Position numbers and translations under genes: made by a program
Notes under the pieces: model-generated
The model's input: only the letters and a program-made list of their open reading frames with translations
What the model was told of the DNA's origin: nothing
Database searches by the model: none
Assembly (NCBI RefSeq): GCF_000626715.1
Contig: NZ_AQRA01000002.1
Span: 310,001 to 374,000 of the forward strand
Origin: Aquimarina atlantica
GTDB lineage: Bacteria > Bacteroidota > Bacteroidia > Flavobacteriales > Flavobacteriaceae
Direction: 5' to 3'
DNA: 64,000 nucleotides
In this document: one piece after another, positions 1 to 64,000 of the stretch
Layout: each line of letters starts with the position of its first letter
Numbering within the stretch: position 1 is the first letter of the stretch

Positions 1-503
1 TTTCGTAGTTAATACCACTCATAACATAAGAGTAATTTACACTGGGTTAAGTATTCATATCCTCATAAGCATACAATTTGAAGTTATCTCTGTTTTTTTT
101 GCAAAACGTATGCCAGGACTTTAAAAAATTAACCTAAAAAACTTAAGTAAACCTTAAAGTTTTAATTAAGGATTTATATTTCTATTATTAGGAATAATTC
201 CAATACAAAAATACAAAATTTGGAATTATTCCAATAAATATATTTCACTTTTATGCCTTTATTTTTCAACTTATTGTAAGAAAAAGCAAAAACACAACAG
301 CAACCGAAAAATATTTAAATTACTGATAAACAAGTTTTTAACACTATAAACTTATGGCTTTTGTTAATAAAACTTGATAAGTTTATTTTAAAAAACCAAA
401 CATGTCTGTTAAATTTACTTTTGAATTTGATACGATATGGTATGTTTTTTGGGGAAAGAACTACTGTAACGAAAAATTGGGAAAATAAATCAAATCTAGA
501 ATT
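1..503. other. intergenic region, no supported large gene
   Basis: About 500 bp of very AT-rich sequence with stops in all frames. The only items of note are the paired dyads at 191-234 and a 28-codon frame at 402-488 (starts MSVKFTFEFD, ends NEKLGK). That frame stops 15 bp before the next small ORF. I cannot show that it is translated. Confidence 0.5.
191..234. promoter_or_regulatory. paired inverted repeats, possible operator
   Basis: GGAATAATTCC (191-201) and its reverse complement GGAATTATTCC (222-232) lie 31 bp apart, about three helical turns. The second is extended to TTGGAATTATTCCAA (220-234). Each is itself a dyad. They sit in an AT-rich non-coding stretch upstream of the small plus-strand ORFs at 402 and 504. 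No regulator is known for them, so the operator role is inferred from symmetry and phasing only. Confidence 0.35.
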
Positions 504-659
504 ATGCAGTATAAAGTAATTGATGCAAAAAGCCAGTATTTTGGCAAAGTATTGGATTTCGAATCCTGCTCTACTTTAAGTGATCTTGGAGGAGTACTCT
601 TAAAGATCGAAAGAAACAGGGTTTCACTTTTTAAATTTAACGAAGTAGAATTGGTATAA
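504..659 (+). CDS. small hypothetical protein, 51 aa
   Basis: An intact 51-codon frame starts MQYKVIDAKSQYFGK and ends NEVELV. It has a balanced composition, with alternating hydrophobic residues that suggest a small beta-rich fold (VLDFESCS, GVLLKIERNRVSLFKF). There is no signal peptide or membrane segment. It stands alone, convergent with ribE, whose stop codon is about 65 bp downstream. I do not recognise the family. Codon use resembles the neighbours, which supports a real gene, but no ribosome-binding site is visible, as is normal in this phylum. Confidence 0.45.
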   Translation: MQYKVIDAKSQYFGKVLDFESCSTLSDLGGVLLKIERNRVSLFKFNEVELV

Positions 660-723
660 TTACCATTCTACTTCTTTCTACTTTTATTTATTATTCATTA
701 CACTTATATACTTATACAGTAAA

Positions 724-1311
724 CTATCTTAGTTCTGTAATTCGTTTTACGTATTTACCAATAACATCAAACTCAAGATTAACAACACTTCCTTCTTTAA
801 AAGTATTAAAGTTTGTATGCTCATAGGTATACGGAATAATAGCAACACTAAATTCGTTCTTTTTAGAATTAACGACAGTTAAACTAACACCATTAACCGT
901 TACCGATCCTTTTTCTATAGTGATATTATTTAATGAAGGATCATAATCGAAAGTAAAATACCAACTTCCGTCAGCTTCTGTGATTGCTTTGCAAATCGCA
1001 GTTTGATCTACATGTCCTTGCACAATATGCCCATCTAACCTATCTCCTAATTTCATTCCTCTTTCCAGATTTACGATAGTACCTACGGCAAGCGTATTAA
1101 GATTAGTTTTATCTAACGTTTCTTTGATCGCAGTTACTGTATACATATCTTCATTAATAGATACCACAGTTAAACAAACCCCATTATGCGCTATACTTTG
1201 ATCAATCTTTAATTCTGAAGTGAAATTCGCTCGTATGGTAATATCCAGATTTTCTTTATTAGTTTGTAAAGAAGTAATAATTCCTAATTCTTCGATGATT
1301 CCTGTAAACAT
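724..1311 (-). CDS. ribE: riboflavin synthase, alpha subunit
   Basis: Catalyses dismutation of two 6,7-dimethyl-8-ribityllumazine molecules to riboflavin plus a pyrimidinedione, the last step of riboflavin synthesis, in the cytoplasm. The 195 aa length is typical. The N-terminus MFTGIIEELG is the family signature. The protein is an internal duplication of two lumazine-binding barrels: the GVCLTVV motif in the first half recurs as GVSLTVV in the second, and the GHIVQGHVD stretch opens the second barrel. It is transcribed divergently from pdxA across an 80 bp gap, so two cofactor genes share a control region. No FMN riboswitch fold is visible upstream. Confidence 0.96.
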   Translation of the reverse strand: MFTGIIEELGIITSLQTNKENLDITIRANFTSELKIDQSIAHNGVCLTVVSINEDMYTVTAIKETLDKTNLNTLAVGTIVNLERGMKLGDRLDGHIVQGHVDQTAICKAITEADGSWYFTFDYDPSLNNITIEKGSVTVNGVSLTVVNSKKNEFSVAIIPYTYEHTNFNTFKEGSVVNLEFDVIGKYVKRITELR

Positions 1312-1391
1312 AAATGCGAATTATTTAATTAAATTTGTGACCTTGAAGTCTGATTTTAGATTTCAAAAATACTGATAAAGTAGTTTATATA

Positions 1392-2450
1392 ATGAAGAAA
1401 GAAGAAAAAATAAGATTAGGGATTTCTATTGGCGATCTTAACGGAATAGGAAGTGAAGTTATCCTTAAAACTTTTGAAGATTCGCGAATGTTAGATTTTT
1501 GTACTCCGGTAATTTTTGCCTCGGTAAAAATTCTTTCTTTCTTAAAAAAACAATATAAAAGTAACATAAACCTTCATGGTATAGATAAGACATCTCAGAT
1601 TCTGGATGGTAAAATAAATGTTCTTAATGTTTGGAAAGAAGCCGTTAGTATTAATTTTGGAAAAGAAGATGAAAAAGTAGGAAGCTATGCGATCAAATCG
1701 CTTAAATCTGCAACCGAAGCTTTAAAAAACAATCGAATTGATGTGCTGGTAACCGCACCTATTAATAAACATAGTATTCAATCTGAAGAATTTAAATTCC
1801 CAGGACATACTGATTATCTGGATCAGGAACTAGAAGGAAATAGTCTTATGTTTATGATTACCGATGATTTAAAAGTCGGATTACTTACCGATCATGTTGC
1901 CGTTAAGGATATAGCAGATACCATTACACCAGAATTAATAGAACAAAAAGTAGATACTATTCATCACGCTCTTAAACAGGATTTTGGCATCTCAAAACCA
2001 AAAATCGCAGTGCTGGGAATCAACCCACATAGTGGAGACAACGGTGTAATTGGCAAAGAAGATGAAGATGTATTAAAGCCAACAATCCAAAAAATTAATG
2101 AATCTGGTAAATTAGTATATGGCCCCTATGCAGCAGATAGTTTTTTTGGCTCTAACAATTACAAAGCCTTTGATGCAGTTGTAGCTTCATATCATGATCA
2201 GGGATTAATTCCTTTTAAAACACTCTCTTTTGGCAAAGGAGTAAATTATACCGCAGGATTACACAAAGTTCGTACTTCTCCAGATCATGGTACTGCTTTT
2301 GAAATTGCAGGAAAAAACCTAGCCGATAATAGTTCATTTAAAGAAGCTGTTTTTGCGGCATTAAAAATTTTTAAAAATAGAAATGAATATCATGAATTAA
2401 CTAAAAACCCTCTTAAAAAACAACCTCGTAAACCACAAAATAAGTCATGA
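1392..2450 (+). CDS. pdxA: 4-hydroxythreonine-4-phosphate dehydrogenase
   Basis: Oxidises 4-phosphohydroxy-L-threonine with NAD in the DXP-dependent branch of pyridoxal phosphate synthesis. The 352 aa protein starts with the characteristic SIGDLNGIGSE stretch. It carries the metal-ligand region TAPINKHS and FPGHTDYL, then LGINPHSGDNGVIG, the SYHDQGLIPFK metal-binding histidine motif and the terminal TSPDHGTAFEIAGK. These are all landmarks of PdxA. The C-terminus ends in a basic tail rich in lysine and proline. ATG 1392 is the only start that preserves the N-terminal strand. No terminator is obvious between it and the next promoter. Confidence 0.97.
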   Translation: MKKEEKIRLGISIGDLNGIGSEVILKTFEDSRMLDFCTPVIFASVKILSFLKKQYKSNINLHGIDKTSQILDGKINVLNVWKEAVSINFGKEDEKVGSYAIKSLKSATEALKNNRIDVLVTAPINKHSIQSEEFKFPGHTDYLDQELEGNSLMFMITDDLKVGLLTDHVAVKDIADTITPELIEQKVDTIHHALKQDFGISKPKIAVLGINPHSGDNGVIGKEDEDVLKPTIQKINESGKLVYGPYAADSFFGSNNYKAFDAVVASYHDQGLIPFKTLSFGKGVNYTAGLHKVRTSPDHGTAFEIAGKNLADNSSFKEAVFAALKIFKNRNEYHELTKNPLKKQPRKPQNKS

Positions 2451-2572
2451 GAGGTTAGCAATTAGGTATAAAAATGATCTTCAAACCTATTACCTTGATC
2501 CTTAAACCTAATTAATCACTAACAATCTGATATAATTTTGTTTACAAAAATACTTTCATAACGAATTTTTAT

Positions 2573-2580
2573 TATCTTTG
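2573..2580 (+). promoter_or_regulatory. Bacteroidota promoter -7 element (TATCTTTG)
   Basis: TATCTTTG matches the TAnnTTTG -7 consensus of the Bacteroidota primary sigma factor and is followed by GCACCCGCC, a common start context. It lies 46 bp before the DUF177 gene. The leader contains a small bulged hairpin (2586-2606, GCCT..ATCA with TGATAGGC). It probably drives DUF177-rpmF. The -33 box is weak. Confidence 0.6.
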
Positions 2581-2625
2581 CACCCGCCTTTATCAAATTG
2601 ATAGGCACTTGAAACTGATGATGAA

Positions 2626-3168
2626 ATGATACAACTTAAAGAGTATACTATTCCTTTCGTTGGACTGAAGCAAGGATTACACCAGTTTGAGTATCAAATT
2701 GACAATACGTTCTTTGAACATTTTGAGTATGATGAGTTTAATTCATCTGCAGTAAAAGTTGATATGGAGTTTAATAAAAAAACAACTTTATTAGAACTTC
2801 AATTTAAAGCAACAGGAACTGTAAATGTAAATTGTGATCTCACCAATGAACCTTTTGACCTACCTATTAAAAACGAATTTTTTTTAGTAGTGAAGTTTGG
2901 AGATGAATATAATGATGAAAATGAAGAGCTTCTTATTATTCCTCATGGAGAATATGAAGTTAATGTTCAGCAATATATTTATGAGCTTATTGTTTTGGCT
3001 ATACCATCTAAAAGAGTTCATCCTGGTGTTGAGAACGGAACATTACAATCAGATATACTTAAAAAACTAGAAGAATTAAGTCCGAAAGAAAAAACAAATG
3101 TGAATAACAATGAGGAAACAGATCCTCGCTGGGATAAATTAAAAAACTTATTAAACGATAAACAATAG
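2626..3168 (+). CDS. DUF177 (YceD-like) protein
   Basis: A 180 aa acidic protein of the DUF177 family, which is almost always encoded directly upstream of rpmF. In other bacteria and plastids, members are linked to 23S rRNA accumulation or large-subunit assembly; the exact role here is inferred. The sequence shows the YTIPFVGLKQG start, a central beta-rich part (LELQFKATGTVNVNCDLTNEPFDLPI) in which the family's usual cysteine is present (VNVNCDLTN), and a conserved ..DPRWDKLKNLL C-terminus. It is 7 bp upstream of rpmF and clearly cotranscribed. The last 25 residues are charged and probably flexible. Confidence 0.85.
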   Translation: MIQLKEYTIPFVGLKQGLHQFEYQIDNTFFEHFEYDEFNSSAVKVDMEFNKKTTLLELQFKATGTVNVNCDLTNEPFDLPIKNEFFLVVKFGDEYNDENEELLIIPHGEYEVNVQQYIYELIVLAIPSKRVHPGVENGTLQSDILKKLEELSPKEKTNVNNNEETDPRWDKLKNLLNDKQ

Positions 3169-3175
3169 CTAAGCA

Positions 3176-3373
3176 ATGGCACATCCTAAGAGAAAAATAT
3201 CGAAAACAAGAAGAGATAAAAGAAGAACACACTATAAAGCTTCTGTACCACAAATAGCTACTGATCCAACTACTGGAGAGGCGCATTTATATCACAGAGC
3301 ACACTGGCACGAAGGTAAATTATACTATCGTGGTCAGATTGTTATCGACAATACTGAAGAAGAAGTAGCGTAA
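3176..3373 (+). CDS. rpmF: 50S ribosomal protein L32
   Basis: A 65 aa basic protein with the invariant start [17 protein letters not shown], a standard L32 signature, followed by a more acidic C-terminus typical of Bacteroidota L32. The cysteine zinc ribbon found in some L32 proteins is absent ([15 protein letters not shown] instead), as in the zinc-independent form. It is cotranscribed with DUF177 and followed by a strong intrinsic terminator at 3399-3424. Confidence 0.97.
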
Positions 3374-3398
3374 GGATACTGTTAAAATCTTAAAGAGA

Positions 3399-3424
3399 AC
3401 TCTCACAAATGTGAGAGTTTTTTT
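3399..3424 (+). terminator. intrinsic terminator after rpmF
   Basis: ACTCTCAC / GTGAGAGT form an 8 bp stem around an AAAT loop, followed directly by a T-run. This closes the DUF177-rpmF transcript before fabH. Confidence 0.85.
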
Positions 3425-3546
3425 GTTTTTAGTTGAATATGTGTCAAAATCCAGTTATTTTGCGCCATATTTGTGTATAATTTAGTAATTTCGACAACTT
3501 TTTGAACGCATTTTTATGCTATAGTTTGTGAAACTAAAACTAAGAT

Positions 3547-4542
3547 ATGAGTAAAATCACAGCCGCTATCACCGCTGTAGGTGCATACGTGCCAGACTAT
3601 GTGTTAACTAATGATATATTAGCCACAATGGTCGAAACTAACGACGAATGGATAACCAGTCGTACAGGTATCAAAGAACGCAGGATACTAAAAGATAAAG
3701 ATAAAGGAACATCTTTCTTAGGTATAAAAGCGGCAGAAGATCTAATCGCCAAAAAAAATCTCGACCCTAAAGAGATTGATATGGTAATTTTTGCAACTGC
3801 AACTCCAGATCTTCCAGTTGCTGCAACTGCAGCATACACAGCTTCGAAGATTGGGGCCGTTAATGCTTTTTCCTATGACTTACAGGCAGCTTGTTCCAGT
3901 TTTTTATATGGAATGTCTACTGCCGCCAGTCATATAGAATCAGGAAGATATAAAAAAGTGTTAGTAATAGGAGCAGATAAAATGTCTTCTATTATTGATT
4001 ATACCGATCGTACCACTTGCATTATTTTTGGTGATGGTGGTGGTGCAGCTCTTTTTGAACCCAATTATGAAGGTCTAGGACTTCAAGACGAATACCTGCG
4101 TACCGATGGTATCGGAAGAGAGTTCCTAAAAATTGAAGCCGGAGGATCTATTCTACCTCCATCAGAAGAAACTGTAGCCAAAAGGCAACACTTTGTTCAA
4201 CAAGACGGAAAAACTGTATTTAAATATGCAGTTTCTAATATGGCAGATGCCAGTTCTAAGATTATGGAACGTAATAGTTTAACAGGACAGGATGTAAACT
4301 GGCTTATTGCACATCAAGCCAATAAGCGTATTATTGACGCTACAGCCAAAAGAATGGAGCTGGATGAAAGCAAAGTTCTTATGAATATCCAACGATATGG
4401 TAATACAACCTCAGCCACCTTACCATTATTGTTACACGATTACGAGAAACAACTCAAAAAAGGAGACAACATCGTATTTGCCTCATTCGGTGGAGGCTTT
4501 ACCTGGGGGTCTATTTATCTTAAATGGGCCTATAATTCCTAA
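3547..4542 (+). CDS. fabH: beta-ketoacyl-ACP synthase III
   Basis: Condenses acetyl- or branched acyl-CoA with malonyl-ACP to start fatty acid synthesis. The 331 aa length is normal. The catalytic triad is visible: Cys in LQAACSSFLYG, His in IAHQANKRI and Asn in RYGNTTSAT. The N-terminus ITAVGAYVPDYVLTN and the glycine-rich FGDGGGAALFE are typical. It sits 27 bp before accB and accC, so initiation of the chain and supply of malonyl-CoA are encoded together. Flavobacteria use this enzyme for iso-branched primers, a family-level expectation not shown by the sequence. Confidence 0.96.
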   Translation: MSKITAAITAVGAYVPDYVLTNDILATMVETNDEWITSRTGIKERRILKDKDKGTSFLGIKAAEDLIAKKNLDPKEIDMVIFATATPDLPVAATAAYTASKIGAVNAFSYDLQAACSSFLYGMSTAASHIESGRYKKVLVIGADKMSSIIDYTDRTTCIIFGDGGGAALFEPNYEGLGLQDEYLRTDGIGREFLKIEAGGSILPPSEETVAKRQHFVQQDGKTVFKYAVSNMADASSKIMERNSLTGQDVNWLIAHQANKRIIDATAKRMELDESKVLMNIQRYGNTTSATLPLLLHDYEKQLKKGDNIVFASFGGGFTWGSIYLKWAYNS

Positions 4543-4569
4543 ACAACTAAAACACACAATACCCACATT

Positions 4570-5061
4570 ATGGATTTAAAAGAAATTCAGAATTTAATTA
4601 AATTCGTAGCCAAATCAGGCGCTAGCGAAGTAAAGTTAGAAATGGATGACATTAAAATCACCATTAAAACTGCATCAGAAGATGGTAAAGAAACGACAAT
4701 TGTACAACAACTGCCGGTAACTCCTCAAGTGGTAGCTCCTGTACCATCACAATCTGCACCTGCAGCAGTAACACCTGCAGCAGTAACAGAAGAAAAAAAT
4801 GCTTCTGACGATGATTCAAAATACATAACCATCAAATCACCTATAATTGGTACTTTTTACAGAAAACCATCACCAGACAAACCTACATTTGTAGAAGTTG
4901 GTGACTCTGTAAAAGAAGGAGATGTACTTTGTATTATTGAAGCAATGAAACTCTTTAATGAGATCGAAAGTGAAGTTTCTGGTAAAATTGTAAAAGTATT
5001 AGTTGATGACTCTTCTCCAGTAGAATTTGATCAGCCACTATTCTTAGTAGACCCATCATAA
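4570..5061 (+). CDS. accB: biotin carboxyl carrier protein of acetyl-CoA carboxylase
   Basis: Carries biotin between the carboxylase and transferase halves of acetyl-CoA carboxylase. The 163 aa protein has a short N-terminal domain (MDLKEIQNLIKFV), an Ala/Pro/Val-rich linker (about residues 57-78) and a C-terminal biotinyl domain from about residue 87. The biotinylated lysine lies in CIIEAMKLFNE, and the usual SPIIGTFYRKPSP thumb region precedes it. It is directly followed by accC after 88 bp. Confidence 0.97.
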   Translation: MDLKEIQNLIKFVAKSGASEVKLEMDDIKITIKTASEDGKETTIVQQLPVTPQVVAPVPSQSAPAAVTPAAVTEEKNASDDDSKYITIKSPIIGTFYRKPSPDKPTFVEVGDSVKEGDVLCIIEAMKLFNEIESEVSGKIVKVLVDDSSPVEFDQPLFLVDPS

Positions 5062-5149
5062 TTAACCTCATAATTTCAAACTTTTAAGTTTCAAATCACA
5101 TATTGAGAATTGAAATTTATTGTTTGAATATTGTAATTTCTAAGAAGTT

Positions 5150-6499
5150 ATGTTTAAAAAAATTCTAATTGCAAATAGAGGTGAGATTGCATTGCGTGTA
5201 ATCAGAACCTGCAAAGAAATGGGGATAAAATCTGTTGCGGTATACTCTACGGCAGATGCAGAAAGTTTACATGTACGTTTTGCAGATGAGGCCGTTTGTA
5301 TCGGACCTGCACCCAGTAACGAATCCTATCTTAAAATGTCTAATATTATTGCAGCAGCAGAAATCACAAATGCAGATGCAATACATCCAGGCTATGGTTT
5401 CCTTTCAGAAAACGCTAAGTTCTCTAAAATTTGTGAAGAGCACGAAATAAAATTTATTGGTGCCAGTGCAGAAATGATTGATAAGATGGGGGATAAAGCT
5501 TCTGCAAAAGCAACTATGAAAGCAGCAGGAGTACCTACAATTCCTGGTAGTGAAGGTATTTTGGATTCTTTTGAAGAAACCGAAAAGCTTGCCGATGAAA
5601 TGGGATACCCTGTAATGCTAAAAGCTACTGCCGGTGGTGGTGGAAAAGGTATGCGTGCCGTATGGGCAAAAGACGACCTGAGAAAATCATGGGATAGTGC
5701 TCGCCAGGAAGCTGCAGCTGCATTTGGCAATGATGGCATGTATATGGAAAAACTCATCGAAGAACCACGTCATATAGAAATTCAGGTTGTAGGAGATAGT
5801 AACGGAAGAGCTTGTCATTTATCTGAAAGAGATTGCTCTGTACAACGTAGACATCAAAAGCTTACAGAAGAAACTCCCTCGCCATTCATGACAGATGAAT
5901 TGCGTAATAAAATGGGAGAAGCTGCGGTAAAAGCTGCAGAATTCATCAAATATGAAGGCGCAGGAACTGTAGAATTTCTGGTTGACAAGCACCGTAATTT
6001 CTACTTTATGGAAATGAATACCCGTATCCAGGTAGAACACCCTATCACAGAACAAGTAGTTGACTATGACTTAATTAGAGAACAAATTCTTGTTGCTGCG
6101 GGAGTGCCAATTTCGGGTAAAAATTATTTCCCACAATTACATTCTATAGAATGTAGAATCAATGCCGAAGATCCGTATAAAGATTTTAGACCTTCTCCTG
6201 GTAAAATTACCAATTTGCATATCCCGGGAGGTCATGGTGTACGAGTAGATACTCATGTATATAGTGGATACATTATTCCGCCTAACTATGATTCTATGAT
6301 TGCCAAATTAATAACCACTGCACAAACACGTGAAGAGGCGATTAATAAAATGAAAAGAGCATTAGATGAATTTGTAGTAGAAGGTATAAAAACTACCGTT
6401 CCCTTTCATAGACAGCTTATGGATAATCCAGATTATATCTCTGGAAATTATACCACTAAGTTTATGGAAGATTTTGAAATGGAAGACCCAACTGAATAA
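5150..6499 (+). CDS. accC: acetyl-CoA carboxylase, biotin carboxylase subunit
   Basis: ATP-dependent carboxylation of the biotin on AccB, the first half-reaction of malonyl-CoA synthesis. The 449 aa protein starts [19 protein letters not shown]. It shows the ATP-grasp glycine loop [12 protein letters not shown], the HIEIQVVGD and [16 protein letters not shown] strands and the [18 protein letters not shown] catalytic stretch. The C-terminal biotin carboxylase domain contains YDSMIAKLI. The length is that of the free-standing subunit, not a pyruvate or propionyl carboxylase fusion. A terminator follows at 6509. Confidence 0.97.
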
Positions 6500-6508
6500 C
6501 AACCAATT

Positions 6509-6533
6509 AAGCCTCAGTAATGAGGCTTTTTTT
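6509..6533 (+). terminator. intrinsic terminator after accC
   Basis: AAGCCTCA / TGAGGCTT stem with a GTAA loop followed by seven T residues, nine bases after the accC stop. It ends the fabH-accB-accC unit. Confidence 0.85.
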
Positions 6534-6633
6534 ATGCGCTTTACTTATTAATTTTAGAGATAGTCTGTGGATGTATGAGATCAAATACTCCTTTAGAGCA
6601 TTATCATTTTACACATTCTTATTATAAGTTTTT

Positions 6634-8205
6634 TTAATTATTTTCTATCAAACCAAATCCTTTCCAACCACTATTAGTATATACCCAGCCAACATAACCT
6701 CCAGGAACTGCATTGGTATTATAAACAATATCACCTTGATTCCAACTACCAGTGATTGGTATTGAAGATGAATAATTTATTTTATTACTTTGTGAAGCCC
6801 CTAACCCTCTTAAAGATATACCATTCGAAGACCTTAAACTTAGGCCTCCATAATTACCATTTGTAGATGAAGGATTAAAAACAAAACTATTTGAAGGAAT
6901 AGAATTTATAATTGGAAAATTTTCGTTGGATGTACACATGTTTACATTAACCCCTTCTGCGTAACCTGCACTATATATCGGAGTTTTTCCAAACTCATAA
7001 AAATAAGAACCTGAAATATTCATTCCCTTTACCCCTCCTAAAACTATAGCCCAATATGGAGAAACGTTCCATTTTGAATTAAAATAATTATCGATAACAT
7101 TTACCCCTCGAACATTAGCAAGATTATTTATAGCAATAGCTTCATAATCTAGCCACTCCCAATAACAACCTATAAAGGAAATATTAGTAAGAGGAGCATT
7201 TCCTCTATTATCTATTAATGCGCCATGCCCAAATTCAAAATTACAGCTAATAAAATTGATACTTGATGAGTCTCCAACTATTTTAAATAAAAAACTGCTT
7301 TCATTTTGAGGTTTATTACTTAAAAAACATCTTTCTATCAATAAGTTGTTACATTGTCTATTGAAAATATATCTTGGTGAAGAAATGTCTAAATGTCTTT
7401 GAGTACTTCTACAATTTTTAATAGTCGCTCTCCAGAACGATTGTGCATTAATATCATTTACTAAATTCCTAAAATGAATATTTTCAATCAATGCATCTTC
7501 ATTATATTTTAATTTTATGCCAGAAATGTTACTTCTTTGAATACGAGTTGTATCATTTACTTTTATATCTGTATCACTTAATAAAGTTAAATTACTTAGT
7601 ATCATATTTGTAATTTTTGCCTTATATCTAGTATTCCCCTGATTATCGGTTTTCTCAGGCATTTCTAAATCAAAAATATAACCACCACCATCAATTGCTC
7701 CATAAATATTCGATCCCTTATATCCTTCTCCTTTTATTTTAAGCCTATGGATATGTGATTTTTTCTCATCGATTTCAATTTTTAAAGAATTAACAATGCG
7801 ATAATCTCCTTTAGGAATAATCAGCGTATTTCCTATTCGTTGAGTTTCGTAAATTGCATTTTGTATGGCAGCTGTATCATCTGTATTATAGCTATACGTT
7901 CCACGTGCTCCAAACCACTTGACATTTATATCACCTTTATATACTCTAATCCATTTTTTGTTAGGATTTGCGTTTACATTAAAAACTGTACCTCCATTCT
8001 CCTTTAAATCAGAAATTTCATTTTTGAAAAGTCCACCACCACCATCATCAGGAGTATAATAACCTTTAACATAAACATAATCATCATTACCAGGATGGTT
8101 TTGGAGTTCAGATATATTAGGGAAGATTGCTGTTGCTAAAACTGATTGAGCTCTCGAATTAATAATGAATGATAATACTAAAGCTATAAAAATGTAATTT
8201 CTCAT
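6634..8205 (-). CDS. secreted right-handed beta-helix protein (pectate-lyase-3/tailspike-like)
   Basis: A 523 aa exported protein of unknown substrate. I chose ATG 8205 because it gives a clean signal peptide (MRNYIFIALVLSFIINSRAQS); the upstream 35-codon extension is basic and implausible. After the signal comes a short YYTPDDGGGGLF motif, as in phage and prophage tailspike head-binding regions. Then comes WFGARGTYSYNTDDTAAIQNAI, the hallmark start of a Pectate_lyase_3 beta-helix, followed by parallel repeats rich in Asn (about residues 110-430). A C-terminal WxQGDIVYNT...GWVYTNSGWKGFG module resembles small carbohydrate-binding or trimerisation caps. There is no T9SS sorting domain. It stands alone between two terminators and opposite-strand genes. 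It could be a glycan lyase or hydrolase, and the catalytic residues cannot be named. Confidence 0.7.
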   Translation of the reverse strand: MRNYIFIALVLSFIINSRAQSVLATAIFPNISELQNHPGNDDYVYVKGYYTPDDGGGGLFKNEISDLKENGGTVFNVNANPNKKWIRVYKGDINVKWFGARGTYSYNTDDTAAIQNAIYETQRIGNTLIIPKGDYRIVNSLKIEIDEKKSHIHRLKIKGEGYKGSNIYGAIDGGGYIFDLEMPEKTDNQGNTRYKAKITNMILSNLTLLSDTDIKVNDTTRIQRSNISGIKLKYNEDALIENIHFRNLVNDINAQSFWRATIKNCRSTQRHLDISSPRYIFNRQCNNLLIERCFLSNKPQNESSFLFKIVGDSSSINFISCNFEFGHGALIDNRGNAPLTNISFIGCYWEWLDYEAIAINNLANVRGVNVIDNYFNSKWNVSPYWAIVLGGVKGMNISGSYFYEFGKTPIYSAGYAEGVNVNMCTSNENFPIINSIPSNSFVFNPSSTNGNYGGLSLRSSNGISLRGLGASQSNKINYSSSIPITGSWNQGDIVYNTNAVPGGYVGWVYTNSGWKGFGLIENN

Positions 8206-8376
8206 TTTTTTATATCGTTTCAGGTTTATGTCTTGATAATTGAAAATGTTACTTCTTTTTTTTAAAAAAGCTGTCTTAAAAATGTATTTCCTACTATAGT
8301 AACTACGCAAGAAATCGTAAAATCTCTTTAGGAACGACTATATTTGTTTTTCTAACAAAATAATATCTCTTGTACT

Positions 8377-9489
8377 TTGAATTTTAGCTATTGGGAACAT
8401 AAAACTTGGTTATCTAATATCGATTTTACGGTTATCGGAAGCGGAATTGTAGGGCTTACCTGCGCATTAAGGCTACAAAACAATTTTCCGAAAGCCAAAA
8501 TTCTTATCCTAGAACGTGGCATATTACCAAACGGGGCCAGTACCAAAAACGCTGGTTTTGCTTGTTTTGGAAGCCTATCAGAAATTCTGGATGACTTAAA
8601 TTCGCATAGCGAAGAAGAAGTACTACAGTTGGTCAAAAAAAGACATAGTGGACTTCAATTGTTAAGAAAACACTTAGGAGATCAGAGCATCGGTTATTTT
8701 CAAAATGGCGGTTATGAACTTTTTACCAAAAATGACCAAGCTCTTTATGAAGACTGTTTATCAAAAAGAGAGCAAATAAACACGTTGTTAAAGCCAATTT
8801 TTGAGGATGATGTTTTTAGCACAAACTCTAATATTTTCAATTTTGGAAATATCCAACCTCAATACATAGTTAACCAATTTGAAGGGCAAATCGATACCGG
8901 AAAAATGATGGAAGCATTACTAAAAAAGGTTCGAAATTCTGGCATTAAGATTCTAAATAATTGCACAGTCGAAGCTTTTGATGATGACCATACTTCTGTT
9001 AAAATAAAAACCGATCAGTTTACGTTCTCTACACACAAAGTATTGATCGCTACAAATGGTTTTGCCGCTCAATTAGGAATTCAGGAAGTAAAACCCGCTC
9101 GTGCTCAGGTTTTGATTACCCAACCCATAGATAATTTACATATTAAAGGAACATTTCATCTAGATAAAGGATATTACTATTTTAGAAATATTGATAATAG
9201 AATCCTATTTGGCGGAGGTCGAAATTTAGACTTTAAAGCTGAAGAAACTACAGATTTGGCGCAAACTGAATTGGTACAACAAAAATTAGAAGAAATTTTG
9301 CGAGATGTCATTTTACCAGATACTAATTTTGAAATCAATTACCGATGGAGCGGAATTATGGGTGTAGGAAACCAAAAACAATCTATTGTCAAACAATTAT
9401 CTCAAAACGTATTTTGTGGTGTACGACAGGGCGGAATGGGCGTTGCGATAGGAAGTCTGGTGGGTGCAGAATTAGCTGATCTTTTATAA
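8377..9489 (+). CDS. FAD-dependent oxidoreductase (DAO family)
   Basis: A 370 aa flavoprotein of the D-amino-acid-oxidase/glycine-oxidase superfamily. The N-terminal dinucleotide fold is clear (TVIGSGIVGLTCALRLQ, then ILILERG at the end of strand two), followed by GASTKNAGFACFG. The C-terminus has the family closing motif (FCGVRQGGMGVAIG). The start codon is TTG at 8377; no in-frame ATG precedes the Rossmann motif. It is probably cytoplasmic. It lies 18 bp upstream of mtgA and may be cotranscribed with it. The amine substrate is not predictable. Confidence 0.85.
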   Translation: MNFSYWEHKTWLSNIDFTVIGSGIVGLTCALRLQNNFPKAKILILERGILPNGASTKNAGFACFGSLSEILDDLNSHSEEEVLQLVKKRHSGLQLLRKHLGDQSIGYFQNGGYELFTKNDQALYEDCLSKREQINTLLKPIFEDDVFSTNSNIFNFGNIQPQYIVNQFEGQIDTGKMMEALLKKVRNSGIKILNNCTVEAFDDDHTSVKIKTDQFTFSTHKVLIATNGFAAQLGIQEVKPARAQVLITQPIDNLHIKGTFHLDKGYYYFRNIDNRILFGGGRNLDFKAEETTDLAQTELVQQKLEEILRDVILPDTNFEINYRWSGIMGVGNQKQSIVKQLSQNVFCGVRQGGMGVAIGSLVGAELADLL

Positions 9490-9507
9490 GTCGATTCCTA
9501 TTGAATT

Positions 9508-10185
9508 ATGAAAAAATACTTCCGTTTTATACTTAAAAGCTGCATCGCATTTATCCTACTAAGTGTACTGTGGGTATTACTATATACGTGGGTTAATGTT
9601 CCTGTCACCCCCTTAATGGGAATTCGAAAATTACAATCTAAAAATGAGTATACAATTCGACACCAATGGGTACCATTATCCAAGATTTCTAATTCTTTAC
9701 AACTAGCGGTTATTTGTAGTGAAGACCAACGGTTTATCGATCATCATGGTTTTGACAAAGAAGCTATCGAAAAAGCAATGGCCGACTATACATCTGGTAA
9801 ACGATTGCGAGGCGCAAGTACGATTTCTCAACAAACCGCCAAAAATGTGTTTTTATGGCCGCATCGTAGCTGGGTTCGAAAAGGATTCGAAGCCTATTTT
9901 ACATTTTTGATAGAGACTTTCTGGAGTAAAGAACGTATTCTCGAAATTTATTTAAATAGTATAGAAATGGGAGATGGTATTTATGGAGCCGAAGCTGCCG
10001 CCCAGTTTTGGTTTAATACCTCTGCCAATGCACTTAATACAGATCAGGCTGCGGCTATCGCAGCAATACTCCCTAATCCTATACGGTTTTTGGCAAATCC
10101 GCCTTCGGCATACACCAAAAAAAGAAAAAAATGGATTATCACGCAAATGCGTAATTATGGTACTTTAGTATTTGATAAGAAATGA
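9508..10185 (+). CDS. mtgA: monofunctional peptidoglycan glycosyltransferase
   Basis: Polymerises lipid II into glycan strands (GT51 family). The 225 aa protein has one N-terminal membrane anchor (about residues 9-30). The GT51 domain carries motif 1 SEDQRFIDHHGFD with the catalytic Glu, motif 2 RGASTISQQTAKN, motif 3 near KERILEIYLNSIEMGDGIYG and the AAAIAAILPNP end. No transpeptidase domain is present, so it is the monofunctional type. It is located between the flavoprotein and a GreA-like gene that starts 4 bp after its stop. Confidence 0.95.
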   Translation: MKKYFRFILKSCIAFILLSVLWVLLYTWVNVPVTPLMGIRKLQSKNEYTIRHQWVPLSKISNSLQLAVICSEDQRFIDHHGFDKEAIEKAMADYTSGKRLRGASTISQQTAKNVFLWPHRSWVRKGFEAYFTFLIETFWSKERILEIYLNSIEMGDGIYGAEAAAQFWFNTSANALNTDQAAAIAAILPNPIRFLANPPSAYTKKRKKWIITQMRNYGTLVFDKK

Positions 10186-10189
10186 TGAT

Positions 10190-10645
10190 ATGAATCCACA
10201 AAAAATTAAAGAAAAAATCCTAAATCAATGCCAAAACTATGTGGATCAAAGATTGCAAAGAATTCAAAATACTATTGCTAACATTCAGGAATCTCTAACT
10301 TCTGAAACCAAAAGCTCTGCTGGAGATAAACATGAAACCGGACGAGCTATGTTACAGTTAGAGCGTGAAAAAGCAGGAAAACAATTAGCCGAAGTACAGA
10401 AATTACAAGAAATTCTAGCGAAGATTAATAGTTCTCCTTCAGAACATATTCACCTTGGTAGCCTGGTAATTACCTCACAGGGTGATTACTTTATTAGTAT
10501 CTCTGTTGGTAAACTCTCTATAGAAAATAGGTCTTACTTTGCCATAGCTGCTAACTCTCCTATTGGTAAACTACTATTAGGAAAAACCACTGGCGACCGT
10601 TTTAGCTTTAATGGAAATGAAATTGTAATCAAACAAGTTTTTTAA
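10190..10645 (+). CDS. GreA/GreB-like coiled-coil protein
   Basis: A 151 aa protein. I use ATG 10190, 4 bp after mtgA; a TTG six codons upstream would overlap mtgA. Residues 1-80 form an antiparallel coiled coil with a central KSSAGDKHETGRAMLQLE turn that resembles the acidic-tip region of transcript cleavage factors. The C-terminal part (HLGSLVITSQGDYFISIS...SPIGKLLLGKTTGDRFSF) matches the FKBP-like GreA C-domain. Such short flavobacterial proteins are often labelled 3-oxoacyl-ACP synthase in error; nothing here supports that. A role at RNA polymerase is inferred from the fold only. Confidence 0.7.
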   Translation: MNPQKIKEKILNQCQNYVDQRLQRIQNTIANIQESLTSETKSSAGDKHETGRAMLQLEREKAGKQLAEVQKLQEILAKINSSPSEHIHLGSLVITSQGDYFISISVGKLSIENRSYFAIAANSPIGKLLLGKTTGDRFSFNGNEIVIKQVF

Positions 10646-10684
10646 CTAATACAATTTGAACATAATCTTATTTTGTATGACTAT

Positions 10685-11764
10685 TTAGTTTTTTAAAAAT
10701 TCTTGAAAACTGTAATATTTAATTGCTTTTTGTTTTAATGGGTTTCGACTCCAATCTTCCCATTTATTTATATATGGATCATAACCACATTTTAAAGGTT
10801 TAGAATATAGATCTTCTGGATTATCTACATATGCTCTGCAATCAGTACAAACTCTACGATACTCACAATCTTTACATGTGTCTATCAAATCCTTATGTAT
10901 ATTCCAGTTTTTTTGAAAATTTAATGATTCTGCAACTGTTTCTATGTCGTCCGTTTTTATATTTCCAAAAACATTTGACATAGAAGGGCAATTTTTTATA
11001 TTTCCATTACTATCAATACTTAATTTTTTATTCAGACACGAATTAAATTTAAGGGATTCTGTAAAAACAGGAATTTTAATTGAAAATAATTTAGGGTCAA
11101 TAATGCCACAATGACTTTGACCATCTATAACACGAGAAATCATCTGGATTTTAGGGTTATTAGTCTTTATTGTGGTATTTTTTTCTTTGACAGAATGTAC
11201 TATAAAAAGAACAATCCTAGGGTATTTAATTGACAATATCTCGATCTCTTTAATATCTAATTTACTAGTGAAGGGTAAAAAAACAGTTATGCTTCTAATC
11301 ACAGATTTAGCACAATGCTCTGCAAAAAATGCCAGTTTATCCAAATCTATTGTTTTATAAAATCGAATTTCTACAAATTTGCATAGTAAATTGGTTAGAG
11401 CAGTAGTTATCTTTTGTAAATCATCATTATCTAACTGCTCTATTTCTATAATGGCATTATTGATATGCTCTGGTGATTTCCATTGTAAATTCAAATCAGG
11501 AAACCTATCTGGTTCATCTGTCCAAAAACCAAGCTCATTTTTTTCAAGATATTCTAAATATTCCTGTACAGTCTCCTGGTCTTCCTGCGAGAATTTTTTA
11601 ATGTCTTCTAAGGTGTCGTCATTCTCGGTCTTCTCAAGAAATTCTGCCAGGGGTAGTGGAATAGAATATACCTTACCACGATGAAGATCACAAATCGTTG
11701 CCAAAGAAGCCCCTTTAACAATGATACAATTTGCAAATAATTTAAAACTCTTTTTGTTCATCAA
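10685..11764 (-). CDS. gwsS: grasp-with-spasm system SPASM-domain peptide maturase
   Basis: A 359 aa protein, last gene of the RiPP operon. The C-terminal half has a SPASM-type cysteine set: HCG near the middle, C-x15-C in LSIDSNGNIKNCPSM, then C-x2-C-x5-C-x2-C (CKDCEYRRVCTDC) and a final KCGYDP, enough to bind auxiliary iron-sulfur clusters. The N-terminal half lacks any radical-SAM CxxxCxxC motif, which is the normal state of the grasp-with-spasm family. Its N-terminus (residues 8-80: CIIVKGASLATICDL, then an acidic helix) resembles a precursor-recognition region. It overlaps the upstream 74 aa gene by 23 bp, so translation is coupled. Its chemical role is unknown; it probably helps recognise or modify the precursor. 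Confidence 0.8.
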   Translation of the reverse strand: MMNKKSFKLFANCIIVKGASLATICDLHRGKVYSIPLPLAEFLEKTENDDTLEDIKKFSQEDQETVQEYLEYLEKNELGFWTDEPDRFPDLNLQWKSPEHINNAIIEIEQLDNDDLQKITTALTNLLCKFVEIRFYKTIDLDKLAFFAEHCAKSVIRSITVFLPFTSKLDIKEIEILSIKYPRIVLFIVHSVKEKNTTIKTNNPKIQMISRVIDGQSHCGIIDPKLFSIKIPVFTESLKFNSCLNKKLSIDSNGNIKNCPSMSNVFGNIKTDDIETVAESLNFQKNWNIHKDLIDTCKDCEYRRVCTDCRAYVDNPEDLYSKPLKCGYDPYINKWEDWSRNPLKQKAIKYYSFQEFLKN

Positions 11765-11966
11765 ATGTTAATAGTTTTGAAATTGGTTTTAAGGATAAAT
11801 TGCATTCCACCGTTTCAGAGTGGTATACTGGGAATTGATCATTATATGAAACTGTCACTTCACTAGAGTTTTTAGAGACCTGCAACTCTTTTATTTTGTG
11901 ATTTCTAAGAAAAAAAGGAAGATTATCTAATTGCTTTTTAAAAAATATATCTCTTTTATCTATCAT
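11742..11966 (-). CDS. small linker protein of the grasp-with-spasm operon, 74 aa
   Basis: A 74 aa protein with no family I recognise. It starts MIDKRDIFFKKQLDNLPFFL and ends LLTFDEQKEF. The middle (IKELQVSKNSSEVTVSYND) looks like two beta strands. There is no signal peptide and no cysteine cluster. It overlaps the end of the ATP-grasp gene by 11 bp and the start of the SPASM gene by 23 bp, so expression is tightly coupled to both. A role as an adaptor between the two enzymes, or as a precursor-binding protein, is inferred from position only. Confidence 0.6.
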   Translation of the reverse strand: MIDKRDIFFKKQLDNLPFFLRNHKIKELQVSKNSSEVTVSYNDQFPVYHSETVECNLSLKPISKLLTFDEQKEF

Positions 11967-12936
11967 GTTGTATTAATGTGTTTGCTATTTTATCCTCTAG
12001 GTAATAATTACAGGGTTTTGAAACAAAACCAAATTGTCCTGTAGGGTTTACCTCTAAGAATACATATTTCTTATCAGGGGTTTTTATTAAATCGATAGAG
12101 CCCGTATTAAGATTTAGTTCTTTCATCAATATTTTTAATTTAGTCTCAATTTCTTTAGGTAATACATAAGGTACATTTCTATTGGGTCTTTCGTCATTAT
12201 AGTTTCTAAAATCCACTTTGGTTTGTGGGTCTAACTGAGAAAAAATAGCCATTGTATAAAATTCTTCTTCTATATAAAAAGCCCGTAACTCTATATCTTT
12301 CTCTACATACCCTTGAAAAAGTGAAGGGAAAAAAGTTGAAGGAAGTGATTCAATTACTTCTTCAGTTATTTTATCTGTCTTAAAAAATGCAACATACGAT
12401 TCATCATTAAAATAAACCGTCTCATATAATGGTTTTGTAATAACGTGTTGCTGCTTTTTAAAAAAATACAGTAATTCTTTTTTAGAATTTGTTATTAAGG
12501 AGTCAGGGATATCCAATCCAAGTTCTTTTGCCAATCGAAGCATTGAAAACTTATCGCTCTTAACCGATAAGGGGCTAGGTAATTGATATGTGTCCCGAAA
12601 GTTGTTAAAAATTTGAGTATTTATTCTCCCTATCTCTTGACCAATTCTCCATCTCAATTCTGCTATGTTATCATTGGTGCTTTCTAAATCTTTAAATGTT
12701 TCCTCTAGGTGATACCGATGCCTTAGAAATCCACGAAACCAAACACTTTTATACTCATTAAACGGAATACTTAATTTATCTTGCGAATTATCGAGTGCTA
12801 TTGACCAGTGTTTACCATTTTCATAATAATCCTCTCCTGATAAAAAATCAAATTGGGCATTATTATAAAGTAACCAATCTATGACTTCTTCATAACTTTC
12901 GTTATTTTCTTTGTAATTTTTACAGATTAATATCAT
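11956..12936 (-). CDS. gwsG: grasp-with-spasm system ATP-grasp peptide maturase
   Basis: A 326 aa ATP-grasp ligase of the MvdC/MvdD-like type that makes graspetides. It uses ATP to join acidic side chains to Ser/Thr or Lys in the precursor, forming omega-ester or amide links. Features: an N-terminal pre-grasp region with SVWFRGFLRHRYH, then LAKELGLDIPDSLITN, the nucleotide-binding VITKPLYETVYF, and the metal-binding end with DLIKTPDKKYVFLEVNPTGQFG. The final EVNP(T/S)GQ(F/W) is a strong signature. It lies between the lipoprotein and the 74 aa gene in one operon. Confidence 0.88.
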   Translation of the reverse strand: MILICKNYKENNESYEEVIDWLLYNNAQFDFLSGEDYYENGKHWSIALDNSQDKLSIPFNEYKSVWFRGFLRHRYHLEETFKDLESTNDNIAELRWRIGQEIGRINTQIFNNFRDTYQLPSPLSVKSDKFSMLRLAKELGLDIPDSLITNSKKELLYFFKKQQHVITKPLYETVYFNDESYVAFFKTDKITEEVIESLPSTFFPSLFQGYVEKDIELRAFYIEEEFYTMAIFSQLDPQTKVDFRNYNDERPNRNVPYVLPKEIETKLKILMKELNLNTGSIDLIKTPDKKYVFLEVNPTGQFGFVSKPCNYYLEDKIANTLIQHDR

Positions 12937-12986
12937 AATAGTTGTAACACTATAAAATTTCAGGTTTTTAAAACTCTTTCCTTTTA

Positions 12987-13553
12987 TTAAAGTTGTAACT
13001 TTTCTAGCAACTGTTCTATATTTTCTTCATAGCTAATAGCATGCGGGTAACTTTCCCCGTATTTCATAATATGCATCCTATTAAGTAAAAAAGAAAACTC
13101 TTCACTATTTATAAAACCATCGTTATAAGCTTTATATAAGTAGGGAAACAATTCTAATTGCTTATTAAAAGATTGATGTAAGCAAACTGTTCTAATTGCA
13201 GGAATTACTTTAGGATTTTTTGACTTAAATACCGGATACCCATACTCTTTTAAATACTTCAATATGCTAAGGTAATTTAGAGAATCAACTTCTTTTATTC
13301 TTCTTCTATAATCCTGATATTCTGATGAATCGACATTGTAATTATTCCTTTTTAAAATTTCATTTTCTCTATCAGAATTTCTTACATTTTGATCTTGTTG
13401 AAACAAATTTACAAGAAACTTCTCTTTCTTTTCTTGTGTATTTAAAGAGGTGATTAAAGAATCTAGATTAATAGAATGAGACTTTATTTGATTATTATTT
13501 TGTTTGCTACACGATATTATTAAAACAAAACCTATAATGTATATATATTTCAA
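12987..13553 (-). CDS. DUF6624-like lipoprotein in the RiPP locus
   Basis: A 188 aa protein with start TTG 13553 (an in-frame stop lies five codons upstream). The signal peptide ends in LIISC, a lipobox, so it is probably membrane anchored. The mature part has the pattern LFQQDQNVR, DSLNYLSILKYLKEYGYP, a long helix containing TVCLHQSFNKQLELFPYL, then NRMHIMKYGESYPHA. This DQ..R / D..N...L....GYP / H.....L.P / R.....G order fits DUF6624 as I remember it. Genes of this type are often seen beside grasp-with-spasm genes. Function unknown; a protease-like, immunity or export role cannot be told apart. Confidence 0.65.
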   Translation of the reverse strand: MKYIYIIGFVLIISCSKQNNNQIKSHSINLDSLITSLNTQEKKEKFLVNLFQQDQNVRNSDRENEILKRNNYNVDSSEYQDYRRRIKEVDSLNYLSILKYLKEYGYPVFKSKNPKVIPAIRTVCLHQSFNKQLELFPYLYKAYNDGFINSEEFSFLLNRMHIMKYGESYPHAISYEENIEQLLEKLQL

Positions 13554-13578
13554 AATAAATGTATTTTAGTTTTACTTT

Positions 13579-13616
13579 AAAAAATCTTAGAGCTAATGTT
13601 TGTTAGCTCTAAGATT
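13579..13616 (-). terminator. terminator between RiPP precursor and modification genes
   Basis: A perfect 14 bp inverted repeat (13583-13596 AATCTTAGAGCTAA and 13603-13616) with a 6-base loop is followed on the minus strand by a T-run. It lies 15 bp after the precursor stop and before the lipoprotein start, so most transcripts should carry the precursor alone and read-through supplies the enzymes. Confidence 0.8.
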
Positions 13617-13630
13617 CTCATTTTTATACC

Positions 13631-13789
13631 TTAACAGCAAAATTCATCATCCCAATCACCAAACCAAATTGGACCAGTACCACTATTCCCTCTATCCATT
13701 AAAGTCGATGTTCCGCAATCACCTCCTTTAATTGTTAAAGCATTTTTGTCTTCAATAACATGTACATCTAAATCTTTTAATTTTTTCAT
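13631..13789 (-). CDS. grasp-with-spasm RiPP precursor peptide, 52 aa
   Basis: Precursor of the modified peptide made by the downstream enzymes. I chose ATG 13789 (MKKLKDLDVHVIEDKNAL) because it gives the usual short leader; a frame nine codons longer is open but atypical. The leader ends in TIKGG at residues 22-23, a double-glycine type cleavage site. The 29-residue core begins DCGTST and ends FGDWDDEFCC. It contains Thr and Ser residues upstream of an acidic WDDE cluster, the donor/acceptor arrangement expected for graspetide omega-esters, plus a terminal Cys pair. No peptidase-containing ABC exporter is encoded in this window, so export must rely on genes elsewhere. Confidence 0.82.
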   Translation of the reverse strand: MKKLKDLDVHVIEDKNALTIKGGDCGTSTLMDRGNSGTGPIWFGDWDDEFCC

Positions 13790-14360
13790 TTTTATATGAT
13801 TTTTAAAATTATTCACCTACTCTATAAAGGCTTTTCGGTTTCCGCCATAAAATATAAGTCAATAGTATTGCATCGCTTAAAAAAAGCTTAACTAAAAAAT
13901 ATGTTTATGTAAGAAAATTCAATAGAATAGGGTAGGAAAAATTCTATCGTCTTAAAATCAACACCAATATATAAAAAATTTTATATCACCTCATCATAAC
14001 TTTTAAGATAATTTAATTCTTTTTGCAATAGGTATATAAAAAGAATATACATATCTATTGTGCATTTCGAACTAAAATAGTTTTCAAAATGTCTGGTCAA
14101 GTGATTTTTTGACAAAAAAATTGTACTTCGACAAAGCCTGTCCTGAGTTTATCGAAGGGCTCTGTAGGGCTATCGAGAACCTTTTAAAAGTTAAAATTCT
14201 TATTCTTGATACAAATTTTACTCATTCCAATCGTAAAATTTACTCGAATTGACAGAATTTTATCAAAACACACAACGGGTATACATTTAAATTTTCAAAC
14301 GCATATGGCATACAAAAATGATTTTAAGTAAATTGCCAGTTCATAAATCATCTTTTTACC
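13790..14360. other. intergenic region upstream of the RiPP precursor
   Basis: About 570 bp without a supported gene. It should hold the promoter of the RiPP operon (minus strand) and that of the hydrolase gene (plus strand), but no convincing TAnnTTTG box could be fixed for either. It also contains one copy of a dispersed repeat (14121-14252). Confidence 0.5.
14121..14252. repeat. dispersed intergenic repeat, copy 1
   Basis: Two modules. The first is a CTTCGA...TCGAAG hairpin (14126-14157) after TTGTA. The second (14208-14252) reads GATAC, then a diverged ATTTT.CTC.TTCCA region and ends AATTGA. Both modules recur in the same order at 18236-18347, so this is a repeat family and not chance. 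Confidence 0.65.
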
Positions 14361-15305
14361 ATGAAGAATTTTTTTGTGCTTACCTTAATGGGGGTATTGC
14401 TCTTTTCTTGTAAACCCTACGAGAATACTAAAATCAGAAAAAACCAAATCACTTATGAAGATTTTAGATCTGATCAAAGATTATATCCTACAGATGATGG
14501 TTTACTAAAATATATAGATAAAGGAAAAGGACCTGCAATTGTATTATTACATGGTGTACCTACTTCGGGATGGTTATATCGTAAAATGATCGATCCTTTG
14601 GTTGCAAATGGATTTAGAGTCATTGTACCCGATATGTTGGGGTATGGTTCTAGTGATTCTCCCGAAGGTTTTGAAATCTACAATGCCGAAAATCATGCCA
14701 AACGCTTGCTAGAACTTATGCAAGCATTAGGGATCGATACCTGGTCTCATGTAATGCATGATGCTGGTGGACTATGGACCTGGGAACTTATGAAACAAGC
14801 ACCTGATAAAATTGAAAAACTAATTGTATTAAATACCATTATTTATGATGATGGATTTTACCCTCCTGTACGTATGAAACCGGGAGGTCTTGCCAAGACA
14901 GCAATGTGGGGTTACAGAAATGGTGTTACCACCAATACTTTGCTTAAAAGTTTATTTAACCAGGGATTGAAAGAAAACGTCTTAAATTCTCTTGATGTAG
15001 AAGGATATAAAACTCCTTTATTAGAAGGTAAAACACATGCCATGTATTATTTCTATAGTCAGACTTGTAATGAATTACCAGACTACTCAGAAGTTTTTGA
15101 AAATGTTAATATGCCTGTTACGGTTATATGGGGTATACATGATACTATGTTACAATGGCCTCCGCAACAAGTGCGTGCGGCTAATGCGCTAAAGGTTAAA
15201 AATGAAGATATTCATTTTATAGATGAGAAACATTTTTTGCAGGAAACGAAAGCAAAAGAAATCACATATAAAATTGTTGAGTTTTTGTATAAAAAAGAAG
15301 AATAA
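14361..15305 (+). CDS. alpha/beta-hydrolase lipoprotein with Asp nucleophile
   Basis: A 314 aa hydrolase with a lipoprotein signal ending LLFSC (Cys17). The fold landmarks are the oxyanion HGVPTSGW (HG at 64-65) and the nucleophile elbow VMHDAGG with Asp134 instead of Ser. The acid is probably Asp261 (WGIHD) and the base His291 (DEKHF). An Asp in an HDxGG elbow marks the haloalkane dehalogenase/epoxide hydrolase branch, which forms an ester intermediate with carbon electrophiles. The substrate is unknown. It is expected in the periplasm or at the cell surface, which is unusual for this branch. It has its own transcription unit. Confidence 0.82.
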   Translation: MKNFFVLTLMGVLLFSCKPYENTKIRKNQITYEDFRSDQRLYPTDDGLLKYIDKGKGPAIVLLHGVPTSGWLYRKMIDPLVANGFRVIVPDMLGYGSSDSPEGFEIYNAENHAKRLLELMQALGIDTWSHVMHDAGGLWTWELMKQAPDKIEKLIVLNTIIYDDGFYPPVRMKPGGLAKTAMWGYRNGVTTNTLLKSLFNQGLKENVLNSLDVEGYKTPLLEGKTHAMYYFYSQTCNELPDYSEVFENVNMPVTVIWGIHDTMLQWPPQQVRAANALKVKNEDIHFIDEKHFLQETKAKEITYKIVEFLYKKEE

Positions 15306-15368
15306 GGATTTCCTAAAAAGTTAATAGTGAAATCAGTTCATTACAATAAATTCAAAACATAAATGGAA

Positions 15369-15722
15369 TTAATTAAGAGATAGGTTCCTTACCCAATCTT
15401 TTAACTCTACTCTAAAAATAGTACCCTTGATTAGTTCCTGAATTTGATGCACTTCTTCTCTACTAACTGCCAAATCAATCTTATCAGAAGGTGTTCTTAA
15501 TAAAAGAGACCTGCATTGTTGTGAATTTTTGCATTGCCTACAACATTGAGATTCTATGGTGGTAGTACAGGAATTTGAAAAATCCTTCAATTCATTTAAC
15601 GTAAGTAAAAATCCAATATCTCTAAATACCAACTGAACTCTAGGCATTGAAATATGCTTTTCTTGTTTCCAAAAGAAAGAAATACCTAATTCGTTACTGT
15701 ATATTTTATCTATAGCGTTCAT
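15369..15722 (-). CDS. hypothetical protein with cysteine cluster, 117 aa
   Basis: A small cytoplasmic protein with no signal peptide. The central region CTTTIESQCCRQCKNSQQC holds five cysteines that could bind zinc or a metal cluster. It is flanked by a beta-rich first half (VQLVFRDIGFLLTLNELKDF) and a C-terminal VSREEVHQIQELI helix. Similar short flavobacterial proteins exist with an 'FxDIGFLLTxNEL' type core, but I cannot name the family with certainty. It is downstream of recJ on the same strand with a 61 bp gap and may share its transcript. Confidence 0.65.
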   Translation of the reverse strand: MNAIDKIYSNELGISFFWKQEKHISMPRVQLVFRDIGFLLTLNELKDFSNSCTTTIESQCCRQCKNSQQCRSLLLRTPSDKIDLAVSREEVHQIQELIKGTIFRVELKDWVRNLSLN

Positions 15723-15783
15723 CCTGAATACATATTTGAATCAAAAATAATAACTATTTATAATAAATCTAAATAAAAATAAG

Positions 15784-17469
15784 TTAATTTATATCTTTCA
15801 ACTTTAATTGAAGTGATACTTCTCCATTCCATTCGTTTTCATCGATAGTATACGCAGCTTTAAAATACTGCCCTTCGGTTATCGAATTGTATTTAGGGCC
15901 AAGATTAAAACCAATAGCACCTATAGCAGTTTCATTTTTTTGTACTCTACATTTTAAATGTTTCTCATCGGCTCCTACGCATTTTCCGTATCCGGTATCA
16001 TTTAATCCTTCTGTCATAAAAACCGGTGCCATATTTCCCGGGCCATATGGAGCGAATTGTTTTAAAATACGATAAAATTTAGGAGTGATTTGATTTAACT
16101 CAATAGAGGCATCAATAGATATTTCGGGAATGAGCATTTTTTTATCGATAGTAGCAGATACTACTTCTTCAAACTTTTGCTTAAACGGCAGGTATTGCTT
16201 TTCTTCTAATGTTAACCCTGCAGCATATTTATGGCCTCCAAACTGTTCTATATATTCTGAGCAGGCTTCTAATGCATTATACACATCAAACCCTTTTACA
16301 GATCGTGCAGAAGCTGCTAATTTCGATCCACTTTTTGTAAAAACCAAAGTAGGGCGGTAATACGTTTCTGTTAATCGTGATGCGACAATGCCTATTACTC
16401 CTTTATGCCAATTTTCTTCATACACCACAGTAGTATATCTATCCTCTTCTTTATTCTGAAGTATCTGTCCCAATGCTTCCTGGGTTATGTTTTTATCAGC
16501 CTCTTTTCTATTGCTATTATAAAGTTCTATTTCTGCCGCATATTGCAGTGCAATATCAAGATTTTCTTCTGTTAACAAATTAACAGCATGTAATCCATGT
16601 TTCATTCTTCCGGCTGCATTAATCCTTGGTGCAATGATAAACACAAGGTCTGTTATCGTTAAAGTTTTCTTTTTTACTTCAGACAACATTGCTCTAAATC
16701 CAATTCTGGGACTCGTATTAATAACCTGTAAACCATAGTATGCCAATACACGGTTTTCTCCTGTTATTGGCACAATATCTGCGCCAATTGCAGTTGCCAC
16801 CAAGTCCAGATATGGTAATACATCTTCTATAGTTTGATTTTGATAAATGGCCAGCCCCTGGATCAATTTAAACCCTACTCCACAACCACATAATTCTTTA
16901 TACGGATATTCGCAATCTTTACGTTTTGGATCCAAAACCGCAACTGCATTAGGAATTTTATCTCCTGGTCTATGGTGATCACAAATAATAAAATCGATCC
17001 CTTTTTCCTTGGCATACGCTATTTTCTCTATAGCTTTAATTCCACAATCTAAAGCAACAATAAGAGAAATATCGTTGTCATGGGCATAATCAATTCCTGT
17101 ATACGATATCCCATATCCTTCATTATATCGATCAGGAATATAGGTAGCAATTTGATGAGATAACGTTTTTAAATAAGAGGATAATAATGCTACAGATGTG
17201 GTGCCATCTACATCATAATCCCCGTATACCATTATGTTTTCGCCACCAGTAATTGCCTTTAGGATTCTGGCAGTTGCCTTATCCATATCTTTCATCAAAA
17301 AAGGATCATGTATATCCTCTAAAGAAGGTCTAAAAAACTTTTTGGCCAGATCAAAAGTCGTTATTCCTCTTTGTACTAATAACGAAGCAATTATTGTATC
17401 TACATTAAGAATTTTTGCCAAATTTTCTACTGTTGAAATATCAGGCTTTGGTTGTAGTGTCCATCTCAT
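15784..17469 (-). CDS. recJ: single-stranded-DNA-specific exonuclease
   Basis: A 5'-3' exonuclease on single-stranded DNA used in recombination and mismatch repair. The 561 aa protein has the DHH phosphoesterase motifs: MVYGDYDVDGTTSVALL (motif I), LDCGIKA, DFIICDHHRPG (DHH motif) and the DPKRKDCEYPYKELCGCGVGFKL stretch. The C-terminal DHHA1 region carries KGVIGIVASRL and the GGHKYAAG glycine motif, followed by an OB-fold end. It is complete. Confidence 0.96.
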   Translation of the reverse strand: MRWTLQPKPDISTVENLAKILNVDTIIASLLVQRGITTFDLAKKFFRPSLEDIHDPFLMKDMDKATARILKAITGGENIMVYGDYDVDGTTSVALLSSYLKTLSHQIATYIPDRYNEGYGISYTGIDYAHDNDISLIVALDCGIKAIEKIAYAKEKGIDFIICDHHRPGDKIPNAVAVLDPKRKDCEYPYKELCGCGVGFKLIQGLAIYQNQTIEDVLPYLDLVATAIGADIVPITGENRVLAYYGLQVINTSPRIGFRAMLSEVKKKTLTITDLVFIIAPRINAAGRMKHGLHAVNLLTEENLDIALQYAAEIELYNSNRKEADKNITQEALGQILQNKEEDRYTTVVYEENWHKGVIGIVASRLTETYYRPTLVFTKSGSKLAASARSVKGFDVYNALEACSEYIEQFGGHKYAAGLTLEEKQYLPFKQKFEEVVSATIDKKMLIPEISIDASIELNQITPKFYRILKQFAPYGPGNMAPVFMTEGLNDTGYGKCVGADEKHLKCRVQKNETAIGAIGFNLGPKYNSITEGQYFKAAYTIDENEWNGEVSLQLKLKDIN

Positions 17470-17596
17470 TCGTGTGGTAAATTCCTATATTAAAAAATCC
17501 AAAGTACAAAAAACATCCTGACCTCTCTTGATTTGACATTAGTTTTGTATTTTGCTTTGCTAAAAATTATACGTTTAAACTAAAAAAATATATACT

Positions 17597-18187
17597 ATGG
17601 CATTAGTCACTCCATTATCGGCTGATCATGATCCGGAAACCAGAGAATTAGCAGAATTTTTTAATGAAACTTTAGGATTTTGTCCTAATTCTGTGCTTAC
17701 TATGCAAAGAAGACCTGCTATTTCTAAGGCATTTATTAATCTTAATAAAGCCGTAATGGCAAATGAAGGTAGAGTAACCTCTGCATTAAAACGTATGATT
17801 GCCTGGGTGAGTAGTAATGCTACAGGGTGTAGATATTGCCAGGCACATGCTATTCGTGCTGCTGAACGATATGGTGCAGAACAAGAGCAATTAGATAATA
17901 TATGGGAGTATAAAACACACCCCGCTTTTAGTGATGCAGAACGTGCAGCACTTGATTTTTCTCTTGCTGCATCGGTGATCCCTAATGCTGTAGACGATAC
18001 TATCAAAGAAGAATTGTATAAATACTGGAATGAAGGAGAAATTGTAGAAATGTTAGGAGTGATTTCTTTATTTGGGTATCTAAATCGCTGGAATGATTCT
18101 ATGGGTACAATGGTAGAGGAAGGAGCTATAGAATCTGGTGAGAAATACCTTGGAAAACATGGTTGGGAGAAAGGAAAACATGTTTAA
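17597..18187 (+). CDS. carboxymuconolactone decarboxylase / AhpD-like family protein
   Basis: A 196 aa all-helical protein of the CMD/alkylhydroperoxidase D family. The redox motif is TGCRYCQAHAIRAAERYG, a CxxC followed by His, as in peroxidase-related members that reduce hydroperoxides. The N-terminus (ETRELAEFFNETLGFCPNS) and the RNDSMGT-like C-terminus are typical of the 'peroxidase-related enzyme' group. It is a single gene and runs divergently from recJ. The physiological partner is unknown. Confidence 0.85.
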   Translation: MALVTPLSADHDPETRELAEFFNETLGFCPNSVLTMQRRPAISKAFINLNKAVMANEGRVTSALKRMIAWVSSNATGCRYCQAHAIRAAERYGAEQEQLDNIWEYKTHPAFSDAERAALDFSLAASVIPNAVDDTIKEELYKYWNEGEIVEMLGVISLFGYLNRWNDSMGTMVEEGAIESGEKYLGKHGWEKGKHV

Positions 18188-18235
18188 TTTGACACAAGAA
18201 AATTTACGTCAGTCAGAGTAATTTTCGATAGAAAA

Positions 18236-18347
18236 TTGTACTTCGACCAAGCTCAGCAGAACTATCGAAGACAAGTAAATTTTCAAGCAAAAGCCTAATT
18301 TCGATACGATTTTTCTCCGTTCCACTATGAAAAATCACTCAATTTGA
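18236..18347. repeat. dispersed intergenic repeat, copy 2
   Basis: Same two-module order as 14121-14252: TTGTACTTCGACCAAGCTC with the closing ATCGAAG (hairpin 18241-18270), then GATAC-ATTTTTCTCCGTTCCA and the closing AATTTGA (18303-18347). It lies downstream of the AhpD-like gene, near a strong bidirectional hairpin. Confidence 0.65.
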
Positions 18348-18432
18348 TGGCTTTTTTTAACTAAATCCTTACGTTCTACGTTGTTTAATATTTCCTGAAA
18401 CTAAAGATTATAACAGAATATTTCGTATTATG

Positions 18433-18466
18433 AACCTGTCAGGATTTTTAAAATCCTGACAGGTTT
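18433..18466. terminator. bidirectional hairpin between convergent genes
   Basis: A near-perfect 16 bp inverted repeat, AACCTGTCAGGATTTT with its complement and a one-base turn, flanked by AT-rich runs. It is placed between the AhpD-like gene (plus) and the response regulator (minus), so it can terminate both. Sequences of the form CCTGTCAGG..CCTGACAGG are common in flavobacterial intergenic regions. Confidence 0.7.
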
Positions 18467-18488
18467 ATTTTTACTTTCCTAAAATGAT

Positions 18489-19142
18489 CTAAACCGAAAT
18501 GATTTTCTCTTTAACTGCTTTAATAACTAAACCAGCTGTGTTTTTTACACCCAATTTACCCATTAAATTTTTGCGATGTCCTTCAATTGTTCTTACACTT
18601 AGAAAAAGTTGTTCTGCAATTTCTGCTGTGGTATACTCTTGAGTAATCCCTTCTAATACTTCTAGTTCTCTAGAGGTAAGGTGATAATCTTTTCTTATCG
18701 CAGGAGGTTTAGAAGTTTTATGTTTCAACCCTTTTAATAACGCTTCTGATACAAAGGAATTAAAATAAAATCCATTTTCGTATGTAGATCGTATTGCTAT
18801 TTCTAACTCATGCTGGGTAGTATCTTTTAACAGATATCCATTAGCTCCCGCTTCCATCAAATAAGAGATCATTCTTTCTTCTGTATGCATGGTTAGAATA
18901 ATAATTTTTAGATCGGGATACAATTCTTGTAATTTTAGAGTTGTATCTACACCGTTCATATCTCCCATCTCTAAATCCAAAAGAATTACGTCTGGAACCA
19001 CATTATTTAACTGTGCCAACAGGTCTTTACCACTCACCGCTTCTAATACCAAAGAAATATTGGCCATTCTTTTTAACAGTGACTTTATACCTTCACGAAA
19101 TAAGTTATGATCATCAATCAGTCCTAGTTTTATAGTCTCCAT
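18489..19142 (-). CDS. LuxR/NarL-family response regulator
   Basis: A 217 aa two-domain transcription factor. The receiver domain has the acidic pair Asp10-Asp11 (IDDHNLFREG), the phospho-acceptor Asp56 (VILLDLEMG) and KDTTQHEL after the conserved Lys. The C-terminal HTH shows LTSRELEVLEGI, YTTAEIAEQLFLSVRTIEGHRKNLMGKLGV. It is 64 bp downstream of its sensor kinase, so the pair forms one two-component system. Its targets are not shown; the neighbouring PCPPTC operon is a candidate by proximity only. Confidence 0.93.
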   Translation of the reverse strand: METIKLGLIDDHNLFREGIKSLLKRMANISLVLEAVSGKDLLAQLNNVVPDVILLDLEMGDMNGVDTTLKLQELYPDLKIIILTMHTEERMISYLMEAGANGYLLKDTTQHELEIAIRSTYENGFYFNSFVSEALLKGLKHKTSKPPAIRKDYHLTSRELEVLEGITQEYTTAEIAEQLFLSVRTIEGHRKNLMGKLGVKNTAGLVIKAVKEKIISV

Positions 19143-19206
19143 GATTAATTGTGATTAAAATTGTTAATGCTTCTTTTTTCTTAGGGGTTTTTTATTGTTT
19201 TTATAG

Positions 19207-19989
19207 TCAAACTGGTACTATAATTTTTACTTTCATACCAGAGCTCTTTTTAAAAAAATGTATCTTTCCAGAAAGTACCGATAATCTACTTTCTATGTTT
19301 TTGAGCCCTAGCCCTTTTTTATGCAAAAGGTTTTTTTGTTTCAAACCCTTCCCATCATCCTCATAAAGTATAATTAACGAATTTTCCTCATTTTTTAACT
19401 CAACATATATTGCAGAAGCTTCTGCATGTTTAAGTGTATTCGTAATTAATTCCTGAATAATTCTATACAGGTTAAGTTCTTTTGATTTGGTAATCGTTTT
19501 TATCGTATTATTCTTAAAACGCACTTTAATCTTTCCTGAGTCATTTATGGTTTGCACCAAACTTTGTGTTGCCTCTACCAGTCCTAACTTTTCCAGAACC
19601 ACTGGTCTTAGGTCTTGAGAAATGCTACGTACACTTTGTATCATATCATCGAAAAAAGAGCTCATTTTTTCGGCAATCCCTTTAAGCTCTTCCGGAGGCA
19701 ATTCTGGTGTAATTTGCCCAAAATACAATTTGGTTGTAGTTAGCATGGCTCCCACATCATCATGCAATTCTTTGGCAATCCTACTCCGTTCTTCTTCCTG
19801 ACTAATAATCGAGGTTTTTAGTAATTCTTTCTGATAATCTGATTCTATTTTTTGATGTTTCTCTTGTTGTGCCAACAATCTGCGCTGATAAAGAATAAAA
19901 AATATAATTACCGATAACGATAGCAAAAAAATTACCACCATACCAATGATTATAACCTTTAACGCAACAGCTTCTTCGGGTTCACCCAT
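19207..19989 (-). CDS. sensor histidine kinase (HisKA_3 type)
   Basis: A 260 aa membrane kinase with one N-terminal transmembrane helix (about residues 10-34) and almost no periplasmic part, so the signal is probably membrane-borne or comes from a partner. The HisKA_3 helix carries RSRIAKELHDDVGAML with His76. The ATPase domain shows LYRIIQELITNTLKHAEAS (N box), LYEDDGKGL (G1) and KGLGLKNIESRLSVLSG (G2). It is the partner of the response regulator just downstream. Confidence 0.92.
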   Translation of the reverse strand: MGEPEEAVALKVIIIGMVVIFLLSLSVIIFFILYQRRLLAQQEKHQKIESDYQKELLKTSIISQEEERSRIAKELHDDVGAMLTTTKLYFGQITPELPPEELKGIAEKMSSFFDDMIQSVRSISQDLRPVVLEKLGLVEATQSLVQTINDSGKIKVRFKNNTIKTITKSKELNLYRIIQELITNTLKHAEASAIYVELKNEENSLIILYEDDGKGLKQKNLLHKKGLGLKNIESRLSVLSGKIHFFKKSSGMKVKIIVPV

Positions 19990-20095
19990 AAAATAAATAG
20001 TATAAAAACAGTAAAGAGCTATACTTTTTGTTTTTTATTTGCGATGTAGCTATATAATATAGCTCTTTACTTTTTAATTAATTATCTTTTCCAGA

Positions 20096-20809
20096 TTAGT
20101 CTAATGGCGGGGGACAAGTTGGCGGACAAGGTTTTGAATACTCATAAATAAATATCCCTGTTTTTAACAAATTCTGTCCATCCAATTCTGGTAAAAAAAC
20201 AGTAGTAAACTTGCCCTTGGGGTTAACTCCCCATACTAAATTTACACTTTTTGAATCATTTTGCAACATATGTTTTGCTACAGCTGCCGGCATACTAAAA
20301 TAACGAATACGTTCGTCGTTATAAGCAATAGCACCCTTAAGTGCACTACCTTTCCATTTTTGTTGCCATCCTGAAATGAAATCTACAGCTTCATCCGGTT
20401 GCAATATATGCGAGGCTACAGATTTAGAAAGCGCTGTAGTCTCAAAACGTTTAGATTTTTCGGCAACTAGTTTATTCACAACTTTTTGTAATGAAACTGG
20501 TGTAGCTAATACTCCTTTGGTAATATCTCCGTTTGGATTTGCTCCAGCTACACGTATTTGTAATTGTTTATTTTCTACTTCCAAAATAAAACGAACTGTA
20601 GATACTTCTGGTAACTTCAATGCTTGTTCTAATGCTTTCTTGGAGATATTAAACCCATTTTCAGGAGTACCAAAAACTTCTTTAGGGCTTGCAGTTTTCC
20701 AATTAAGAGTCAAATCTTGCTCTTCTATATTATTTTGAGACTCCTCTTCTTGCTGACAAGCAACAGTTAGCCCCAATAGAACTAAAAATAATAAACGAAT
20801 TGTTTTCAT
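20096..20809 (-). CDS. lipoprotein ending in a PCPPTC motif
   Basis: A 237 aa protein with a lipoprotein signal (LLGLTVACQQEEES). I do not recognise the family. Two parts resemble the protein encoded at 21579-22334. One is an ERIRYFSMPAAVAKHML segment (there ERVYYFSMSKDDVKRFN). The other is the end FIYEYSKPCPPTCPPPLD (there FIEYLRPCPPTC). The final CPPTC is 9 to 5 residues from the C-terminus, exposed and proline-locked, suggesting a disulfide, metal site or processing tag. It is downstream of a 7-TM protein gene on the same strand. Confidence 0.7.
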   Translation of the reverse strand: MKTIRLLFLVLLGLTVACQQEEESQNNIEEQDLTLNWKTASPKEVFGTPENGFNISKKALEQALKLPEVSTVRFILEVENKQLQIRVAGANPNGDITKGVLATPVSLQKVVNKLVAEKSKRFETTALSKSVASHILQPDEAVDFISGWQQKWKGSALKGAIAYNDERIRYFSMPAAVAKHMLQNDSKSVNLVWGVNPKGKFTTVFLPELDGQNLLKTGIFIYEYSKPCPPTCPPPLD

Positions 20810-20879
20810 GATTTTAGGTTTTAAAAGTTTACATAAATATAGCCTAAAAAAACAGTAAAACCAGCACTTCGGGCCAAAA

Positions 20880-21560
20880 TCATTCGATTAAAAAATCATT
20901 ATTTTCATTAGTCTCTTTTTTGGGTTTTACCGATATAGCCACTATATAAAAAATAGTTAATACGATATTTATAATAGCATGTAATCCCCATAGAATCAAA
21001 CTAGCTTCAGTAACTTCTTTAAATAAGGTATTATTCATAAAAAACAAGATTAAACTACTAGAAAAATAAATCAAGAACCCTGAATTGATCCAAAACATAG
21101 GATTCGTTTCCAGGGTACTATATTTTACTTCTTTAAGCAATGCATAAAAATAACTTAGAGACAAAAAGATAATTATCAATCCCATAAGTGTTGTTGCATT
21201 AGAGTTAAAAGTTAATAAATCTTGAAAGAAAACAATATTTATAATAGCAAATACAACAAAACCAATACTTAAACTAGTAAAGAACTTTTTTGAAAATGTT
21301 TGTGATAACGCTCCCCTATAAATATTAACAATCAATAAAAACTGAATTACCGTAAAAAAATGATATACTGGTAAATTGTTTATTTTTTTATACCATAAAG
21401 ACCACGATATTATTTCTACTAAGACTGTAAGTATAACTATAAATGATAATTTCTTCTGTATCAGGCTTAGAGCATTGAATCTAAAAAATAATATCACCAA
21501 AGGAGCTAATAAAATAAGAGAAGCTACCAATGTTAAATTATCAAATAATTCCTTGCTCAT
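20880..21560 (-). CDS. multi-pass membrane protein, 226 aa
   Basis: An integral membrane protein with about seven hydrophobic helices starting at residues 10, 38, 64, 95, 122, 155 and 188, and a charged C-terminal tail (KPKKETNENNDFLIE). I see no catalytic motif. Similar seven-helix proteins are common next to flavobacterial NarL-type kinases and may serve as signal receivers; this is inference. It is located between the two genes whose products end in PCPPTC. It starts 18 bp after the upstream one, so the three are probably one operon. Confidence 0.7.
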   Translation of the reverse strand: MSKELFDNLTLVASLILLAPLVILFFRFNALSLIQKKLSFIVILTVLVEIISWSLWYKKINNLPVYHFFTVIQFLLIVNIYRGALSQTFSKKFFTSLSIGFVVFAIINIVFFQDLLTFNSNATTLMGLIIIFLSLSYFYALLKEVKYSTLETNPMFWINSGFLIYFSSSLILFFMNNTLFKEVTEASLILWGLHAIINIVLTIFYIVAISVKPKKETNENNDFLIE

Positions 21561-21578
21561 TAATCTTGTTTTTAATGT

Positions 21579-22334
21579 TTATTTATCCGACAACACACAA
21601 GTTGGTGGGCAAGGTCTAAGGTATTCAATAAACACTTCATTATCGCCATATTCGATAAGACCGGCTCGTTGCAATATATTTTCTACTGGTTGTTCTTTAG
21701 GTGTAATCCCAATAACAGGAGTAAACGATATCATATCCTTATACTGAAACTTATTCATATCTAATCCAGGGTAAAGTTTTATTTTTTCGATACCATTGGG
21801 TAGATAAGGATTGATCAAATCTGCTGTTACTTTATAAAAAAGCACTCTTTCCATTGGTTTTTTATTTGCCTTTACTGTAAACAAATCATCAACCAGGCTC
21901 ATTTCTACCTGCTCCCAATTATCATGAATCATTTGCTTAAAAGTTAAAGGTACAATTTCTGATCCCAGTTCACTTTCTTTATTTTGCGGTTCTTTGATTT
22001 TTGGTTTTTGAAAAGCTTCCAGACCAAAGTACTGTATATTTCCTTCTATATCAACAATCTTAAAAATGGGAAAAAATGTAAACTTTTCTTTATATCCTCG
22101 TTTCAAAGCCATGTACATAGTAAAAGTTTTAATCTCTTGTATGTCATTAAAACGTTTAACATCATCTTTGCTCATACTAAAATAATATACGCGTTCGTAT
22201 TGCCCTATAGTGGGATCTAGTTTATGAAAATGATGTGTTAATTGTAGTACATCTGCATTTCTCCAGAGCGTGGTAGATTCGTTAAAAATTTCTTCTGTAA
22301 TTAGGGTGTTTTCTTGTGTGATTACGTTTTCCAT
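21579..22334 (-). CDS. cytoplasmic-type protein ending in a PCPPTC motif
   Basis: A 251 aa protein of unknown family without a signal peptide. It shares the ERVYYFSM segment and the C-terminal EYLRPCPPTC with the lipoprotein at 20096-20809, so the two are distant homologues with different N-termini. Residues 110-125 are a Lys/Glu-rich linker. Near the end PVENILQRAGLIEYGDNEVFIEY forms a helix-strand pair leading into the motif. It is first in the operon, with a long upstream region containing an 11-bp-spaced direct repeat. Confidence 0.65.
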   Translation of the reverse strand: MENVITQENTLITEEIFNESTTLWRNADVLQLTHHFHKLDPTIGQYERVYYFSMSKDDVKRFNDIQEIKTFTMYMALKRGYKEKFTFFPIFKIVDIEGNIQYFGLEAFQKPKIKEPQNKESELGSEIVPLTFKQMIHDNWEQVEMSLVDDLFTVKANKKPMERVLFYKVTADLINPYLPNGIEKIKLYPGLDMNKFQYKDMISFTPVIGITPKEQPVENILQRAGLIEYGDNEVFIEYLRPCPPTCVLSDK

Positions 22335-22436
22335 GTGATACTATATTTATAAGTTAATAATTAGTATTAAAGTTAATCAAAAAAAACCTGCATGCTTTGT
22401 TATAGAAGGATTTTACAGGTAATTACCATATAAAAA

Positions 22437-22456
22437 CACGTATTTACCACGTATTT
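22437..22456. promoter_or_regulatory. direct repeat CACGTATTT, possible operator
   Basis: CACGTATTT occurs at 22437-22445 and 22448-22456, an 11 bp period, i.e. one helical turn, about 105 bp upstream of the start of the minus-strand gene at 22334. Tandem sites on one face of the helix fit a dimeric activator such as a NarL-type regulator. No experimental support. Confidence 0.3.
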
Positions 22457-22567
22457 CAATTTCTGGTTTTTTTTCGATTTTTTATATGCCTTTTTTAAGA
22501 AAACATCCAGATACTATTAGCTTGTAAAACGTAAGTGATTTACACAAAAATAAGGTTTGCTACAACA

Positions 22568-23266
22568 TTATTTTCTTAAATAATATCGATAACTTTTATA
22601 CAGCAGGTACATAGAAATTAGTAGAATACATATGGCCCACATCCAATAGGTGCCAGGCAGATATGCTGCAATCATTTGTGTATCAGAATATTGGATCTTT
22701 CCATCTCGTTCGAATTGTTTTGTAAACAAATACCCTATTTGTAGATATGAACTTAATACACATTGAGTTCCTAAAAACAAGAGTGTAAAAGCCTCGAGGT
22801 TCCTTACTCTAAGAATTGCAATAAAAAAGAGAAGTGCAGCAAAAACGCTTAGGATAACTAAGGCTAGTAGTTCATGAATCCATAAGCATAATGATAATAC
22901 CATTATTATAATTAGCGACCACAATGCAATTTTAGAGCTTATTTTATTTCTGGCCGAAGCTATAAGTATAGCTCCCGAAATTGCCGGACCCAACAAACCT
23001 CCTGCTGCAGTAATACTTCTGGCGATACTAAAAGGTAAGTAACTGGTCGAAACATTAGAGTATGCTACACCTCCTCCGTTTTCATATATTTCGAGGTAGA
23101 TAAACTTACCTCCCACCAATATTGCTGTTAAGCCATGGCCCATTTCATGAAACCAGGTACCTAATAGTAATAACGGGTATTGTATAAATCCAAAATAGGG
23201 TAATTGCCATAATAAAAAAACAAGCAGGCTAATTCCCAGTATAGAGAGCAAGGGGTAGTTTTTCAT
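22568..23266 (-). CDS. M50-type membrane metalloprotease
   Basis: A 232 aa membrane protein with the zinc motif HEMGH at residues 40-44 (TWFHEMGHGLTAILVGG), placed at the end of the second hydrophobic segment as in M50B-like peptidases. Several further helices follow, and a GPAISGAIL motif may supply the second half of the active site. It lacks PDZ and CBS domains. Its substrate is unknown; the family cleaves membrane-embedded or near-membrane proteins. It is upstream of the PCPPTC genes but separated by 233 bp. Confidence 0.8.
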   Translation of the reverse strand: MKNYPLLSILGISLLVFLLWQLPYFGFIQYPLLLLGTWFHEMGHGLTAILVGGKFIYLEIYENGGGVAYSNVSTSYLPFSIARSITAAGGLLGPAISGAILIASARNKISSKIALWSLIIIMVLSLCLWIHELLALVILSVFAALLFFIAILRVRNLEAFTLLFLGTQCVLSSYLQIGYLFTKQFERDGKIQYSDTQMIAAYLPGTYWMWAICILLISMYLLYKSYRYYLRK

Positions 23267-23370
23267 GCAATCAAAATTTTACACTTAAACCCATATTATG
23301 CATTAGAAAATCTATTACATAATCTGGGTCAAAAGATATAACGATTTTTATGACTAAAAATTGAAATACT

Positions 23371-24042
23371 CTATTTCTTACCTTTTACAATAATTACAAT
23401 TTCGCCTTTTGGAGGCTTATTTTCAAAATGCTTTATAACCTCTATTGTGGTGCCTCGTATAGTCTCTTCGTGTAGTTTACTTAATTCTCGTGATACCGAA
23501 ACTTGTCGATCTTCACCAAAATAAGTTGCAAAATCTTTTAGAGTTTTAATCAGTTTATGTGGCGATTCATAGAACACCATTGTTCTGGATTCTTCAGATA
23601 AAAATTTTAATCTGGTTTGCCTTCCCTTTTTTACGGGTAGAAACCCTTCAAAGATAAATTTATCATTAGGCAAACCGCTATTAACCAAAGCGGGTACAAA
23701 AGCTGTTGCACCAGGAAGACATTCTACCGCTATTCCTTGCTCTACACATGCCCTGGTGAGTAAAAATCCTGGATCGCTTATTGCAGGAGTACCTGCATCA
23801 CTTATTAAGGCAATAGTTTCTCCTGCATTTAATTTCTGAATAATACGATCCACCATTTTATGCTCATTATGCATGTGATGACTTTGCATAGGAGTAGTGA
23901 TCTCAAAATGTTTTAATAGTTTTCCGCTGGTTCGGGTATCTTCGGCCAATATCAAATCTACTGCCTCAAGAACTTTTATAGCTCTAAAAGTCATATCATC
24001 AAGATTCCCAATCGGTGTAGGTACGAGGTATAATTTTGACAT
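23371..24042 (-). CDS. rsmI: 16S rRNA (cytidine1402-2'-O)-methyltransferase
   Basis: Methylates the ribose of C1402 in the decoding centre using SAM. The 223 aa protein starts MSKLYLVPTPIGNLDDMTFRA, the family signature. It has ILAEDTRTSGKLLKHF, SDAGTPAISDPGFLL, VECLPGATAFVPALVNSGL and the SPHKLIKTL stretch, all typical of the tetrapyrrole-methylase-like fold. The short C-terminal end without the extra C-terminal domain of the E. coli protein is normal for Bacteroidota. It abuts the DoxX-like gene upstream. Confidence 0.95.
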   Translation of the reverse strand: MSKLYLVPTPIGNLDDMTFRAIKVLEAVDLILAEDTRTSGKLLKHFEITTPMQSHHMHNEHKMVDRIIQKLNAGETIALISDAGTPAISDPGFLLTRACVEQGIAVECLPGATAFVPALVNSGLPNDKFIFEGFLPVKKGRQTRLKFLSEESRTMVFYESPHKLIKTLKDFATYFGEDRQVSVSRELSKLHEETIRGTTIEVIKHFENKPPKGEIVIIVKGKK

Positions 24043-24386
24043 TAAGGTCTTATTTTTTTACCAATTGCGTAGGAAACGATAAGAATTAAAATTGCATATA
24101 CCGATAATCCTATGGGATGTTCTGCATGATAATGTGCTAAAGTAGCTAATACCAAATCAAAGAAGAAGCCGGCATATGCCCATTCTTTGAGCCATTTTAT
24201 TTTATTTGTTAGAATAGCTGTCACTCCTAGTACTTTTGCTACTGCCAAAGGGATTACGATGTATGTTGGATAATTAAAACTTTCGAAAAAACCTTTTACC
24301 ATTTCAGTTTTAAAAAAATACATCTGGGCAGAGTACAGCATTATAGCACATAAAGCAATCGTGGCAATCCAATATATAATTTTCAT
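24042..24386 (-). CDS. DoxX-like membrane protein, 114 aa
   Basis: A 114 aa protein with four membrane helices of the DoxX_2 type. The N-terminal helix is followed by SAQMYFFKTEMVKGFFESFNYP, then KVLGVTAILTNKIKWLKEWAY and AHYHAEHP, a conserved polar loop. The precise role of these proteins is not known; relatives are linked to redox or respiratory functions. It touches rsmI by one base and follows the coiled-coil gene by 9 bp, so the three form an operon. Confidence 0.78.
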   Translation of the reverse strand: MKIIYWIATIALCAIMLYSAQMYFFKTEMVKGFFESFNYPTYIVIPLAVAKVLGVTAILTNKIKWLKEWAYAGFFFDLVLATLAHYHAEHPIGLSVYAILILIVSYAIGKKIRP

Positions 24387-24395
24387 AATCTTTAT

Positions 24396-25223
24396 TTAGT
24401 GATCAAATTTACTAAGAACAATATCCATAAAACGTTCTTCATACTCTTCTTTACCTTCCCAATTTTGATAATCGGGCTTTATCATAGTTGTGATAAATTC
24501 TTCTGCTTCACTTTTACCTCTTAATGTATTTAGTTGAGATAATACGCGATTATAATCAGGAGCACTTCCTCCAAAAAGATATTTTATAAATGCTAAGCGA
24601 TCATTAAGACCAATATGAATTTCTTTTCTTAGTTGATCATTAATAGATTTAGGTCGATCCTTAACATCTGATATATCTTCTAAAGTAGGAGTAACCTCCT
24701 CTTTATCATTTTTTTCATATGTAGATTGAGGTGGAATCGAATCTGAAAAAGAAACTGATTCTTCTGCTACTTTAGTACTTGCAGGCACAAAAAGGTCTTC
24801 GGCAACCCTTGCATTAATTTCTTCAATAATAATCTCAGGTTTATTTTCTATAGTATCAATATCATCCTCTTTTTGTTCCTGATCACTCTCTGGTGAAGAA
24901 AATTGCTTCGGAATAGATTCTTGTTTTTTATCAGAAATTGGTTCGGGATCAATAATCGCTTTGATTTTTTGCCTTACTTTTTTTAATTCATCTGATTCAT
25001 TTGATGTATCAGAGATATCTGGTTCATTAGTATCAAGAGCTTCTTTAATCTGACCAATAGTAGGCTGTGGCCCAGCAAAATGAGATTCAGAAAAATTAAG
25101 AATAGTTAACTTTTCATATAACTCACGGGCTTCTTCCTGTAACTGAGATAAGGTAGTCTTATCCTTAAGTTGTAATATTCTATGGGCAATACTTATAAGT
25201 TCCGCTTCCAATTTCTTCTTCAT
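24396..25223 (-). CDS. acidic hypothetical protein, 275 aa
   Basis: A conserved-looking flavobacterial protein of unknown function. Residues 1-45 are helical (RILQLKDKTTLSQLQEEARELYEKL). The middle, about 60-190, is low-complexity and rich in Glu, Asp, Pro and Ser and is probably disordered. The last 80 residues form an ordered module (EIHIGLNDRLAFIKYLFGGSAPDYNRVLSQLNTL...YQNWEGKEEYEERFMDIVLSKF). There is no signal peptide or membrane segment. It is upstream of the DoxX-like gene and rsmI, divergent from tdk. Confidence 0.7.
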   Translation of the reverse strand: MKKKLEAELISIAHRILQLKDKTTLSQLQEEARELYEKLTILNFSESHFAGPQPTIGQIKEALDTNEPDISDTSNESDELKKVRQKIKAIIDPEPISDKKQESIPKQFSSPESDQEQKEDDIDTIENKPEIIIEEINARVAEDLFVPASTKVAEESVSFSDSIPPQSTYEKNDKEEVTPTLEDISDVKDRPKSINDQLRKEIHIGLNDRLAFIKYLFGGSAPDYNRVLSQLNTLRGKSEAEEFITTMIKPDYQNWEGKEEYEERFMDIVLSKFDH

Positions 25224-25328
25224 AACTTTCTTATTCGTTTACAATACTGCTTTTTGTTTTTTAATAAATTTACCTCATCTTTAGAGTAAGGAGAAGGGAT
25301 TTCTTTAATTGATGCTGAAAAATACAAA

Positions 25329-25976
25329 ATGTTTCTCGAAAATACGGTAAATCATAAAGAGCAATTTGGGTGGATAGAAGTAATCTGTGGTTCTATGTTT
25401 TCGGGTAAAACCGAAGAATTGATTCGTAGATTAAAGCGTGCACAATTTGCCAAACAAAATGTTGAAATTTTTAAACCTGCAATTGATGTTAGGTATAATG
25501 ATGAAATGGTAGTCTCTCATGACGCTAATGAGATTCGTTCTACTCCTGTTCCTGCAGCAGCTAATATTAGAATTCTTGCCGATACCTGCGATGTTATTGG
25601 CATTGATGAAGCACAATTCTTTGATGATGAAATTGTAGCAGTCTGCAATGATTTGGCAAATAAAGGAGTTCGCGTTATCGTTGCAGGATTAGATATGGAT
25701 TTTAAAGGAAATCCTTTTGGCCCCATGCCCGCATTGATGGCTACAGCAGAATATGTAACCAAAGTACACGCCGTTTGTACCAGGACAGGGAATCTTGCTC
25801 AATTTAGTTATAGAAAATCTACCAAAGATGATTTGGTTTTATTAGGAGAAACAGATGAGTATGAGCCTTTAAGTCGAGCCGCATATTATAAAGCCATGCT
25901 GAAAGAAAAAGTAAATCAAATGGAGGTTAAAGATCCTAAAGAAGTATCAAAAAAAACTGAAAAATCTGATGAGTAG
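25329..25976 (+). CDS. tdk: thymidine kinase
   Basis: Phosphorylates thymidine for salvage (type II family). The 215 aa protein has the P-loop ICGSMFSGKTEELIRRL, the Walker-B/lid IGIDEAQFFDDE and the VIVAGLDMDFKGNPFGPMP loop. The zinc-binding cysteines of other members are reduced: VHAVCTRTG has one and the second pair is missing, as in several Bacteroidota. Its stop overlaps the alr start by 8 bp, so the two genes are translationally coupled. Confidence 0.95.
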   Translation: MFLENTVNHKEQFGWIEVICGSMFSGKTEELIRRLKRAQFAKQNVEIFKPAIDVRYNDEMVVSHDANEIRSTPVPAAANIRILADTCDVIGIDEAQFFDDEIVAVCNDLANKGVRVIVAGLDMDFKGNPFGPMPALMATAEYVTKVHAVCTRTGNLAQFSYRKSTKDDLVLLGETDEYEPLSRAAYYKAMLKEKVNQMEVKDPKEVSKKTEKSDE

Positions 25977-27081
25977 TGTAAAAGAAACCGTTTTGCAGAT
26001 CAACCTGGCTCATCTTACTCATAATTTTAATTATTTAAAAAGCAAGGTTAACCCCAATGTCAAAATCTTAGCAGTAGTAAAGGCTTCAGGATATGGTAGT
26101 GATGCTTCTGTAATTGCAAAACACTTAGAAAAAATAGGAGCCGATTATTTTGCAGTTGCTTATGTATCAGAAGGGATTACACTTCGGGAATCAGGAATAA
26201 AAACGCCTATTTTGGTATTACATCCGCAGCCTGTAAATTTTCAAAAATTAATCGAATACCAATTAGAGCCTAGCTTATATAGTTTAAGAGTTCTCAAAAC
26301 ATTTATAGCAACAGCTACTGCTTTGGATCAAAAAGAGTATCCAGTTCATATTAAATTTAATACAGGCTTAAACCGAATCGGCTTCTGGGAAAATGACATT
26401 GATCATATTATAGAAAACCTCAACACAACTGAAGCGATTAAAGTAGTTGCTCTTCTTTCTCATCTGGCAGCCAGTGAAGATGCTTCAGAAAGAGATTTTA
26501 CCATGCAGCAGATTAATTCGTTTAAAAAAATTGCTAATCGTATGATTGATAAGTTAGGTTACACGCCTATACTTCATCAATCTAATACTTCTGGAATTCT
26601 TAATTATCCCGAAGCACATTTTGGTATGGTACGGGCCGGGATAGGCTTATATGGATACGGAAACGATACAAAATATGATGCTGCACTAAAGCCTGTAGCA
26701 GGATTAAAGTCAGTAATCTCTCAAATTCATAAATTAGAACCCGGAGCATCATTAGGGTACAACCGGGCATTTATTGCTTCAGAATTTACAAAAACCGCTA
26801 CCATACCTATCGGGCATGCCGATGGGATTAGCCGACAGTATGGAAATAAAAAAGGATTTGTAACCATCCATAATAAAAAAGCATATGTTATTGGTAATGT
26901 ATGTATGGATATGATCATGGTAGATGTTACCCATATTGATTGTAAAGAAGGTGATGAAGTCGTTATTTTTGATGCAGATTCGAGTGCAGCCATAGTAGCC
27001 GAAAATTCTGGAACAATCTCTTACGAACTACTTACTGCAATTTCTCCCAGAGTAAAACGTATTGTTATCGATGATAATTGA
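25969..27081 (+). CDS. alr: alanine racemase
   Basis: PLP-dependent conversion of L- to D-alanine for peptidoglycan. The 370 aa protein has the PLP lysine in LAVVKASGYGSDA (a Ser replaces the more common Asn/Ala after Ala). It also has KFNTGLNRIGF, HQSNTSGILNYPEAHFGMVRAGIGLYGY, IPIGHADGISRQYG and the catalytic tyrosine region GNVCMDMIMVD. It is complete and follows tdk with an overlap. Confidence 0.95.
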   Translation: MSSVKETVLQINLAHLTHNFNYLKSKVNPNVKILAVVKASGYGSDASVIAKHLEKIGADYFAVAYVSEGITLRESGIKTPILVLHPQPVNFQKLIEYQLEPSLYSLRVLKTFIATATALDQKEYPVHIKFNTGLNRIGFWENDIDHIIENLNTTEAIKVVALLSHLAASEDASERDFTMQQINSFKKIANRMIDKLGYTPILHQSNTSGILNYPEAHFGMVRAGIGLYGYGNDTKYDAALKPVAGLKSVISQIHKLEPGASLGYNRAFIASEFTKTATIPIGHADGISRQYGNKKGFVTIHNKKAYVIGNVCMDMIMVDVTHIDCKEGDEVVIFDADSSAAIVAENSGTISYELLTAISPRVKRIVIDDN

Positions 27082-27182
27082 TTTTTAACGAAAAACTAAT
27101 TGTATTAGATCGAACCATTCTTATAATTATTTTAATTTTTCGTTAAATTAGTACATTACTAACTATCTAAATAAAATTAATT

Positions 27183-27599
27183 ATGGGTTTTTTTAAAGAT
27201 TTTAAATCTTTCTTACTAAAAGGGGACATTGTTGCATTAGCTACTGCTGTTGTAATAGGAGGTGCATTTAATAAAATTGTCGGTTCTGCTGTAGCAGATA
27301 TTATAATGCCTATTGTTGGTGTCATAACTGGGGGAACAGACTTTACTCAAAAGTTTATTGCTCTTGATGGTGGGGAATATGCTACTCTTGCTGCTGCCCA
27401 GGAGGCGGGAGCTGCTGTTATGACCTATGGTAACCTGATACAAGCAATAATTAATTTTATCATTGTTGGTTTATTTATTTTTATAGTACTTAAAGCCTAT
27501 GAAAAGTCTAAAAAGAAAGAAGAAGAAGCTCCTGCAGCACCAGCAGGGCCAACTCAAGAAGAGTTGTTAGCAGAAATACGAGATTTATTAAAAAAGTAA
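27183..27599 (+). CDS. mscL: large-conductance mechanosensitive channel
   Basis: Releases solutes on osmotic downshock. The 138 aa protein has the N-terminal helix [43 protein letters not shown] (TM1), a periplasmic loop with [14 protein letters not shown], a second membrane helix ([21 protein letters not shown]) and the charged C-terminal helix ending [15 protein letters not shown]. All are standard. It is a single-gene unit closed by the terminator at 27661. Confidence 0.96.
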
Positions 27600-27660
27600 A
27601 ATATTTAATCGTATAACGAATTATCTATAGCTACCGCTATACTACATATTCTAACACTAA

Positions 27661-27687
27661 ACCGCCCAAATTAAGGGCGGTTCTTTT
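27661..27687 (+). terminator. intrinsic terminator after mscL
   Basis: ACCGCCC / GGGCGGT stem with a short AAATTAA loop followed by TCTTTTT. Confidence 0.85.
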
Positions 27688-27833
27688 TACATTTTGTTAT
27701 ATAATAAACAAATAGTATAAATTTTTATATTTTCAATATAAATGCTTGTCGTCTAGGAAATATTCCTCAAATTTGTATGAAATTAAAAGGTGTATGACTT
27801 TCGCCTTGCGAAAATGAAAACAAAAATAAACTG

Positions 27834-28826
27834 ATGAAAGTAGCTGTAGTAGGTGCTACCGGTCTGGTAGGAACCGTAATGTTAAAAGTATTAGAAGAAA
27901 GAAATTTTCCGGTAACAGAATTAATTCCTGTAGCGTCAGAACGATCTATTGGGAAACAAATTTCATATAAAGGCAAGGAGTTTTCTGTAGTAGGACTTGC
28001 TACTGCCATAGAAATGAAACCAGATGTTGCCTTATTCTCTGCCGGAGGAAGCACTTCTCAAGAGTGGGCTCCGAAATTTGCAGAAGCAGGAATAACGGTT
28101 ATCGATAACTCATCTGCATGGAGAATGGATCCTACAAAAAAACTAGTTGTTCCAGAAATCAATGCTAAATCATTGACCAAAGAAGATAAAATTATTGCCA
28201 ATCCTAATTGTTCTACTATACAATTGGTTATGGCTTTGGGTCCATTACACGATAAATATAAAATAAACCGTGCTGTGATTTCTACATACCAATCTATAAC
28301 AGGTACCGGAGTAAAAGCAGTACAACAATTAGAAAATGAATACGCCGGTGAAAAAGGAGAAATGGCATATCCTTATCCTATTCACCGTAACGCTATCCCA
28401 CACTGTGATGTGTTTCAGGAAAACGGATACACCAAAGAAGAAATGAAATTGGTAAACGAAACTCAGAAAATTCTTGATGACCGCACTATCGCAGTAACAG
28501 CAACAGCAATTCGTATTCCTGTAGTTGGTGGGCATAGTGAAAGTGTAAATATCGAATTCGATAATGATTTCAATGAAAATGAAATACGACAACTTCTAAA
28601 CGAAACATCTGGAGTTACTGTACAGGACAATCCTGATACAAATACCTATCCTATGCCGATCTACGCCGAAGGTAAAAACGATGTTTTTGTTGGTAGAATA
28701 AGAAGAGATCATTCTAGAGAGAATGCTCTTAATATGTGGATAGTATCTGACAACCTGCGTAAAGGAGCTGCTACCAATGCAGTACAAATCGGAGAATACC
28801 TGGTAGAAAATGAACTTATAGGTTAA
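27834..28826 (+). CDS. asd: aspartate-semialdehyde dehydrogenase
   Basis: Makes aspartate semialdehyde for lysine, diaminopimelate, threonine and methionine. The 330 aa protein begins MKVAVVGATGLVGTVMLKVLEER (NADP fold). The catalytic cysteine is in IANPNCSTIQLVMAL and the base histidine in PVVGGHSESVNIEF. The length fits the bacterial dimeric form. It is followed by a terminator and stands alone. Confidence 0.96.
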   Translation: MKVAVVGATGLVGTVMLKVLEERNFPVTELIPVASERSIGKQISYKGKEFSVVGLATAIEMKPDVALFSAGGSTSQEWAPKFAEAGITVIDNSSAWRMDPTKKLVVPEINAKSLTKEDKIIANPNCSTIQLVMALGPLHDKYKINRAVISTYQSITGTGVKAVQQLENEYAGEKGEMAYPYPIHRNAIPHCDVFQENGYTKEEMKLVNETQKILDDRTIAVTATAIRIPVVGGHSESVNIEFDNDFNENEIRQLLNETSGVTVQDNPDTNTYPMPIYAEGKNDVFVGRIRRDHSRENALNMWIVSDNLRKGAATNAVQIGEYLVENELIG

Positions 28827-28853
28827 TCTATCACAACAATACTATAAAAAAGG

Positions 28854-28887
28854 TCCTTGTTTTCATTTCGAAAGCAAGGATTTTTTT
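28854..28887 (+). terminator. intrinsic terminator after asd
   Basis: TCCTTGTTTTC / GAAAGCAAGGA stem (one G-T pair) with a short loop followed by seven T residues, 28 bp after the asd stop. Confidence 0.85.
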
Positions 28888-28979
28888 ATTTAAAGCAGGA
28901 TTATTTGTTCTTATAATTTCTGTAAGGTTTTTAACATTTCTCCCTCTAATACAGCAGTTTAATCCCTTAAAATATAAAA

Positions 28980-29348
28980 ATGAACACCTTGATTTTAGCC
29001 TTAAGAATACTACTGGGAGTGATGTTAGTCGTTTTTGGAAGTAATAAATTTTTTGAATTCATGCCAGCTTTTGAATTTGCCAATCCCGATGCTGGTATTT
29101 TTTTTGGTGCATTAGCCAATAGTTATGTATTAAAAGTAGTAGGGATTATCGAAGTAATTGTTGGTCTTTTGCTTCTTACAAATAAAGCCATTCCCTTTGC
29201 CCTGGTAGTATTAGCTCCTATTTCTGTAAATATTATTCTGTTTCATGCCACATTAGACCCTGCCAATATTGGTCCCGGAGCATTAGTCTTCCTTATAAAT
29301 GCTTTCTTAATATTTAAATATTGGGACAAGTACAAAACACTTTTCTAA
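28980..29348 (+). CDS. DoxX-like membrane protein, 122 aa
   Basis: A four-helix membrane protein of the DoxX superfamily: ILALRILLGVMLVVFGSNKFFEF, GALANSYVLKVVGIIEVIVGLLLL, FALVVLAPISVNIILFHATLDP and LVFLINAFLIFKYWDKY. It resembles but is distinct from the 114 aa protein encoded at 24042. No partner gene suggests a pathway. Substrate and role unknown. Confidence 0.78.
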   Translation: MNTLILALRILLGVMLVVFGSNKFFEFMPAFEFANPDAGIFFGALANSYVLKVVGIIEVIVGLLLLTNKAIPFALVVLAPISVNIILFHATLDPANIGPGALVFLINAFLIFKYWDKYKTLF

Positions 29349-29515
29349 AACCAAAATTTTTCGTTTCTTACAGAAAATTCTGACTGCTCCTACATATTAA
29401 TCCTACATAGTGCTATACCCCAAAGCAATATGGTAGAAACCTTACTTTCTTTACAGGTTAATTGCGGAGCAGTCTTTTTTATATTTTCTTTAGCATTTAT
29501 ACCCACATCTTTTGA

Positions 29516-29523
29516 TAGATTTG
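29516..29523 (+). promoter_or_regulatory. Bacteroidota -7 element (TAGATTTG) for prolyl oligopeptidase gene
   Basis: TAGATTTG matches TAnnTTTG and lies 20 bp before ATG 29544. It supports that start over the longer frame opening at 29430, which would cross the promoter. Confidence 0.5.
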
Positions 29524-29543
29524 TGAATCTAACGCATTACATC

Positions 29544-31712
29544 ATGAAAAAAACAATCCTTGTATTATCCATCATTACAGTAATGATGGCTTGCAAAAAC
29601 GAAACTAAAGAAGAAACCTCCAAAACTACCATTGCATTGAACTACCCTGAAACTAAAACAGTAGATACAGTTGATACATATTTTGGTACTCAAGTAGAAG
29701 ATCCATATCGATGGCTAGAAGATGATCGTAGCAAAGAAACCGAAGACTGGGTCGCTACACAAAACAAAACTACTTTTGGGTATTTAGAAAATATTCCTTT
29801 TAGAAAAGATCTAAAAAAACGATTATCCGACCTTTGGAATTATGAGAAAGTTGGCGCTCCTTTTAAAGAAGGAGATTATAGCTATTTTTATAAGAATGAC
29901 GGACTTCAAAATCAATACGTTATCTATCGTTTTAAAAATGAAGGTGATGAGCCCGAAGTTTTTCTAGATCCTAACACCTTTAGTAAAGATGGAACAACAT
30001 CGCTGGGTGGAGTATCTTTTTCTAAAAACGGAAAACTCGTCGCTTATTCTATTTCTGAAGGAGGTAGTGACTGGCGTAAAGTAATTGTTAAAAATGCTGA
30101 AACCAAAGAGATCATAGAAGATACCATTGTTGATGTTAAGTTTTCTGGGATATCCTGGAAAGGTAACGAAGGGTTTTACTACTCTAGTTATGATAAACCA
30201 GAAGGAAGTGAGCTTTCTGCCAAAACAGATCAGCATAAAGTATATTATCATAAATTAGGTACTCCTCAAAAAGACGATGCCTTAATTTTTGGAGGAACTC
30301 CAGAAGAAAAACACCGATATATTGGTGCAAGTGTTACCGAGGACGATCAATATCTTATTATTTCTGCAAGTGTTTCTACCTCTGGAAACAAGTTATTTAT
30401 CAAAGATCTTACAAACCCGAATAGTAAGCTCGTTACAATTATGGGAACCACAGATAGTGATACTTATATTATAGAAAATGTAGGTTCTAAGCTTTATCTT
30501 GTTACCAATCTAAATGCTCCTAATCAAAAGATTGTAACGGTAGATGCTTCTAATCCGACCCCAGAAAACTGGAAAGATTTTATTCCTGAAACCGAAAATG
30601 TATTAAGCCCTAATACAGGAGGAGGATACTTCTTTGCAGAATATATGGTTGATGCTGTGTCTAAAGTATTGCAATATGATTATGATGGTAAATTAATTCG
30701 TGAAGTAGAATTACCTGGAGTAGGAAGTGCAAATGGATTTGGTGCCAAAAAAGAAGAAAAAGAATTGTATTACACCTTTACCAACTATAAAACACCAAGT
30801 AGTATTTATAAATACAACATTGCTGAAGGTACTTCAGAATTATATCGTAAGCCAAAAATCGATTTTAATCCAGATAATTACGAAAGCAAACAAGTTTTTT
30901 ATACCTCTAAGGATGGTACAAAAATACCGATGATTATTACCTACAAAAAAGGAATCGAACTAAATGGTAAAAATCCAACCATATTGTATGGATACGGAGG
31001 ATTTAATATTAGCCTTACCCCTGCGTTTAGTATTGCCAATGCGGTATGGATGGAGCAAGGTGGTGTATATGCAGTACCTAATCTAAGAGGTGGTGGTGAG
31101 TATGGTAAAAAGTGGCACGTTGCGGGAACAAAAATGCAAAAGCAAAATGTATTTGATGATTTTATTGCTGCTGCAGAATATCTTATAGAAAATAAATACA
31201 CATCTAGTGATTATTTGGCTATCCGAGGCGGATCTAATGGAGGATTACTTGTTGGTGCTACGATGACACAGCGACCAGATCTTATGAAAGTGGCATTACC
31301 AGCTGTTGGTGTTTTAGACATGCTACGCTATCATACCTTTACTGCAGGAGCAGGATGGGCTTATGACTACGGTACATCAGAAGAAAGTAAAGAGATGTTT
31401 GATTACATAAAAGGATATTCTCCTGTACATAATGTAAAAGCAGGCGTACAGTACCCAGCTACCCTGGTTACCACAGGAGATCATGATGATCGTGTTGTAC
31501 CGGCGCACTCTTTTAAGTTTGCAGCACAACTACAAGCAAAACAATCTGGTGATAATCCTACATTGATTAGAATAGAAACCAAAGCAGGACATGGCGCAGG
31601 AACACCAGTAAGTAAAACTATCGAACAATATGCCGATATTTTTGGTTTTACACTCTATAATATGGGATATGAAGTATTACCAGAAAAAGTTACCGACGAA
31701 GTAAAAGGATAG
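29544..31712 (+). CDS. prolyl oligopeptidase lipoprotein (S9A)
   Basis: Cleaves short peptides after proline. I start at ATG 29544 (722 aa), which gives a lipoprotein signal ending ITVMMAC; the longer frame has no signal. The N-terminal [13 protein letters not shown] and a seven-bladed propeller precede the hydrolase domain with [15 protein letters not shown] and [13 protein letters not shown]. The nucleophile Ser is in [13 protein letters not shown], Asp in [14 protein letters not shown] and His near KAGHGAGTP. It is a periplasm-facing enzyme of normal length, followed by a terminator. Confidence 0.94.
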
Positions 31713-31747
31713 TATTTAGAACTAAGAACTCATCTTAAAAAATAAAA

Positions 31748-31780
31748 AATCCGTTTTCTGAAAAGAAGCGGATTTTTTTT
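31748..31780 (+). terminator. intrinsic terminator after prolyl oligopeptidase gene
   Basis: AATCCG..TTTTC / GAAAAG..CGGATT stem followed by eight T residues. Confidence 0.8.
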
Positions 31781-31804
31781 GTTAAAGTTCAATATATTTG
31801 AGTA

Positions 31805-32776
31805 ATGTTAAAAGTAGACAATATATCCTTCGCATATGATAAACTTCCCGTTTTAAAAAACGTTAGTTTTACTATTGAAAAAGGGCGGCATATTGCCTTA
31901 ATTGGTGCTAGTGGTTGTGGAAAAAGTACCTTACTTAAAATCATTTACGGCCTTTTACATGTCCAGGAAGGAGAACTATCCTGGGATGGTACTAAAATAT
32001 TAGGACCGCATTTTAACCTTGTTCCTGGCGAGGAAAACATGAAATACCTCTCACAAGGTTTTGAGCTGCAATCCTATCGAAGTGTTGCAGAAAATATCGG
32101 GCAATACTTATCTAATTTTCAGCCAGAATTAAAACAAGGTAGAGTACATGAATTACTCGATATTGTAGAAATGAGCGATTTTGCCAATACCAAAGTCGAA
32201 AATCTGAGTGGCGGTCAAAAACAAAGAGTAGCATTGGCAAAAGCATTGGCCAAAAGGCCAGAATTGTTATTACTTGATGAGCCTTTTGGGAATATCGACA
32301 ACTTCAGACGCAGCTCTTTAAGAAGAAATCTATTTAGATACCTAAAACGTAATAAAATTACAAGTATCACCGCTACACATGATAAAACAGATATTCTCTC
32401 TTTTGCAGATCAGACTATTGTTATTCGACAGGGCGAAATTTTAACTCAAGAAGATACCATCACTTTATATCAAAATCCTACCGACTATTATATTGCTTCT
32501 CTTTTTGGCGAAGTGAACGAAATACAACTTTCTTCATTTACAACATCTGATAGCCAGGATACGATTCTGGTTTATCCTCATGAGATCGAAGTTAACCCTA
32601 ATTCTATGACAAAAGCCCGAGTAAAAAATGCATATTTCAATGGGGGGTATTATTTAATTGAAGCTGTACTCGACAATACCATTCTCTTTTTTAATCATCA
32701 TAGTAAATTAATTGCTCCCAAAATGGTCGGGATTACAATTCCTGAAGAAATCATAGAGAAAAGAAAACAAATCTAG
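31805..32776 (+). CDS. ABC transporter ATP-binding protein
   Basis: A 323 aa ATPase subunit. Walker A is IGASGCGKSTLLK, the signature VENLSGGQKQRVALAKAL, Walker B LLLLDEPFGNID, and the switch His is in ATHDKTD. The C-terminal 90 residues (VYPHEIEVNPNS...) form a TOBE-like regulatory domain, as in importers of the iron, polyamine or sugar type. No permease or binding protein is nearby, so the substrate cannot be named. It overlaps lpxH tail-to-tail by 4 bp. Confidence 0.9.
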   Translation: MLKVDNISFAYDKLPVLKNVSFTIEKGRHIALIGASGCGKSTLLKIIYGLLHVQEGELSWDGTKILGPHFNLVPGEENMKYLSQGFELQSYRSVAENIGQYLSNFQPELKQGRVHELLDIVEMSDFANTKVENLSGGQKQRVALAKALAKRPELLLLDEPFGNIDNFRRSSLRRNLFRYLKRNKITSITATHDKTDILSFADQTIVIRQGEILTQEDTITLYQNPTDYYIASLFGEVNEIQLSSFTTSDSQDTILVYPHEIEVNPNSMTKARVKNAYFNGGYYLIEAVLDNTILFFNHHSKLIAPKMVGITIPEEIIEKRKQI

Positions 32777-33531
32777 CTATCGTAGTTTACTAGCTTAAGT
32801 TCATTTCCGTCAAAAACACCATAGGTATAATGAGTAATCCAATCTCCCAGATTTATGTATTGGGATTGTTCGTTTAATTGTATTTCCATAGGAAGATGTC
32901 TATGTCCAAACACAAAATAATCCCTGTGCTTACTTTCTAATTTTCTTTTGCAATATTGCACCAACCACTCATTATCTTCTCCTAAAAAAGTCACATCTTC
33001 ATCTCCCGAAATCAATTTATTTTTTACAGAAAGATATTGTGCCAGTTTTACTCCAAGATCTGGATGTAACCATCTAAAAAACCATTTTGCTACAGGATTA
33101 GTAAACACTTTTTTCATTCGTTTATATCCTTTATCTCCTGGTCCTAAACCATCACCATGGCCGATAAAAAAAGTAGTGTCGTTAAACGTAAATTCTTTGG
33201 GTTTGTGATACACAGGAATATTTAATTCTTCTTCAAAATATCCATTCATCCATAGGTCATGATTTCCCACAAAATAATATACTGGGATTCCAGAATCTGT
33301 GATTTCTGCTAATTTTCCCAATGTTCTGGTAAATCCTTTGGGAACCACTGTTTTATACTCGAACCAAAAGTCAAAAAGATCTCCTAACAAGAAGATAGCA
33401 CCTGCATCTTTTTTTACTTCATCTAACCATTTTACAAATTTTTGTTCCCTGGGAAAACTCTTTTCTGCTGTTGGAGCCCCCAAGTGATTATCACTGGCAA
33501 AGTATATTTTTTTCCCTTCAGGAAGGTTCAT
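32773..33531 (-). CDS. lpxH: UDP-2,3-diacylglucosamine diphosphatase
   Basis: Hydrolyses UDP-2,3-diacylglucosamine to lipid X in lipid A synthesis. The 252 aa calcineurin-like phosphoesterase has the metal motifs FASDNHLGAP, LLGDLFDFWFE, FVGNHDLWM, FIGHGDGLG and VFGHRHLPME. It is a peripheral membrane enzyme of the cytoplasmic face. It lies upstream of nothing on its strand and is convergent with the ABC gene. Confidence 0.92.
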   Translation of the reverse strand: MNLPEGKKIYFASDNHLGAPTAEKSFPREQKFVKWLDEVKKDAGAIFLLGDLFDFWFEYKTVVPKGFTRTLGKLAEITDSGIPVYYFVGNHDLWMNGYFEEELNIPVYHKPKEFTFNDTTFFIGHGDGLGPGDKGYKRMKKVFTNPVAKWFFRWLHPDLGVKLAQYLSVKNKLISGDEDVTFLGEDNEWLVQYCKRKLESKHRDYFVFGHRHLPMEIQLNEQSQYINLGDWITHYTYGVFDGNELKLVNYDS

Positions 33532-33582
33532 AAGTATAATTTAAAAGGTAAAGGTAAGAAAAGGACTCAAGAATTAAATGAT

Positions 33583-34035
33583 CTATTTGTTATCTGATGC
33601 ATACCACTCTGCGAATGATGTTTCGGTTTCTTGAAGTTTTAAAGAAAATAACGTAATCCCTTCAGGCAAGCGAGAGGTAATCTTTTTAGCAAAATCAATT
33701 ACCATATTCTCACTGGTAGGTTGATAATCTACCAAAATTACATTATGCCCTCTCTTTTCTAATTCTTTTGCCAGTTCTATATGCGGTGTATTTTTGTTAA
33801 ATACTGTAGCATGATCAAAAACATCTTCGATATCTTCTTTTACAATTTTTTTAAGATCTCCAAAATCAATTACCATTCCTAGTTTTACATGCGAAGTATC
33901 TGTAATTGGTGTCCCAATTACGGTTACACTTAGTTTATAACTATGACCGTGAACATTTCTACATTTACCATCATATCCATATAAAGCATGTCCGGTTTCG
34001 AAAGAAAATTGTTTCGTAATACGAATTTTACTCAT
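33583..34035 (-). CDS. queD: 6-carboxytetrahydropterin synthase (QueD) family
   Basis: Converts 7,8-dihydroneopterin triphosphate to 6-carboxytetrahydropterin in queuosine synthesis. The 150 aa protein shows zinc histidines in FETGHALYGYDGKCRNVHGHSYKL and the catalytic Cys-bearing KCRNVHGH loop, then MVIDFGDLKKIV and DHATVFN. The closing ETETSFAEWYA has the conserved glutamate. It is a single gene downstream of lpxH's start region. Confidence 0.92.
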   Translation of the reverse strand: MSKIRITKQFSFETGHALYGYDGKCRNVHGHSYKLSVTVIGTPITDTSHVKLGMVIDFGDLKKIVKEDIEDVFDHATVFNKNTPHIELAKELEKRGHNVILVDYQPTSENMVIDFAKKITSRLPEGITLFSLKLQETETSFAEWYASDNK

Positions 34036-34071
34036 TGCTTACTTTGTAATTTTTGGCAAAGTTACGGAAGA

Positions 34072-34170
34072 TTATCGTCTCTTTCTCTTATTTATAAAGT
34101 AAACCACAACCAGAACAATTCCTAATACCAAAAACAATCCATTGCCTCCTAAAAAGTTTAATATATCCAT
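34072..34170 (-). CDS. single-span membrane miniprotein, 32 aa
   Basis: An intact 32-codon frame: MDILNFLGGNG, then a hydrophobic span LFLVLGIVLVVVYF and a basic tail NKRKRR. The shape is that of a bacterial membrane miniprotein with a positive-inside C-terminus. It is preceded by AT-rich DNA and lies just upstream of queD on the same strand. Too short for family assignment. Similar one-helix ORFs with a GGNGL start are seen in flavobacteria, from memory. Confidence 0.5.
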   Translation of the reverse strand: MDILNFLGGNGLFLVLGIVLVVVYFINKRKRR

Positions 34171-34310
34171 TATTTAGATTTTTAATTTATAATACAGTTC
34201 GATACTAAGAAACAACGTCTTTTTGAATGTTTTCTTATACTAAACTATTCAACTTAAAAAAAAGTAAACTTCTGAAACAAGCTTTGACCTATTAGATTTA
34301 AGATTTCACT

Positions 34311-34333
34311 AAAAAAGCGGGAAAACCCGCTTT
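34311..34333 (-). terminator. terminator for the cysteine-rich peptide gene
   Basis: AAAGCGGG / CCCGCTTT stem with a 4-base loop; on the minus strand it is followed by a T-run. It lies 60 bp after the stop of the 58 aa peptide and shows that the peptide is a monocistronic unit. Confidence 0.8.
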
Positions 34334-34392
34334 ACAATTTACATTGCTTAGTAAAATACAATTTTAAAAAAGTAAATTACATTACATAAATA

Positions 34393-34569
34393 TTAACATG
34401 CAGATCTACATGCAATATAATCTGCCAGACAGTTAGAACCTCCACTACTTAGACAATTAACATAATCTTGTCTGCAAATAAGAAAACAACTGCTTCCTCC
34501 ATTAATACTTGATTGTTCTGTTTTGTTTAATGATTTAACATCATTACGGTTTAAAATGTTTTTTAACAT
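34393..34569 (-). CDS. double-glycine leader peptide with six cysteines (bacteriocin/RiPP-like precursor)
   Basis: A 58 aa peptide with start ATG 34569; the frame continues 18 codons further but lacks leader character. The leader (residues 1-25) has the ComC/bacteriocin-type pattern LNKTEQSSINGG. The 33-residue core has cysteines at 28, 32, 39, 47, 54 and 58, i.e. C-x3-C-x6-C-x7-C-x6-C-x3-C, which reads the same in both directions and fits a helical hairpin clamped by three nested disulfides. The gene has its own terminator. No maturation or export gene is adjacent, so processing must be supplied from elsewhere. A secreted antimicrobial or signalling peptide is the likely role. Confidence 0.72.
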   Translation of the reverse strand: MLKNILNRNDVKSLNKTEQSSINGGSSCFLICRQDYVNCLSSGGSNCLADYIACRSAC

Positions 34570-34647
34570 GATTATAGGTTTTAAATTTGTAATGATGTAA
34601 TGTAAAGAAAATAACAAAGGCAAAATTGAGGTTTACCGTAGACTGTG

Positions 34648-35412
34648 TTATTTTTTAAATTTTTCTAATGCTTTTTTAGTAAATTCAGAAAGCACCAATT
34701 CTCCAGAAATGGCTGCCCTTTCTATAAGAAGTTCTTCCCAGTGCTCTGTTCCTTTCCAGTTTACCTTCTTCATTTGTTGTATTGCTTGCGGGTTATAACC
34801 AGCCAGTTTTTCGGCAAATAATTGCACTTCTTTATCCAACTCTGTTATCGTTTCAAAAACGCGGGCATACAATCCTTGTTCTTTTGCCCAATATGCATTT
34901 TTCCACTGTGATGCATCCCATGCAAGAGCTTCAAAAGCAGCTAATCCTATTTTTCTTGATACTGCTGGTTCTATTACAAATGGGCCTATACCAATAGTTA
35001 GTTCACTTAATTTAATCGATGCCGCTTCTGTAGCCAGGCAGTAATCACATGCAGAAGCCAATCCAACTCCTCCTCCTACAGTTTTACCTTGTACTCTTCC
35101 TATAATTGGTTTTGTACATTTTCGCATAGCATTTATCACATTCGCAAACCCAGAAAAGAATTGTTTTCCTTCCTCAAGATTTGTTATTGCCATTAGTTCA
35201 TCAAAAGACGCTCCTGCACAAAATGCTCGATCTCCTTCTGATTTAAGAATGATTACAGACACCGATGTATCTTCTGATAATTCATCAAAAGCTTTAGCTA
35301 ATCTCGTTAATAATTCTGAAGGGAAAGAATTGCTGGCATGGTGACCAAATTCTATCGTTGCAATGGTATTTTCTGTATGCGTATATAGACTTCCGTTAGA
35401 TCTTGGTATCAT
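34648..35412 (-). CDS. enoyl-CoA hydratase/isomerase family protein
   Basis: A 254 aa crotonase-fold enzyme. Start chosen at ATG 35412 (MIPRSNGSLYTHTEN); the longer frame adds a hydrophobic stretch of 20 residues without family support. The oxyanion motifs are DRAFCAGASFDEL and GRVQGKTVGGGVGLASACDYCLA. The usual second catalytic Glu position reads IGIGPFVIEP, so hydratase activity is uncertain and an isomerase or other crotonase reaction is possible. It is located alone between the peptide gene and MATE gene. Confidence 0.85.
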   Translation of the reverse strand: MIPRSNGSLYTHTENTIATIEFGHHASNSFPSELLTRLAKAFDELSEDTSVSVIILKSEGDRAFCAGASFDELMAITNLEEGKQFFSGFANVINAMRKCTKPIIGRVQGKTVGGGVGLASACDYCLATEAASIKLSELTIGIGPFVIEPAVSRKIGLAAFEALAWDASQWKNAYWAKEQGLYARVFETITELDKEVQLFAEKLAGYNPQAIQQMKKVNWKGTEHWEELLIERAAISGELVLSEFTKKALEKFKK

Positions 35413-35615
35413 TATTGTTATAACTTTTATAGTAAAAGTAACTAATACCAACCGAAGATTAAAATACCACATATAATTATTTTAGGTGGTATCATTCACC
35501 CATCTGGTGACCTCTGTATTGAAATTGTTTAATAAACAATCTTAATACGATCAAATGCTTATTTCTTAGTGAAAATTAATTGTAATTATCTAAAATATAA
35601 TACGTTTATATAAAG

Positions 35616-35741
35616 ATGGTTCATAAAAAATATATAAAGAAGATGTTAGAAGAGTTTTTTGAAAAAAATAGATTACGAATAGGGATTTTATTAATTCTTA
35701 TCTATGCTCCATTACTATTTGTCCTTATTTATCCTTTTTAA
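35616..35741 (+). CDS. single-span membrane miniprotein, 41 aa
   Basis: An intact 41-codon frame: a basic amphipathic N-terminus (MVHKKYIKKMLEEFFEKNR) followed by a hydrophobic helix (IGILLILIYAPLLFVLIYPF) ending directly at the stop. The stop overlaps the 3' end of the MATE gene on the opposite strand by 4 bp. It resembles membrane-active small toxins or regulatory miniproteins in layout, but this cannot be decided from sequence. Confidence 0.45.
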   Translation: MVHKKYIKKMLEEFFEKNRLRIGILLILIYAPLLFVLIYPF

Positions 35742-37066
35742 GAGATCAAGGGCAAAAACTTATTTCTAAACTTAATGAGAAGTGCTACTCCTCTAAAAAG
35801 CGCCCAAACCGTAAATGCTATCCATATCCCATACAGCTTTAAATCAAAAAAATTGCATAAATAAAGAGTCGGTATAAATCCTAAGAATGTTGCTCCTAAT
35901 AATACATTTCTTAAATACTTCATTTCACCCAGGCCTTTAAAAATTCCATCAAAGACAAAAGCCAAACCATTAATAGGCTGTACAATCAAAACAATAAAAA
36001 AGACACTGTAAAATGTTTCTAACACTATGGTTTCGCTTGTAAATACTTTTCCTATTGTATCATAAAATATAAACCCAAATATTGCCAAAATCAAACTCAC
36101 ACCAATACCATAGCTACTTACACGCTTTCCTAATTTCCAGAGGGATGTATAGTCTTTTGCGCCTAATAGTTTTCCGCCAAGGATATTACCCGCTCCACCA
36201 TAACCATCAATAAAAAATGCAGTAAACATCCAGATATTCATTGCTATGGTATATGCAGCTATATATTCATCTCCATATTCGGTAGCATTAGATGTTGCAA
36301 AATACAATGCTGTATTTAGTGCAATAGATCGTACAAATAAGTTAAGACTCATCGTAACCAGTCTACCCAATTCTTTATTTAATGGAAAGCGTAACTTGAG
36401 ACTTACATTAGTTTTGGTTAACAATAGTATAAAAACGATAACCGCCATTAAGAGTTGCGAAATTAAGCTTGCCCATGCTGCTCCGCGAATCCCCATCGGA
36501 GTAATAAAACCTTCGATCCCATATACCAGAAAAAAATCTAAAACTATATTGGCTACTGCACCAATCACAGCAACAATCATTGGCCAAAATGTATTCTGTA
36601 GTCCTCTAAAAATACCAAAAACAGCAAATGTGAATAAAGTTAAAGGAAATCCCCAAACTCTAATGTCATAATAAACCACACAGTATTCTAAAATTAAACC
36701 TGAAGCATTGTATAATTTAAAAATCTCCTCAACAAAGAAAACCGTAGAGATCAATACAAAAACGCTAAGTGCTACATTAAAGAAAATAGCTTGAGCGGGC
36801 AATGTTTTTACTTCTTCAATTTTGCCTGCTCCCAGGTATTGAGAAATAATAGCAGATATTGCACTTCGGGTTTGCCCGAGAATCCATATTAATGCAGACA
36901 AAAACGACCCTACAATACCTACCGCTGCAAGTGATTCGGTACCGTATTCGGGAATGTTACCCACGATAGCGGTATCGGTTATCGATAGTAATGGTTCTGC
37001 AATACCAGCAACAATAGCCGGAATAGCTAGTCGGTTTATATTCTTAAAACCAATTACCTTGCTCAT
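35738..37066 (-). CDS. MATE-family efflux transporter (DinF-like)
   Basis: A 442 aa cation-coupled exporter with twelve predicted membrane helices in two MatE repeats. The start IPAIVAGIAEPLLSITDTAIVG and the repeat-two region are typical of the DinF branch. The substrate is probably organic cations or oxidised compounds, inferred from the family. It follows the acetyltransferase gene with a 4 bp overlap, so both are cotranscribed. Confidence 0.92.
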   Translation of the reverse strand: MSKVIGFKNINRLAIPAIVAGIAEPLLSITDTAIVGNIPEYGTESLAAVGIVGSFLSALIWILGQTRSAISAIISQYLGAGKIEEVKTLPAQAIFFNVALSVFVLISTVFFVEEIFKLYNASGLILEYCVVYYDIRVWGFPLTLFTFAVFGIFRGLQNTFWPMIVAVIGAVANIVLDFFLVYGIEGFITPMGIRGAAWASLISQLLMAVIVFILLLTKTNVSLKLRFPLNKELGRLVTMSLNLFVRSIALNTALYFATSNATEYGDEYIAAYTIAMNIWMFTAFFIDGYGGAGNILGGKLLGAKDYTSLWKLGKRVSSYGIGVSLILAIFGFIFYDTIGKVFTSETIVLETFYSVFFIVLIVQPINGLAFVFDGIFKGLGEMKYLRNVLLGATFLGFIPTLYLCNFFDLKLYGIWIAFTVWALFRGVALLIKFRNKFLPLIS

Positions 37067-37563
37067 AGAATGAGTTCATAACAGTGAAATGGGTGTTCGC
37101 TTTGTTTTGGGAAATAGATATCATCCAAGCGTTGATATCCTCTGATTTCATAAAATTTTTGGTTTCTCTTATTTTGACTAAACGTATCTAATCTTACCGA
37201 TTGATATTGATTTTTTCGAGCATAGTCTTCACCAAAATCCATTAGTTTTTGAGCATACCCCTTTCCCCAATATTCTGGATCAACCGCTACACGATGTATG
37301 TAAAGATTATTAGTATTGGCTGTTAACCATGTTACAGGAACATATTCTTCATCCATTAGGTCTGTGAGTACAATAATCCCTTTGATGTGGTTCTCTTCCT
37401 CCAGGACATATAACTCTTGTAGTTCTACATCTTTTTGAAAACGTTCTTGGGTTGGATAATGCTCATTCCATTGATAGATACCATTAGCTATCATTGCTTT
37501 GGCACAAGCTCGAGTCAATGTGTAAATAGCATCCAGATCAGATAATACTGCTTTACGAATCAT
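37063..37563 (-). CDS. GNAT-family N-acetyltransferase
   Basis: A 166 aa acetyl-CoA-dependent acyltransferase. I use ATG 37563 (MIRKAVLSDLDAIYTLTRAC), the usual GNAT start; the frame's first ATG adds 18 hydrophobic residues. Motif A is seen in LYIHRVAVDPEYWGKGYAQKLMDFGEDYA, and motif B in NQKFYEIRGYQRL. It overlaps the MATE gene, which may link acylation and export of the same compound class; this is inference. Confidence 0.88.
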   Translation of the reverse strand: MIRKAVLSDLDAIYTLTRACAKAMIANGIYQWNEHYPTQERFQKDVELQELYVLEEENHIKGIIVLTDLMDEEYVPVTWLTANTNNLYIHRVAVDPEYWGKGYAQKLMDFGEDYARKNQYQSVRLDTFSQNKRNQKFYEIRGYQRLDDIYFPKQSEHPFHCYELIL

Positions 37564-37759
37564 ATTTTTTTTGGAAAGAAGCAAAAATACTAACTTTATA
37601 TTGCAGTTAATAATCAAAGGTTATATTTAAAAAAACTTTAAGAAAAAAGCTTTTTTAAACTACCTGAAAAGGGTTAAAAATAATATTATATCAAGAAATG
37701 AGTTAGTAAAAGGTCTAAAATTGTAATTTTACACACTGAAACACAAATCATAATAATTA

Positions 37760-38560
37760 ATGAAGAATATATTGGTTCCTTTGGGCTTGTCTGAACATTC
37801 AATTAGTATGGCCAGACTTCAATATGCTATTGATTTTGCAAAAGAACTCAAAGCAAAAGTTTATGTAGTAGAGGTTTTTAAAGAATTACCTAGATCTGGT
37901 AGTCTTCCCTCTGTAAACAAAACATTAAAGGAAATCACTGCATCTTCTATCGAAGAAAAAGTTGCAAAAATTGATAAAAAAGGAGTAGAAGTAATTGCTT
38001 TACCATTAGAGGGTGAACTTCTTGAAGCAATCCCTAAGTTTAATTTACAGCACTCTATAAATTTACTCGTTTTGGGAGCAGAAGTTAAGGATATCAAAGA
38101 TCCTTATTTTCTTGGTGCAATTTCGGGAAGTCTTGTAAAAAATACCGAAATCCCGGTATTGATTATTCCTCAAATGTATACTTTTTCACCTATCAAAAAG
38201 ATACTAATGGCAGTTAAATCTGGTATCGTAAAAAAGAAAAATGCGTTAACTCCCGTAAAGGAAATTTTAAGTACTTTTGGTGGTGATTTAAAACTGCTTC
38301 AGGTAAAAACAGCAAATTTCTTAGATGAAGATTCTAAGTTTGACAAAGATTTAGGAGAAATTACCTCATCCTATAAATCATCTGAAAATGCTACTTTATT
38401 TCAAGGAGTTTTAGAACATCTTAATGAGAATTATCCAGATCTTATTTGTGTTTTTAGACGAAAACGAGGATTCTTTGCGAAGCTTTGGGAAGAAGATGCT
38501 GTTCTCAAAAAAGATTTTGACAGTAGAATCCCTTTATTAGTTTTAAGAGGATCAGATTAA
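37760..38560 (+). CDS. tandem universal stress protein
   Basis: A 266 aa protein made of two UspA-like domains. The first (MKNILVPLGLSEHSISMARLQYAIDFA...INLLVLGAEV...GSLVKNTEIPVLIIP) has a GS-V end typical of ATP-binding Usp. The second (IKKILMAVKSGIV...) is diverged and lacks the glycine loop. Role in stress survival inferred from the family. It is the last gene before the tRNA and island. Confidence 0.82.
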   Translation: MKNILVPLGLSEHSISMARLQYAIDFAKELKAKVYVVEVFKELPRSGSLPSVNKTLKEITASSIEEKVAKIDKKGVEVIALPLEGELLEAIPKFNLQHSINLLVLGAEVKDIKDPYFLGAISGSLVKNTEIPVLIIPQMYTFSPIKKILMAVKSGIVKKKNALTPVKEILSTFGGDLKLLQVKTANFLDEDSKFDKDLGEITSSYKSSENATLFQGVLEHLNENYPDLICVFRRKRGFFAKLWEEDAVLKKDFDSRIPLLVLRGSD

Positions 38561-38636
38561 AAAATATAAGGGATGTAGCTTCCCGAAAACACTACGTCCA
38601 TGGGGATAGGCACTTTGCCCTTCACCATGAGAAATT

Positions 38637-38710
38637 GGGGATGTAGCTCAGCTGGCTAGAGCGCTTGACTGGCAGTCAAGAGGTCGTGGGTTCGAGTCCC
38701 ATCTTCTCCA
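38637..38710 (+). tRNA. tRNA-Ala (anticodon GGC)
   Basis: A 74-nt cloverleaf: acceptor GGGGATG with CTTCTCC, D arm GCTC..GAGC, anticodon arm CTTGA-CTGGCAG-TCAAG giving GGC (alanine), T arm GTGGG-TTCGAGT-CCCAT, discriminator A. The acceptor carries the G3-U70 wobble that identifies alanine tRNAs. One T-T mismatch is present at pair 6-67. CCA is not encoded. A terminator follows. Confidence 0.95.
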
Positions 38711-38724
38711 CTAGTAATAACGAG

Positions 38725-38750
38725 GCTTCACAGAAATGTGAAGCTTTTTT
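38725..38750 (+). terminator. intrinsic terminator after tRNA-Ala
   Basis: GCTTCAC / GTGAAGC stem with a AGAAAT loop followed by TTTTTT. Confidence 0.85.
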
Positions 38751-38794
38751 ATTTTGATAGTAGTGGAGTATTGTGGTGGGTTTTAACAAAATAA

Positions 38795-39331
38795 TTATTC
38801 TTTTTCCTCAAGTGTTAGCCTACCTAATAGTTCATAATTTTTATTTTCAAGATTTGTTTTAATCTCATCATCAACTTTTATAAGCTTCTCGATTAATTCT
38901 TCTTGAAGTTCAATTATTTTTCTTCCAGCTTTTTCGGGTTCTGTTTCTTTAAGCCCAAGTATCGGTCCTAATCTGGTTGTATGAATTCTGACAATCTCTC
39001 TTCTAACCCTGCTAAAAGCATTTTTAGCTGCGACAATACTTAATAGTTTATCTAAATTAGCAAACACTCGTTCTATGGCAGTAATTAGTAGAACAACTGC
39101 TCCAATTATCTGAACAACTATGTCTAAGTCCTTTAAAAAGCCCGAAGCTATCAAAATACCACTCACAACTACTATCAATTTTAGAACTATCGCAATTGTT
39201 TTTTTTGATTTAATTAATGTGGTCAATTTATCAACTTCAATATCAAGGTTATCTAACCAACCTTTAAAATTACGATTTGAAAACTTCAATTCTTTTTTAA
39301 GCCCCTTGCTAATGTTTTCTATTTCTTCCAT
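38795..39331 (-). CDS. two-transmembrane protein, SLATT-like layout
   Basis: A 178 aa protein, last gene of a five-gene operon in the island. Two adjacent membrane helices (TIAIVLKLIVVVSGILIASGF and DIVVQIIGAVVLLITAIERVF) are followed by a long charged helical region (SRVRREIVRIHTTRLGP...KIIELQEELIEKLIKVDDEI). This layout resembles SLATT-type effector proteins of nucleotide-signalling defence systems, which form pores. The resemblance is only in layout, as I see no definite motif. The gap to the next upstream gene is 5 bp. Confidence 0.5.
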   Translation of the reverse strand: MEEIENISKGLKKELKFSNRNFKGWLDNLDIEVDKLTTLIKSKKTIAIVLKLIVVVSGILIASGFLKDLDIVVQIIGAVVLLITAIERVFANLDKLLSIVAAKNAFSRVRREIVRIHTTRLGPILGLKETEPEKAGRKIIELQEELIEKLIKVDDEIKTNLENKNYELLGRLTLEEKE

Positions 39332-39336
39332 TTTAA

Positions 39337-39636
39337 CTATTTAAGTGGTGATGAAACTTCTATTTTACGTTGCCATACATCCCCTGATTGATTTTGAATT
39401 ATTAATTTCAGATAACCGCCTTTTTCTACAAATACCGAAGGATTAGCGTTGAAATAAAATCTTTCTCCAGATATGAGTTTAAATCTTCCGCACTCATCAC
39501 AAGGGTTAAGTTTTGGTGGTCTTGGAGGCTGAGTGAAACATAAAATGGAAATTTCCATTTCTGTATCTGAATTTGCAATCAACGAATTTCGTTGATTCAA
39601 AGCTATACGGGTTGTTTCTAATTGTACTTTAAGCAT
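39337..39636 (-). CDS. hypothetical protein with CDECG motif, 99 aa
   Basis: A small soluble protein without signal peptide. The first 35 residues form strands (VQLETTRIALNQRNSL). A proline-rich PPRPPKLNPCDECGRF motif follows, with a CxxC that may bind metal. The remainder (FNANPSVFVEKGGYLKLIIQN) is beta-rich. Family not recognised. It is cotranscribed with the outer membrane-like gene upstream (9 bp gap) and the membrane gene downstream (5 bp gap). Confidence 0.6.
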   Translation of the reverse strand: MLKVQLETTRIALNQRNSLIANSDTEMEISILCFTQPPRPPKLNPCDECGRFKLISGERFYFNANPSVFVEKGGYLKLIIQNQSGDVWQRKIEVSSPLK

Positions 39637-39645
39637 TATAATATT

Positions 39646-40533
39646 TTAAAATTTGACTTTAAGACTAACAGCATAGAAAGATTGCTCTTCAAAGTTCTTT
39701 GTTGGGTCTTCTCCATCTGTGTAGTCGATACCAATTTTTGCGGTTTTTTTACCGTCATCTATACTAAAGAACATATAGTTAAAACTTGCTGTGAAAAAGT
39801 TATGTTGTTCTTTGTCAAAGTTATCAACATCTTCAGAGAGAATATACCTGTACTGCCAATCTATATTGAATTCAAACTTATCTTTCCAATTATCACATGA
39901 AGGGAAAAGGCTAATGTTTGAGGTAAGTCTTAATAAAGCACGATAAATATTACCTTCACTCAGAATCTCTTCAGCCGATATTCTATTTTCATTTTCCAAT
40001 CCTATATAAGGTGAATACACAAATTGAAATATTCTACCTATATCTACAATGGTGTTTGGAATATAAAAGAATTTTGCTTTCTTAGCCTTGCCTTTAGCAA
40101 TAGCTGTAACATATAGATTACCTTGAAATGAAGATATATCTTTGACTTCATCTTCGTTATATTTCAAAGAAGAGATTAATATTGGAGTCCATTTTTTTAT
40201 TGATATATCCCTTGTTTGCCATTCTAACGCTAATCCAGTTTGCCAATTGTCTTGTTCTTTATCTACTAAAGTGTTTTTATGATACTCAATGTAAGGTGAT
40301 AATGTTACAACTTCATTAGAATCATTCAATACATTAACTCCGATAGCAGCATTTAATAGCCATGATTCACTTTTGTTTTTTGGATTAGTGTAAGTAAAAT
40401 TTGCGGATTTTGCCTTATCATTTTTACTTTGAAATGACTTTCTTAACGTAATACGATTAAGAAAGTTTCCGCCTTGACTATATGAAAAATCAGCACAAAT
40501 GATGAACGTAATAATCAATATTATATGCTTCAT
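39646..40533 (-). CDS. predicted outer-membrane beta-barrel protein, 295 aa
   Basis: An exported protein: the signal peptide MKHIILIITFIICADFSYSQ is followed by many amphipathic strands (LLNAAIGVNVLND, VTLSPYIEYHK, NWQTGLALEWQTR, FEFNIDWQYRYIL, NFFTASFNYMFFS) and a C-terminal aromatic ending KVKF, typical of barrels. No plug or known family motif. It overlaps the ACP-like gene start by 4 bp, so it belongs to the same operon. An outer membrane protein in an operon with a 2-TM protein and an MBL enzyme is unusual. Confidence 0.65.
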   Translation of the reverse strand: MKHIILIITFIICADFSYSQGGNFLNRITLRKSFQSKNDKAKSANFTYTNPKNKSESWLLNAAIGVNVLNDSNEVVTLSPYIEYHKNTLVDKEQDNWQTGLALEWQTRDISIKKWTPILISSLKYNEDEVKDISSFQGNLYVTAIAKGKAKKAKFFYIPNTIVDIGRIFQFVYSPYIGLENENRISAEEILSEGNIYRALLRLTSNISLFPSCDNWKDKFEFNIDWQYRYILSEDVDNFDKEQHNFFTASFNYMFFSIDDGKKTAKIGIDYTDGEDPTKNFEEQSFYAVSLKVKF

Positions 40534-40904
40534 ATTTTTGATTTTACCAATTTAATACAATCAGATACTTTAGTTAATTTTTCACATTCAATTACTGTGA
40601 CAGTTTTATTGGACTTTAAATCTCTTACTATTCTTTGGAAATATCGCTTTAAAGATTTTTTATGGTAAATAGTTAATCCTAAATCTGTTTTCAAGCTTTG
40701 GTTATCTTTTATATAATCAATTTCGAATCCACTTAAATCAGATAATGCTTCGTAAACTCTTCTTTTAATATAACCATCCTTATCAGTTTTTCCGATTACT
40801 AGTTTTACTAAATTGTCCAACTCTCTAATTTGACTTCCTTGAACTATTGTTATAAATTTTTCCAATTCTTTTTGGTTCAGGGATAATATTATTTTTTGTT
40901 TCAT
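40530..40904 (-). CDS. small helical protein, ACP-like C-terminal half, 124 aa
   Basis: A 124 aa protein of no firm family. The second half (IKDNQSLKTDLGLTIYHKKSL followed by ECEKLTKVSDCIKLVKS) follows the helix pattern of acyl carrier proteins, but the DSL serine that carries phosphopantetheine is replaced. If homologous, it cannot be a normal carrier. The first half is a lysine-rich helical region (LNQKELEKFITIV). It is 53 bp downstream of the MBL gene and overlaps the barrel gene. Confidence 0.45.
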   Translation of the reverse strand: MKQKIILSLNQKELEKFITIVQGSQIRELDNLVKLVIGKTDKDGYIKRRVYEALSDLSGFEIDYIKDNQSLKTDLGLTIYHKKSLKRYFQRIVRDLKSNKTVTVIECEKLTKVSDCIKLVKSKI

Positions 40905-40957
40905 GAAATACCTGTATTATATAGTTTTTATTTTATCAAATTCATGTATGATAGTAA

Positions 40958-42544
40958 TCAACCACTTACATGTTTTAATTTTAATTTTCCATCATCGTCA
41001 ATTAAATATTCGAAATAAAACCATTTTTTCTTATCGGATTTCTCCTCAATTTTAAATGCAGTAATTAACCTTTGTCCATCAGTTTTCAAATAAATTGCTC
41101 CATAAGTCTCAACATTTAACTTAGTTAAATCATGAATATCTCTTTCAATTTTTTCCTTAATCTCAGTTCTTTTAGCTTTATTTGACTCATTGGTCATAGT
41201 CTTAAGCTTTTTTAAAACCTTCTTAACCTTCGTCTCATCTTCAAACTCTCTTGTAGACCTTTGAAGCTCCGTGGATAAAATAACTGGTGATTCGCCTTTT
41301 CCAAATTTTCCTAATCTTCCTAACAAATCAGGTCTTGGATGTATATGTCCTTCTTCATCCCCTGATGAAATAACAAAGCACGCAGGATTTACAGCAGATA
41401 AAAATTCATCAGTTACATCTGTAGCACCGTGATGACATGTTTTCATTATATCAGCTTCAAACCAATTTTTGGCTTCTTCAATCATTTCTTTTGATTTTAA
41501 GCTTCCTTTTTGGGGGAAACGAGTTCTATTTGTATAATGTTTTAACAAAAACTTTTCAGCAATAGAATTTAGGTCGCCTCCAAAGAACACTTTAAATTTC
41601 CCAAAATGTAATCTTAGAAGAATGGAATGTCCATTTTTTGTTTTTCCATATTGATTACTAATTTTCCTAAGTCTTAATTTTCCATTCTTTTCCTCAATGA
41701 TAGGTCCAAGAATTTCAATTTGATACGGTAGATTATTTGAAGGGGCAAAGCCTGGCATAAAGGCTCTACCATTTTCATGGGTGCTGTGTTTAGGATGGGT
41801 AGAAAGTATAGCAAAGTTTTCAATCAAAGGATTATTAAGAGCATTAAACATTATTGGAGGGAATTCATATCTCCCAAAGTTTGTATCATCCGAAAAATGC
41901 TTTTCTATATCATGTTTTGATTCTGCAAGGTCATATATATAATCTTTACCGTTATCAGGGTCAGTTTTGAATCCACCAACTTTTTCAAACTTTCCACTCA
42001 CAGGTCTTTCAACAAGTCCATTTTGATAGATGTTTTTAAAACCAAATCTGTGGTCTTTAAAGATATTTTCAAAGCCTAGATAATGGTCTCTATCAGGATG
42101 TGTTATGATAGCACCTTCAAATTTAAAACTACGATAAGGGTTAAATCTTGCTTTTAAAAAAGTATACATGTTTTCACTTTCCCCGGCATCAATAACAAAA
42201 ATTTTCTCCTCTGAGCTTTGCTCAGGAGAAATTAAAATTGCACCATCTCCCTGACCAACATCTAGAAAAATAATCTCTAATGGGCGTTCTTTAGATGTAT
42301 AGCTTTCATCTATGTATAAAGTTTCTGGATTAAATCGAGGTGACCATACAACAGGAATCCATTTAGAATCAAGGTGGCTTGTATCATGATTTTCATCAAT
42401 TCGTAAATAATCTCCCCAAATTACCTGTCTAGCTTTTTCTAGTTTTTGACTGCTAAAGTTATACCTGTAGAGATATACTTTTTTACTTTTTTTATTTAAA
42501 CTTTCCTCCCCTTTTTTAACTAAGCGTACAAATTTATGTGCCAT
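40958..42544 (-). CDS. ComEC/Rec2-like metallo-beta-lactamase-fold protein
   Basis: A 528 aa soluble protein with start ATG 42544 (MAHKFVRLVKKGEES); an 11-residue longer frame exists. After a non-catalytic N-terminal region of about 90 residues come the MBL motifs: FLDVGQGDGAILI, FVIDAGES, the metal site THPDRDH, FGGDLN, KTCHHGATDVTDEF and FVISSGDEEGHIHPRPDLLGRLG. These match the soluble DNA-degrading domain of ComEC, but no membrane domain is present. The C-terminal 100 residues hold a charged coiled coil. It is first in a five-gene operon. A nuclease or phosphodiesterase role in conflict or DNA processing is likely but not shown. Confidence 0.78.
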   Translation of the reverse strand: MAHKFVRLVKKGEESLNKKSKKVYLYRYNFSSQKLEKARQVIWGDYLRIDENHDTSHLDSKWIPVVWSPRFNPETLYIDESYTSKERPLEIIFLDVGQGDGAILISPEQSSEEKIFVIDAGESENMYTFLKARFNPYRSFKFEGAIITHPDRDHYLGFENIFKDHRFGFKNIYQNGLVERPVSGKFEKVGGFKTDPDNGKDYIYDLAESKHDIEKHFSDDTNFGRYEFPPIMFNALNNPLIENFAILSTHPKHSTHENGRAFMPGFAPSNNLPYQIEILGPIIEEKNGKLRLRKISNQYGKTKNGHSILLRLHFGKFKVFFGGDLNSIAEKFLLKHYTNRTRFPQKGSLKSKEMIEEAKNWFEADIMKTCHHGATDVTDEFLSAVNPACFVISSGDEEGHIHPRPDLLGRLGKFGKGESPVILSTELQRSTREFEDETKVKKVLKKLKTMTNESNKAKRTEIKEKIERDIHDLTKLNVETYGAIYLKTDGQRLITAFKIEEKSDKKKWFYFEYLIDDDGKLKLKHVSG

Positions 42545-42792
42545 GATAAAAATATTAGAATCAATATTACATAACAATAGCTTCTAACAAAATACCCAAT
42601 AAAAGGTATATTCGAATTAATAAAACTACATTCAAATCAATTCCGAAAATTCCAGCATATAGGTTTTTTCGGTTATTATTGAGTTATTAAATAGGAATTA
42701 TAAGGGGGAGGGGTAATTATATTTTGGTTACTTCCTTTCGGAAAAACTTCGATAATAAAGTTAATATAATTTATTTGGGAATACAAAATTTT

Positions 42793-43317
42793 TTATTCAA
42801 AAATTCTCATATTCAACCCTTTAGAAACAATTTCAGCATCAATATAATGTTTGTTTAACGTTCTCATATTATCATGAGAGCTTAATTCAATCATATCATC
42901 TCCAGCAATTTTATTCAAGTAGGACAAGTATGTTTTTCTGAGTGTTTTGAATTTTTTTTGAGCGACATTAGGGAAGGCTTGACCATAGTAATGACTAAAA
43001 CCTTTAGATAATGCATTTATTATGGTCCTATGCTTTACTTTTCGATTAGGTTCAATAATATAAAGCTCACTGTCTTTGAAATCATCATATCCAAGCTCAT
43101 TTAACAGGTCAAATAAATCAGGCCCAATAGGGATAACTTTCTTTTTGAATATTTTTTCAGTGCATCTTTCAACTTTTAGGTTATCTACTACTAAAATCAA
43201 ACAACCTGCTTTATCACTATATTGTACGTCGTTCCATGATAAATCAACTAATTCTTCCCGTCTTAATGTAAAAGATTGTATTGAGCTTTTAAAAAGTAAA
43301 GGGTACATCATATACAA
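42793..43317 (-). pseudogene. tyrosine recombinase remnant (catalytic half only)
   Basis: The 174 codons correspond to the C-terminal part of a Bacteroidota-type integrase: SFTLRREELVDLSWNDVQY (Arg I region), KKKVIPIGPDLFDLLNELGY, KTLRKTYLSYL (second Arg, but the usual preceding His is Lys), LSSHDNMRTLNKHYID (third motif and tyrosine). The N-terminal arm and core-binding domains, about 200 residues, are missing: an in-frame stop lies about 11 codons upstream of TTG 43317 and only AT-rich DNA follows. It is a decayed integrase and a sign that this stretch was acquired. Confidence 0.68.
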
Positions 43318-43470
43318 ACATGTATAATCCGAAGAATTGTATTCATTTTAAATTAGATAAACCCTATTTAAGTGTTATTTAATTTTTCGAATTGTAAACG
43401 AGTTAAAACTATATAATAAGAATCCTAAATATGCAATAAATAATTCAATATTTTATATATAAAATTATTA

Positions 43471-43866
43471 CTAAGAATTTGAACCGACTAATGCCCTAAT
43501 TTTATCTAAATATGATTTAGCTACTTTTGCTTTTTTTGGGCTAACACGATAATTACTATATCTACAGGTACGACAGAAATCATGAAGGCTTCTATATAAA
43601 TTACCAGCACCTTCGATTCTTTGCTCAACTAGTTTTATAGTAGATTGATGTTTGGAAATTTTAATGCCTTCATTTAAAGATTTAGAAAAATATTGCTCAA
43701 AACTAGAATATTCATAACCTTCTTCATCTCTAAATGGGAATATTTCTTCTTGAACTAGGTGTAATGCAGAATAAAAAGCTGTCGTAATTACCCAATCATA
43801 AAACTTACCATCCTTTAAAAGAAATTCACATGCTTCAAAATTATGCTGAGAATGAGATTTAGACAT
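43471..43866 (-). CDS. HEPN-like protein, 131 aa
   Basis: A 131 aa all-helical protein. The N-terminus (HNFEACEFLLKDGKFYDWVITTAFYSALHLVQEEIF) has the N-x-A...DW....FYSALH pattern of HEPN domains. A cysteine-rich segment (LHDFCRTCRYSNYRV) takes the place where HEPN toxins carry RxxxxH. Catalytic competence as an RNase is therefore uncertain. It is the second gene of a two-gene unit whose genes overlap by one base, as in toxin-antitoxin or abortive-infection pairs. Confidence 0.6.
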   Translation of the reverse strand: MSKSHSQHNFEACEFLLKDGKFYDWVITTAFYSALHLVQEEIFPFRDEEGYEYSSFEQYFSKSLNEGIKISKHQSTIKLVEQRIEGAGNLYRSLHDFCRTCRYSNYRVSPKKAKVAKSYLDKIRALVGSNS

Positions 43867-44357
43867 TAGTTAGTTTCAGACATTTTATAGTCCATAAAAA
43901 ATCCATCTGAAACCAATAAACTTGTATTGAACTGCCCATCTGCTCTATCAGAGAACAAAAACATTAAATTGTAATATTTATCGTTCGTCACTTCTTCTTC
44001 AATAGTTGCCGCAAAATCGTAACTTACTAGAAAATCTTCAGAAATAAATTCATCTTCTGGTAAGGTGATTAGAATAACAAAATCATTGAAAGACTTAATT
44101 TTTAAATGGGCAGAAATTGGATTTAACTTCCTTTTCTTTAAAAATGACAACATTTTATCAGTATAAACTGCCGATTTATTAATGTTTTCATTTAGTTTAT
44201 CAACAAAAATTTGTTTAGTTTCTTTGATTCCTTCTTTTTTCCCTTTTAGATAAGCATCAATAACATCATCATTAGTGAATATAGAATTTTTATCAACAGA
44301 AACCTCCCAAGTTTGAGAATCACCTAATCCGCTTGTATTAGTTGTAGTTGTTTCCAT
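43866..44357 (-). CDS. partner of the HEPN-like protein, 163 aa
   Basis: A soluble 163 aa protein: a disordered Thr/Ser-rich N-terminus, a helical segment (DAYLKGKKEGIKETKQIFVDKLNENINKS) and a beta-rich second half (FNDFVILITLPEDEFISEDFLVSYDFAATIEEE). No nucleotidyltransferase motif is visible, so it is not a classical MNT antitoxin. It is expressed from the promoter at 44369-44397. The function of antitoxin or sensor is inferred only from the pairing. Confidence 0.6.
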   Translation of the reverse strand: METTTTNTSGLGDSQTWEVSVDKNSIFTNDDVIDAYLKGKKEGIKETKQIFVDKLNENINKSAVYTDKMLSFLKKRKLNPISAHLKIKSFNDFVILITLPEDEFISEDFLVSYDFAATIEEEVTNDKYYNLMFLFSDRADGQFNTSLLVSDGFFMDYKMSETN

Positions 44358-44368
44358 AAAATCGCTTG

Positions 44369-44397
44369 CAAAGGTAGAATAATATTGTAAATAACAA
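44369..44397 (-). promoter_or_regulatory. textbook Bacteroidota promoter for the HEPN-like pair
   Basis: On the minus strand TTG (complement of 44395-44397), 18 bp, then TACCTTTG (44369-44376) gives a -33/-7 pair with ideal spacing. The ATG at 44357 lies only 11 bp after the -7 box, so the mRNA is nearly leaderless. Confidence 0.7.
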
Positions 44398-44525
44398 TGT
44401 TATAAATCTATTAGTTTCATTTCAAAAATCAAAATAAAGACAATAAGTGGATTAGCAATATATATAAAAATAGCGAATTCTATGCCAAAAATTTCATTAA
44501 TCTTATTTTACAGGCTTAAATTATT

Positions 44526-44675
44526 TTAAACCTTAATATTAAATGATAAACTATTTTCTTTCAAAAAACTGTTTGAACCATCCTTTCTTTTCTTAGACTT
44601 TAAAGTGCTGTCAGGAGTTTTTATTGTAGTAGTATCATTATCAAGAACAGACTCTACAATAAAAACATCCCACAT
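44526..44675 (-). CDS. short ORF of 49 codons, uncertain
   Basis: In the 467 bp gap between the HEPN-like pair and the VCBS gene, one frame runs 49 codons: it starts MWDVFIVESVLDND and has a Lys/Ser-rich middle (LKSKKRKDGSN). It has no signal peptide. It may be a decayed 3' end of an older gene at the island border. The rest of the gap contains the HEPN promoter and nothing else that I can support. Confidence 0.25.
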   Translation of the reverse strand: MWDVFIVESVLDNDTTTIKTPDSTLKSKKRKDGSNSFLKENSLSFNIKV

Positions 44676-44824
44676 AAATATAAACAGGCATTAAAAGAGT
44701 AATAATTTATACTAACTCTGAAACTTATCTTTACACATACCTAGTATACATGAAAAATTTATTCCAAAAAGGTTTATGAATTTCTTCCCATATTATTTTT
44801 CCCGTATCAACTCTACATTAAGAT

Positions 44825-47800
44825 TTAATCATTAGCTTCAATCCATACTAATTCTTTATTATTTCTGCCAAAAAGAACTGCTTTCTTTCCTTTATATCTA
44901 AATGGCCGTATTGCTTTTACATCTCCTTTAATTAAGATGCCACTTTTAGCTGCCGGAACGGGAACAAAACTATGTCCTCCATTATTTTTAAGTAGTAATC
45001 CGTAACTGGCGTCATTTCTCGGAGTTTCAATTTCTGATTGATATAAGTTTCCGGCAACAAGAATATCCTTTAATCCATCATCATCAAAATCATCAATATG
45101 AATATCGTTTATAGAAGATAGCTGTGCTTGTTTGGGAAGCTCTACAATGTTGAATTTTCCATCTCCTAAATTTTCTATAAAAACAGAAGCAAAGGTATAC
45201 GCTTTGGCGTGTAACGCTTTTTCTAATTTTTCTTGCCCATATACCTGAATCAGGTCGGCAGAACCAAAATCTTCATAGGTTGGAAATTTTTCTTTTATAA
45301 ATGGCATTTGAAGCGAGGTACATTCTCGACCACGAAGCGGAAACAAATTTCCATTGTTATAATATCCCAGTACAATATCATTGGTCCCATTATCATCAAA
45401 ATCATTTGCATAAATCTCGAAAGGCTCTTTAGTAGATGCTTTATATTTATAATTTAACCCTAAGTTACCTACTACATAATCCATATCTCCGTCCTGATCA
45501 AAATCAGCACTATTAATCGAATTCCACCAACCATTAGTATTCTCAAACAAAGTGGCATCTTTTTTTAAGGTTTTATCTGTGTTTCTAAATACTGTTATAG
45601 GCATCCATTCTCCAACTATAACCAAATCAGATAAGCCATCCTGATCAAAATCTGTCCATAGTGCATCTGTGACCATACCGATTTCAGACAATTCTGGAGC
45701 AATCGTTTTGGTAATATCTTTAAAAACACCATTGTTATTTTCTAATAAATAACTTGCTCCGGGATAAGGATATTTTTGTGGTGTATGCCTACTCCCAACA
45801 AATACATCCAGGTCTCCATCCTGATCATAATCAAATGGTTTTATGCAGCTGCCACTGGATACTATCTTTGGTAATCTATTATTTTCTTTAACAAAATTTC
45901 CATTCGTATTTATATAGAAGCGATCCTGATACATACTATGATTTGCTGGCCATTCATTCCCGCCACTTACCACATATAAATCTAAATCATTATCACCATC
46001 TACATCAAAAAATTGGGCAGACACATCTTCAAAAGCTTTTTCTTTTTCCCATAGTGTACTGCCTGAAGATTGAAAAGAACCATCTGGTTGTTGTGTATAC
46101 AATGCTGCAGGATGATCTTTTGCTCCGCCAATATAAAAATCATCCAATCCATCCATATTTATATCTCCAACTGCAAGTGCAGGCCCAAACTGAGACATTT
46201 TATGCGGCAATAAACTTTCTTTTGCATAGTCATCATACTCATTTTCGATATGCTTATGAGGTATATTTATATCTTTTGTAATATTCGTAAAAAGTGTTAC
46301 CACAGTATCCTTCTTTTTTTCATTTGTAAGAGTGGCATTGTTGTGATTAACAATAATTCTTTTATTAATTTCTGGATGGTTAATCACCTCAACTTTGTTA
46401 TCTGGCCAGGTTACAGTGACTTTTTGTACCTCGGTATTATTATCCAATCCAATATGTATAATAGGTGCTACTGCAGATTGATATCCTCTTGTGGGATAGT
46501 TTTCGAATACCTGAGTTGTCTTTTCTGTTTGCACAGCAATACGCGTACCTATTCCAAAGGGGTTTTGGGAGTCTCCTTTACATTGAAACTGAACATAATT
46601 CTTATTCCTGGTATTATTTTGTAGAATAGTAGCTTTTTGATCAATATTATTAATAACCAGATCCAAATCTCCATCGTTGTCTAAATCTGCATAAGCTGCA
46701 CCATTAGAAAAAGTAGGATTATCAATTCCCCAGGATGTTGATGTCTTTGAAAAAGTTAAATCCCCGTTGTTTTTAAAAAAATAGTTTCTGGTTTTTCGTT
46801 GTGGCGTTTTACGAACTAACTCTTCGATTACTTTTTTGATGCTTTCCTTATTTTTATTTGCTTGCTCTAATCGTTTTAGTTTATATTTTCTAAAATCATT
46901 ATTTCTAAAATCTCTTTTAAGGCCATTGGTAATAAATAGGTCCTTTAATCCATCATTATCAAAATCTGCAAATAGTGGTGCCCAACTCCAATCGGTATTT
47001 GATATTCCTGCAAGGTGTGCAATTTCACTAAAACATTCGTCAGAATTATTAAGCTGTAACGCATTAAACATATATTGATAATGAAATCCATTATCTACAG
47101 CATGATTAAATGCTTTTGGATTCATCCCACTCATACTGGTTTTGATGCTATAATTATCTTCGGCTACCATATCTAATGAAATGATATCCAACAGCCCGTC
47201 ATTATTAATATCTGCAATATCGGTTCCCATCGAAAAATTAGAGGTATGCCCGATAGATGATTTTAGTTTTTCTATAAACGTGCCATTTCCAGTATTAAAA
47301 TAAAGATAATCATGTTCTATATAATCGTTTGCTACATATATATCGGGCCATCCATCTTGATTAAGGTCTCCAATAGAAACTCCTAAACCAAAACCCAAAG
47401 AATTTTGTATGATTCCTACCTGATTAGAAACATCGGTAAATTTTCCTAAGTTATTTTGATACAATCGATCTCCTGCCAAGTCATTCTTTTCACTTTTATA
47501 GTCTTCTGGATTATTGGTATTAATAGGAGATACATTATGATTTAATAAAAACATATCGAGATCACCATCCTTATCATAATCAAAAAATGCAGCTTGTGTG
47601 CTATATCCCGAAAAATTAAGCCCATATTCTGCTGCTGCTTCTGTAAATGTCCCGTTTTTATTGTTTATGAAAAGCTCATTTTCTCGATTTTTAGCTTTTC
47701 CCTTACCAGACTTACACACATAAATATCTAACCAACCATCGGCATTGATATCTACCATGGTGACTCCTGTTGTCCATCCAAAAGAACCTTTTACTTTTGC

Positions 47801-48133
47801 TTGCTTTGTATGATCTTCGAATCTAAAATTGCCTTTATTGATATAGAGCTTATTTTCTTTGAGATTAGAGGTAAAATAAATATCGGATAACCCATCATTA
47901 TTAACATCCCCGATAGCAACACCACCACCATTATAGAAATATTCATATACCATACTATTCATAGCACTACTTTCTGGTATCTGGTTTATAAAATGAACCC
48001 CCGAATGATCTGGTAAAACCGAAGTAAATAATGATGTACTTATTTCAGAATGTGAGTTTTGTTGAGAAGCTTCTTTGTTATGGCATGACACCATTAGCAA
48101 TATGCTCATTATAACTTGAAGTATCCTCATCAT
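44825..48133 (-). CDS. VCBS/FG-GAP repeat lipoprotein (CRTAC1/ASPIC-UnbV type)
   Basis: A 1102 aa surface lipoprotein with start ATG 48133 (MMRILQVIMSILLMVSCHNKE; a six-residue longer frame also exists). About a dozen FG-GAP/VCBS calcium-binding repeats of the form D-x-N/D-x-D-G-x-x-D (DVNNDGLSDIYF, DINADGWLDIYV, DYDKDGDLDMFL, DLDNDGDLDLVI, DFDQDGDMDYVV) build two propellers. Between them lies an ASPIC/UnbV module (GIGTRIAVQTEKTTQ...GYQSAVAPIIHIGLD...VTVTWPDNK). Such proteins commonly follow susCD pairs in marine Bacteroidetes and probably aid surface binding of substrate. It is third in the susC-susD-VCBS operon. Confidence 0.88.
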   Translation of the reverse strand: MMRILQVIMSILLMVSCHNKEASQQNSHSEISTSLFTSVLPDHSGVHFINQIPESSAMNSMVYEYFYNGGGVAIGDVNNDGLSDIYFTSNLKENKLYINKGNFRFEDHTKQAKVKGSFGWTTGVTMVDINADGWLDIYVCKSGKGKAKNRENELFINNKNGTFTEAAAEYGLNFSGYSTQAAFFDYDKDGDLDMFLLNHNVSPINTNNPEDYKSEKNDLAGDRLYQNNLGKFTDVSNQVGIIQNSLGFGLGVSIGDLNQDGWPDIYVANDYIEHDYLYFNTGNGTFIEKLKSSIGHTSNFSMGTDIADINNDGLLDIISLDMVAEDNYSIKTSMSGMNPKAFNHAVDNGFHYQYMFNALQLNNSDECFSEIAHLAGISNTDWSWAPLFADFDNDGLKDLFITNGLKRDFRNNDFRKYKLKRLEQANKNKESIKKVIEELVRKTPQRKTRNYFFKNNGDLTFSKTSTSWGIDNPTFSNGAAYADLDNDGDLDLVINNIDQKATILQNNTRNKNYVQFQCKGDSQNPFGIGTRIAVQTEKTTQVFENYPTRGYQSAVAPIIHIGLDNNTEVQKVTVTWPDNKVEVINHPEINKRIIVNHNNATLTNEKKKDTVVTLFTNITKDINIPHKHIENEYDDYAKESLLPHKMSQFGPALAVGDINMDGLDDFYIGGAKDHPAALYTQQPDGSFQSSGSTLWEKEKAFEDVSAQFFDVDGDNDLDLYVVSGGNEWPANHSMYQDRFYINTNGNFVKENNRLPKIVSSGSCIKPFDYDQDGDLDVFVGSRHTPQKYPYPGASYLLENNNGVFKDITKTIAPELSEIGMVTDALWTDFDQDGLSDLVIVGEWMPITVFRNTDKTLKKDATLFENTNGWWNSINSADFDQDGDMDYVVGNLGLNYKYKASTKEPFEIYANDFDDNGTNDIVLGYYNNGNLFPLRGRECTSLQMPFIKEKFPTYEDFGSADLIQVYGQEKLEKALHAKAYTFASVFIENLGDGKFNIVELPKQAQLSSINDIHIDDFDDDGLKDILVAGNLYQSEIETPRNDASYGLLLKNNGGHSFVPVPAAKSGILIKGDVKAIRPFRYKGKKAVLFGRNNKELVWIEAND

Positions 48134-48244
48134 TTTACTGTTTGTGACCATAGTATATAATGTATAATAGCATAAACACCTAAAAATAATAAAATTCTTA
48201 GGTGCTTACTAGTTTTAATAACTAACTCAACTTTCGGGGTTTCT

Positions 48245-49765
48245 TTACCATCCAGGATTTGGTTTAAGATTGGTATTAATATTTATTTCCTGCAATGGTA
48301 TGGGGTATAAAATATGTTTATCCTGAAAATTCTCTACAAATGGTTTATTGTGATTTTCGAGTGTTGTTTTTATAGATTCTGTAGCTGTACTTCCTCTTTG
48401 CCATCTATAAAGATCAAACCAACGAATACCAAATTCCATGGCTAACTCAACTGGGCGTTCATGATGTCGAATTTGATCTCTTAGTTGGCTTTGAGTCATT
48501 GTTCCTAATGGAGCAGCTTTGCCTCGTTCTCTAACTTTATTGATCTCTATTATCGCTTGATCTGTTTTGCCATTTTCATTCAACGCTTCGGCATACATTA
48601 GTAAAACATCGGCATATCGAATTAAAGCAATGTTTGTTCCATTATAAAAACTTACATCCTGATTAAAAGCGTATTTTTTGAAATATTTAGGATGATTAAG
48701 ATCACTAGATACAGCACTATACGCAACAACTGCATCGGCATCTCTACTATACATTTCAGAATTAGGGTCGTCAAAGAAAATACTTTCGTATACTCTTTCA
48801 CTAATTTCTCCTCCAGTAGTTAAATCTGTTTTCATTTCTTCAACCAACCAATCAGAAGGGTAGAATAATTCCCACCCACCAAAGGCATAAGGAGAGACTT
48901 GAAAATTAAAAACCTGTCGTTCGTCATTACCATTAGCGCGATCTCCAGAAAATTGAATCTCAAATATGCTTTCATTTCCATTTTCGGCAGCTCCATTAAA
49001 ATTATCTGCATAATTCGTTAATAAAGAATATCCCATACCGGTTACTTCTCCTAGTTTTACTTCTGCCTGGCTCCATTTTTCCTGAAACAAATATGCTTTA
49101 CCCAATAATGCCTTTGCAGCACCTTGTGTTGCTCTTCCTTTCCATTCTGATGAATGCTCTGTCAATAAATTTGGTTCTGCTTCTGCGAGATCTTTTTCTA
49201 TCTGCTCCCATATTTTATCCGGAGTTGTCTGGGATACAAAAAGACGATCTAATTCGGTTTCATAAGTAGTTACCAAAGGCACATTTTCAAAACCGGTTAC
49301 CAGCCAAAAATAGTACAGTGCTCTTAAGAATTTTGCTTCGGCTACAATCGTATTCTTATCTACCTGAGATAGTGCTTGCATTTCTGGTATTCTTTGTATG
49401 ATCTGATTAGCTCGCCCTATACCTGCATAGCTACTTTGCCATATATTGTATGGACCTGTATCTTCTGTGGTATTAGAGAAACTTGCCAGGGATCGACTAT
49501 ATGTTTCTCCTGTATTATTGGTCACATCATCAGCACGATATGCCATTGCGGTATATACCTCTTCAAAGAAAGCCCACTTACTTCCACTTGCACTATGCAT
49601 TGCACCATAAGTAGCTGTTAAGGCTTGTAGTGCATGTTCTTTTGTTTGCCAAAAACTAGAATCGGTCAAATTCTCATTGTTAGGAACGTTCAAAAACTCA
49701 TCACTACAAGAGTGCAATATTCCTATACAAAGAACTATAATTAATAAATAACTAATTTTTTTCAT
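48245..49765 (-). CDS. RagB/SusD-family glycan-binding lipoprotein
   Basis: A 506 aa surface lipoprotein that captures glycan for the SusC channel. The signal ends in GILHSCSDEFLN. The SusD fold is shown by the N-terminal SSFWQTKEHALQALTATYGAM, TPR-like helices (YNIWQSSYAGIGRANQIIQRIPE, AEAKFLRALYYFWLV) and the C-terminal RYADVLLMYAEALNENG, INKVRERG, ERPVELAMEFGIRWFDLYRW and LYPIPLQEININ motifs. It pairs with the susC gene 29 bp upstream. Ligand not predictable from sequence. Confidence 0.95.
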   Translation of the reverse strand: MKKISYLLIIVLCIGILHSCSDEFLNVPNNENLTDSSFWQTKEHALQALTATYGAMHSASGSKWAFFEEVYTAMAYRADDVTNNTGETYSRSLASFSNTTEDTGPYNIWQSSYAGIGRANQIIQRIPEMQALSQVDKNTIVAEAKFLRALYYFWLVTGFENVPLVTTYETELDRLFVSQTTPDKIWEQIEKDLAEAEPNLLTEHSSEWKGRATQGAAKALLGKAYLFQEKWSQAEVKLGEVTGMGYSLLTNYADNFNGAAENGNESIFEIQFSGDRANGNDERQVFNFQVSPYAFGGWELFYPSDWLVEEMKTDLTTGGEISERVYESIFFDDPNSEMYSRDADAVVAYSAVSSDLNHPKYFKKYAFNQDVSFYNGTNIALIRYADVLLMYAEALNENGKTDQAIIEINKVRERGKAAPLGTMTQSQLRDQIRHHERPVELAMEFGIRWFDLYRWQRGSTATESIKTTLENHNKPFVENFQDKHILYPIPLQEININTNLKPNPGW

Positions 49766-49794
49766 TGTTCTGTTTTTTTAATTTTTTCTAACTA

Positions 49795-52700
49795 TTACAT
49801 CGATACGTTAATACCGAATATAAAGGATCTGGTTAATGGGTAGAATCCTCTGTCAACTCCTCTATTAAATGTTCCTCCATTCCCCAGACCTGGATCAAAA
49901 CCTGAATAATCTGTAATGGTAAATAGATTATTGGCAGTTGCATACACTCTGATTCTCGAAACAGGAATCTTACTTATTGCAGATTCTGGAATCGAATATC
50001 CTATTTGTAGGTTCTTTAATCGTAAGTATGATCCATCTTCAAGAAAATAACTAGAAGGTCTAATGTTATTGTTAGGATCACCAAATGCGTTTCTTGGTAT
50101 ATTGGTATTCGTATTCTGTGGCGTCCAGGCATTAACTAAATCAGAAGACACATTATTTCTATCGGTTCTGTATAACCACATTTTTACACCATTGTAGATT
50201 TTATTTCCCTGGGTTCCCTGAAAGAATATACTAACATCGAAGTTTTTGTATGTAGCATTAAGAGTTAATCCATATTCAAAATCTGGAAGTCCGCTACCCA
50301 TATATTTTTTATCATCATCGTTTAATTCACCATCCCCATTTACATCGGTAAATCGTAAATCTCCCGGTGCGGCATCTGGTTGAACTCCATGTGCATCAAT
50401 TTCTGCCTGGTTTTGAAATATTCCATTGGCTTCAAATAAATAAAATCGACCGATTTCTCCTCCTACTTCAGTACGAGTGGTGGGAAAATTATTAAATTCT
50501 ATAAAACCATCAGTACGAGCTTCGCCCTCTACTCCAAGTTTTGTAATCTTATTTTTTGAAGTACTTAAGTTTGCAGTAACATCAAAAGAAAAATCTTTGT
50601 ATTGTTTACTGCTATAGGTAGCAGAAAACTCCCATCCTTTATTTTCTAAATCTCCTGCATTGGTCAAAGGGTCTGTTGTAATTCCAGAAGTACCAGGAAC
50701 TTTAGTAAACACTAACATATCTGTAGTCTTAGCATTAAAATAATCAAAAGAAGCTTTGATTCTATTATCTAATAAACCAAGATCAATCCCAACATTGGTA
50801 GTTGCCGTTTCTTCCCATCGAATATCAGGTGTTGGTAATGAAGTAGCAATTGCCCCAGATAGTATCGCTTGCGTTACATCCTCTCCAAATGGATAGTTTA
50901 ATTGCTGTCCTCCAGAACCGATCCTTGCCAAAAATAAATGATTAGGGATAAGCTGATTTCCTAATGTACCATAGCTAAAACGAGGTTTTAGCTGAGTAAA
51001 TAAATCCGACTTAAAAAAGTTTTCGTTATGAACTGCCCAACCCAATGAAACTGAATAGAAAGTACCGTATTGATTCTTAGAACTAAAGCGCGACGAACCA
51101 TCTCTTCTGGCACTGGCCTGCACATAATATCTATTGGCATAATCATAACTTAAACGACCAAAAACAGATTGTAATGTACTAGAAAAATTTCGGCCAAAAG
51201 AAGAAGCATCTCCTATCCCGGCACTTAGCGCTTGTATTGCATCAGATGGTAATCTATTATTACTACCTCCTGCCGAGTTAAATACATTTTCTTCTTTAGA
51301 ACCTCCAACAAGGATATCAAAATCGTGATCTCCAAATGTTTTGACATAGTTTAATGTATTGTTTAATGTCCAACTGGTAGTTCTTGATCTGGTTTCAGAT
51401 AAAAACGGATCTTCATTAATAGATTGTGGACCAAAGTTGAATGCGGGCTGAAAGAAAAAGAAGTGCTCGTTTTCTACATTTAATCCGTATTGAAATTGAT
51501 AACTCAATCCATCAAATAATTTTAAGTCGGCTGCAATATTAAATTGAGTGTATTCATCACGATCAATACGATCGGTTAATTCTCCTTGTCCGATTGGATT
51601 TCCCGAACCTAAACCAGTTGCTGGCGTAGCAAATCCATTTAAAGAATTTGCATCATAAATTGCTTTATGAGGTAATTGAGAATAGATGTTTAAAAACGGA
51701 GAAAAGCTAGCGTTACCTCCATCAAGAGGTTCAAAAATACTTCGTCTTTTTTCTTTGGCATAAGCCAAACCAGGAGAAATCTTCAAACGGTTATTCAACA
51801 ATTTGATATCCATATTTAATCGGGTATTAAACCTATTGAAATCTGTATTAATTACAGTTCCTGAATTGGCAAAATAACCTGCCGAAAAATTATAGGTAGT
51901 ATTTTCTGAACCTCCCGAAACCGAAATATCATGTTTCTGCTCAAAAGCATTTTTGTAGTAGGCGTCTGCCCAATCAGAATCTGCATATTGTTCTCCATTG
52001 GTAAGATATGGAGCAGGAGTTTCTCCTACATTAGCATATGCTTCTAGTTTTATCTGATCGTGTTGAGCTCTATTTGCTACCTTTATATTATCATCAATAG
52101 AGTGTGTACTTATGTATGAATTTACGACAACCCTCGGGTCTCCTCTTTTTCCTCTTTTTGTAGTAACGATAACCACTCCATTAGAAGCTCTAGATCCATA
52201 AATGGTTGCAGCAGATGCATCCCTAAGAATACTAATGTTTTCGATATCAGCAGGGTTTACATAGGATAAATCTCCCGGAACCCCATCAATTACAAACAAA
52301 GGGTCATTATTATTTACAGTACCCATACCACGAATTCTGATTACCGGAGCACTCCCTGGGGCACCACTCGCTATTGCTACATTAAGCCCGGCTACTTGCC
52401 CTTGTAAAGATGTTGCTATATCGGCAGTAGGTATTTTTTGTATCTCTTCTATATTTACTGAAGTAATAGCAGCAGTTAATTCTGATTTTTTTTGCGTTCC
52501 ATAACCCACCAAAACAACTTCTCCTAAGCTCTGGGCGTCCTCTTCAAGGCCAATGTTAATTATTGTTTGATTTCCGACCAGAACTTCTTTAGTTACAAAT
52601 CCTAAATATCTATATACTAATGTTGTTTGCGAATCGGAAACTTCAATTGAATAATTTCCATCGAAATCAGTTTGTGTTCCCTGAGTTTCGTTTCCTTTAA

Positions 52701-52860
52701 TTGTAATTGTAACTCCTGGTAAAGGAGAACCGCTACTATTTTCTGAAACATTACCTGTTATTACTACATTTTGCGCATAAGTATTAGCGAATCCAAATAG
52801 AGTAAATCCAAGCAGAGTTAAAAGAAATATAGTATTGGTTTTTCTTTTTTTTGCTTTCAT
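49795..52860 (-). CDS. SusC/RagA-family TonB-linked outer membrane transporter
   Basis: A 1021 aa outer membrane channel with start ATG 52860; a GTG two codons earlier is open. A signal peptide ends near FANTYAQ. Then follow the carboxypeptidase-regulatory-like domain (VVITGNVSENSSGSPLPGVTITIKG), the TonB box-like VVLVGYGTQKKSELT, the plug with VRIRGMGTVNNNDPLFVIDG and ATIYGSRASNGVVIVTTK, and a long barrel ending in FIFGINVSM. It imports oligosaccharides or glycopeptides captured by the SusD partner, energised by TonB. It is divergent from gntR with an operator between. Confidence 0.96.
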   Translation of the reverse strand: MKAKKRKTNTIFLLTLLGFTLFGFANTYAQNVVITGNVSENSSGSPLPGVTITIKGNETQGTQTDFDGNYSIEVSDSQTTLVYRYLGFVTKEVLVGNQTIINIGLEEDAQSLGEVVLVGYGTQKKSELTAAITSVNIEEIQKIPTADIATSLQGQVAGLNVAIASGAPGSAPVIRIRGMGTVNNNDPLFVIDGVPGDLSYVNPADIENISILRDASAATIYGSRASNGVVIVTTKRGKRGDPRVVVNSYISTHSIDDNIKVANRAQHDQIKLEAYANVGETPAPYLTNGEQYADSDWADAYYKNAFEQKHDISVSGGSENTTYNFSAGYFANSGTVINTDFNRFNTRLNMDIKLLNNRLKISPGLAYAKEKRRSIFEPLDGGNASFSPFLNIYSQLPHKAIYDANSLNGFATPATGLGSGNPIGQGELTDRIDRDEYTQFNIAADLKLFDGLSYQFQYGLNVENEHFFFFQPAFNFGPQSINEDPFLSETRSRTTSWTLNNTLNYVKTFGDHDFDILVGGSKEENVFNSAGGSNNRLPSDAIQALSAGIGDASSFGRNFSSTLQSVFGRLSYDYANRYYVQASARRDGSSRFSSKNQYGTFYSVSLGWAVHNENFFKSDLFTQLKPRFSYGTLGNQLIPNHLFLARIGSGGQQLNYPFGEDVTQAILSGAIATSLPTPDIRWEETATTNVGIDLGLLDNRIKASFDYFNAKTTDMLVFTKVPGTSGITTDPLTNAGDLENKGWEFSATYSSKQYKDFSFDVTANLSTSKNKITKLGVEGEARTDGFIEFNNFPTTRTEVGGEIGRFYLFEANGIFQNQAEIDAHGVQPDAAPGDLRFTDVNGDGELNDDDKKYMGSGLPDFEYGLTLNATYKNFDVSIFFQGTQGNKIYNGVKMWLYRTDRNNVSSDLVNAWTPQNTNTNIPRNAFGDPNNNIRPSSYFLEDGSYLRLKNLQIGYSIPESAISKIPVSRIRVYATANNLFTITDYSGFDPGLGNGGTFNRGVDRGFYPLTRSFIFGINVSM

Positions 52861-52922
52861 AATCACATTGTTTTTTGGTGATAACCCCTTATTTTACAAG
52901 GGTTTTAACGTAAAATATTGGC

Positions 52923-52930
52923 GCAATATA
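52923..52930 (-). promoter_or_regulatory. likely susC -7 element
   Basis: The minus strand reads TATATTGC here, close to TAnnTTTG, with a TTG (complement of 52951-52953) about 20 bp upstream that touches the operator dyad. This places the dyad over the susC -33 box. Confidence 0.4.
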
Positions 52931-52952
52931 GAATTTTAGTTTTTAAAAAGGC

Positions 52953-52970
52953 AACTAGTACCTACCAGTT
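52953..52970. promoter_or_regulatory. GntR-type operator between susC and gntR
   Basis: AACTAGTA-CC-TACCAGTT is an 8+8 dyad with a single mismatch. It is centred between the divergent genes and abuts the -33 region of both promoters, so one bound dimer could control both transcripts. The form ACTxGTAnnTACxAGT fits sites of GntR regulators with sugar-binding C-domains. Assignment to this regulator is inference. Confidence 0.6.
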
Positions 52971-52990
52971 TTTTAAAAGAAAAAATATGA

Positions 52991-52998
52991 TATATTTG
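52991..52998 (+). promoter_or_regulatory. gntR -7 element (TATATTTG)
   Basis: TATATTTG matches TAnnTTTG, only 4 bp before ATG 53003, so the gntR mRNA is probably leaderless. The operator dyad ends 20 bp upstream, over the -33 position, indicating autoregulation. Confidence 0.6.
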
Positions 52999-53002
52999 TA
53001 GC

Positions 53003-54001
53003 ATGAAAACAATTAATGTAGTAGATAATATAGGTGTCCCTAAATACAAACAGATCATTTCATCAATTGAAAGTGCTATCTTATCTGGGGAGTATAAACG
53101 TGGAGATAAACTACCATCGATTAACAGTGTAAAGCTTCGGTTCTCCCTTTCGAGAGATACCGTATTACTCGCCTACAATGATTTAAAAGTAAGAGGAATT
53201 GTAAATTCTGTTCCTGGTAAAGGGTACTACGTGAAAAGTGAAAGTATTGAAATCGCACAAAAGATTTTTTTACTGTTTGACGAATTAAATGCCTTTAAAG
53301 AAGATTTGTATAATTCTTTTTTAAAAAGTTTAAATAACAATGTAGAGGTAGATATTTATTTTCATCATTTCAATTATGATGTATTTAGCAAATTGATTTA
53401 TGACAATATTGGGAACTACAATTATTACGTTATCATGCCTGCCAACCTAAATGATATCCCTTCTGTTTTAGATATATTACCTCAAGACAAAGTGTATATA
53501 CTCGATCAAACTCGTCAAGAGCTTGCTCAATACCCTGCTATTCATCAAAATTTTAAGAAAGATATTCTAACTGGTCTGGTAAAGGGGCTTCATCTCTTAA
53601 AAAAATATCAAAAACTAGTACTCCTTTTTCAGGAACAGAAACAACCTTCAGGAATGCTCGAGGGTTTTGAAATGTTTTGCAACACGTATCATTTTAACAG
53701 TGAAGTAATTGATTCTCTCGAAGAAAGAACATTAACTAAAGGAGAAGTTTACATAATCCCAGATGATAGAAGCCTTATTCGTATCATAAAAAAAATTAAA
53801 GAAGTAGAGTTTACTCTTGCAAAAGATATCGGTATCATATCTTATAATGATACACTTCTTAAAGAAATTGTCGAAGGAGGTATAACCACTATTTCTACTG
53901 ATTTTAATAAAATGGGAGAGCGCTTAGCCGAAATGATCATGAATAAAGAACAAATTAGAATCGAAAACATAAATAATCTAATCTTAAGAAACTCTCTTTA
54001 G
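53003..54001 (+). CDS. GntR-family regulator with sugar-binding-like C-domain
   Basis: A 332 aa regulator. The N-terminal winged helix (PKYKQIISSIESAILSGEYKRGDKLPS, RFSLSRDTVLLAYNDLKVRGIVNSVPGKGYYV) is GntR type. The C-terminal 240 residues match the LacI-like periplasmic-binding fold (YVIMPANLNDIPSVLDILPQDKVYILDQ, KGLHLLKKYQKLVLLF, EVYIIPDDRSLIRIIKKIKE, GIISYNDTLLKEIVEGGITTISTDF). This domain order is found in Bacteroidetes sugar regulators. It is the first gene of the plus-strand operon and faces susC, so it likely controls both sides in response to a monosaccharide. Confidence 0.9.
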   Translation: MKTINVVDNIGVPKYKQIISSIESAILSGEYKRGDKLPSINSVKLRFSLSRDTVLLAYNDLKVRGIVNSVPGKGYYVKSESIEIAQKIFLLFDELNAFKEDLYNSFLKSLNNNVEVDIYFHHFNYDVFSKLIYDNIGNYNYYVIMPANLNDIPSVLDILPQDKVYILDQTRQELAQYPAIHQNFKKDILTGLVKGLHLLKKYQKLVLLFQEQKQPSGMLEGFEMFCNTYHFNSEVIDSLEERTLTKGEVYIIPDDRSLIRIIKKIKEVEFTLAKDIGIISYNDTLLKEIVEGGITTISTDFNKMGERLAEMIMNKEQIRIENINNLILRNSL

Positions 54002-54004
54002 CTT

Positions 54005-54910
54005 TTGTATCAAATAAATCACATAAAAGAACAAATACACCCTAAATATCATATTGAACTTTTAACCGCAGATCAAAGTTCGAGTGCTATAATAGCTTTA
54101 AATTTAGGAGGAAGTGTGCAAAGACTATCTATTAATGGTAAAAGTATAATAGCAGGGTTAGAGTTATTAGATTATAATACTACCTATGCTTCTGCTGTTT
54201 TATTTCCGTTTGCCAATAGAGTAAAGAATGGAAAATATAGTTTTGAAGATAAACAGTACACTTTAGACCTAAATGTAAAAGAAGAAAACAACGCTTTACA
54301 TGGTCTGATATATAATAAAACCTTCGAATTTATAAAAGAAGAAATATGTGTTGATCATGCTACGGTAACTATTGGCTATGAAGAGACCAAAAGGGTGAAA
54401 GGGTTTCCTTTTAAATACGCTATATATTTAACATACACTTTATCTGCCAATGCCTTAGAGCTCTCTGTAGCGGTAATCAATAATGACAAAACTCCTTTTC
54501 CTTTTACTATTGGCTGGCATCCATATTTTTTAAGTAGTGATCTACACAAAAGTTTTCTTACTGTTGAAAGCAATAAAAAATTAGTGTTCGACAAGGATAT
54601 GATCCCTATGAAGATTAAGGATATTATTATAAAAGGGCCTATCCAGATCAAAGACAGACTTTTTGATGATTGTTATATTCTTAATACTAATTCAGCAAAA
54701 TTTAATACTCCTGATTATTGTTTGATGCTTGAGTCTTCCTCTGAAGAAAATTATTTGCAAGTATTCACCCCTGAAAAAAGAAATATAATCGCCCTAGAAC
54801 CCAAAACTGGCCCCTCTAATAGTTTTAATAACAAGTTAGGATTAAGCATCTTAAATCCAAAAGAAACCTATAAGATAAATTGGAAAATTAAACTTCAGAA
54901 CAATGAATAA
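54005..54910 (+). CDS. aldose 1-epimerase family protein
   Basis: Interconverts alpha and beta anomers of a hexose such as galactose or glucose. 301 aa, start TTG 54005, four bases after gntR. Catalytic landmarks are the first His in ALHGLIYNK, the second in GWHPYFL, and the C-terminal Glu in IALEPKTGPSNSFN. It overlaps the next gene by 8 bp. With a glucosidase and a galactosidase in the same operon, it probably processes glucose or galactose released by them. Confidence 0.86.
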   Translation: MYQINHIKEQIHPKYHIELLTADQSSSAIIALNLGGSVQRLSINGKSIIAGLELLDYNTTYASAVLFPFANRVKNGKYSFEDKQYTLDLNVKEENNALHGLIYNKTFEFIKEEICVDHATVTIGYEETKRVKGFPFKYAIYLTYTLSANALELSVAVINNDKTPFPFTIGWHPYFLSSDLHKSFLTVESNKKLVFDKDMIPMKIKDIIIKGPIQIKDRLFDDCYILNTNSAKFNTPDYCLMLESSSEENYLQVFTPEKRNIIALEPKTGPSNSFNNKLGLSILNPKETYKINWKIKLQNNE

Positions 54911-56906
54911 AAATGCTCTATTTATACTAATTTCTGTTCTCATATCATGTTTTGGTTGTAAAAAACAAACTGAGATAACTGCACCCGTTGTTACTCCAAA
55001 AAAGTATCTCGCATATAGTAAAAACATTCTTAATTATAGCGTTACTCCAAAAGATTCTATCGACAAGTCTAGTTTGATGTTTTCTGATCAGGGAGCATGG
55101 TTTGCCTATAGTTTTCCTGATTCAATTCATCCTTCTCCCGGGTTCTCTGGGCCATTTTTAATGACGCAGCAAAATGGAATCTGGAGCAGCGAGATACTTG
55201 TAAAATTAAATATTGAAGATGTTTCATGGACTGAATATAAAACAACCGCATACAATAGTCATTTAGAACAAACTTTTACAAATGATGATCTAATACTAAA
55301 ACAAAAACTGGTATTTGCCTCTGGACATTCCGCATTAATACAGTATACGCTTACCAACAAAACTGATAGAACTATTGAGTTGACCTATAACTGGAAAAAC
55401 CAGCAGCTTTTAACAAAAACACTAAGATTAGAATCATCAGAAAATAAGATTACCATACACTCTTCAAAATCAAATGCTACCGGGTATATTGTATTTCCTG
55501 ATGAAACAAAAATCACAAGCACCGATAGCACTTATTCTGCTAAAAATCAGCAACTACATTTAAAACCAAAAACCAGTAAAGAGATTGTAGTTTCACAGAC
55601 TTTTATTTTTCCCGAATACTCCTGGGAAGAGGAGCAAAAAACGATCGCTACTATTGATTTTGACACTATTTTAAATAAACGTAGCATCGAAAAAGAAACG
55701 CAGTTAACCTCTTTGATCGACGCAAGAAAAGAAAAGTTTCAAGATGACAAATATGCTAAATTAATGGCCAAAGCGCATCTTACCTTACAAAACAACTGGC
55801 GTATTCCTGCTGGAGAAATACAACACGAAGGATTGTTCCCCAGTTATCACTACAAGTGGTTTAACGGGTTTTGGTCATGGGATTCATGGAAACACGCTGT
55901 TGGATTATCTTATTATAATACAGAATTAGCCAAAAAACAAATGCGGTTAATGTTCGAATTTCAGAACGAAGATGGTTTTGTTGCGGATTGTGTATACAGA
56001 GATACAAGTATAGAAGATCATAACTATCGAGATACAAAACCACCATTATCTGCATGGGCAGTAGTTAAAATTTATGAAAAAGATCATAATCTTGATTTCG
56101 TAAAAGAATTATATCCTAAACTTAAAAAATATCATTATTGGTGGTATCAAAAACGAGATCATGATAAAGATGGACTATGCGAGTATGGATCTACCGATGG
56201 CAGCCTTGTTGCTGCCAAGTGGGAAAGTGGTATGGATAACGCCATTCGTTTTGACGATTCAAAAATTCTTAAAAACGAAAAAGGAGCCTATTCTTTAGAT
56301 CAGGAAAGCGTTGATCTTAATGCATACCTCTACGCAGAAAAACTGTACCTGGAAAAACTTGCAGAAGCCATTCAAAAAAATGATGATGTAAAACAATACC
56401 AGGCAGAAGCAAAAAAACTAAAAGAAACAATTCAGAACCAATTCTATGACCCTGCAGATGGTTGGTTTTATGACACAAACCTGGACGGAACAACATTTAT
56501 AAAAGGAGAAGGTAGCGAAGGATGGACACCTCTTTGGGCAAATGTAGCAACCCAAAAACAAGCAGAATCCGTAAAAAACAAGATGATGAATCCCAGTAAA
56601 TTCTATACCAAAATGCCTTTTCAGACCATGTCTGCCGATCACCCAAAGTTTGATCCTTTAAAAGGGTATTGGAGGGGCCCTAATTGGCTGGATCAATCTT
56701 ATTTTGGTGTAAAAGGATTACGTAATTATGGATTTGATAAAGAAGCAGATCAGGCTACGGTACAAATCATTGAAGGAGCAGAAGGATTGTTAGAAAAAGG
56801 AAAAGCAATTCGAGAAAATTATCACCCTTTGACTGGGCAAGGCTTACATGCACAAAATTTTAGCTGGAGTGCAGCACATATCATAATGCTATTAATAAAA
56901 GAATAG
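54903..56906 (+). CDS. GH63 alpha-glucosidase, YgjK-like, lipoprotein
   Basis: A 667 aa lipoprotein (signal ending SVLISC) of the YgjK branch of glycoside hydrolase family 63, which removes terminal alpha-glucose with inversion. The N-terminal 250 residues form a beta-sandwich. The (alpha/alpha)6 barrel shows NGFWSWDSWKHAVGLSYYN, NYRDTKPPLSAWAVVKIYEK, YHYWWYQKRDHDKDG, KWESGMDNAIRFDD with the probable acid Asp445, and AIRENYHPLTG with the base Glu638, then NFSWSAAHIIML. I recall YgjK accepting Glc-alpha linkages to galactose, but this should be checked. It is cotranscribed with the mutarotase and the fusion gene that starts directly after its stop. Confidence 0.87.
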   Translation: MNKNALFILISVLISCFGCKKQTEITAPVVTPKKYLAYSKNILNYSVTPKDSIDKSSLMFSDQGAWFAYSFPDSIHPSPGFSGPFLMTQQNGIWSSEILVKLNIEDVSWTEYKTTAYNSHLEQTFTNDDLILKQKLVFASGHSALIQYTLTNKTDRTIELTYNWKNQQLLTKTLRLESSENKITIHSSKSNATGYIVFPDETKITSTDSTYSAKNQQLHLKPKTSKEIVVSQTFIFPEYSWEEEQKTIATIDFDTILNKRSIEKETQLTSLIDARKEKFQDDKYAKLMAKAHLTLQNNWRIPAGEIQHEGLFPSYHYKWFNGFWSWDSWKHAVGLSYYNTELAKKQMRLMFEFQNEDGFVADCVYRDTSIEDHNYRDTKPPLSAWAVVKIYEKDHNLDFVKELYPKLKKYHYWWYQKRDHDKDGLCEYGSTDGSLVAAKWESGMDNAIRFDDSKILKNEKGAYSLDQESVDLNAYLYAEKLYLEKLAEAIQKNDDVKQYQAEAKKLKETIQNQFYDPADGWFYDTNLDGTTFIKGEGSEGWTPLWANVATQKQAESVKNKMMNPSKFYTKMPFQTMSADHPKFDPLKGYWRGPNWLDQSYFGVKGLRNYGFDKEADQATVQIIEGAEGLLEKGKAIRENYHPLTGQGLHAQNFSWSAAHIIMLLIKE

Positions 56907-63096
<6,190 letters not shown>

Positions 63097-63102
63097 GAAA
63101 CT

Positions 63103-64000
63103 ATGCAGTTTATCACATTTATAGGGTTTACATTATTAGTAGCAATAATAGCGTATATAAAAAGCAGAAAAACAGATGAATCTTCTTCTGACGGGTATTT
63201 TCTAGGTGGAAGAAGTTTAACAGGCATCGTTATCGCAGGGTCGTTATTATTAACCAATCTATCAACCGAACAAATCGTAGGCTTAAACGGAGCTGCCTTT
63301 AAAGAAGGGATACTGGTTATGGCATGGGAAACTCTGGCTGCAATCGCTATGGTAGTTACCGCAGTATTTTTATTACCCCGATATCTAAAAGGAGGAATAA
63401 CCACTGTTCCCCAATTTTTACAAAGACGATACGATAAAACCTCCAAAACAATCACCTCTGCATTATTTCTAAGTGGATATGTGGTGGTGTTATTACCTAT
63501 CGTTTTATATTCTGGAGCATTGGCCATTAATACAATGTTTGATGTACCTGACATGTTAAATGTTAATGAAACTACTGCTTTATGGATAACCGTTTTCGGA
63601 ATCGGTATCATAGGGTCTATTTATGCCATTTTTGGTGGTTTAAAAGCAGTCGCAGTATCCGATACCATTAATGCAATAGGGTTACTGGTCGGAGGATTGT
63701 TAATACCAATATTTGGATTAATGGCCATTGGTGATGGCAGTATTTTTGAAGGAATTGCTACATTAACACAATCTCATCCCGAAAAATTCAAAGCATTAGG
63801 AGGGCCAGAATCTTCAATTCCGATAGGAACTATATTCACTGGTATGATGTTGGTTCAATTGTTTTATTGGGGAACCAATCAGGCGATTATCCAAAGAGCA
63901 TTAGGAGCTAAAAACCTAAAAGAAGGCCAAAAAGGCTTGTTATTAGCTTCGTTTATAAAAATACTAGGGCCACTAATTGTTGTATTACCGGGATTAATTG
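63103..64000 (+). CDS. SSS-family sodium:solute symporter (partial, runs off window)
   Basis: The first 299 codons of a membrane symporter of the SLC5/SSF family. It starts MQFITFIGFTLLVAIIAYIK. The FLGGRSLTGIVIAGSLLLTNLSTEQIVG and NQAIIQRALGAKNLKEGQKG stretches are family landmarks; SSF proteins of PULs often import the monosaccharide product. It begins 7 bp after the galactosidase stop, so it belongs to the operon. The 3' end lies beyond the window and cannot be judged. Galactose, glucose or an amino acid conjugate is possible as substrate. Confidence 0.9.
   Translation, partial: MQFITFIGFTLLVAIIAYIKSRKTDESSSDGYFLGGRSLTGIVIAGSLLLTNLSTEQIVGLNGAAFKEGILVMAWETLAAIAMVVTAVFLLPRYLKGGITTVPQFLQRRYDKTSKTITSALFLSGYVVVLLPIVLYSGALAINTMFDVPDMLNVNETTALWITVFGIGIIGSIYAIFGGLKAVAVSDTINAIGLLVGGLLIPIFGLMAIGDGSIFEGIATLTQSHPEKFKALGGPESSIPIGTIFTGMMLVQLFYWGTNQAIIQRALGAKNLKEGQKGLLLASFIKILGPLIVVLPGLI

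What the first reader, a model, noticed from the sequence alone, without database searches (positions are those of the whole stretch)
44825..64000. PUL-type locus that may degrade glucosyl-galactosyl-hydroxylysine of collagen
The operon combines a YgjK-like GH63 alpha-glucosidase, a GH2 beta-galactosidase, a mutarotase, a GntR regulator, SusCD with a VCBS lipoprotein, an SSS symporter, and a fusion of an APH kinase to an AGXT2L-type phospho-lyase. Collagen hydroxylysine carries Glc-alpha1,2-Gal-beta. The set matches a stepwise pathway: glucose removal, galactose removal, phosphorylation of 5-hydroxylysine, and cleavage to aminoadipate semialdehyde, ammonia and phosphate. I know of no described bacterial locus of this kind. 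The gene content is seen directly; the substrate is inference. Ethanolamine-containing glycans are the main alternative.
Basis: partly seen in the sequence, partly recalled or inferred. Interest (0 to 1): 0.88.

Follow-up and report, generated by a model that had tools for sequence, protein, structure and literature searches.

The report
Bacterial collagen sugar and hydroxylysine locus
A marine flavobacterium carries a gene cluster that, by most of the genomic evidence gathered here, strips the glucose-galactose sugar from collagen's hydroxylysine and then breaks down both the sugar and the amino acid; no enzyme has been tested yet.

Summary
In detail: a SusCD/VCBS block and, divergently, GntR - aldose epimerase - YgjK-type GH63 - kinase/lyase fusion - LacZ-type GH2 - SSF symporter, continuing past the window with galactokinase, DUF4440 and GalT.

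The collagen reading is supported by independent evidence. GH63, fusion and GH2 form a conserved run in Flavobacteriaceae (both glycosidases in 36 of 55 well-covered named loci). In 21 of those 55, hydroxyproline-catabolism genes lie nearby, in three as one run Pyr2C reductase - 3-Hyp dehydratase - GH63 - fusion - GH2. In 397 family genomes, 75 of 89 with the full fusion have a 4-hydroxyproline epimerase, against 83 of 251 without; the GH63 type occurs in 41, all with a kinase-lyase fusion or fragments of one. YgjK, the nearest solved GH63, was crystallised with Glc-alpha-1,2-Gal, the collagen disaccharide. The own genome also has a collagenase, genes for both hydroxyproline routes and the enzyme for the predicted hydroxylysine product.

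Against: no activity is shown, sequence does not exclude phosphoethanolamine, M9 collagenase is rare (2 of 397), and 6 of 55 loci lack all expected partners. The fusion itself is a known family.

The parts
44825..48151 (-). VCBS/FG-GAP + ASPIC/UnbV lipoprotein, third gene of the SusC-SusD-VCBS block
   Evidence: FG-GAP_3 256.8 bits, UnbV_ASPIC 66.2 bits
48245..49765 (-). SusD-type surface lipoprotein
   Evidence: SusD_RagB 127.5 bits
49795..52866 (-). SusC-type TonB-dependent importer
   Evidence: TIGR04056 899 bits over cut-off 368
53003..54001 (+). GntR regulator with a periplasmic-binding-protein-like C-terminal region
   Evidence: GntR 46.7 bits over cut-off 27; Peripla_BP_3 25.6, just under its cut-off 26.5
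54005..54910 (+). aldose 1-epimerase (mutarotase), no hydrophobic N-terminus
   Evidence: Aldose_epim 149 bits
54903..56906 (+). YgjK-type GH63 lipoprotein, proposed to remove the alpha-1,2-glucose
56907..59948 (+). three-domain fusion: APH kinase (31-266), M23 metallopeptidase (440-537), PLP phospho-lyase (604-1000); proposed hydroxylysine kinase and 5-phosphohydroxylysine phospho-lyase
59911..63096 (+). LacZ-type GH2 beta-galactosidase lipoprotein (likely start 59956)
   Evidence: NF052611 1008.8 bits over cut-off 999
63103..64000 (+). SSF sodium/solute symporter, cut by the window end (complete at L009:7104-8681)
   Evidence: NF007790 482 bits over cut-off 401

Best explanation
A polysaccharide-utilisation-type locus for collagen's O-glycan and the amino acid that carries it. 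SusC/SusD (with the VCBS lipoprotein) bring glycosylated hydroxylysine or short glycopeptides into the periplasm. The GH63 lipoprotein removes the alpha-1,2-linked glucose, the GH2 lipoprotein then removes the beta-galactose from hydroxylysine. Galactose enters by the SSF symporter and goes down mutarotase, galactokinase and GalT. Hydroxylysine in the cytosol is phosphorylated at O5 by the APH domain and cleaved by the PLP domain to 2-aminoadipate semialdehyde, ammonia and phosphate; a P6C/allysine dehydrogenase encoded elsewhere oxidises the semialdehyde. The M23 domain may free hydroxylysine from small glycine-containing peptides. Shown: gene content, domains, conserved residues, conserved gene order, association with hydroxyproline catabolism. 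Inferred: every substrate, the order of steps, the transport, the role of M23.
For: Conserved run: of 67 named loci GH63 in 42, GH2 in 46; of 55 with at least 7.5 kb on both sides, 36 have both. GH63 on the fusion's strand in 41 of 41 loci measured, gap under 150 bp in 32; downstream GH2 on its strand in 42 of 43, gap under 350 bp in 38. Hydroxyproline genes near the fusion in 21 of the 55, two or more kinds in 20; representatives score as 4-Hyp epimerase (573 > 376) and Pyr2C reductase (387 > 322), with 3-Hyp dehydratase the best match but below cut-off. One run Pyr2CR-t3HypD-GH63-FUS-GH2 in L037, L044, L051. 397 genomes: 4-Hyp epimerase in 75 of 89 full-fusion carriers and 83 of 251 without (p 2e-17, holds in four size classes); within 20 kb in 23 of 56 measurable genomes, 0.63 expected. 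GH63 type in 41 genomes: 35 with the full fusion, 4 with the two-domain form, 2 with fragments, 0 of 251 others. GH63 and GH2 inside a Hyp cluster without the fusion, L134. In L117 a GH42 beta-galactosidase stands between GH63 and fusion. YgjK solved with Glc-alpha-1,2-Gal. Lyase domain 48% identical to human ethanolamine-phosphate phospho-lyase in the structural match. Own genome: M9 collagenase, Hyp clusters, P6C dehydrogenase 837 > 730.
Against: No activity is tested. Lyase homology alone does not separate phosphohydroxylysine from phosphoethanolamine: the nearest solved relative is named for phosphoethanolamine, the second, as I recall, acts on it too, and no PHYKPL or HYKK sequence was on hand. 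6 of 55 well-covered loci have no GH63, GH2, Hyp, Xaa-Pro/S37 or GalK/GalT gene (L011, L019, L047, L055, L061, L072). M9 collagenase is over its cut-off in only 2 of 397 genomes, so the protease that supplies substrate is mostly unknown. In the window's own genome the hydroxyproline genes are on other contigs. Of 15 two-domain loci opened, only one is beside GH63. 14 of 89 fusion carriers lack the epimerase. Related genomes are not independent, so the p values overstate. No hydroxylysine importer was identified.
Confidence: 0.82

Rival explanations
1. Ethanolamine reading: the fusion phosphorylates ethanolamine and cleaves phosphoethanolamine to acetaldehyde; the glycosidases trim an ethanolamine-bearing glycan or glycolipid.
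For: The nearest solved lyase is the human ethanolamine-phosphate phospho-lyase; the second is the Arthrobacter phospholyase A1RDF1.
Against: 34 of 35 recurrent neighbour clusters identified, none a recognisable ethanolamine gene; hydroxyproline and galactose enzymes are among them. The kinase region matches APH, not the choline/ethanolamine kinase family, in Pfam. GH63 plus beta-galactosidase fit Glc-Gal.
Confidence: 0.06
2. Two neighbouring but separate functions: the glycosidases serve a plant or algal glucosyl-galactoside and the fusion serves a free amino acid; they cluster only as part of a catabolic island.
For: Two-domain (kinase-lyase) relatives are mostly not next to glycosidases: 1 of 15 loci examined. 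7 of 55 well-covered loci have Hyp genes and no GH63 or GH2.
Against: GH63 type found in 41 genomes, 41 of 41 with a fusion or fragments of one; in the 35 with the full fusion 22 pairs are under 100 bp apart. GH63 and GH2 also lie within a hydroxyproline cluster without the fusion (L134).
Confidence: 0.09
3. The pathway is right but the exact glycan differs: a variant glycosylated amino acid of marine invertebrate matrices (for example sponge or cnidarian collagen).
For: SusC and SusD differ strongly between loci (26-55% identity to the window's in some, 68-98% in others), which may mean different transported forms; many of the named sources are marine genera (habitat recalled).
Against: The YgjK complex and the galactose genes fit Glc-alpha-1,2-Gal.
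Confidence: 0.15

Closest known systems
Mammalian hydroxylysine catabolism: PGGHG (GH65), hydroxylysine kinase (HYKK) and 5-phosphohydroxylysine phospho-lyase (PHYKPL)
   Same: Same proposed chemistry: alpha-1,2-glucose removal, kinase, phospho-lyase. Passages on PGGHG seen in PMC8626586 and PMC11012932; Veiga-da-Cunha 2012 known to me by its title in reference lists and by recall.
   Different: Here glucose removal would be by GH63, not GH65; kinase and lyase are one protein with an M23 domain; galactosidase, importer and galactose genes are in one locus.
NF004799 / PRK06148 three-domain APH-M23-aminotransferase family
   Same: The fusion is a member by curated cut-off; the 25 plasmid relatives listed (alphaproteobacteria) are about 39-40% identical over 97-100% of the length.
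   Different: The family is named only 'hypothetical protein'. In the three annotated plasmid stretches opened the neighbours are amino acid transport genes and, in two, an Lrp/AsnC regulator, with no glycosidase listed.
E. coli YgjK (GH63)
   Different: YgjK's natural substrate is unsettled (passage of PMC9061262); I know of no hydroxylysine link for it.
FjGH65A, alpha-1,2-glucosidase of Flavobacterium johnsoniae
   Same: Another flavobacterial alpha-1,2-glucosidase, compared by its authors with PGGHG (passages of PMC8626586).
   Different: GH65, acts on kojibiose; different family.
Bacterial hydroxyproline catabolism (4-Hyp epimerase, D-Hyp dehydrogenase, Pyr4H2C deaminase, KGSA dehydrogenase; 3-Hyp dehydratase, Pyr2C reductase)
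   Same: These are among the recurrent neighbours; epimerase and reductase over curated cut-offs, the others by best match or context.
   Different: As I recall, known as pathways of their own; their joining to hydroxylysine and collagen sugar genes is the new point.

Membership tests
Polysaccharide utilisation locus (SusCD type) | adjacent SusC and SusD genes | tested here: met
   48245-52866
Polysaccharide utilisation locus (SusCD type) | co-located carbohydrate-active enzymes and regulator | tested here: met
   GH63, GH2, GntR, epimerase in one block
Polysaccharide utilisation locus (SusCD type) | induction by the target glycan | not testable with these tools
   no expression data
GH63, YgjK type | YgjK-like fold and catalytic Asp/Glu | tested here: met
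   D445 and E638 (YgjK D501, E727 by the alignment) invariant in 31 of 31
GH63, YgjK type | over NCBIfam cut-off for alpha-glucosidase PRK10137 | tested here: not met
   357 against 625 bits: related, not that equivalog
GH2 beta-galactosidase, LacZ type | curated equivalog cut-off | tested here: met
   NF052611 1008.8 > 999
NF004799 / PRK06148 fusion family | full-length match over the cut-off | tested here: met
   1145 > 1128, residues 6-1005
ETNPPL/PHYKPL phospho-lyases | nearest homology within class III PLP enzymes, PLP lysine kept | tested here: met
   6tor 458 bits, next 5g4i 309; K850 invariant in 35 of 35
ETNPPL/PHYKPL phospho-lyases | phosphohydroxylysine rather than phosphoethanolamine as substrate | not testable with these tools
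   needs assay; no PHYKPL sequence held
Hydroxylysine kinase (HYKK) | APH-type kinase with catalytic residues | tested here: met
   APH 67.9 bits; D205, N210, D227 invariant in 35 of 35
Hydroxylysine kinase (HYKK) | orthology to human HYKK | tested here: inconclusive
   no PDB sequence match for residues 1-350 up to E 1; HYKK sequence not held
Choline/ethanolamine kinase (PF01633) | Pfam match | tested here: not met
   only PF01636 reported for that region at E 0.001
M23 metallopeptidase | HxxxD and HxH zinc/catalytic motifs (motifs recalled) | tested here: met
   H441, D445, H495, H531, H533 invariant in 35 of 35
M23 metallopeptidase | peptidase activity | not testable with these tools
   no assay

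The most novel reading that the evidence does not exclude
Flavobacteria have a dedicated programme for the whole set of collagen's post-translational marks: Glc-Gal-hydroxylysine, 4-hydroxyproline and 3-hydroxyproline are dismantled by co-located genes, and the trifunctional fusion is a small assembly line in which an M23 peptidase releases hydroxylysine from collagen peptides, the kinase phosphorylates it and the lyase cleaves it.
Probability: 0.35. Interest if true: 0.87.

Novelty: new variant of a known kind. Interest (0 to 1): 0.78.

Why it matters
Collagen is among the most abundant animal proteins and its glycosylated hydroxylysine is chemically singular. How bacteria deal with it after proteolysis is, as far as my capped searches of an open-access library went, not described as a gene cluster. 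If right, it gives a function to a widespread 'hypothetical' fusion family, a likely natural substrate for a YgjK-type GH63, a tool enzyme set for collagen glycans, and a genomic marker for collagen consumption by flavobacteria. It also makes the question directly testable with three recombinant proteins (GH63, GH2, fusion).

Tried and rejected
Ethanolamine pathway: considered and set low; 34 of the 35 clusters found in four or more loci were identified and none is a recognisable ethanolamine gene (cluster c34 was not scanned), and the kinase is not PF01633. M9 collagenase as the general partner: rejected, 2 of 397 genomes over the cut-off, though the window's own genome is one of the two. A collagenase inside a related locus (L032, 16693-19839): the partial similarity to the own M9 protein is most likely in shared accessory domains; the ORF has weak reprolysin-like matches and no M9 match. 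Alphaproteobacterial relatives as a guide to substrate: four hits opened (the fourth record carries no annotation); contexts are amino acid transport, with Lrp/AsnC in two and MurR/RpiR in one, compatible but not telling. Kinase region against PDB by sequence: no match. Fusion fold search: the 50 rows shown are class III PLP enzymes led by 6tor, so kinase and M23 were not tested there. Two-domain form: in 15 of 15 loci opened both the kinase and the lyase part align and the M23 part does not; only L117 has GH63 beside it; yet 43 of 50 genomes counted as having it have the 4-Hyp epimerase.

Paper searches: one search gave 0 papers; some searches gave 11,425, 21, 8, 671, 30 and 85, of which 20, 15, 8, 10, 12 and 12 were listed. 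I saw listings, and passages of nine papers, none in full. No described bacterial Glc-Gal-Hyl locus was among what I saw; the library lacks most subscription papers.

Limits of the counts: one search was seeded with the window protein, so its 67 loci are near relatives; 2 of the 67 (L066, L073) have no ORF in the fusion cluster, because contig ends cut the gene; the GH2 cluster includes copies of only 37-40% identity (L041, L042, L043, L066). The lists were transcribed by hand; 7 genomes with partial fusions were kept apart; two genomes with kinase plus M23 but no lyase (G033, G259) count among the 251; of the 50 'two-domain' genomes 15 were opened. Epimerase places were printed only for the best matches, so distances cover 56 of 75 genomes. 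In one search three candidates per genome were scored.


Full report
What is there. The window is part of a 5.69 Mb genome; its nearest named relatives are Aquimarina strains (Flavobacteriaceae) with the same block, the fusion 97% identical in Aquimarina sp. AU58 and A. megaterium XH134. At 44825-52866 (-) lie VCBS lipoprotein, SusD and SusC; divergently from 53003 (+) run GntR regulator, aldose epimerase, YgjK-type GH63, a 1013-residue fusion, LacZ-type GH2 and an SSF symporter. The epimerase ends at 54910 after GH63 starts at 54903; the fusion starts on the base after GH63 ends. Outside the window the operon continues with galactokinase, a DUF4440 protein and GalT.

The fusion. Pfam finds APH (31-266), Peptidase_M23 (440-537) and Aminotran_3 (604-1000). 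The protein passes the cut-off of NF004799 (PRK06148), a subfamily named only 'hypothetical protein'. The lyase domain is closest to human ethanolamine-phosphate phospho-lyase (458 bits; 48% identity in the structural match) and next to the Arthrobacter phospholyase A1RDF1 (309 bits). In an alignment of 35 sequences (the window, 31 of the 67 named loci, 3 alphaproteobacterial plasmid loci) the kinase residues D205, N210, D227, the M23 residues H441, D445, H495, H531, H533 and the PLP lysine K850 are invariant; which residue does what is recalled from the families. None of 60 fusion ORFs tested has a hydrophobic N-terminus, while 42 of 42 GH63 and 49 of 50 GH2 ORFs do, 32 and 36 of them with a lipobox-like motif by a simple pattern. 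So the glycosidases are probably outside the cytosol and the fusion inside.

Co-occurrence elsewhere. One search gave 67 named loci. GH63 is in 42 and GH2 in 46; in the 55 with at least 7.5 kb on both sides, GH63 is in 38, GH2 in 39, both in 36. GH63 is on the fusion's strand in 41 of 41 loci measured, gap under 150 bp in 32; a downstream GH2 is on the same strand in 42 of 43, gap under 350 bp in 38. SSF (17 of 67), galactokinase (15), GalT (14) and a SusC (25) recur.

The unexpected part. Many of the other recurrent neighbours are hydroxyproline genes. Representatives score as 4-hydroxyproline epimerase (573 bits, cut-off 376), Pyr2C reductase (387, cut-off 322), best match trans-3-hydroxyproline dehydratase (371, below cut-off 540), D-amino acid dehydrogenase (262, below 383), an aldehyde dehydrogenase nearest 2,5-dioxovalerate dehydrogenase (127, below 750) and a DapA-family protein, plus two kinds of M24 peptidase nearest Xaa-Pro enzymes (below cut-offs) and two kinds of S37 peptidase. 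Reading the aldehyde dehydrogenase and DapA protein as KGSA dehydrogenase and Pyr4H2C deaminase rests on context and recall. At least one of the six enzyme kinds is in 21 of 55 well-covered loci, two or more in 20. L037, L044 and L051 have Pyr2C reductase, 3-Hyp dehydratase, GH63, fusion, GH2 in one run; L039 and L075 (Tenacibaculum) have the fusion inside a full Hyp cluster without glycosidases; L064 (a Saprospiraceae MAG, 51% identity) has fusion, D-Hyp dehydrogenase, epimerase, KGSADH, DapA. The remaining recurrent clusters are ordinary (GNAT, TPR, FecR, efflux, DUF4407 and so on).

Tests on a second sample. 4-Hyp epimerase over cut-off: 75 of 89, 43 of 50, 5 of 7, 83 of 251. In 56 genomes where both places were printed, 39 pairs share a contig and 23 lie within 20 kb; 0.63 expected. 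With the GH63 alignment at E 1e-150, 41 genomes match: 35 with the three-domain fusion, 4 with the two-domain form, 2 with fragments, 0 of the 251 others. In the 35, 33 pairs share a contig, 31 within 6 kb, 22 under 100 bp. Two genomes separate the parts: in L134 GH63 and GH2 lie between the 4-Hyp and 3-Hyp genes and the (two-domain) fusion is on another contig; in L137 GH63 lies beside both Hyp sets, fusion on another contig. In L117 a GH42 beta-galactosidase stands between GH63 and a two-domain fusion, which would keep the step and change the family.

The own genome. It has a 4-Hyp cluster (L110, 7182-14295; epimerase 584 bits, over cut-off), a 3-Hyp/Xaa-Pro peptidase cluster (L111, 3405-12360; Pyr2C reductase 390, over cut-off; dehydratase 365, below), an M9 collagenase with a T9SS tail (L112, 3411-8492) and an L-piperidine-6-carboxylate dehydrogenase over its cut-off (837, cut-off 730), the enzyme for the product of the proposed lyase.

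How it most likely works, and what is not shown. See the best explanation. All substrates are inferred. M9 is no general partner (2 of 397). Six of 55 loci have no expected partner. Kinship inflates the statistics. The lyase cannot be told from a phosphoethanolamine enzyme by sequence here.

Known and new. That bacterial kinase-lyase fusions exist was, as I recall, the clue by which Veiga-da-Cunha and colleagues found the human hydroxylysine kinase and lyases in 2012; the paper is not held. A 2025 review lists it among its gene-fusion references, and says in that part that fusions can reveal functions even when both partners are uncharacterised (passages of PMC12138971; the link between sentence and reference is inferred from their order). 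A 2026 paper mentions a Herbaspirillum operon annotated with a hydroxylysine kinase, an aminotransferase and an AsnC/Lrp regulator (one passage of PMC13275390). What I did not find in the listings is a bacterial locus that joins the glycosidases, the fusion and hydroxyproline catabolism. I rate it a new variant of a known kind: a SusCD locus whose target is a glycosylated amino acid of collagen.

Noticed in passing
window 58224-58517 (fusion residues 440-537): An M23 metallopeptidase domain with intact motifs sits inside a probably cytosolic kinase-lyase; its role is unexplained.
   Followed up: partly
L132:9352-11106, L133:9257-11005 (G033, G259): ORFs of 583-585 aa align to the kinase and M23 part of the fusion (about 40% identity) without the lyase.
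   Followed up: partly
50 of 397 genomes, e.g. L118-L131: A two-domain kinase-lyase form without M23, mostly away from glycosidases, yet 43 of 50 genomes have a 4-Hyp epimerase.
   Followed up: partly
L112:3411-8492 (own genome C4): M9 collagenase with PKD, GEVED and T9SS tail; one of 2 in 397 family genomes over the Pfam cut-off.
   Followed up: yes
L024:13123-16401, also cluster members in L034, L045: A 1092-aa PD40 plus amidohydrolase protein lies between fusion and GH2.
   Followed up: no
L110:9926-11653: A DUF885 protein recurs beside the 4-Hyp genes (8 of 67 loci); possibly a peptidase (guess).
   Followed up: no
L117:6320-8449: GH42 beta-galactosidase between GH63 and a two-domain fusion, apparently in place of GH2.
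   Followed up: partly
L016, L026, L028, L049, L074: Two GH2-cluster genes near the fusion instead of one.
   Followed up: no
window 38637-44357: Stretch after tRNA-Ala with low G+C (0.294 at 40001-44000) and five ORFs (39646, 40958, 42793, 43471, 43866) without Pfam matches; could be an acquired island.
   Followed up: no
window 29430-31712: Prolyl oligopeptidase (S9), ordinary.
   Followed up: no
L059 and L068: The fusion gene appears split over two ORFs in these assemblies; used as found.
   Followed up: no
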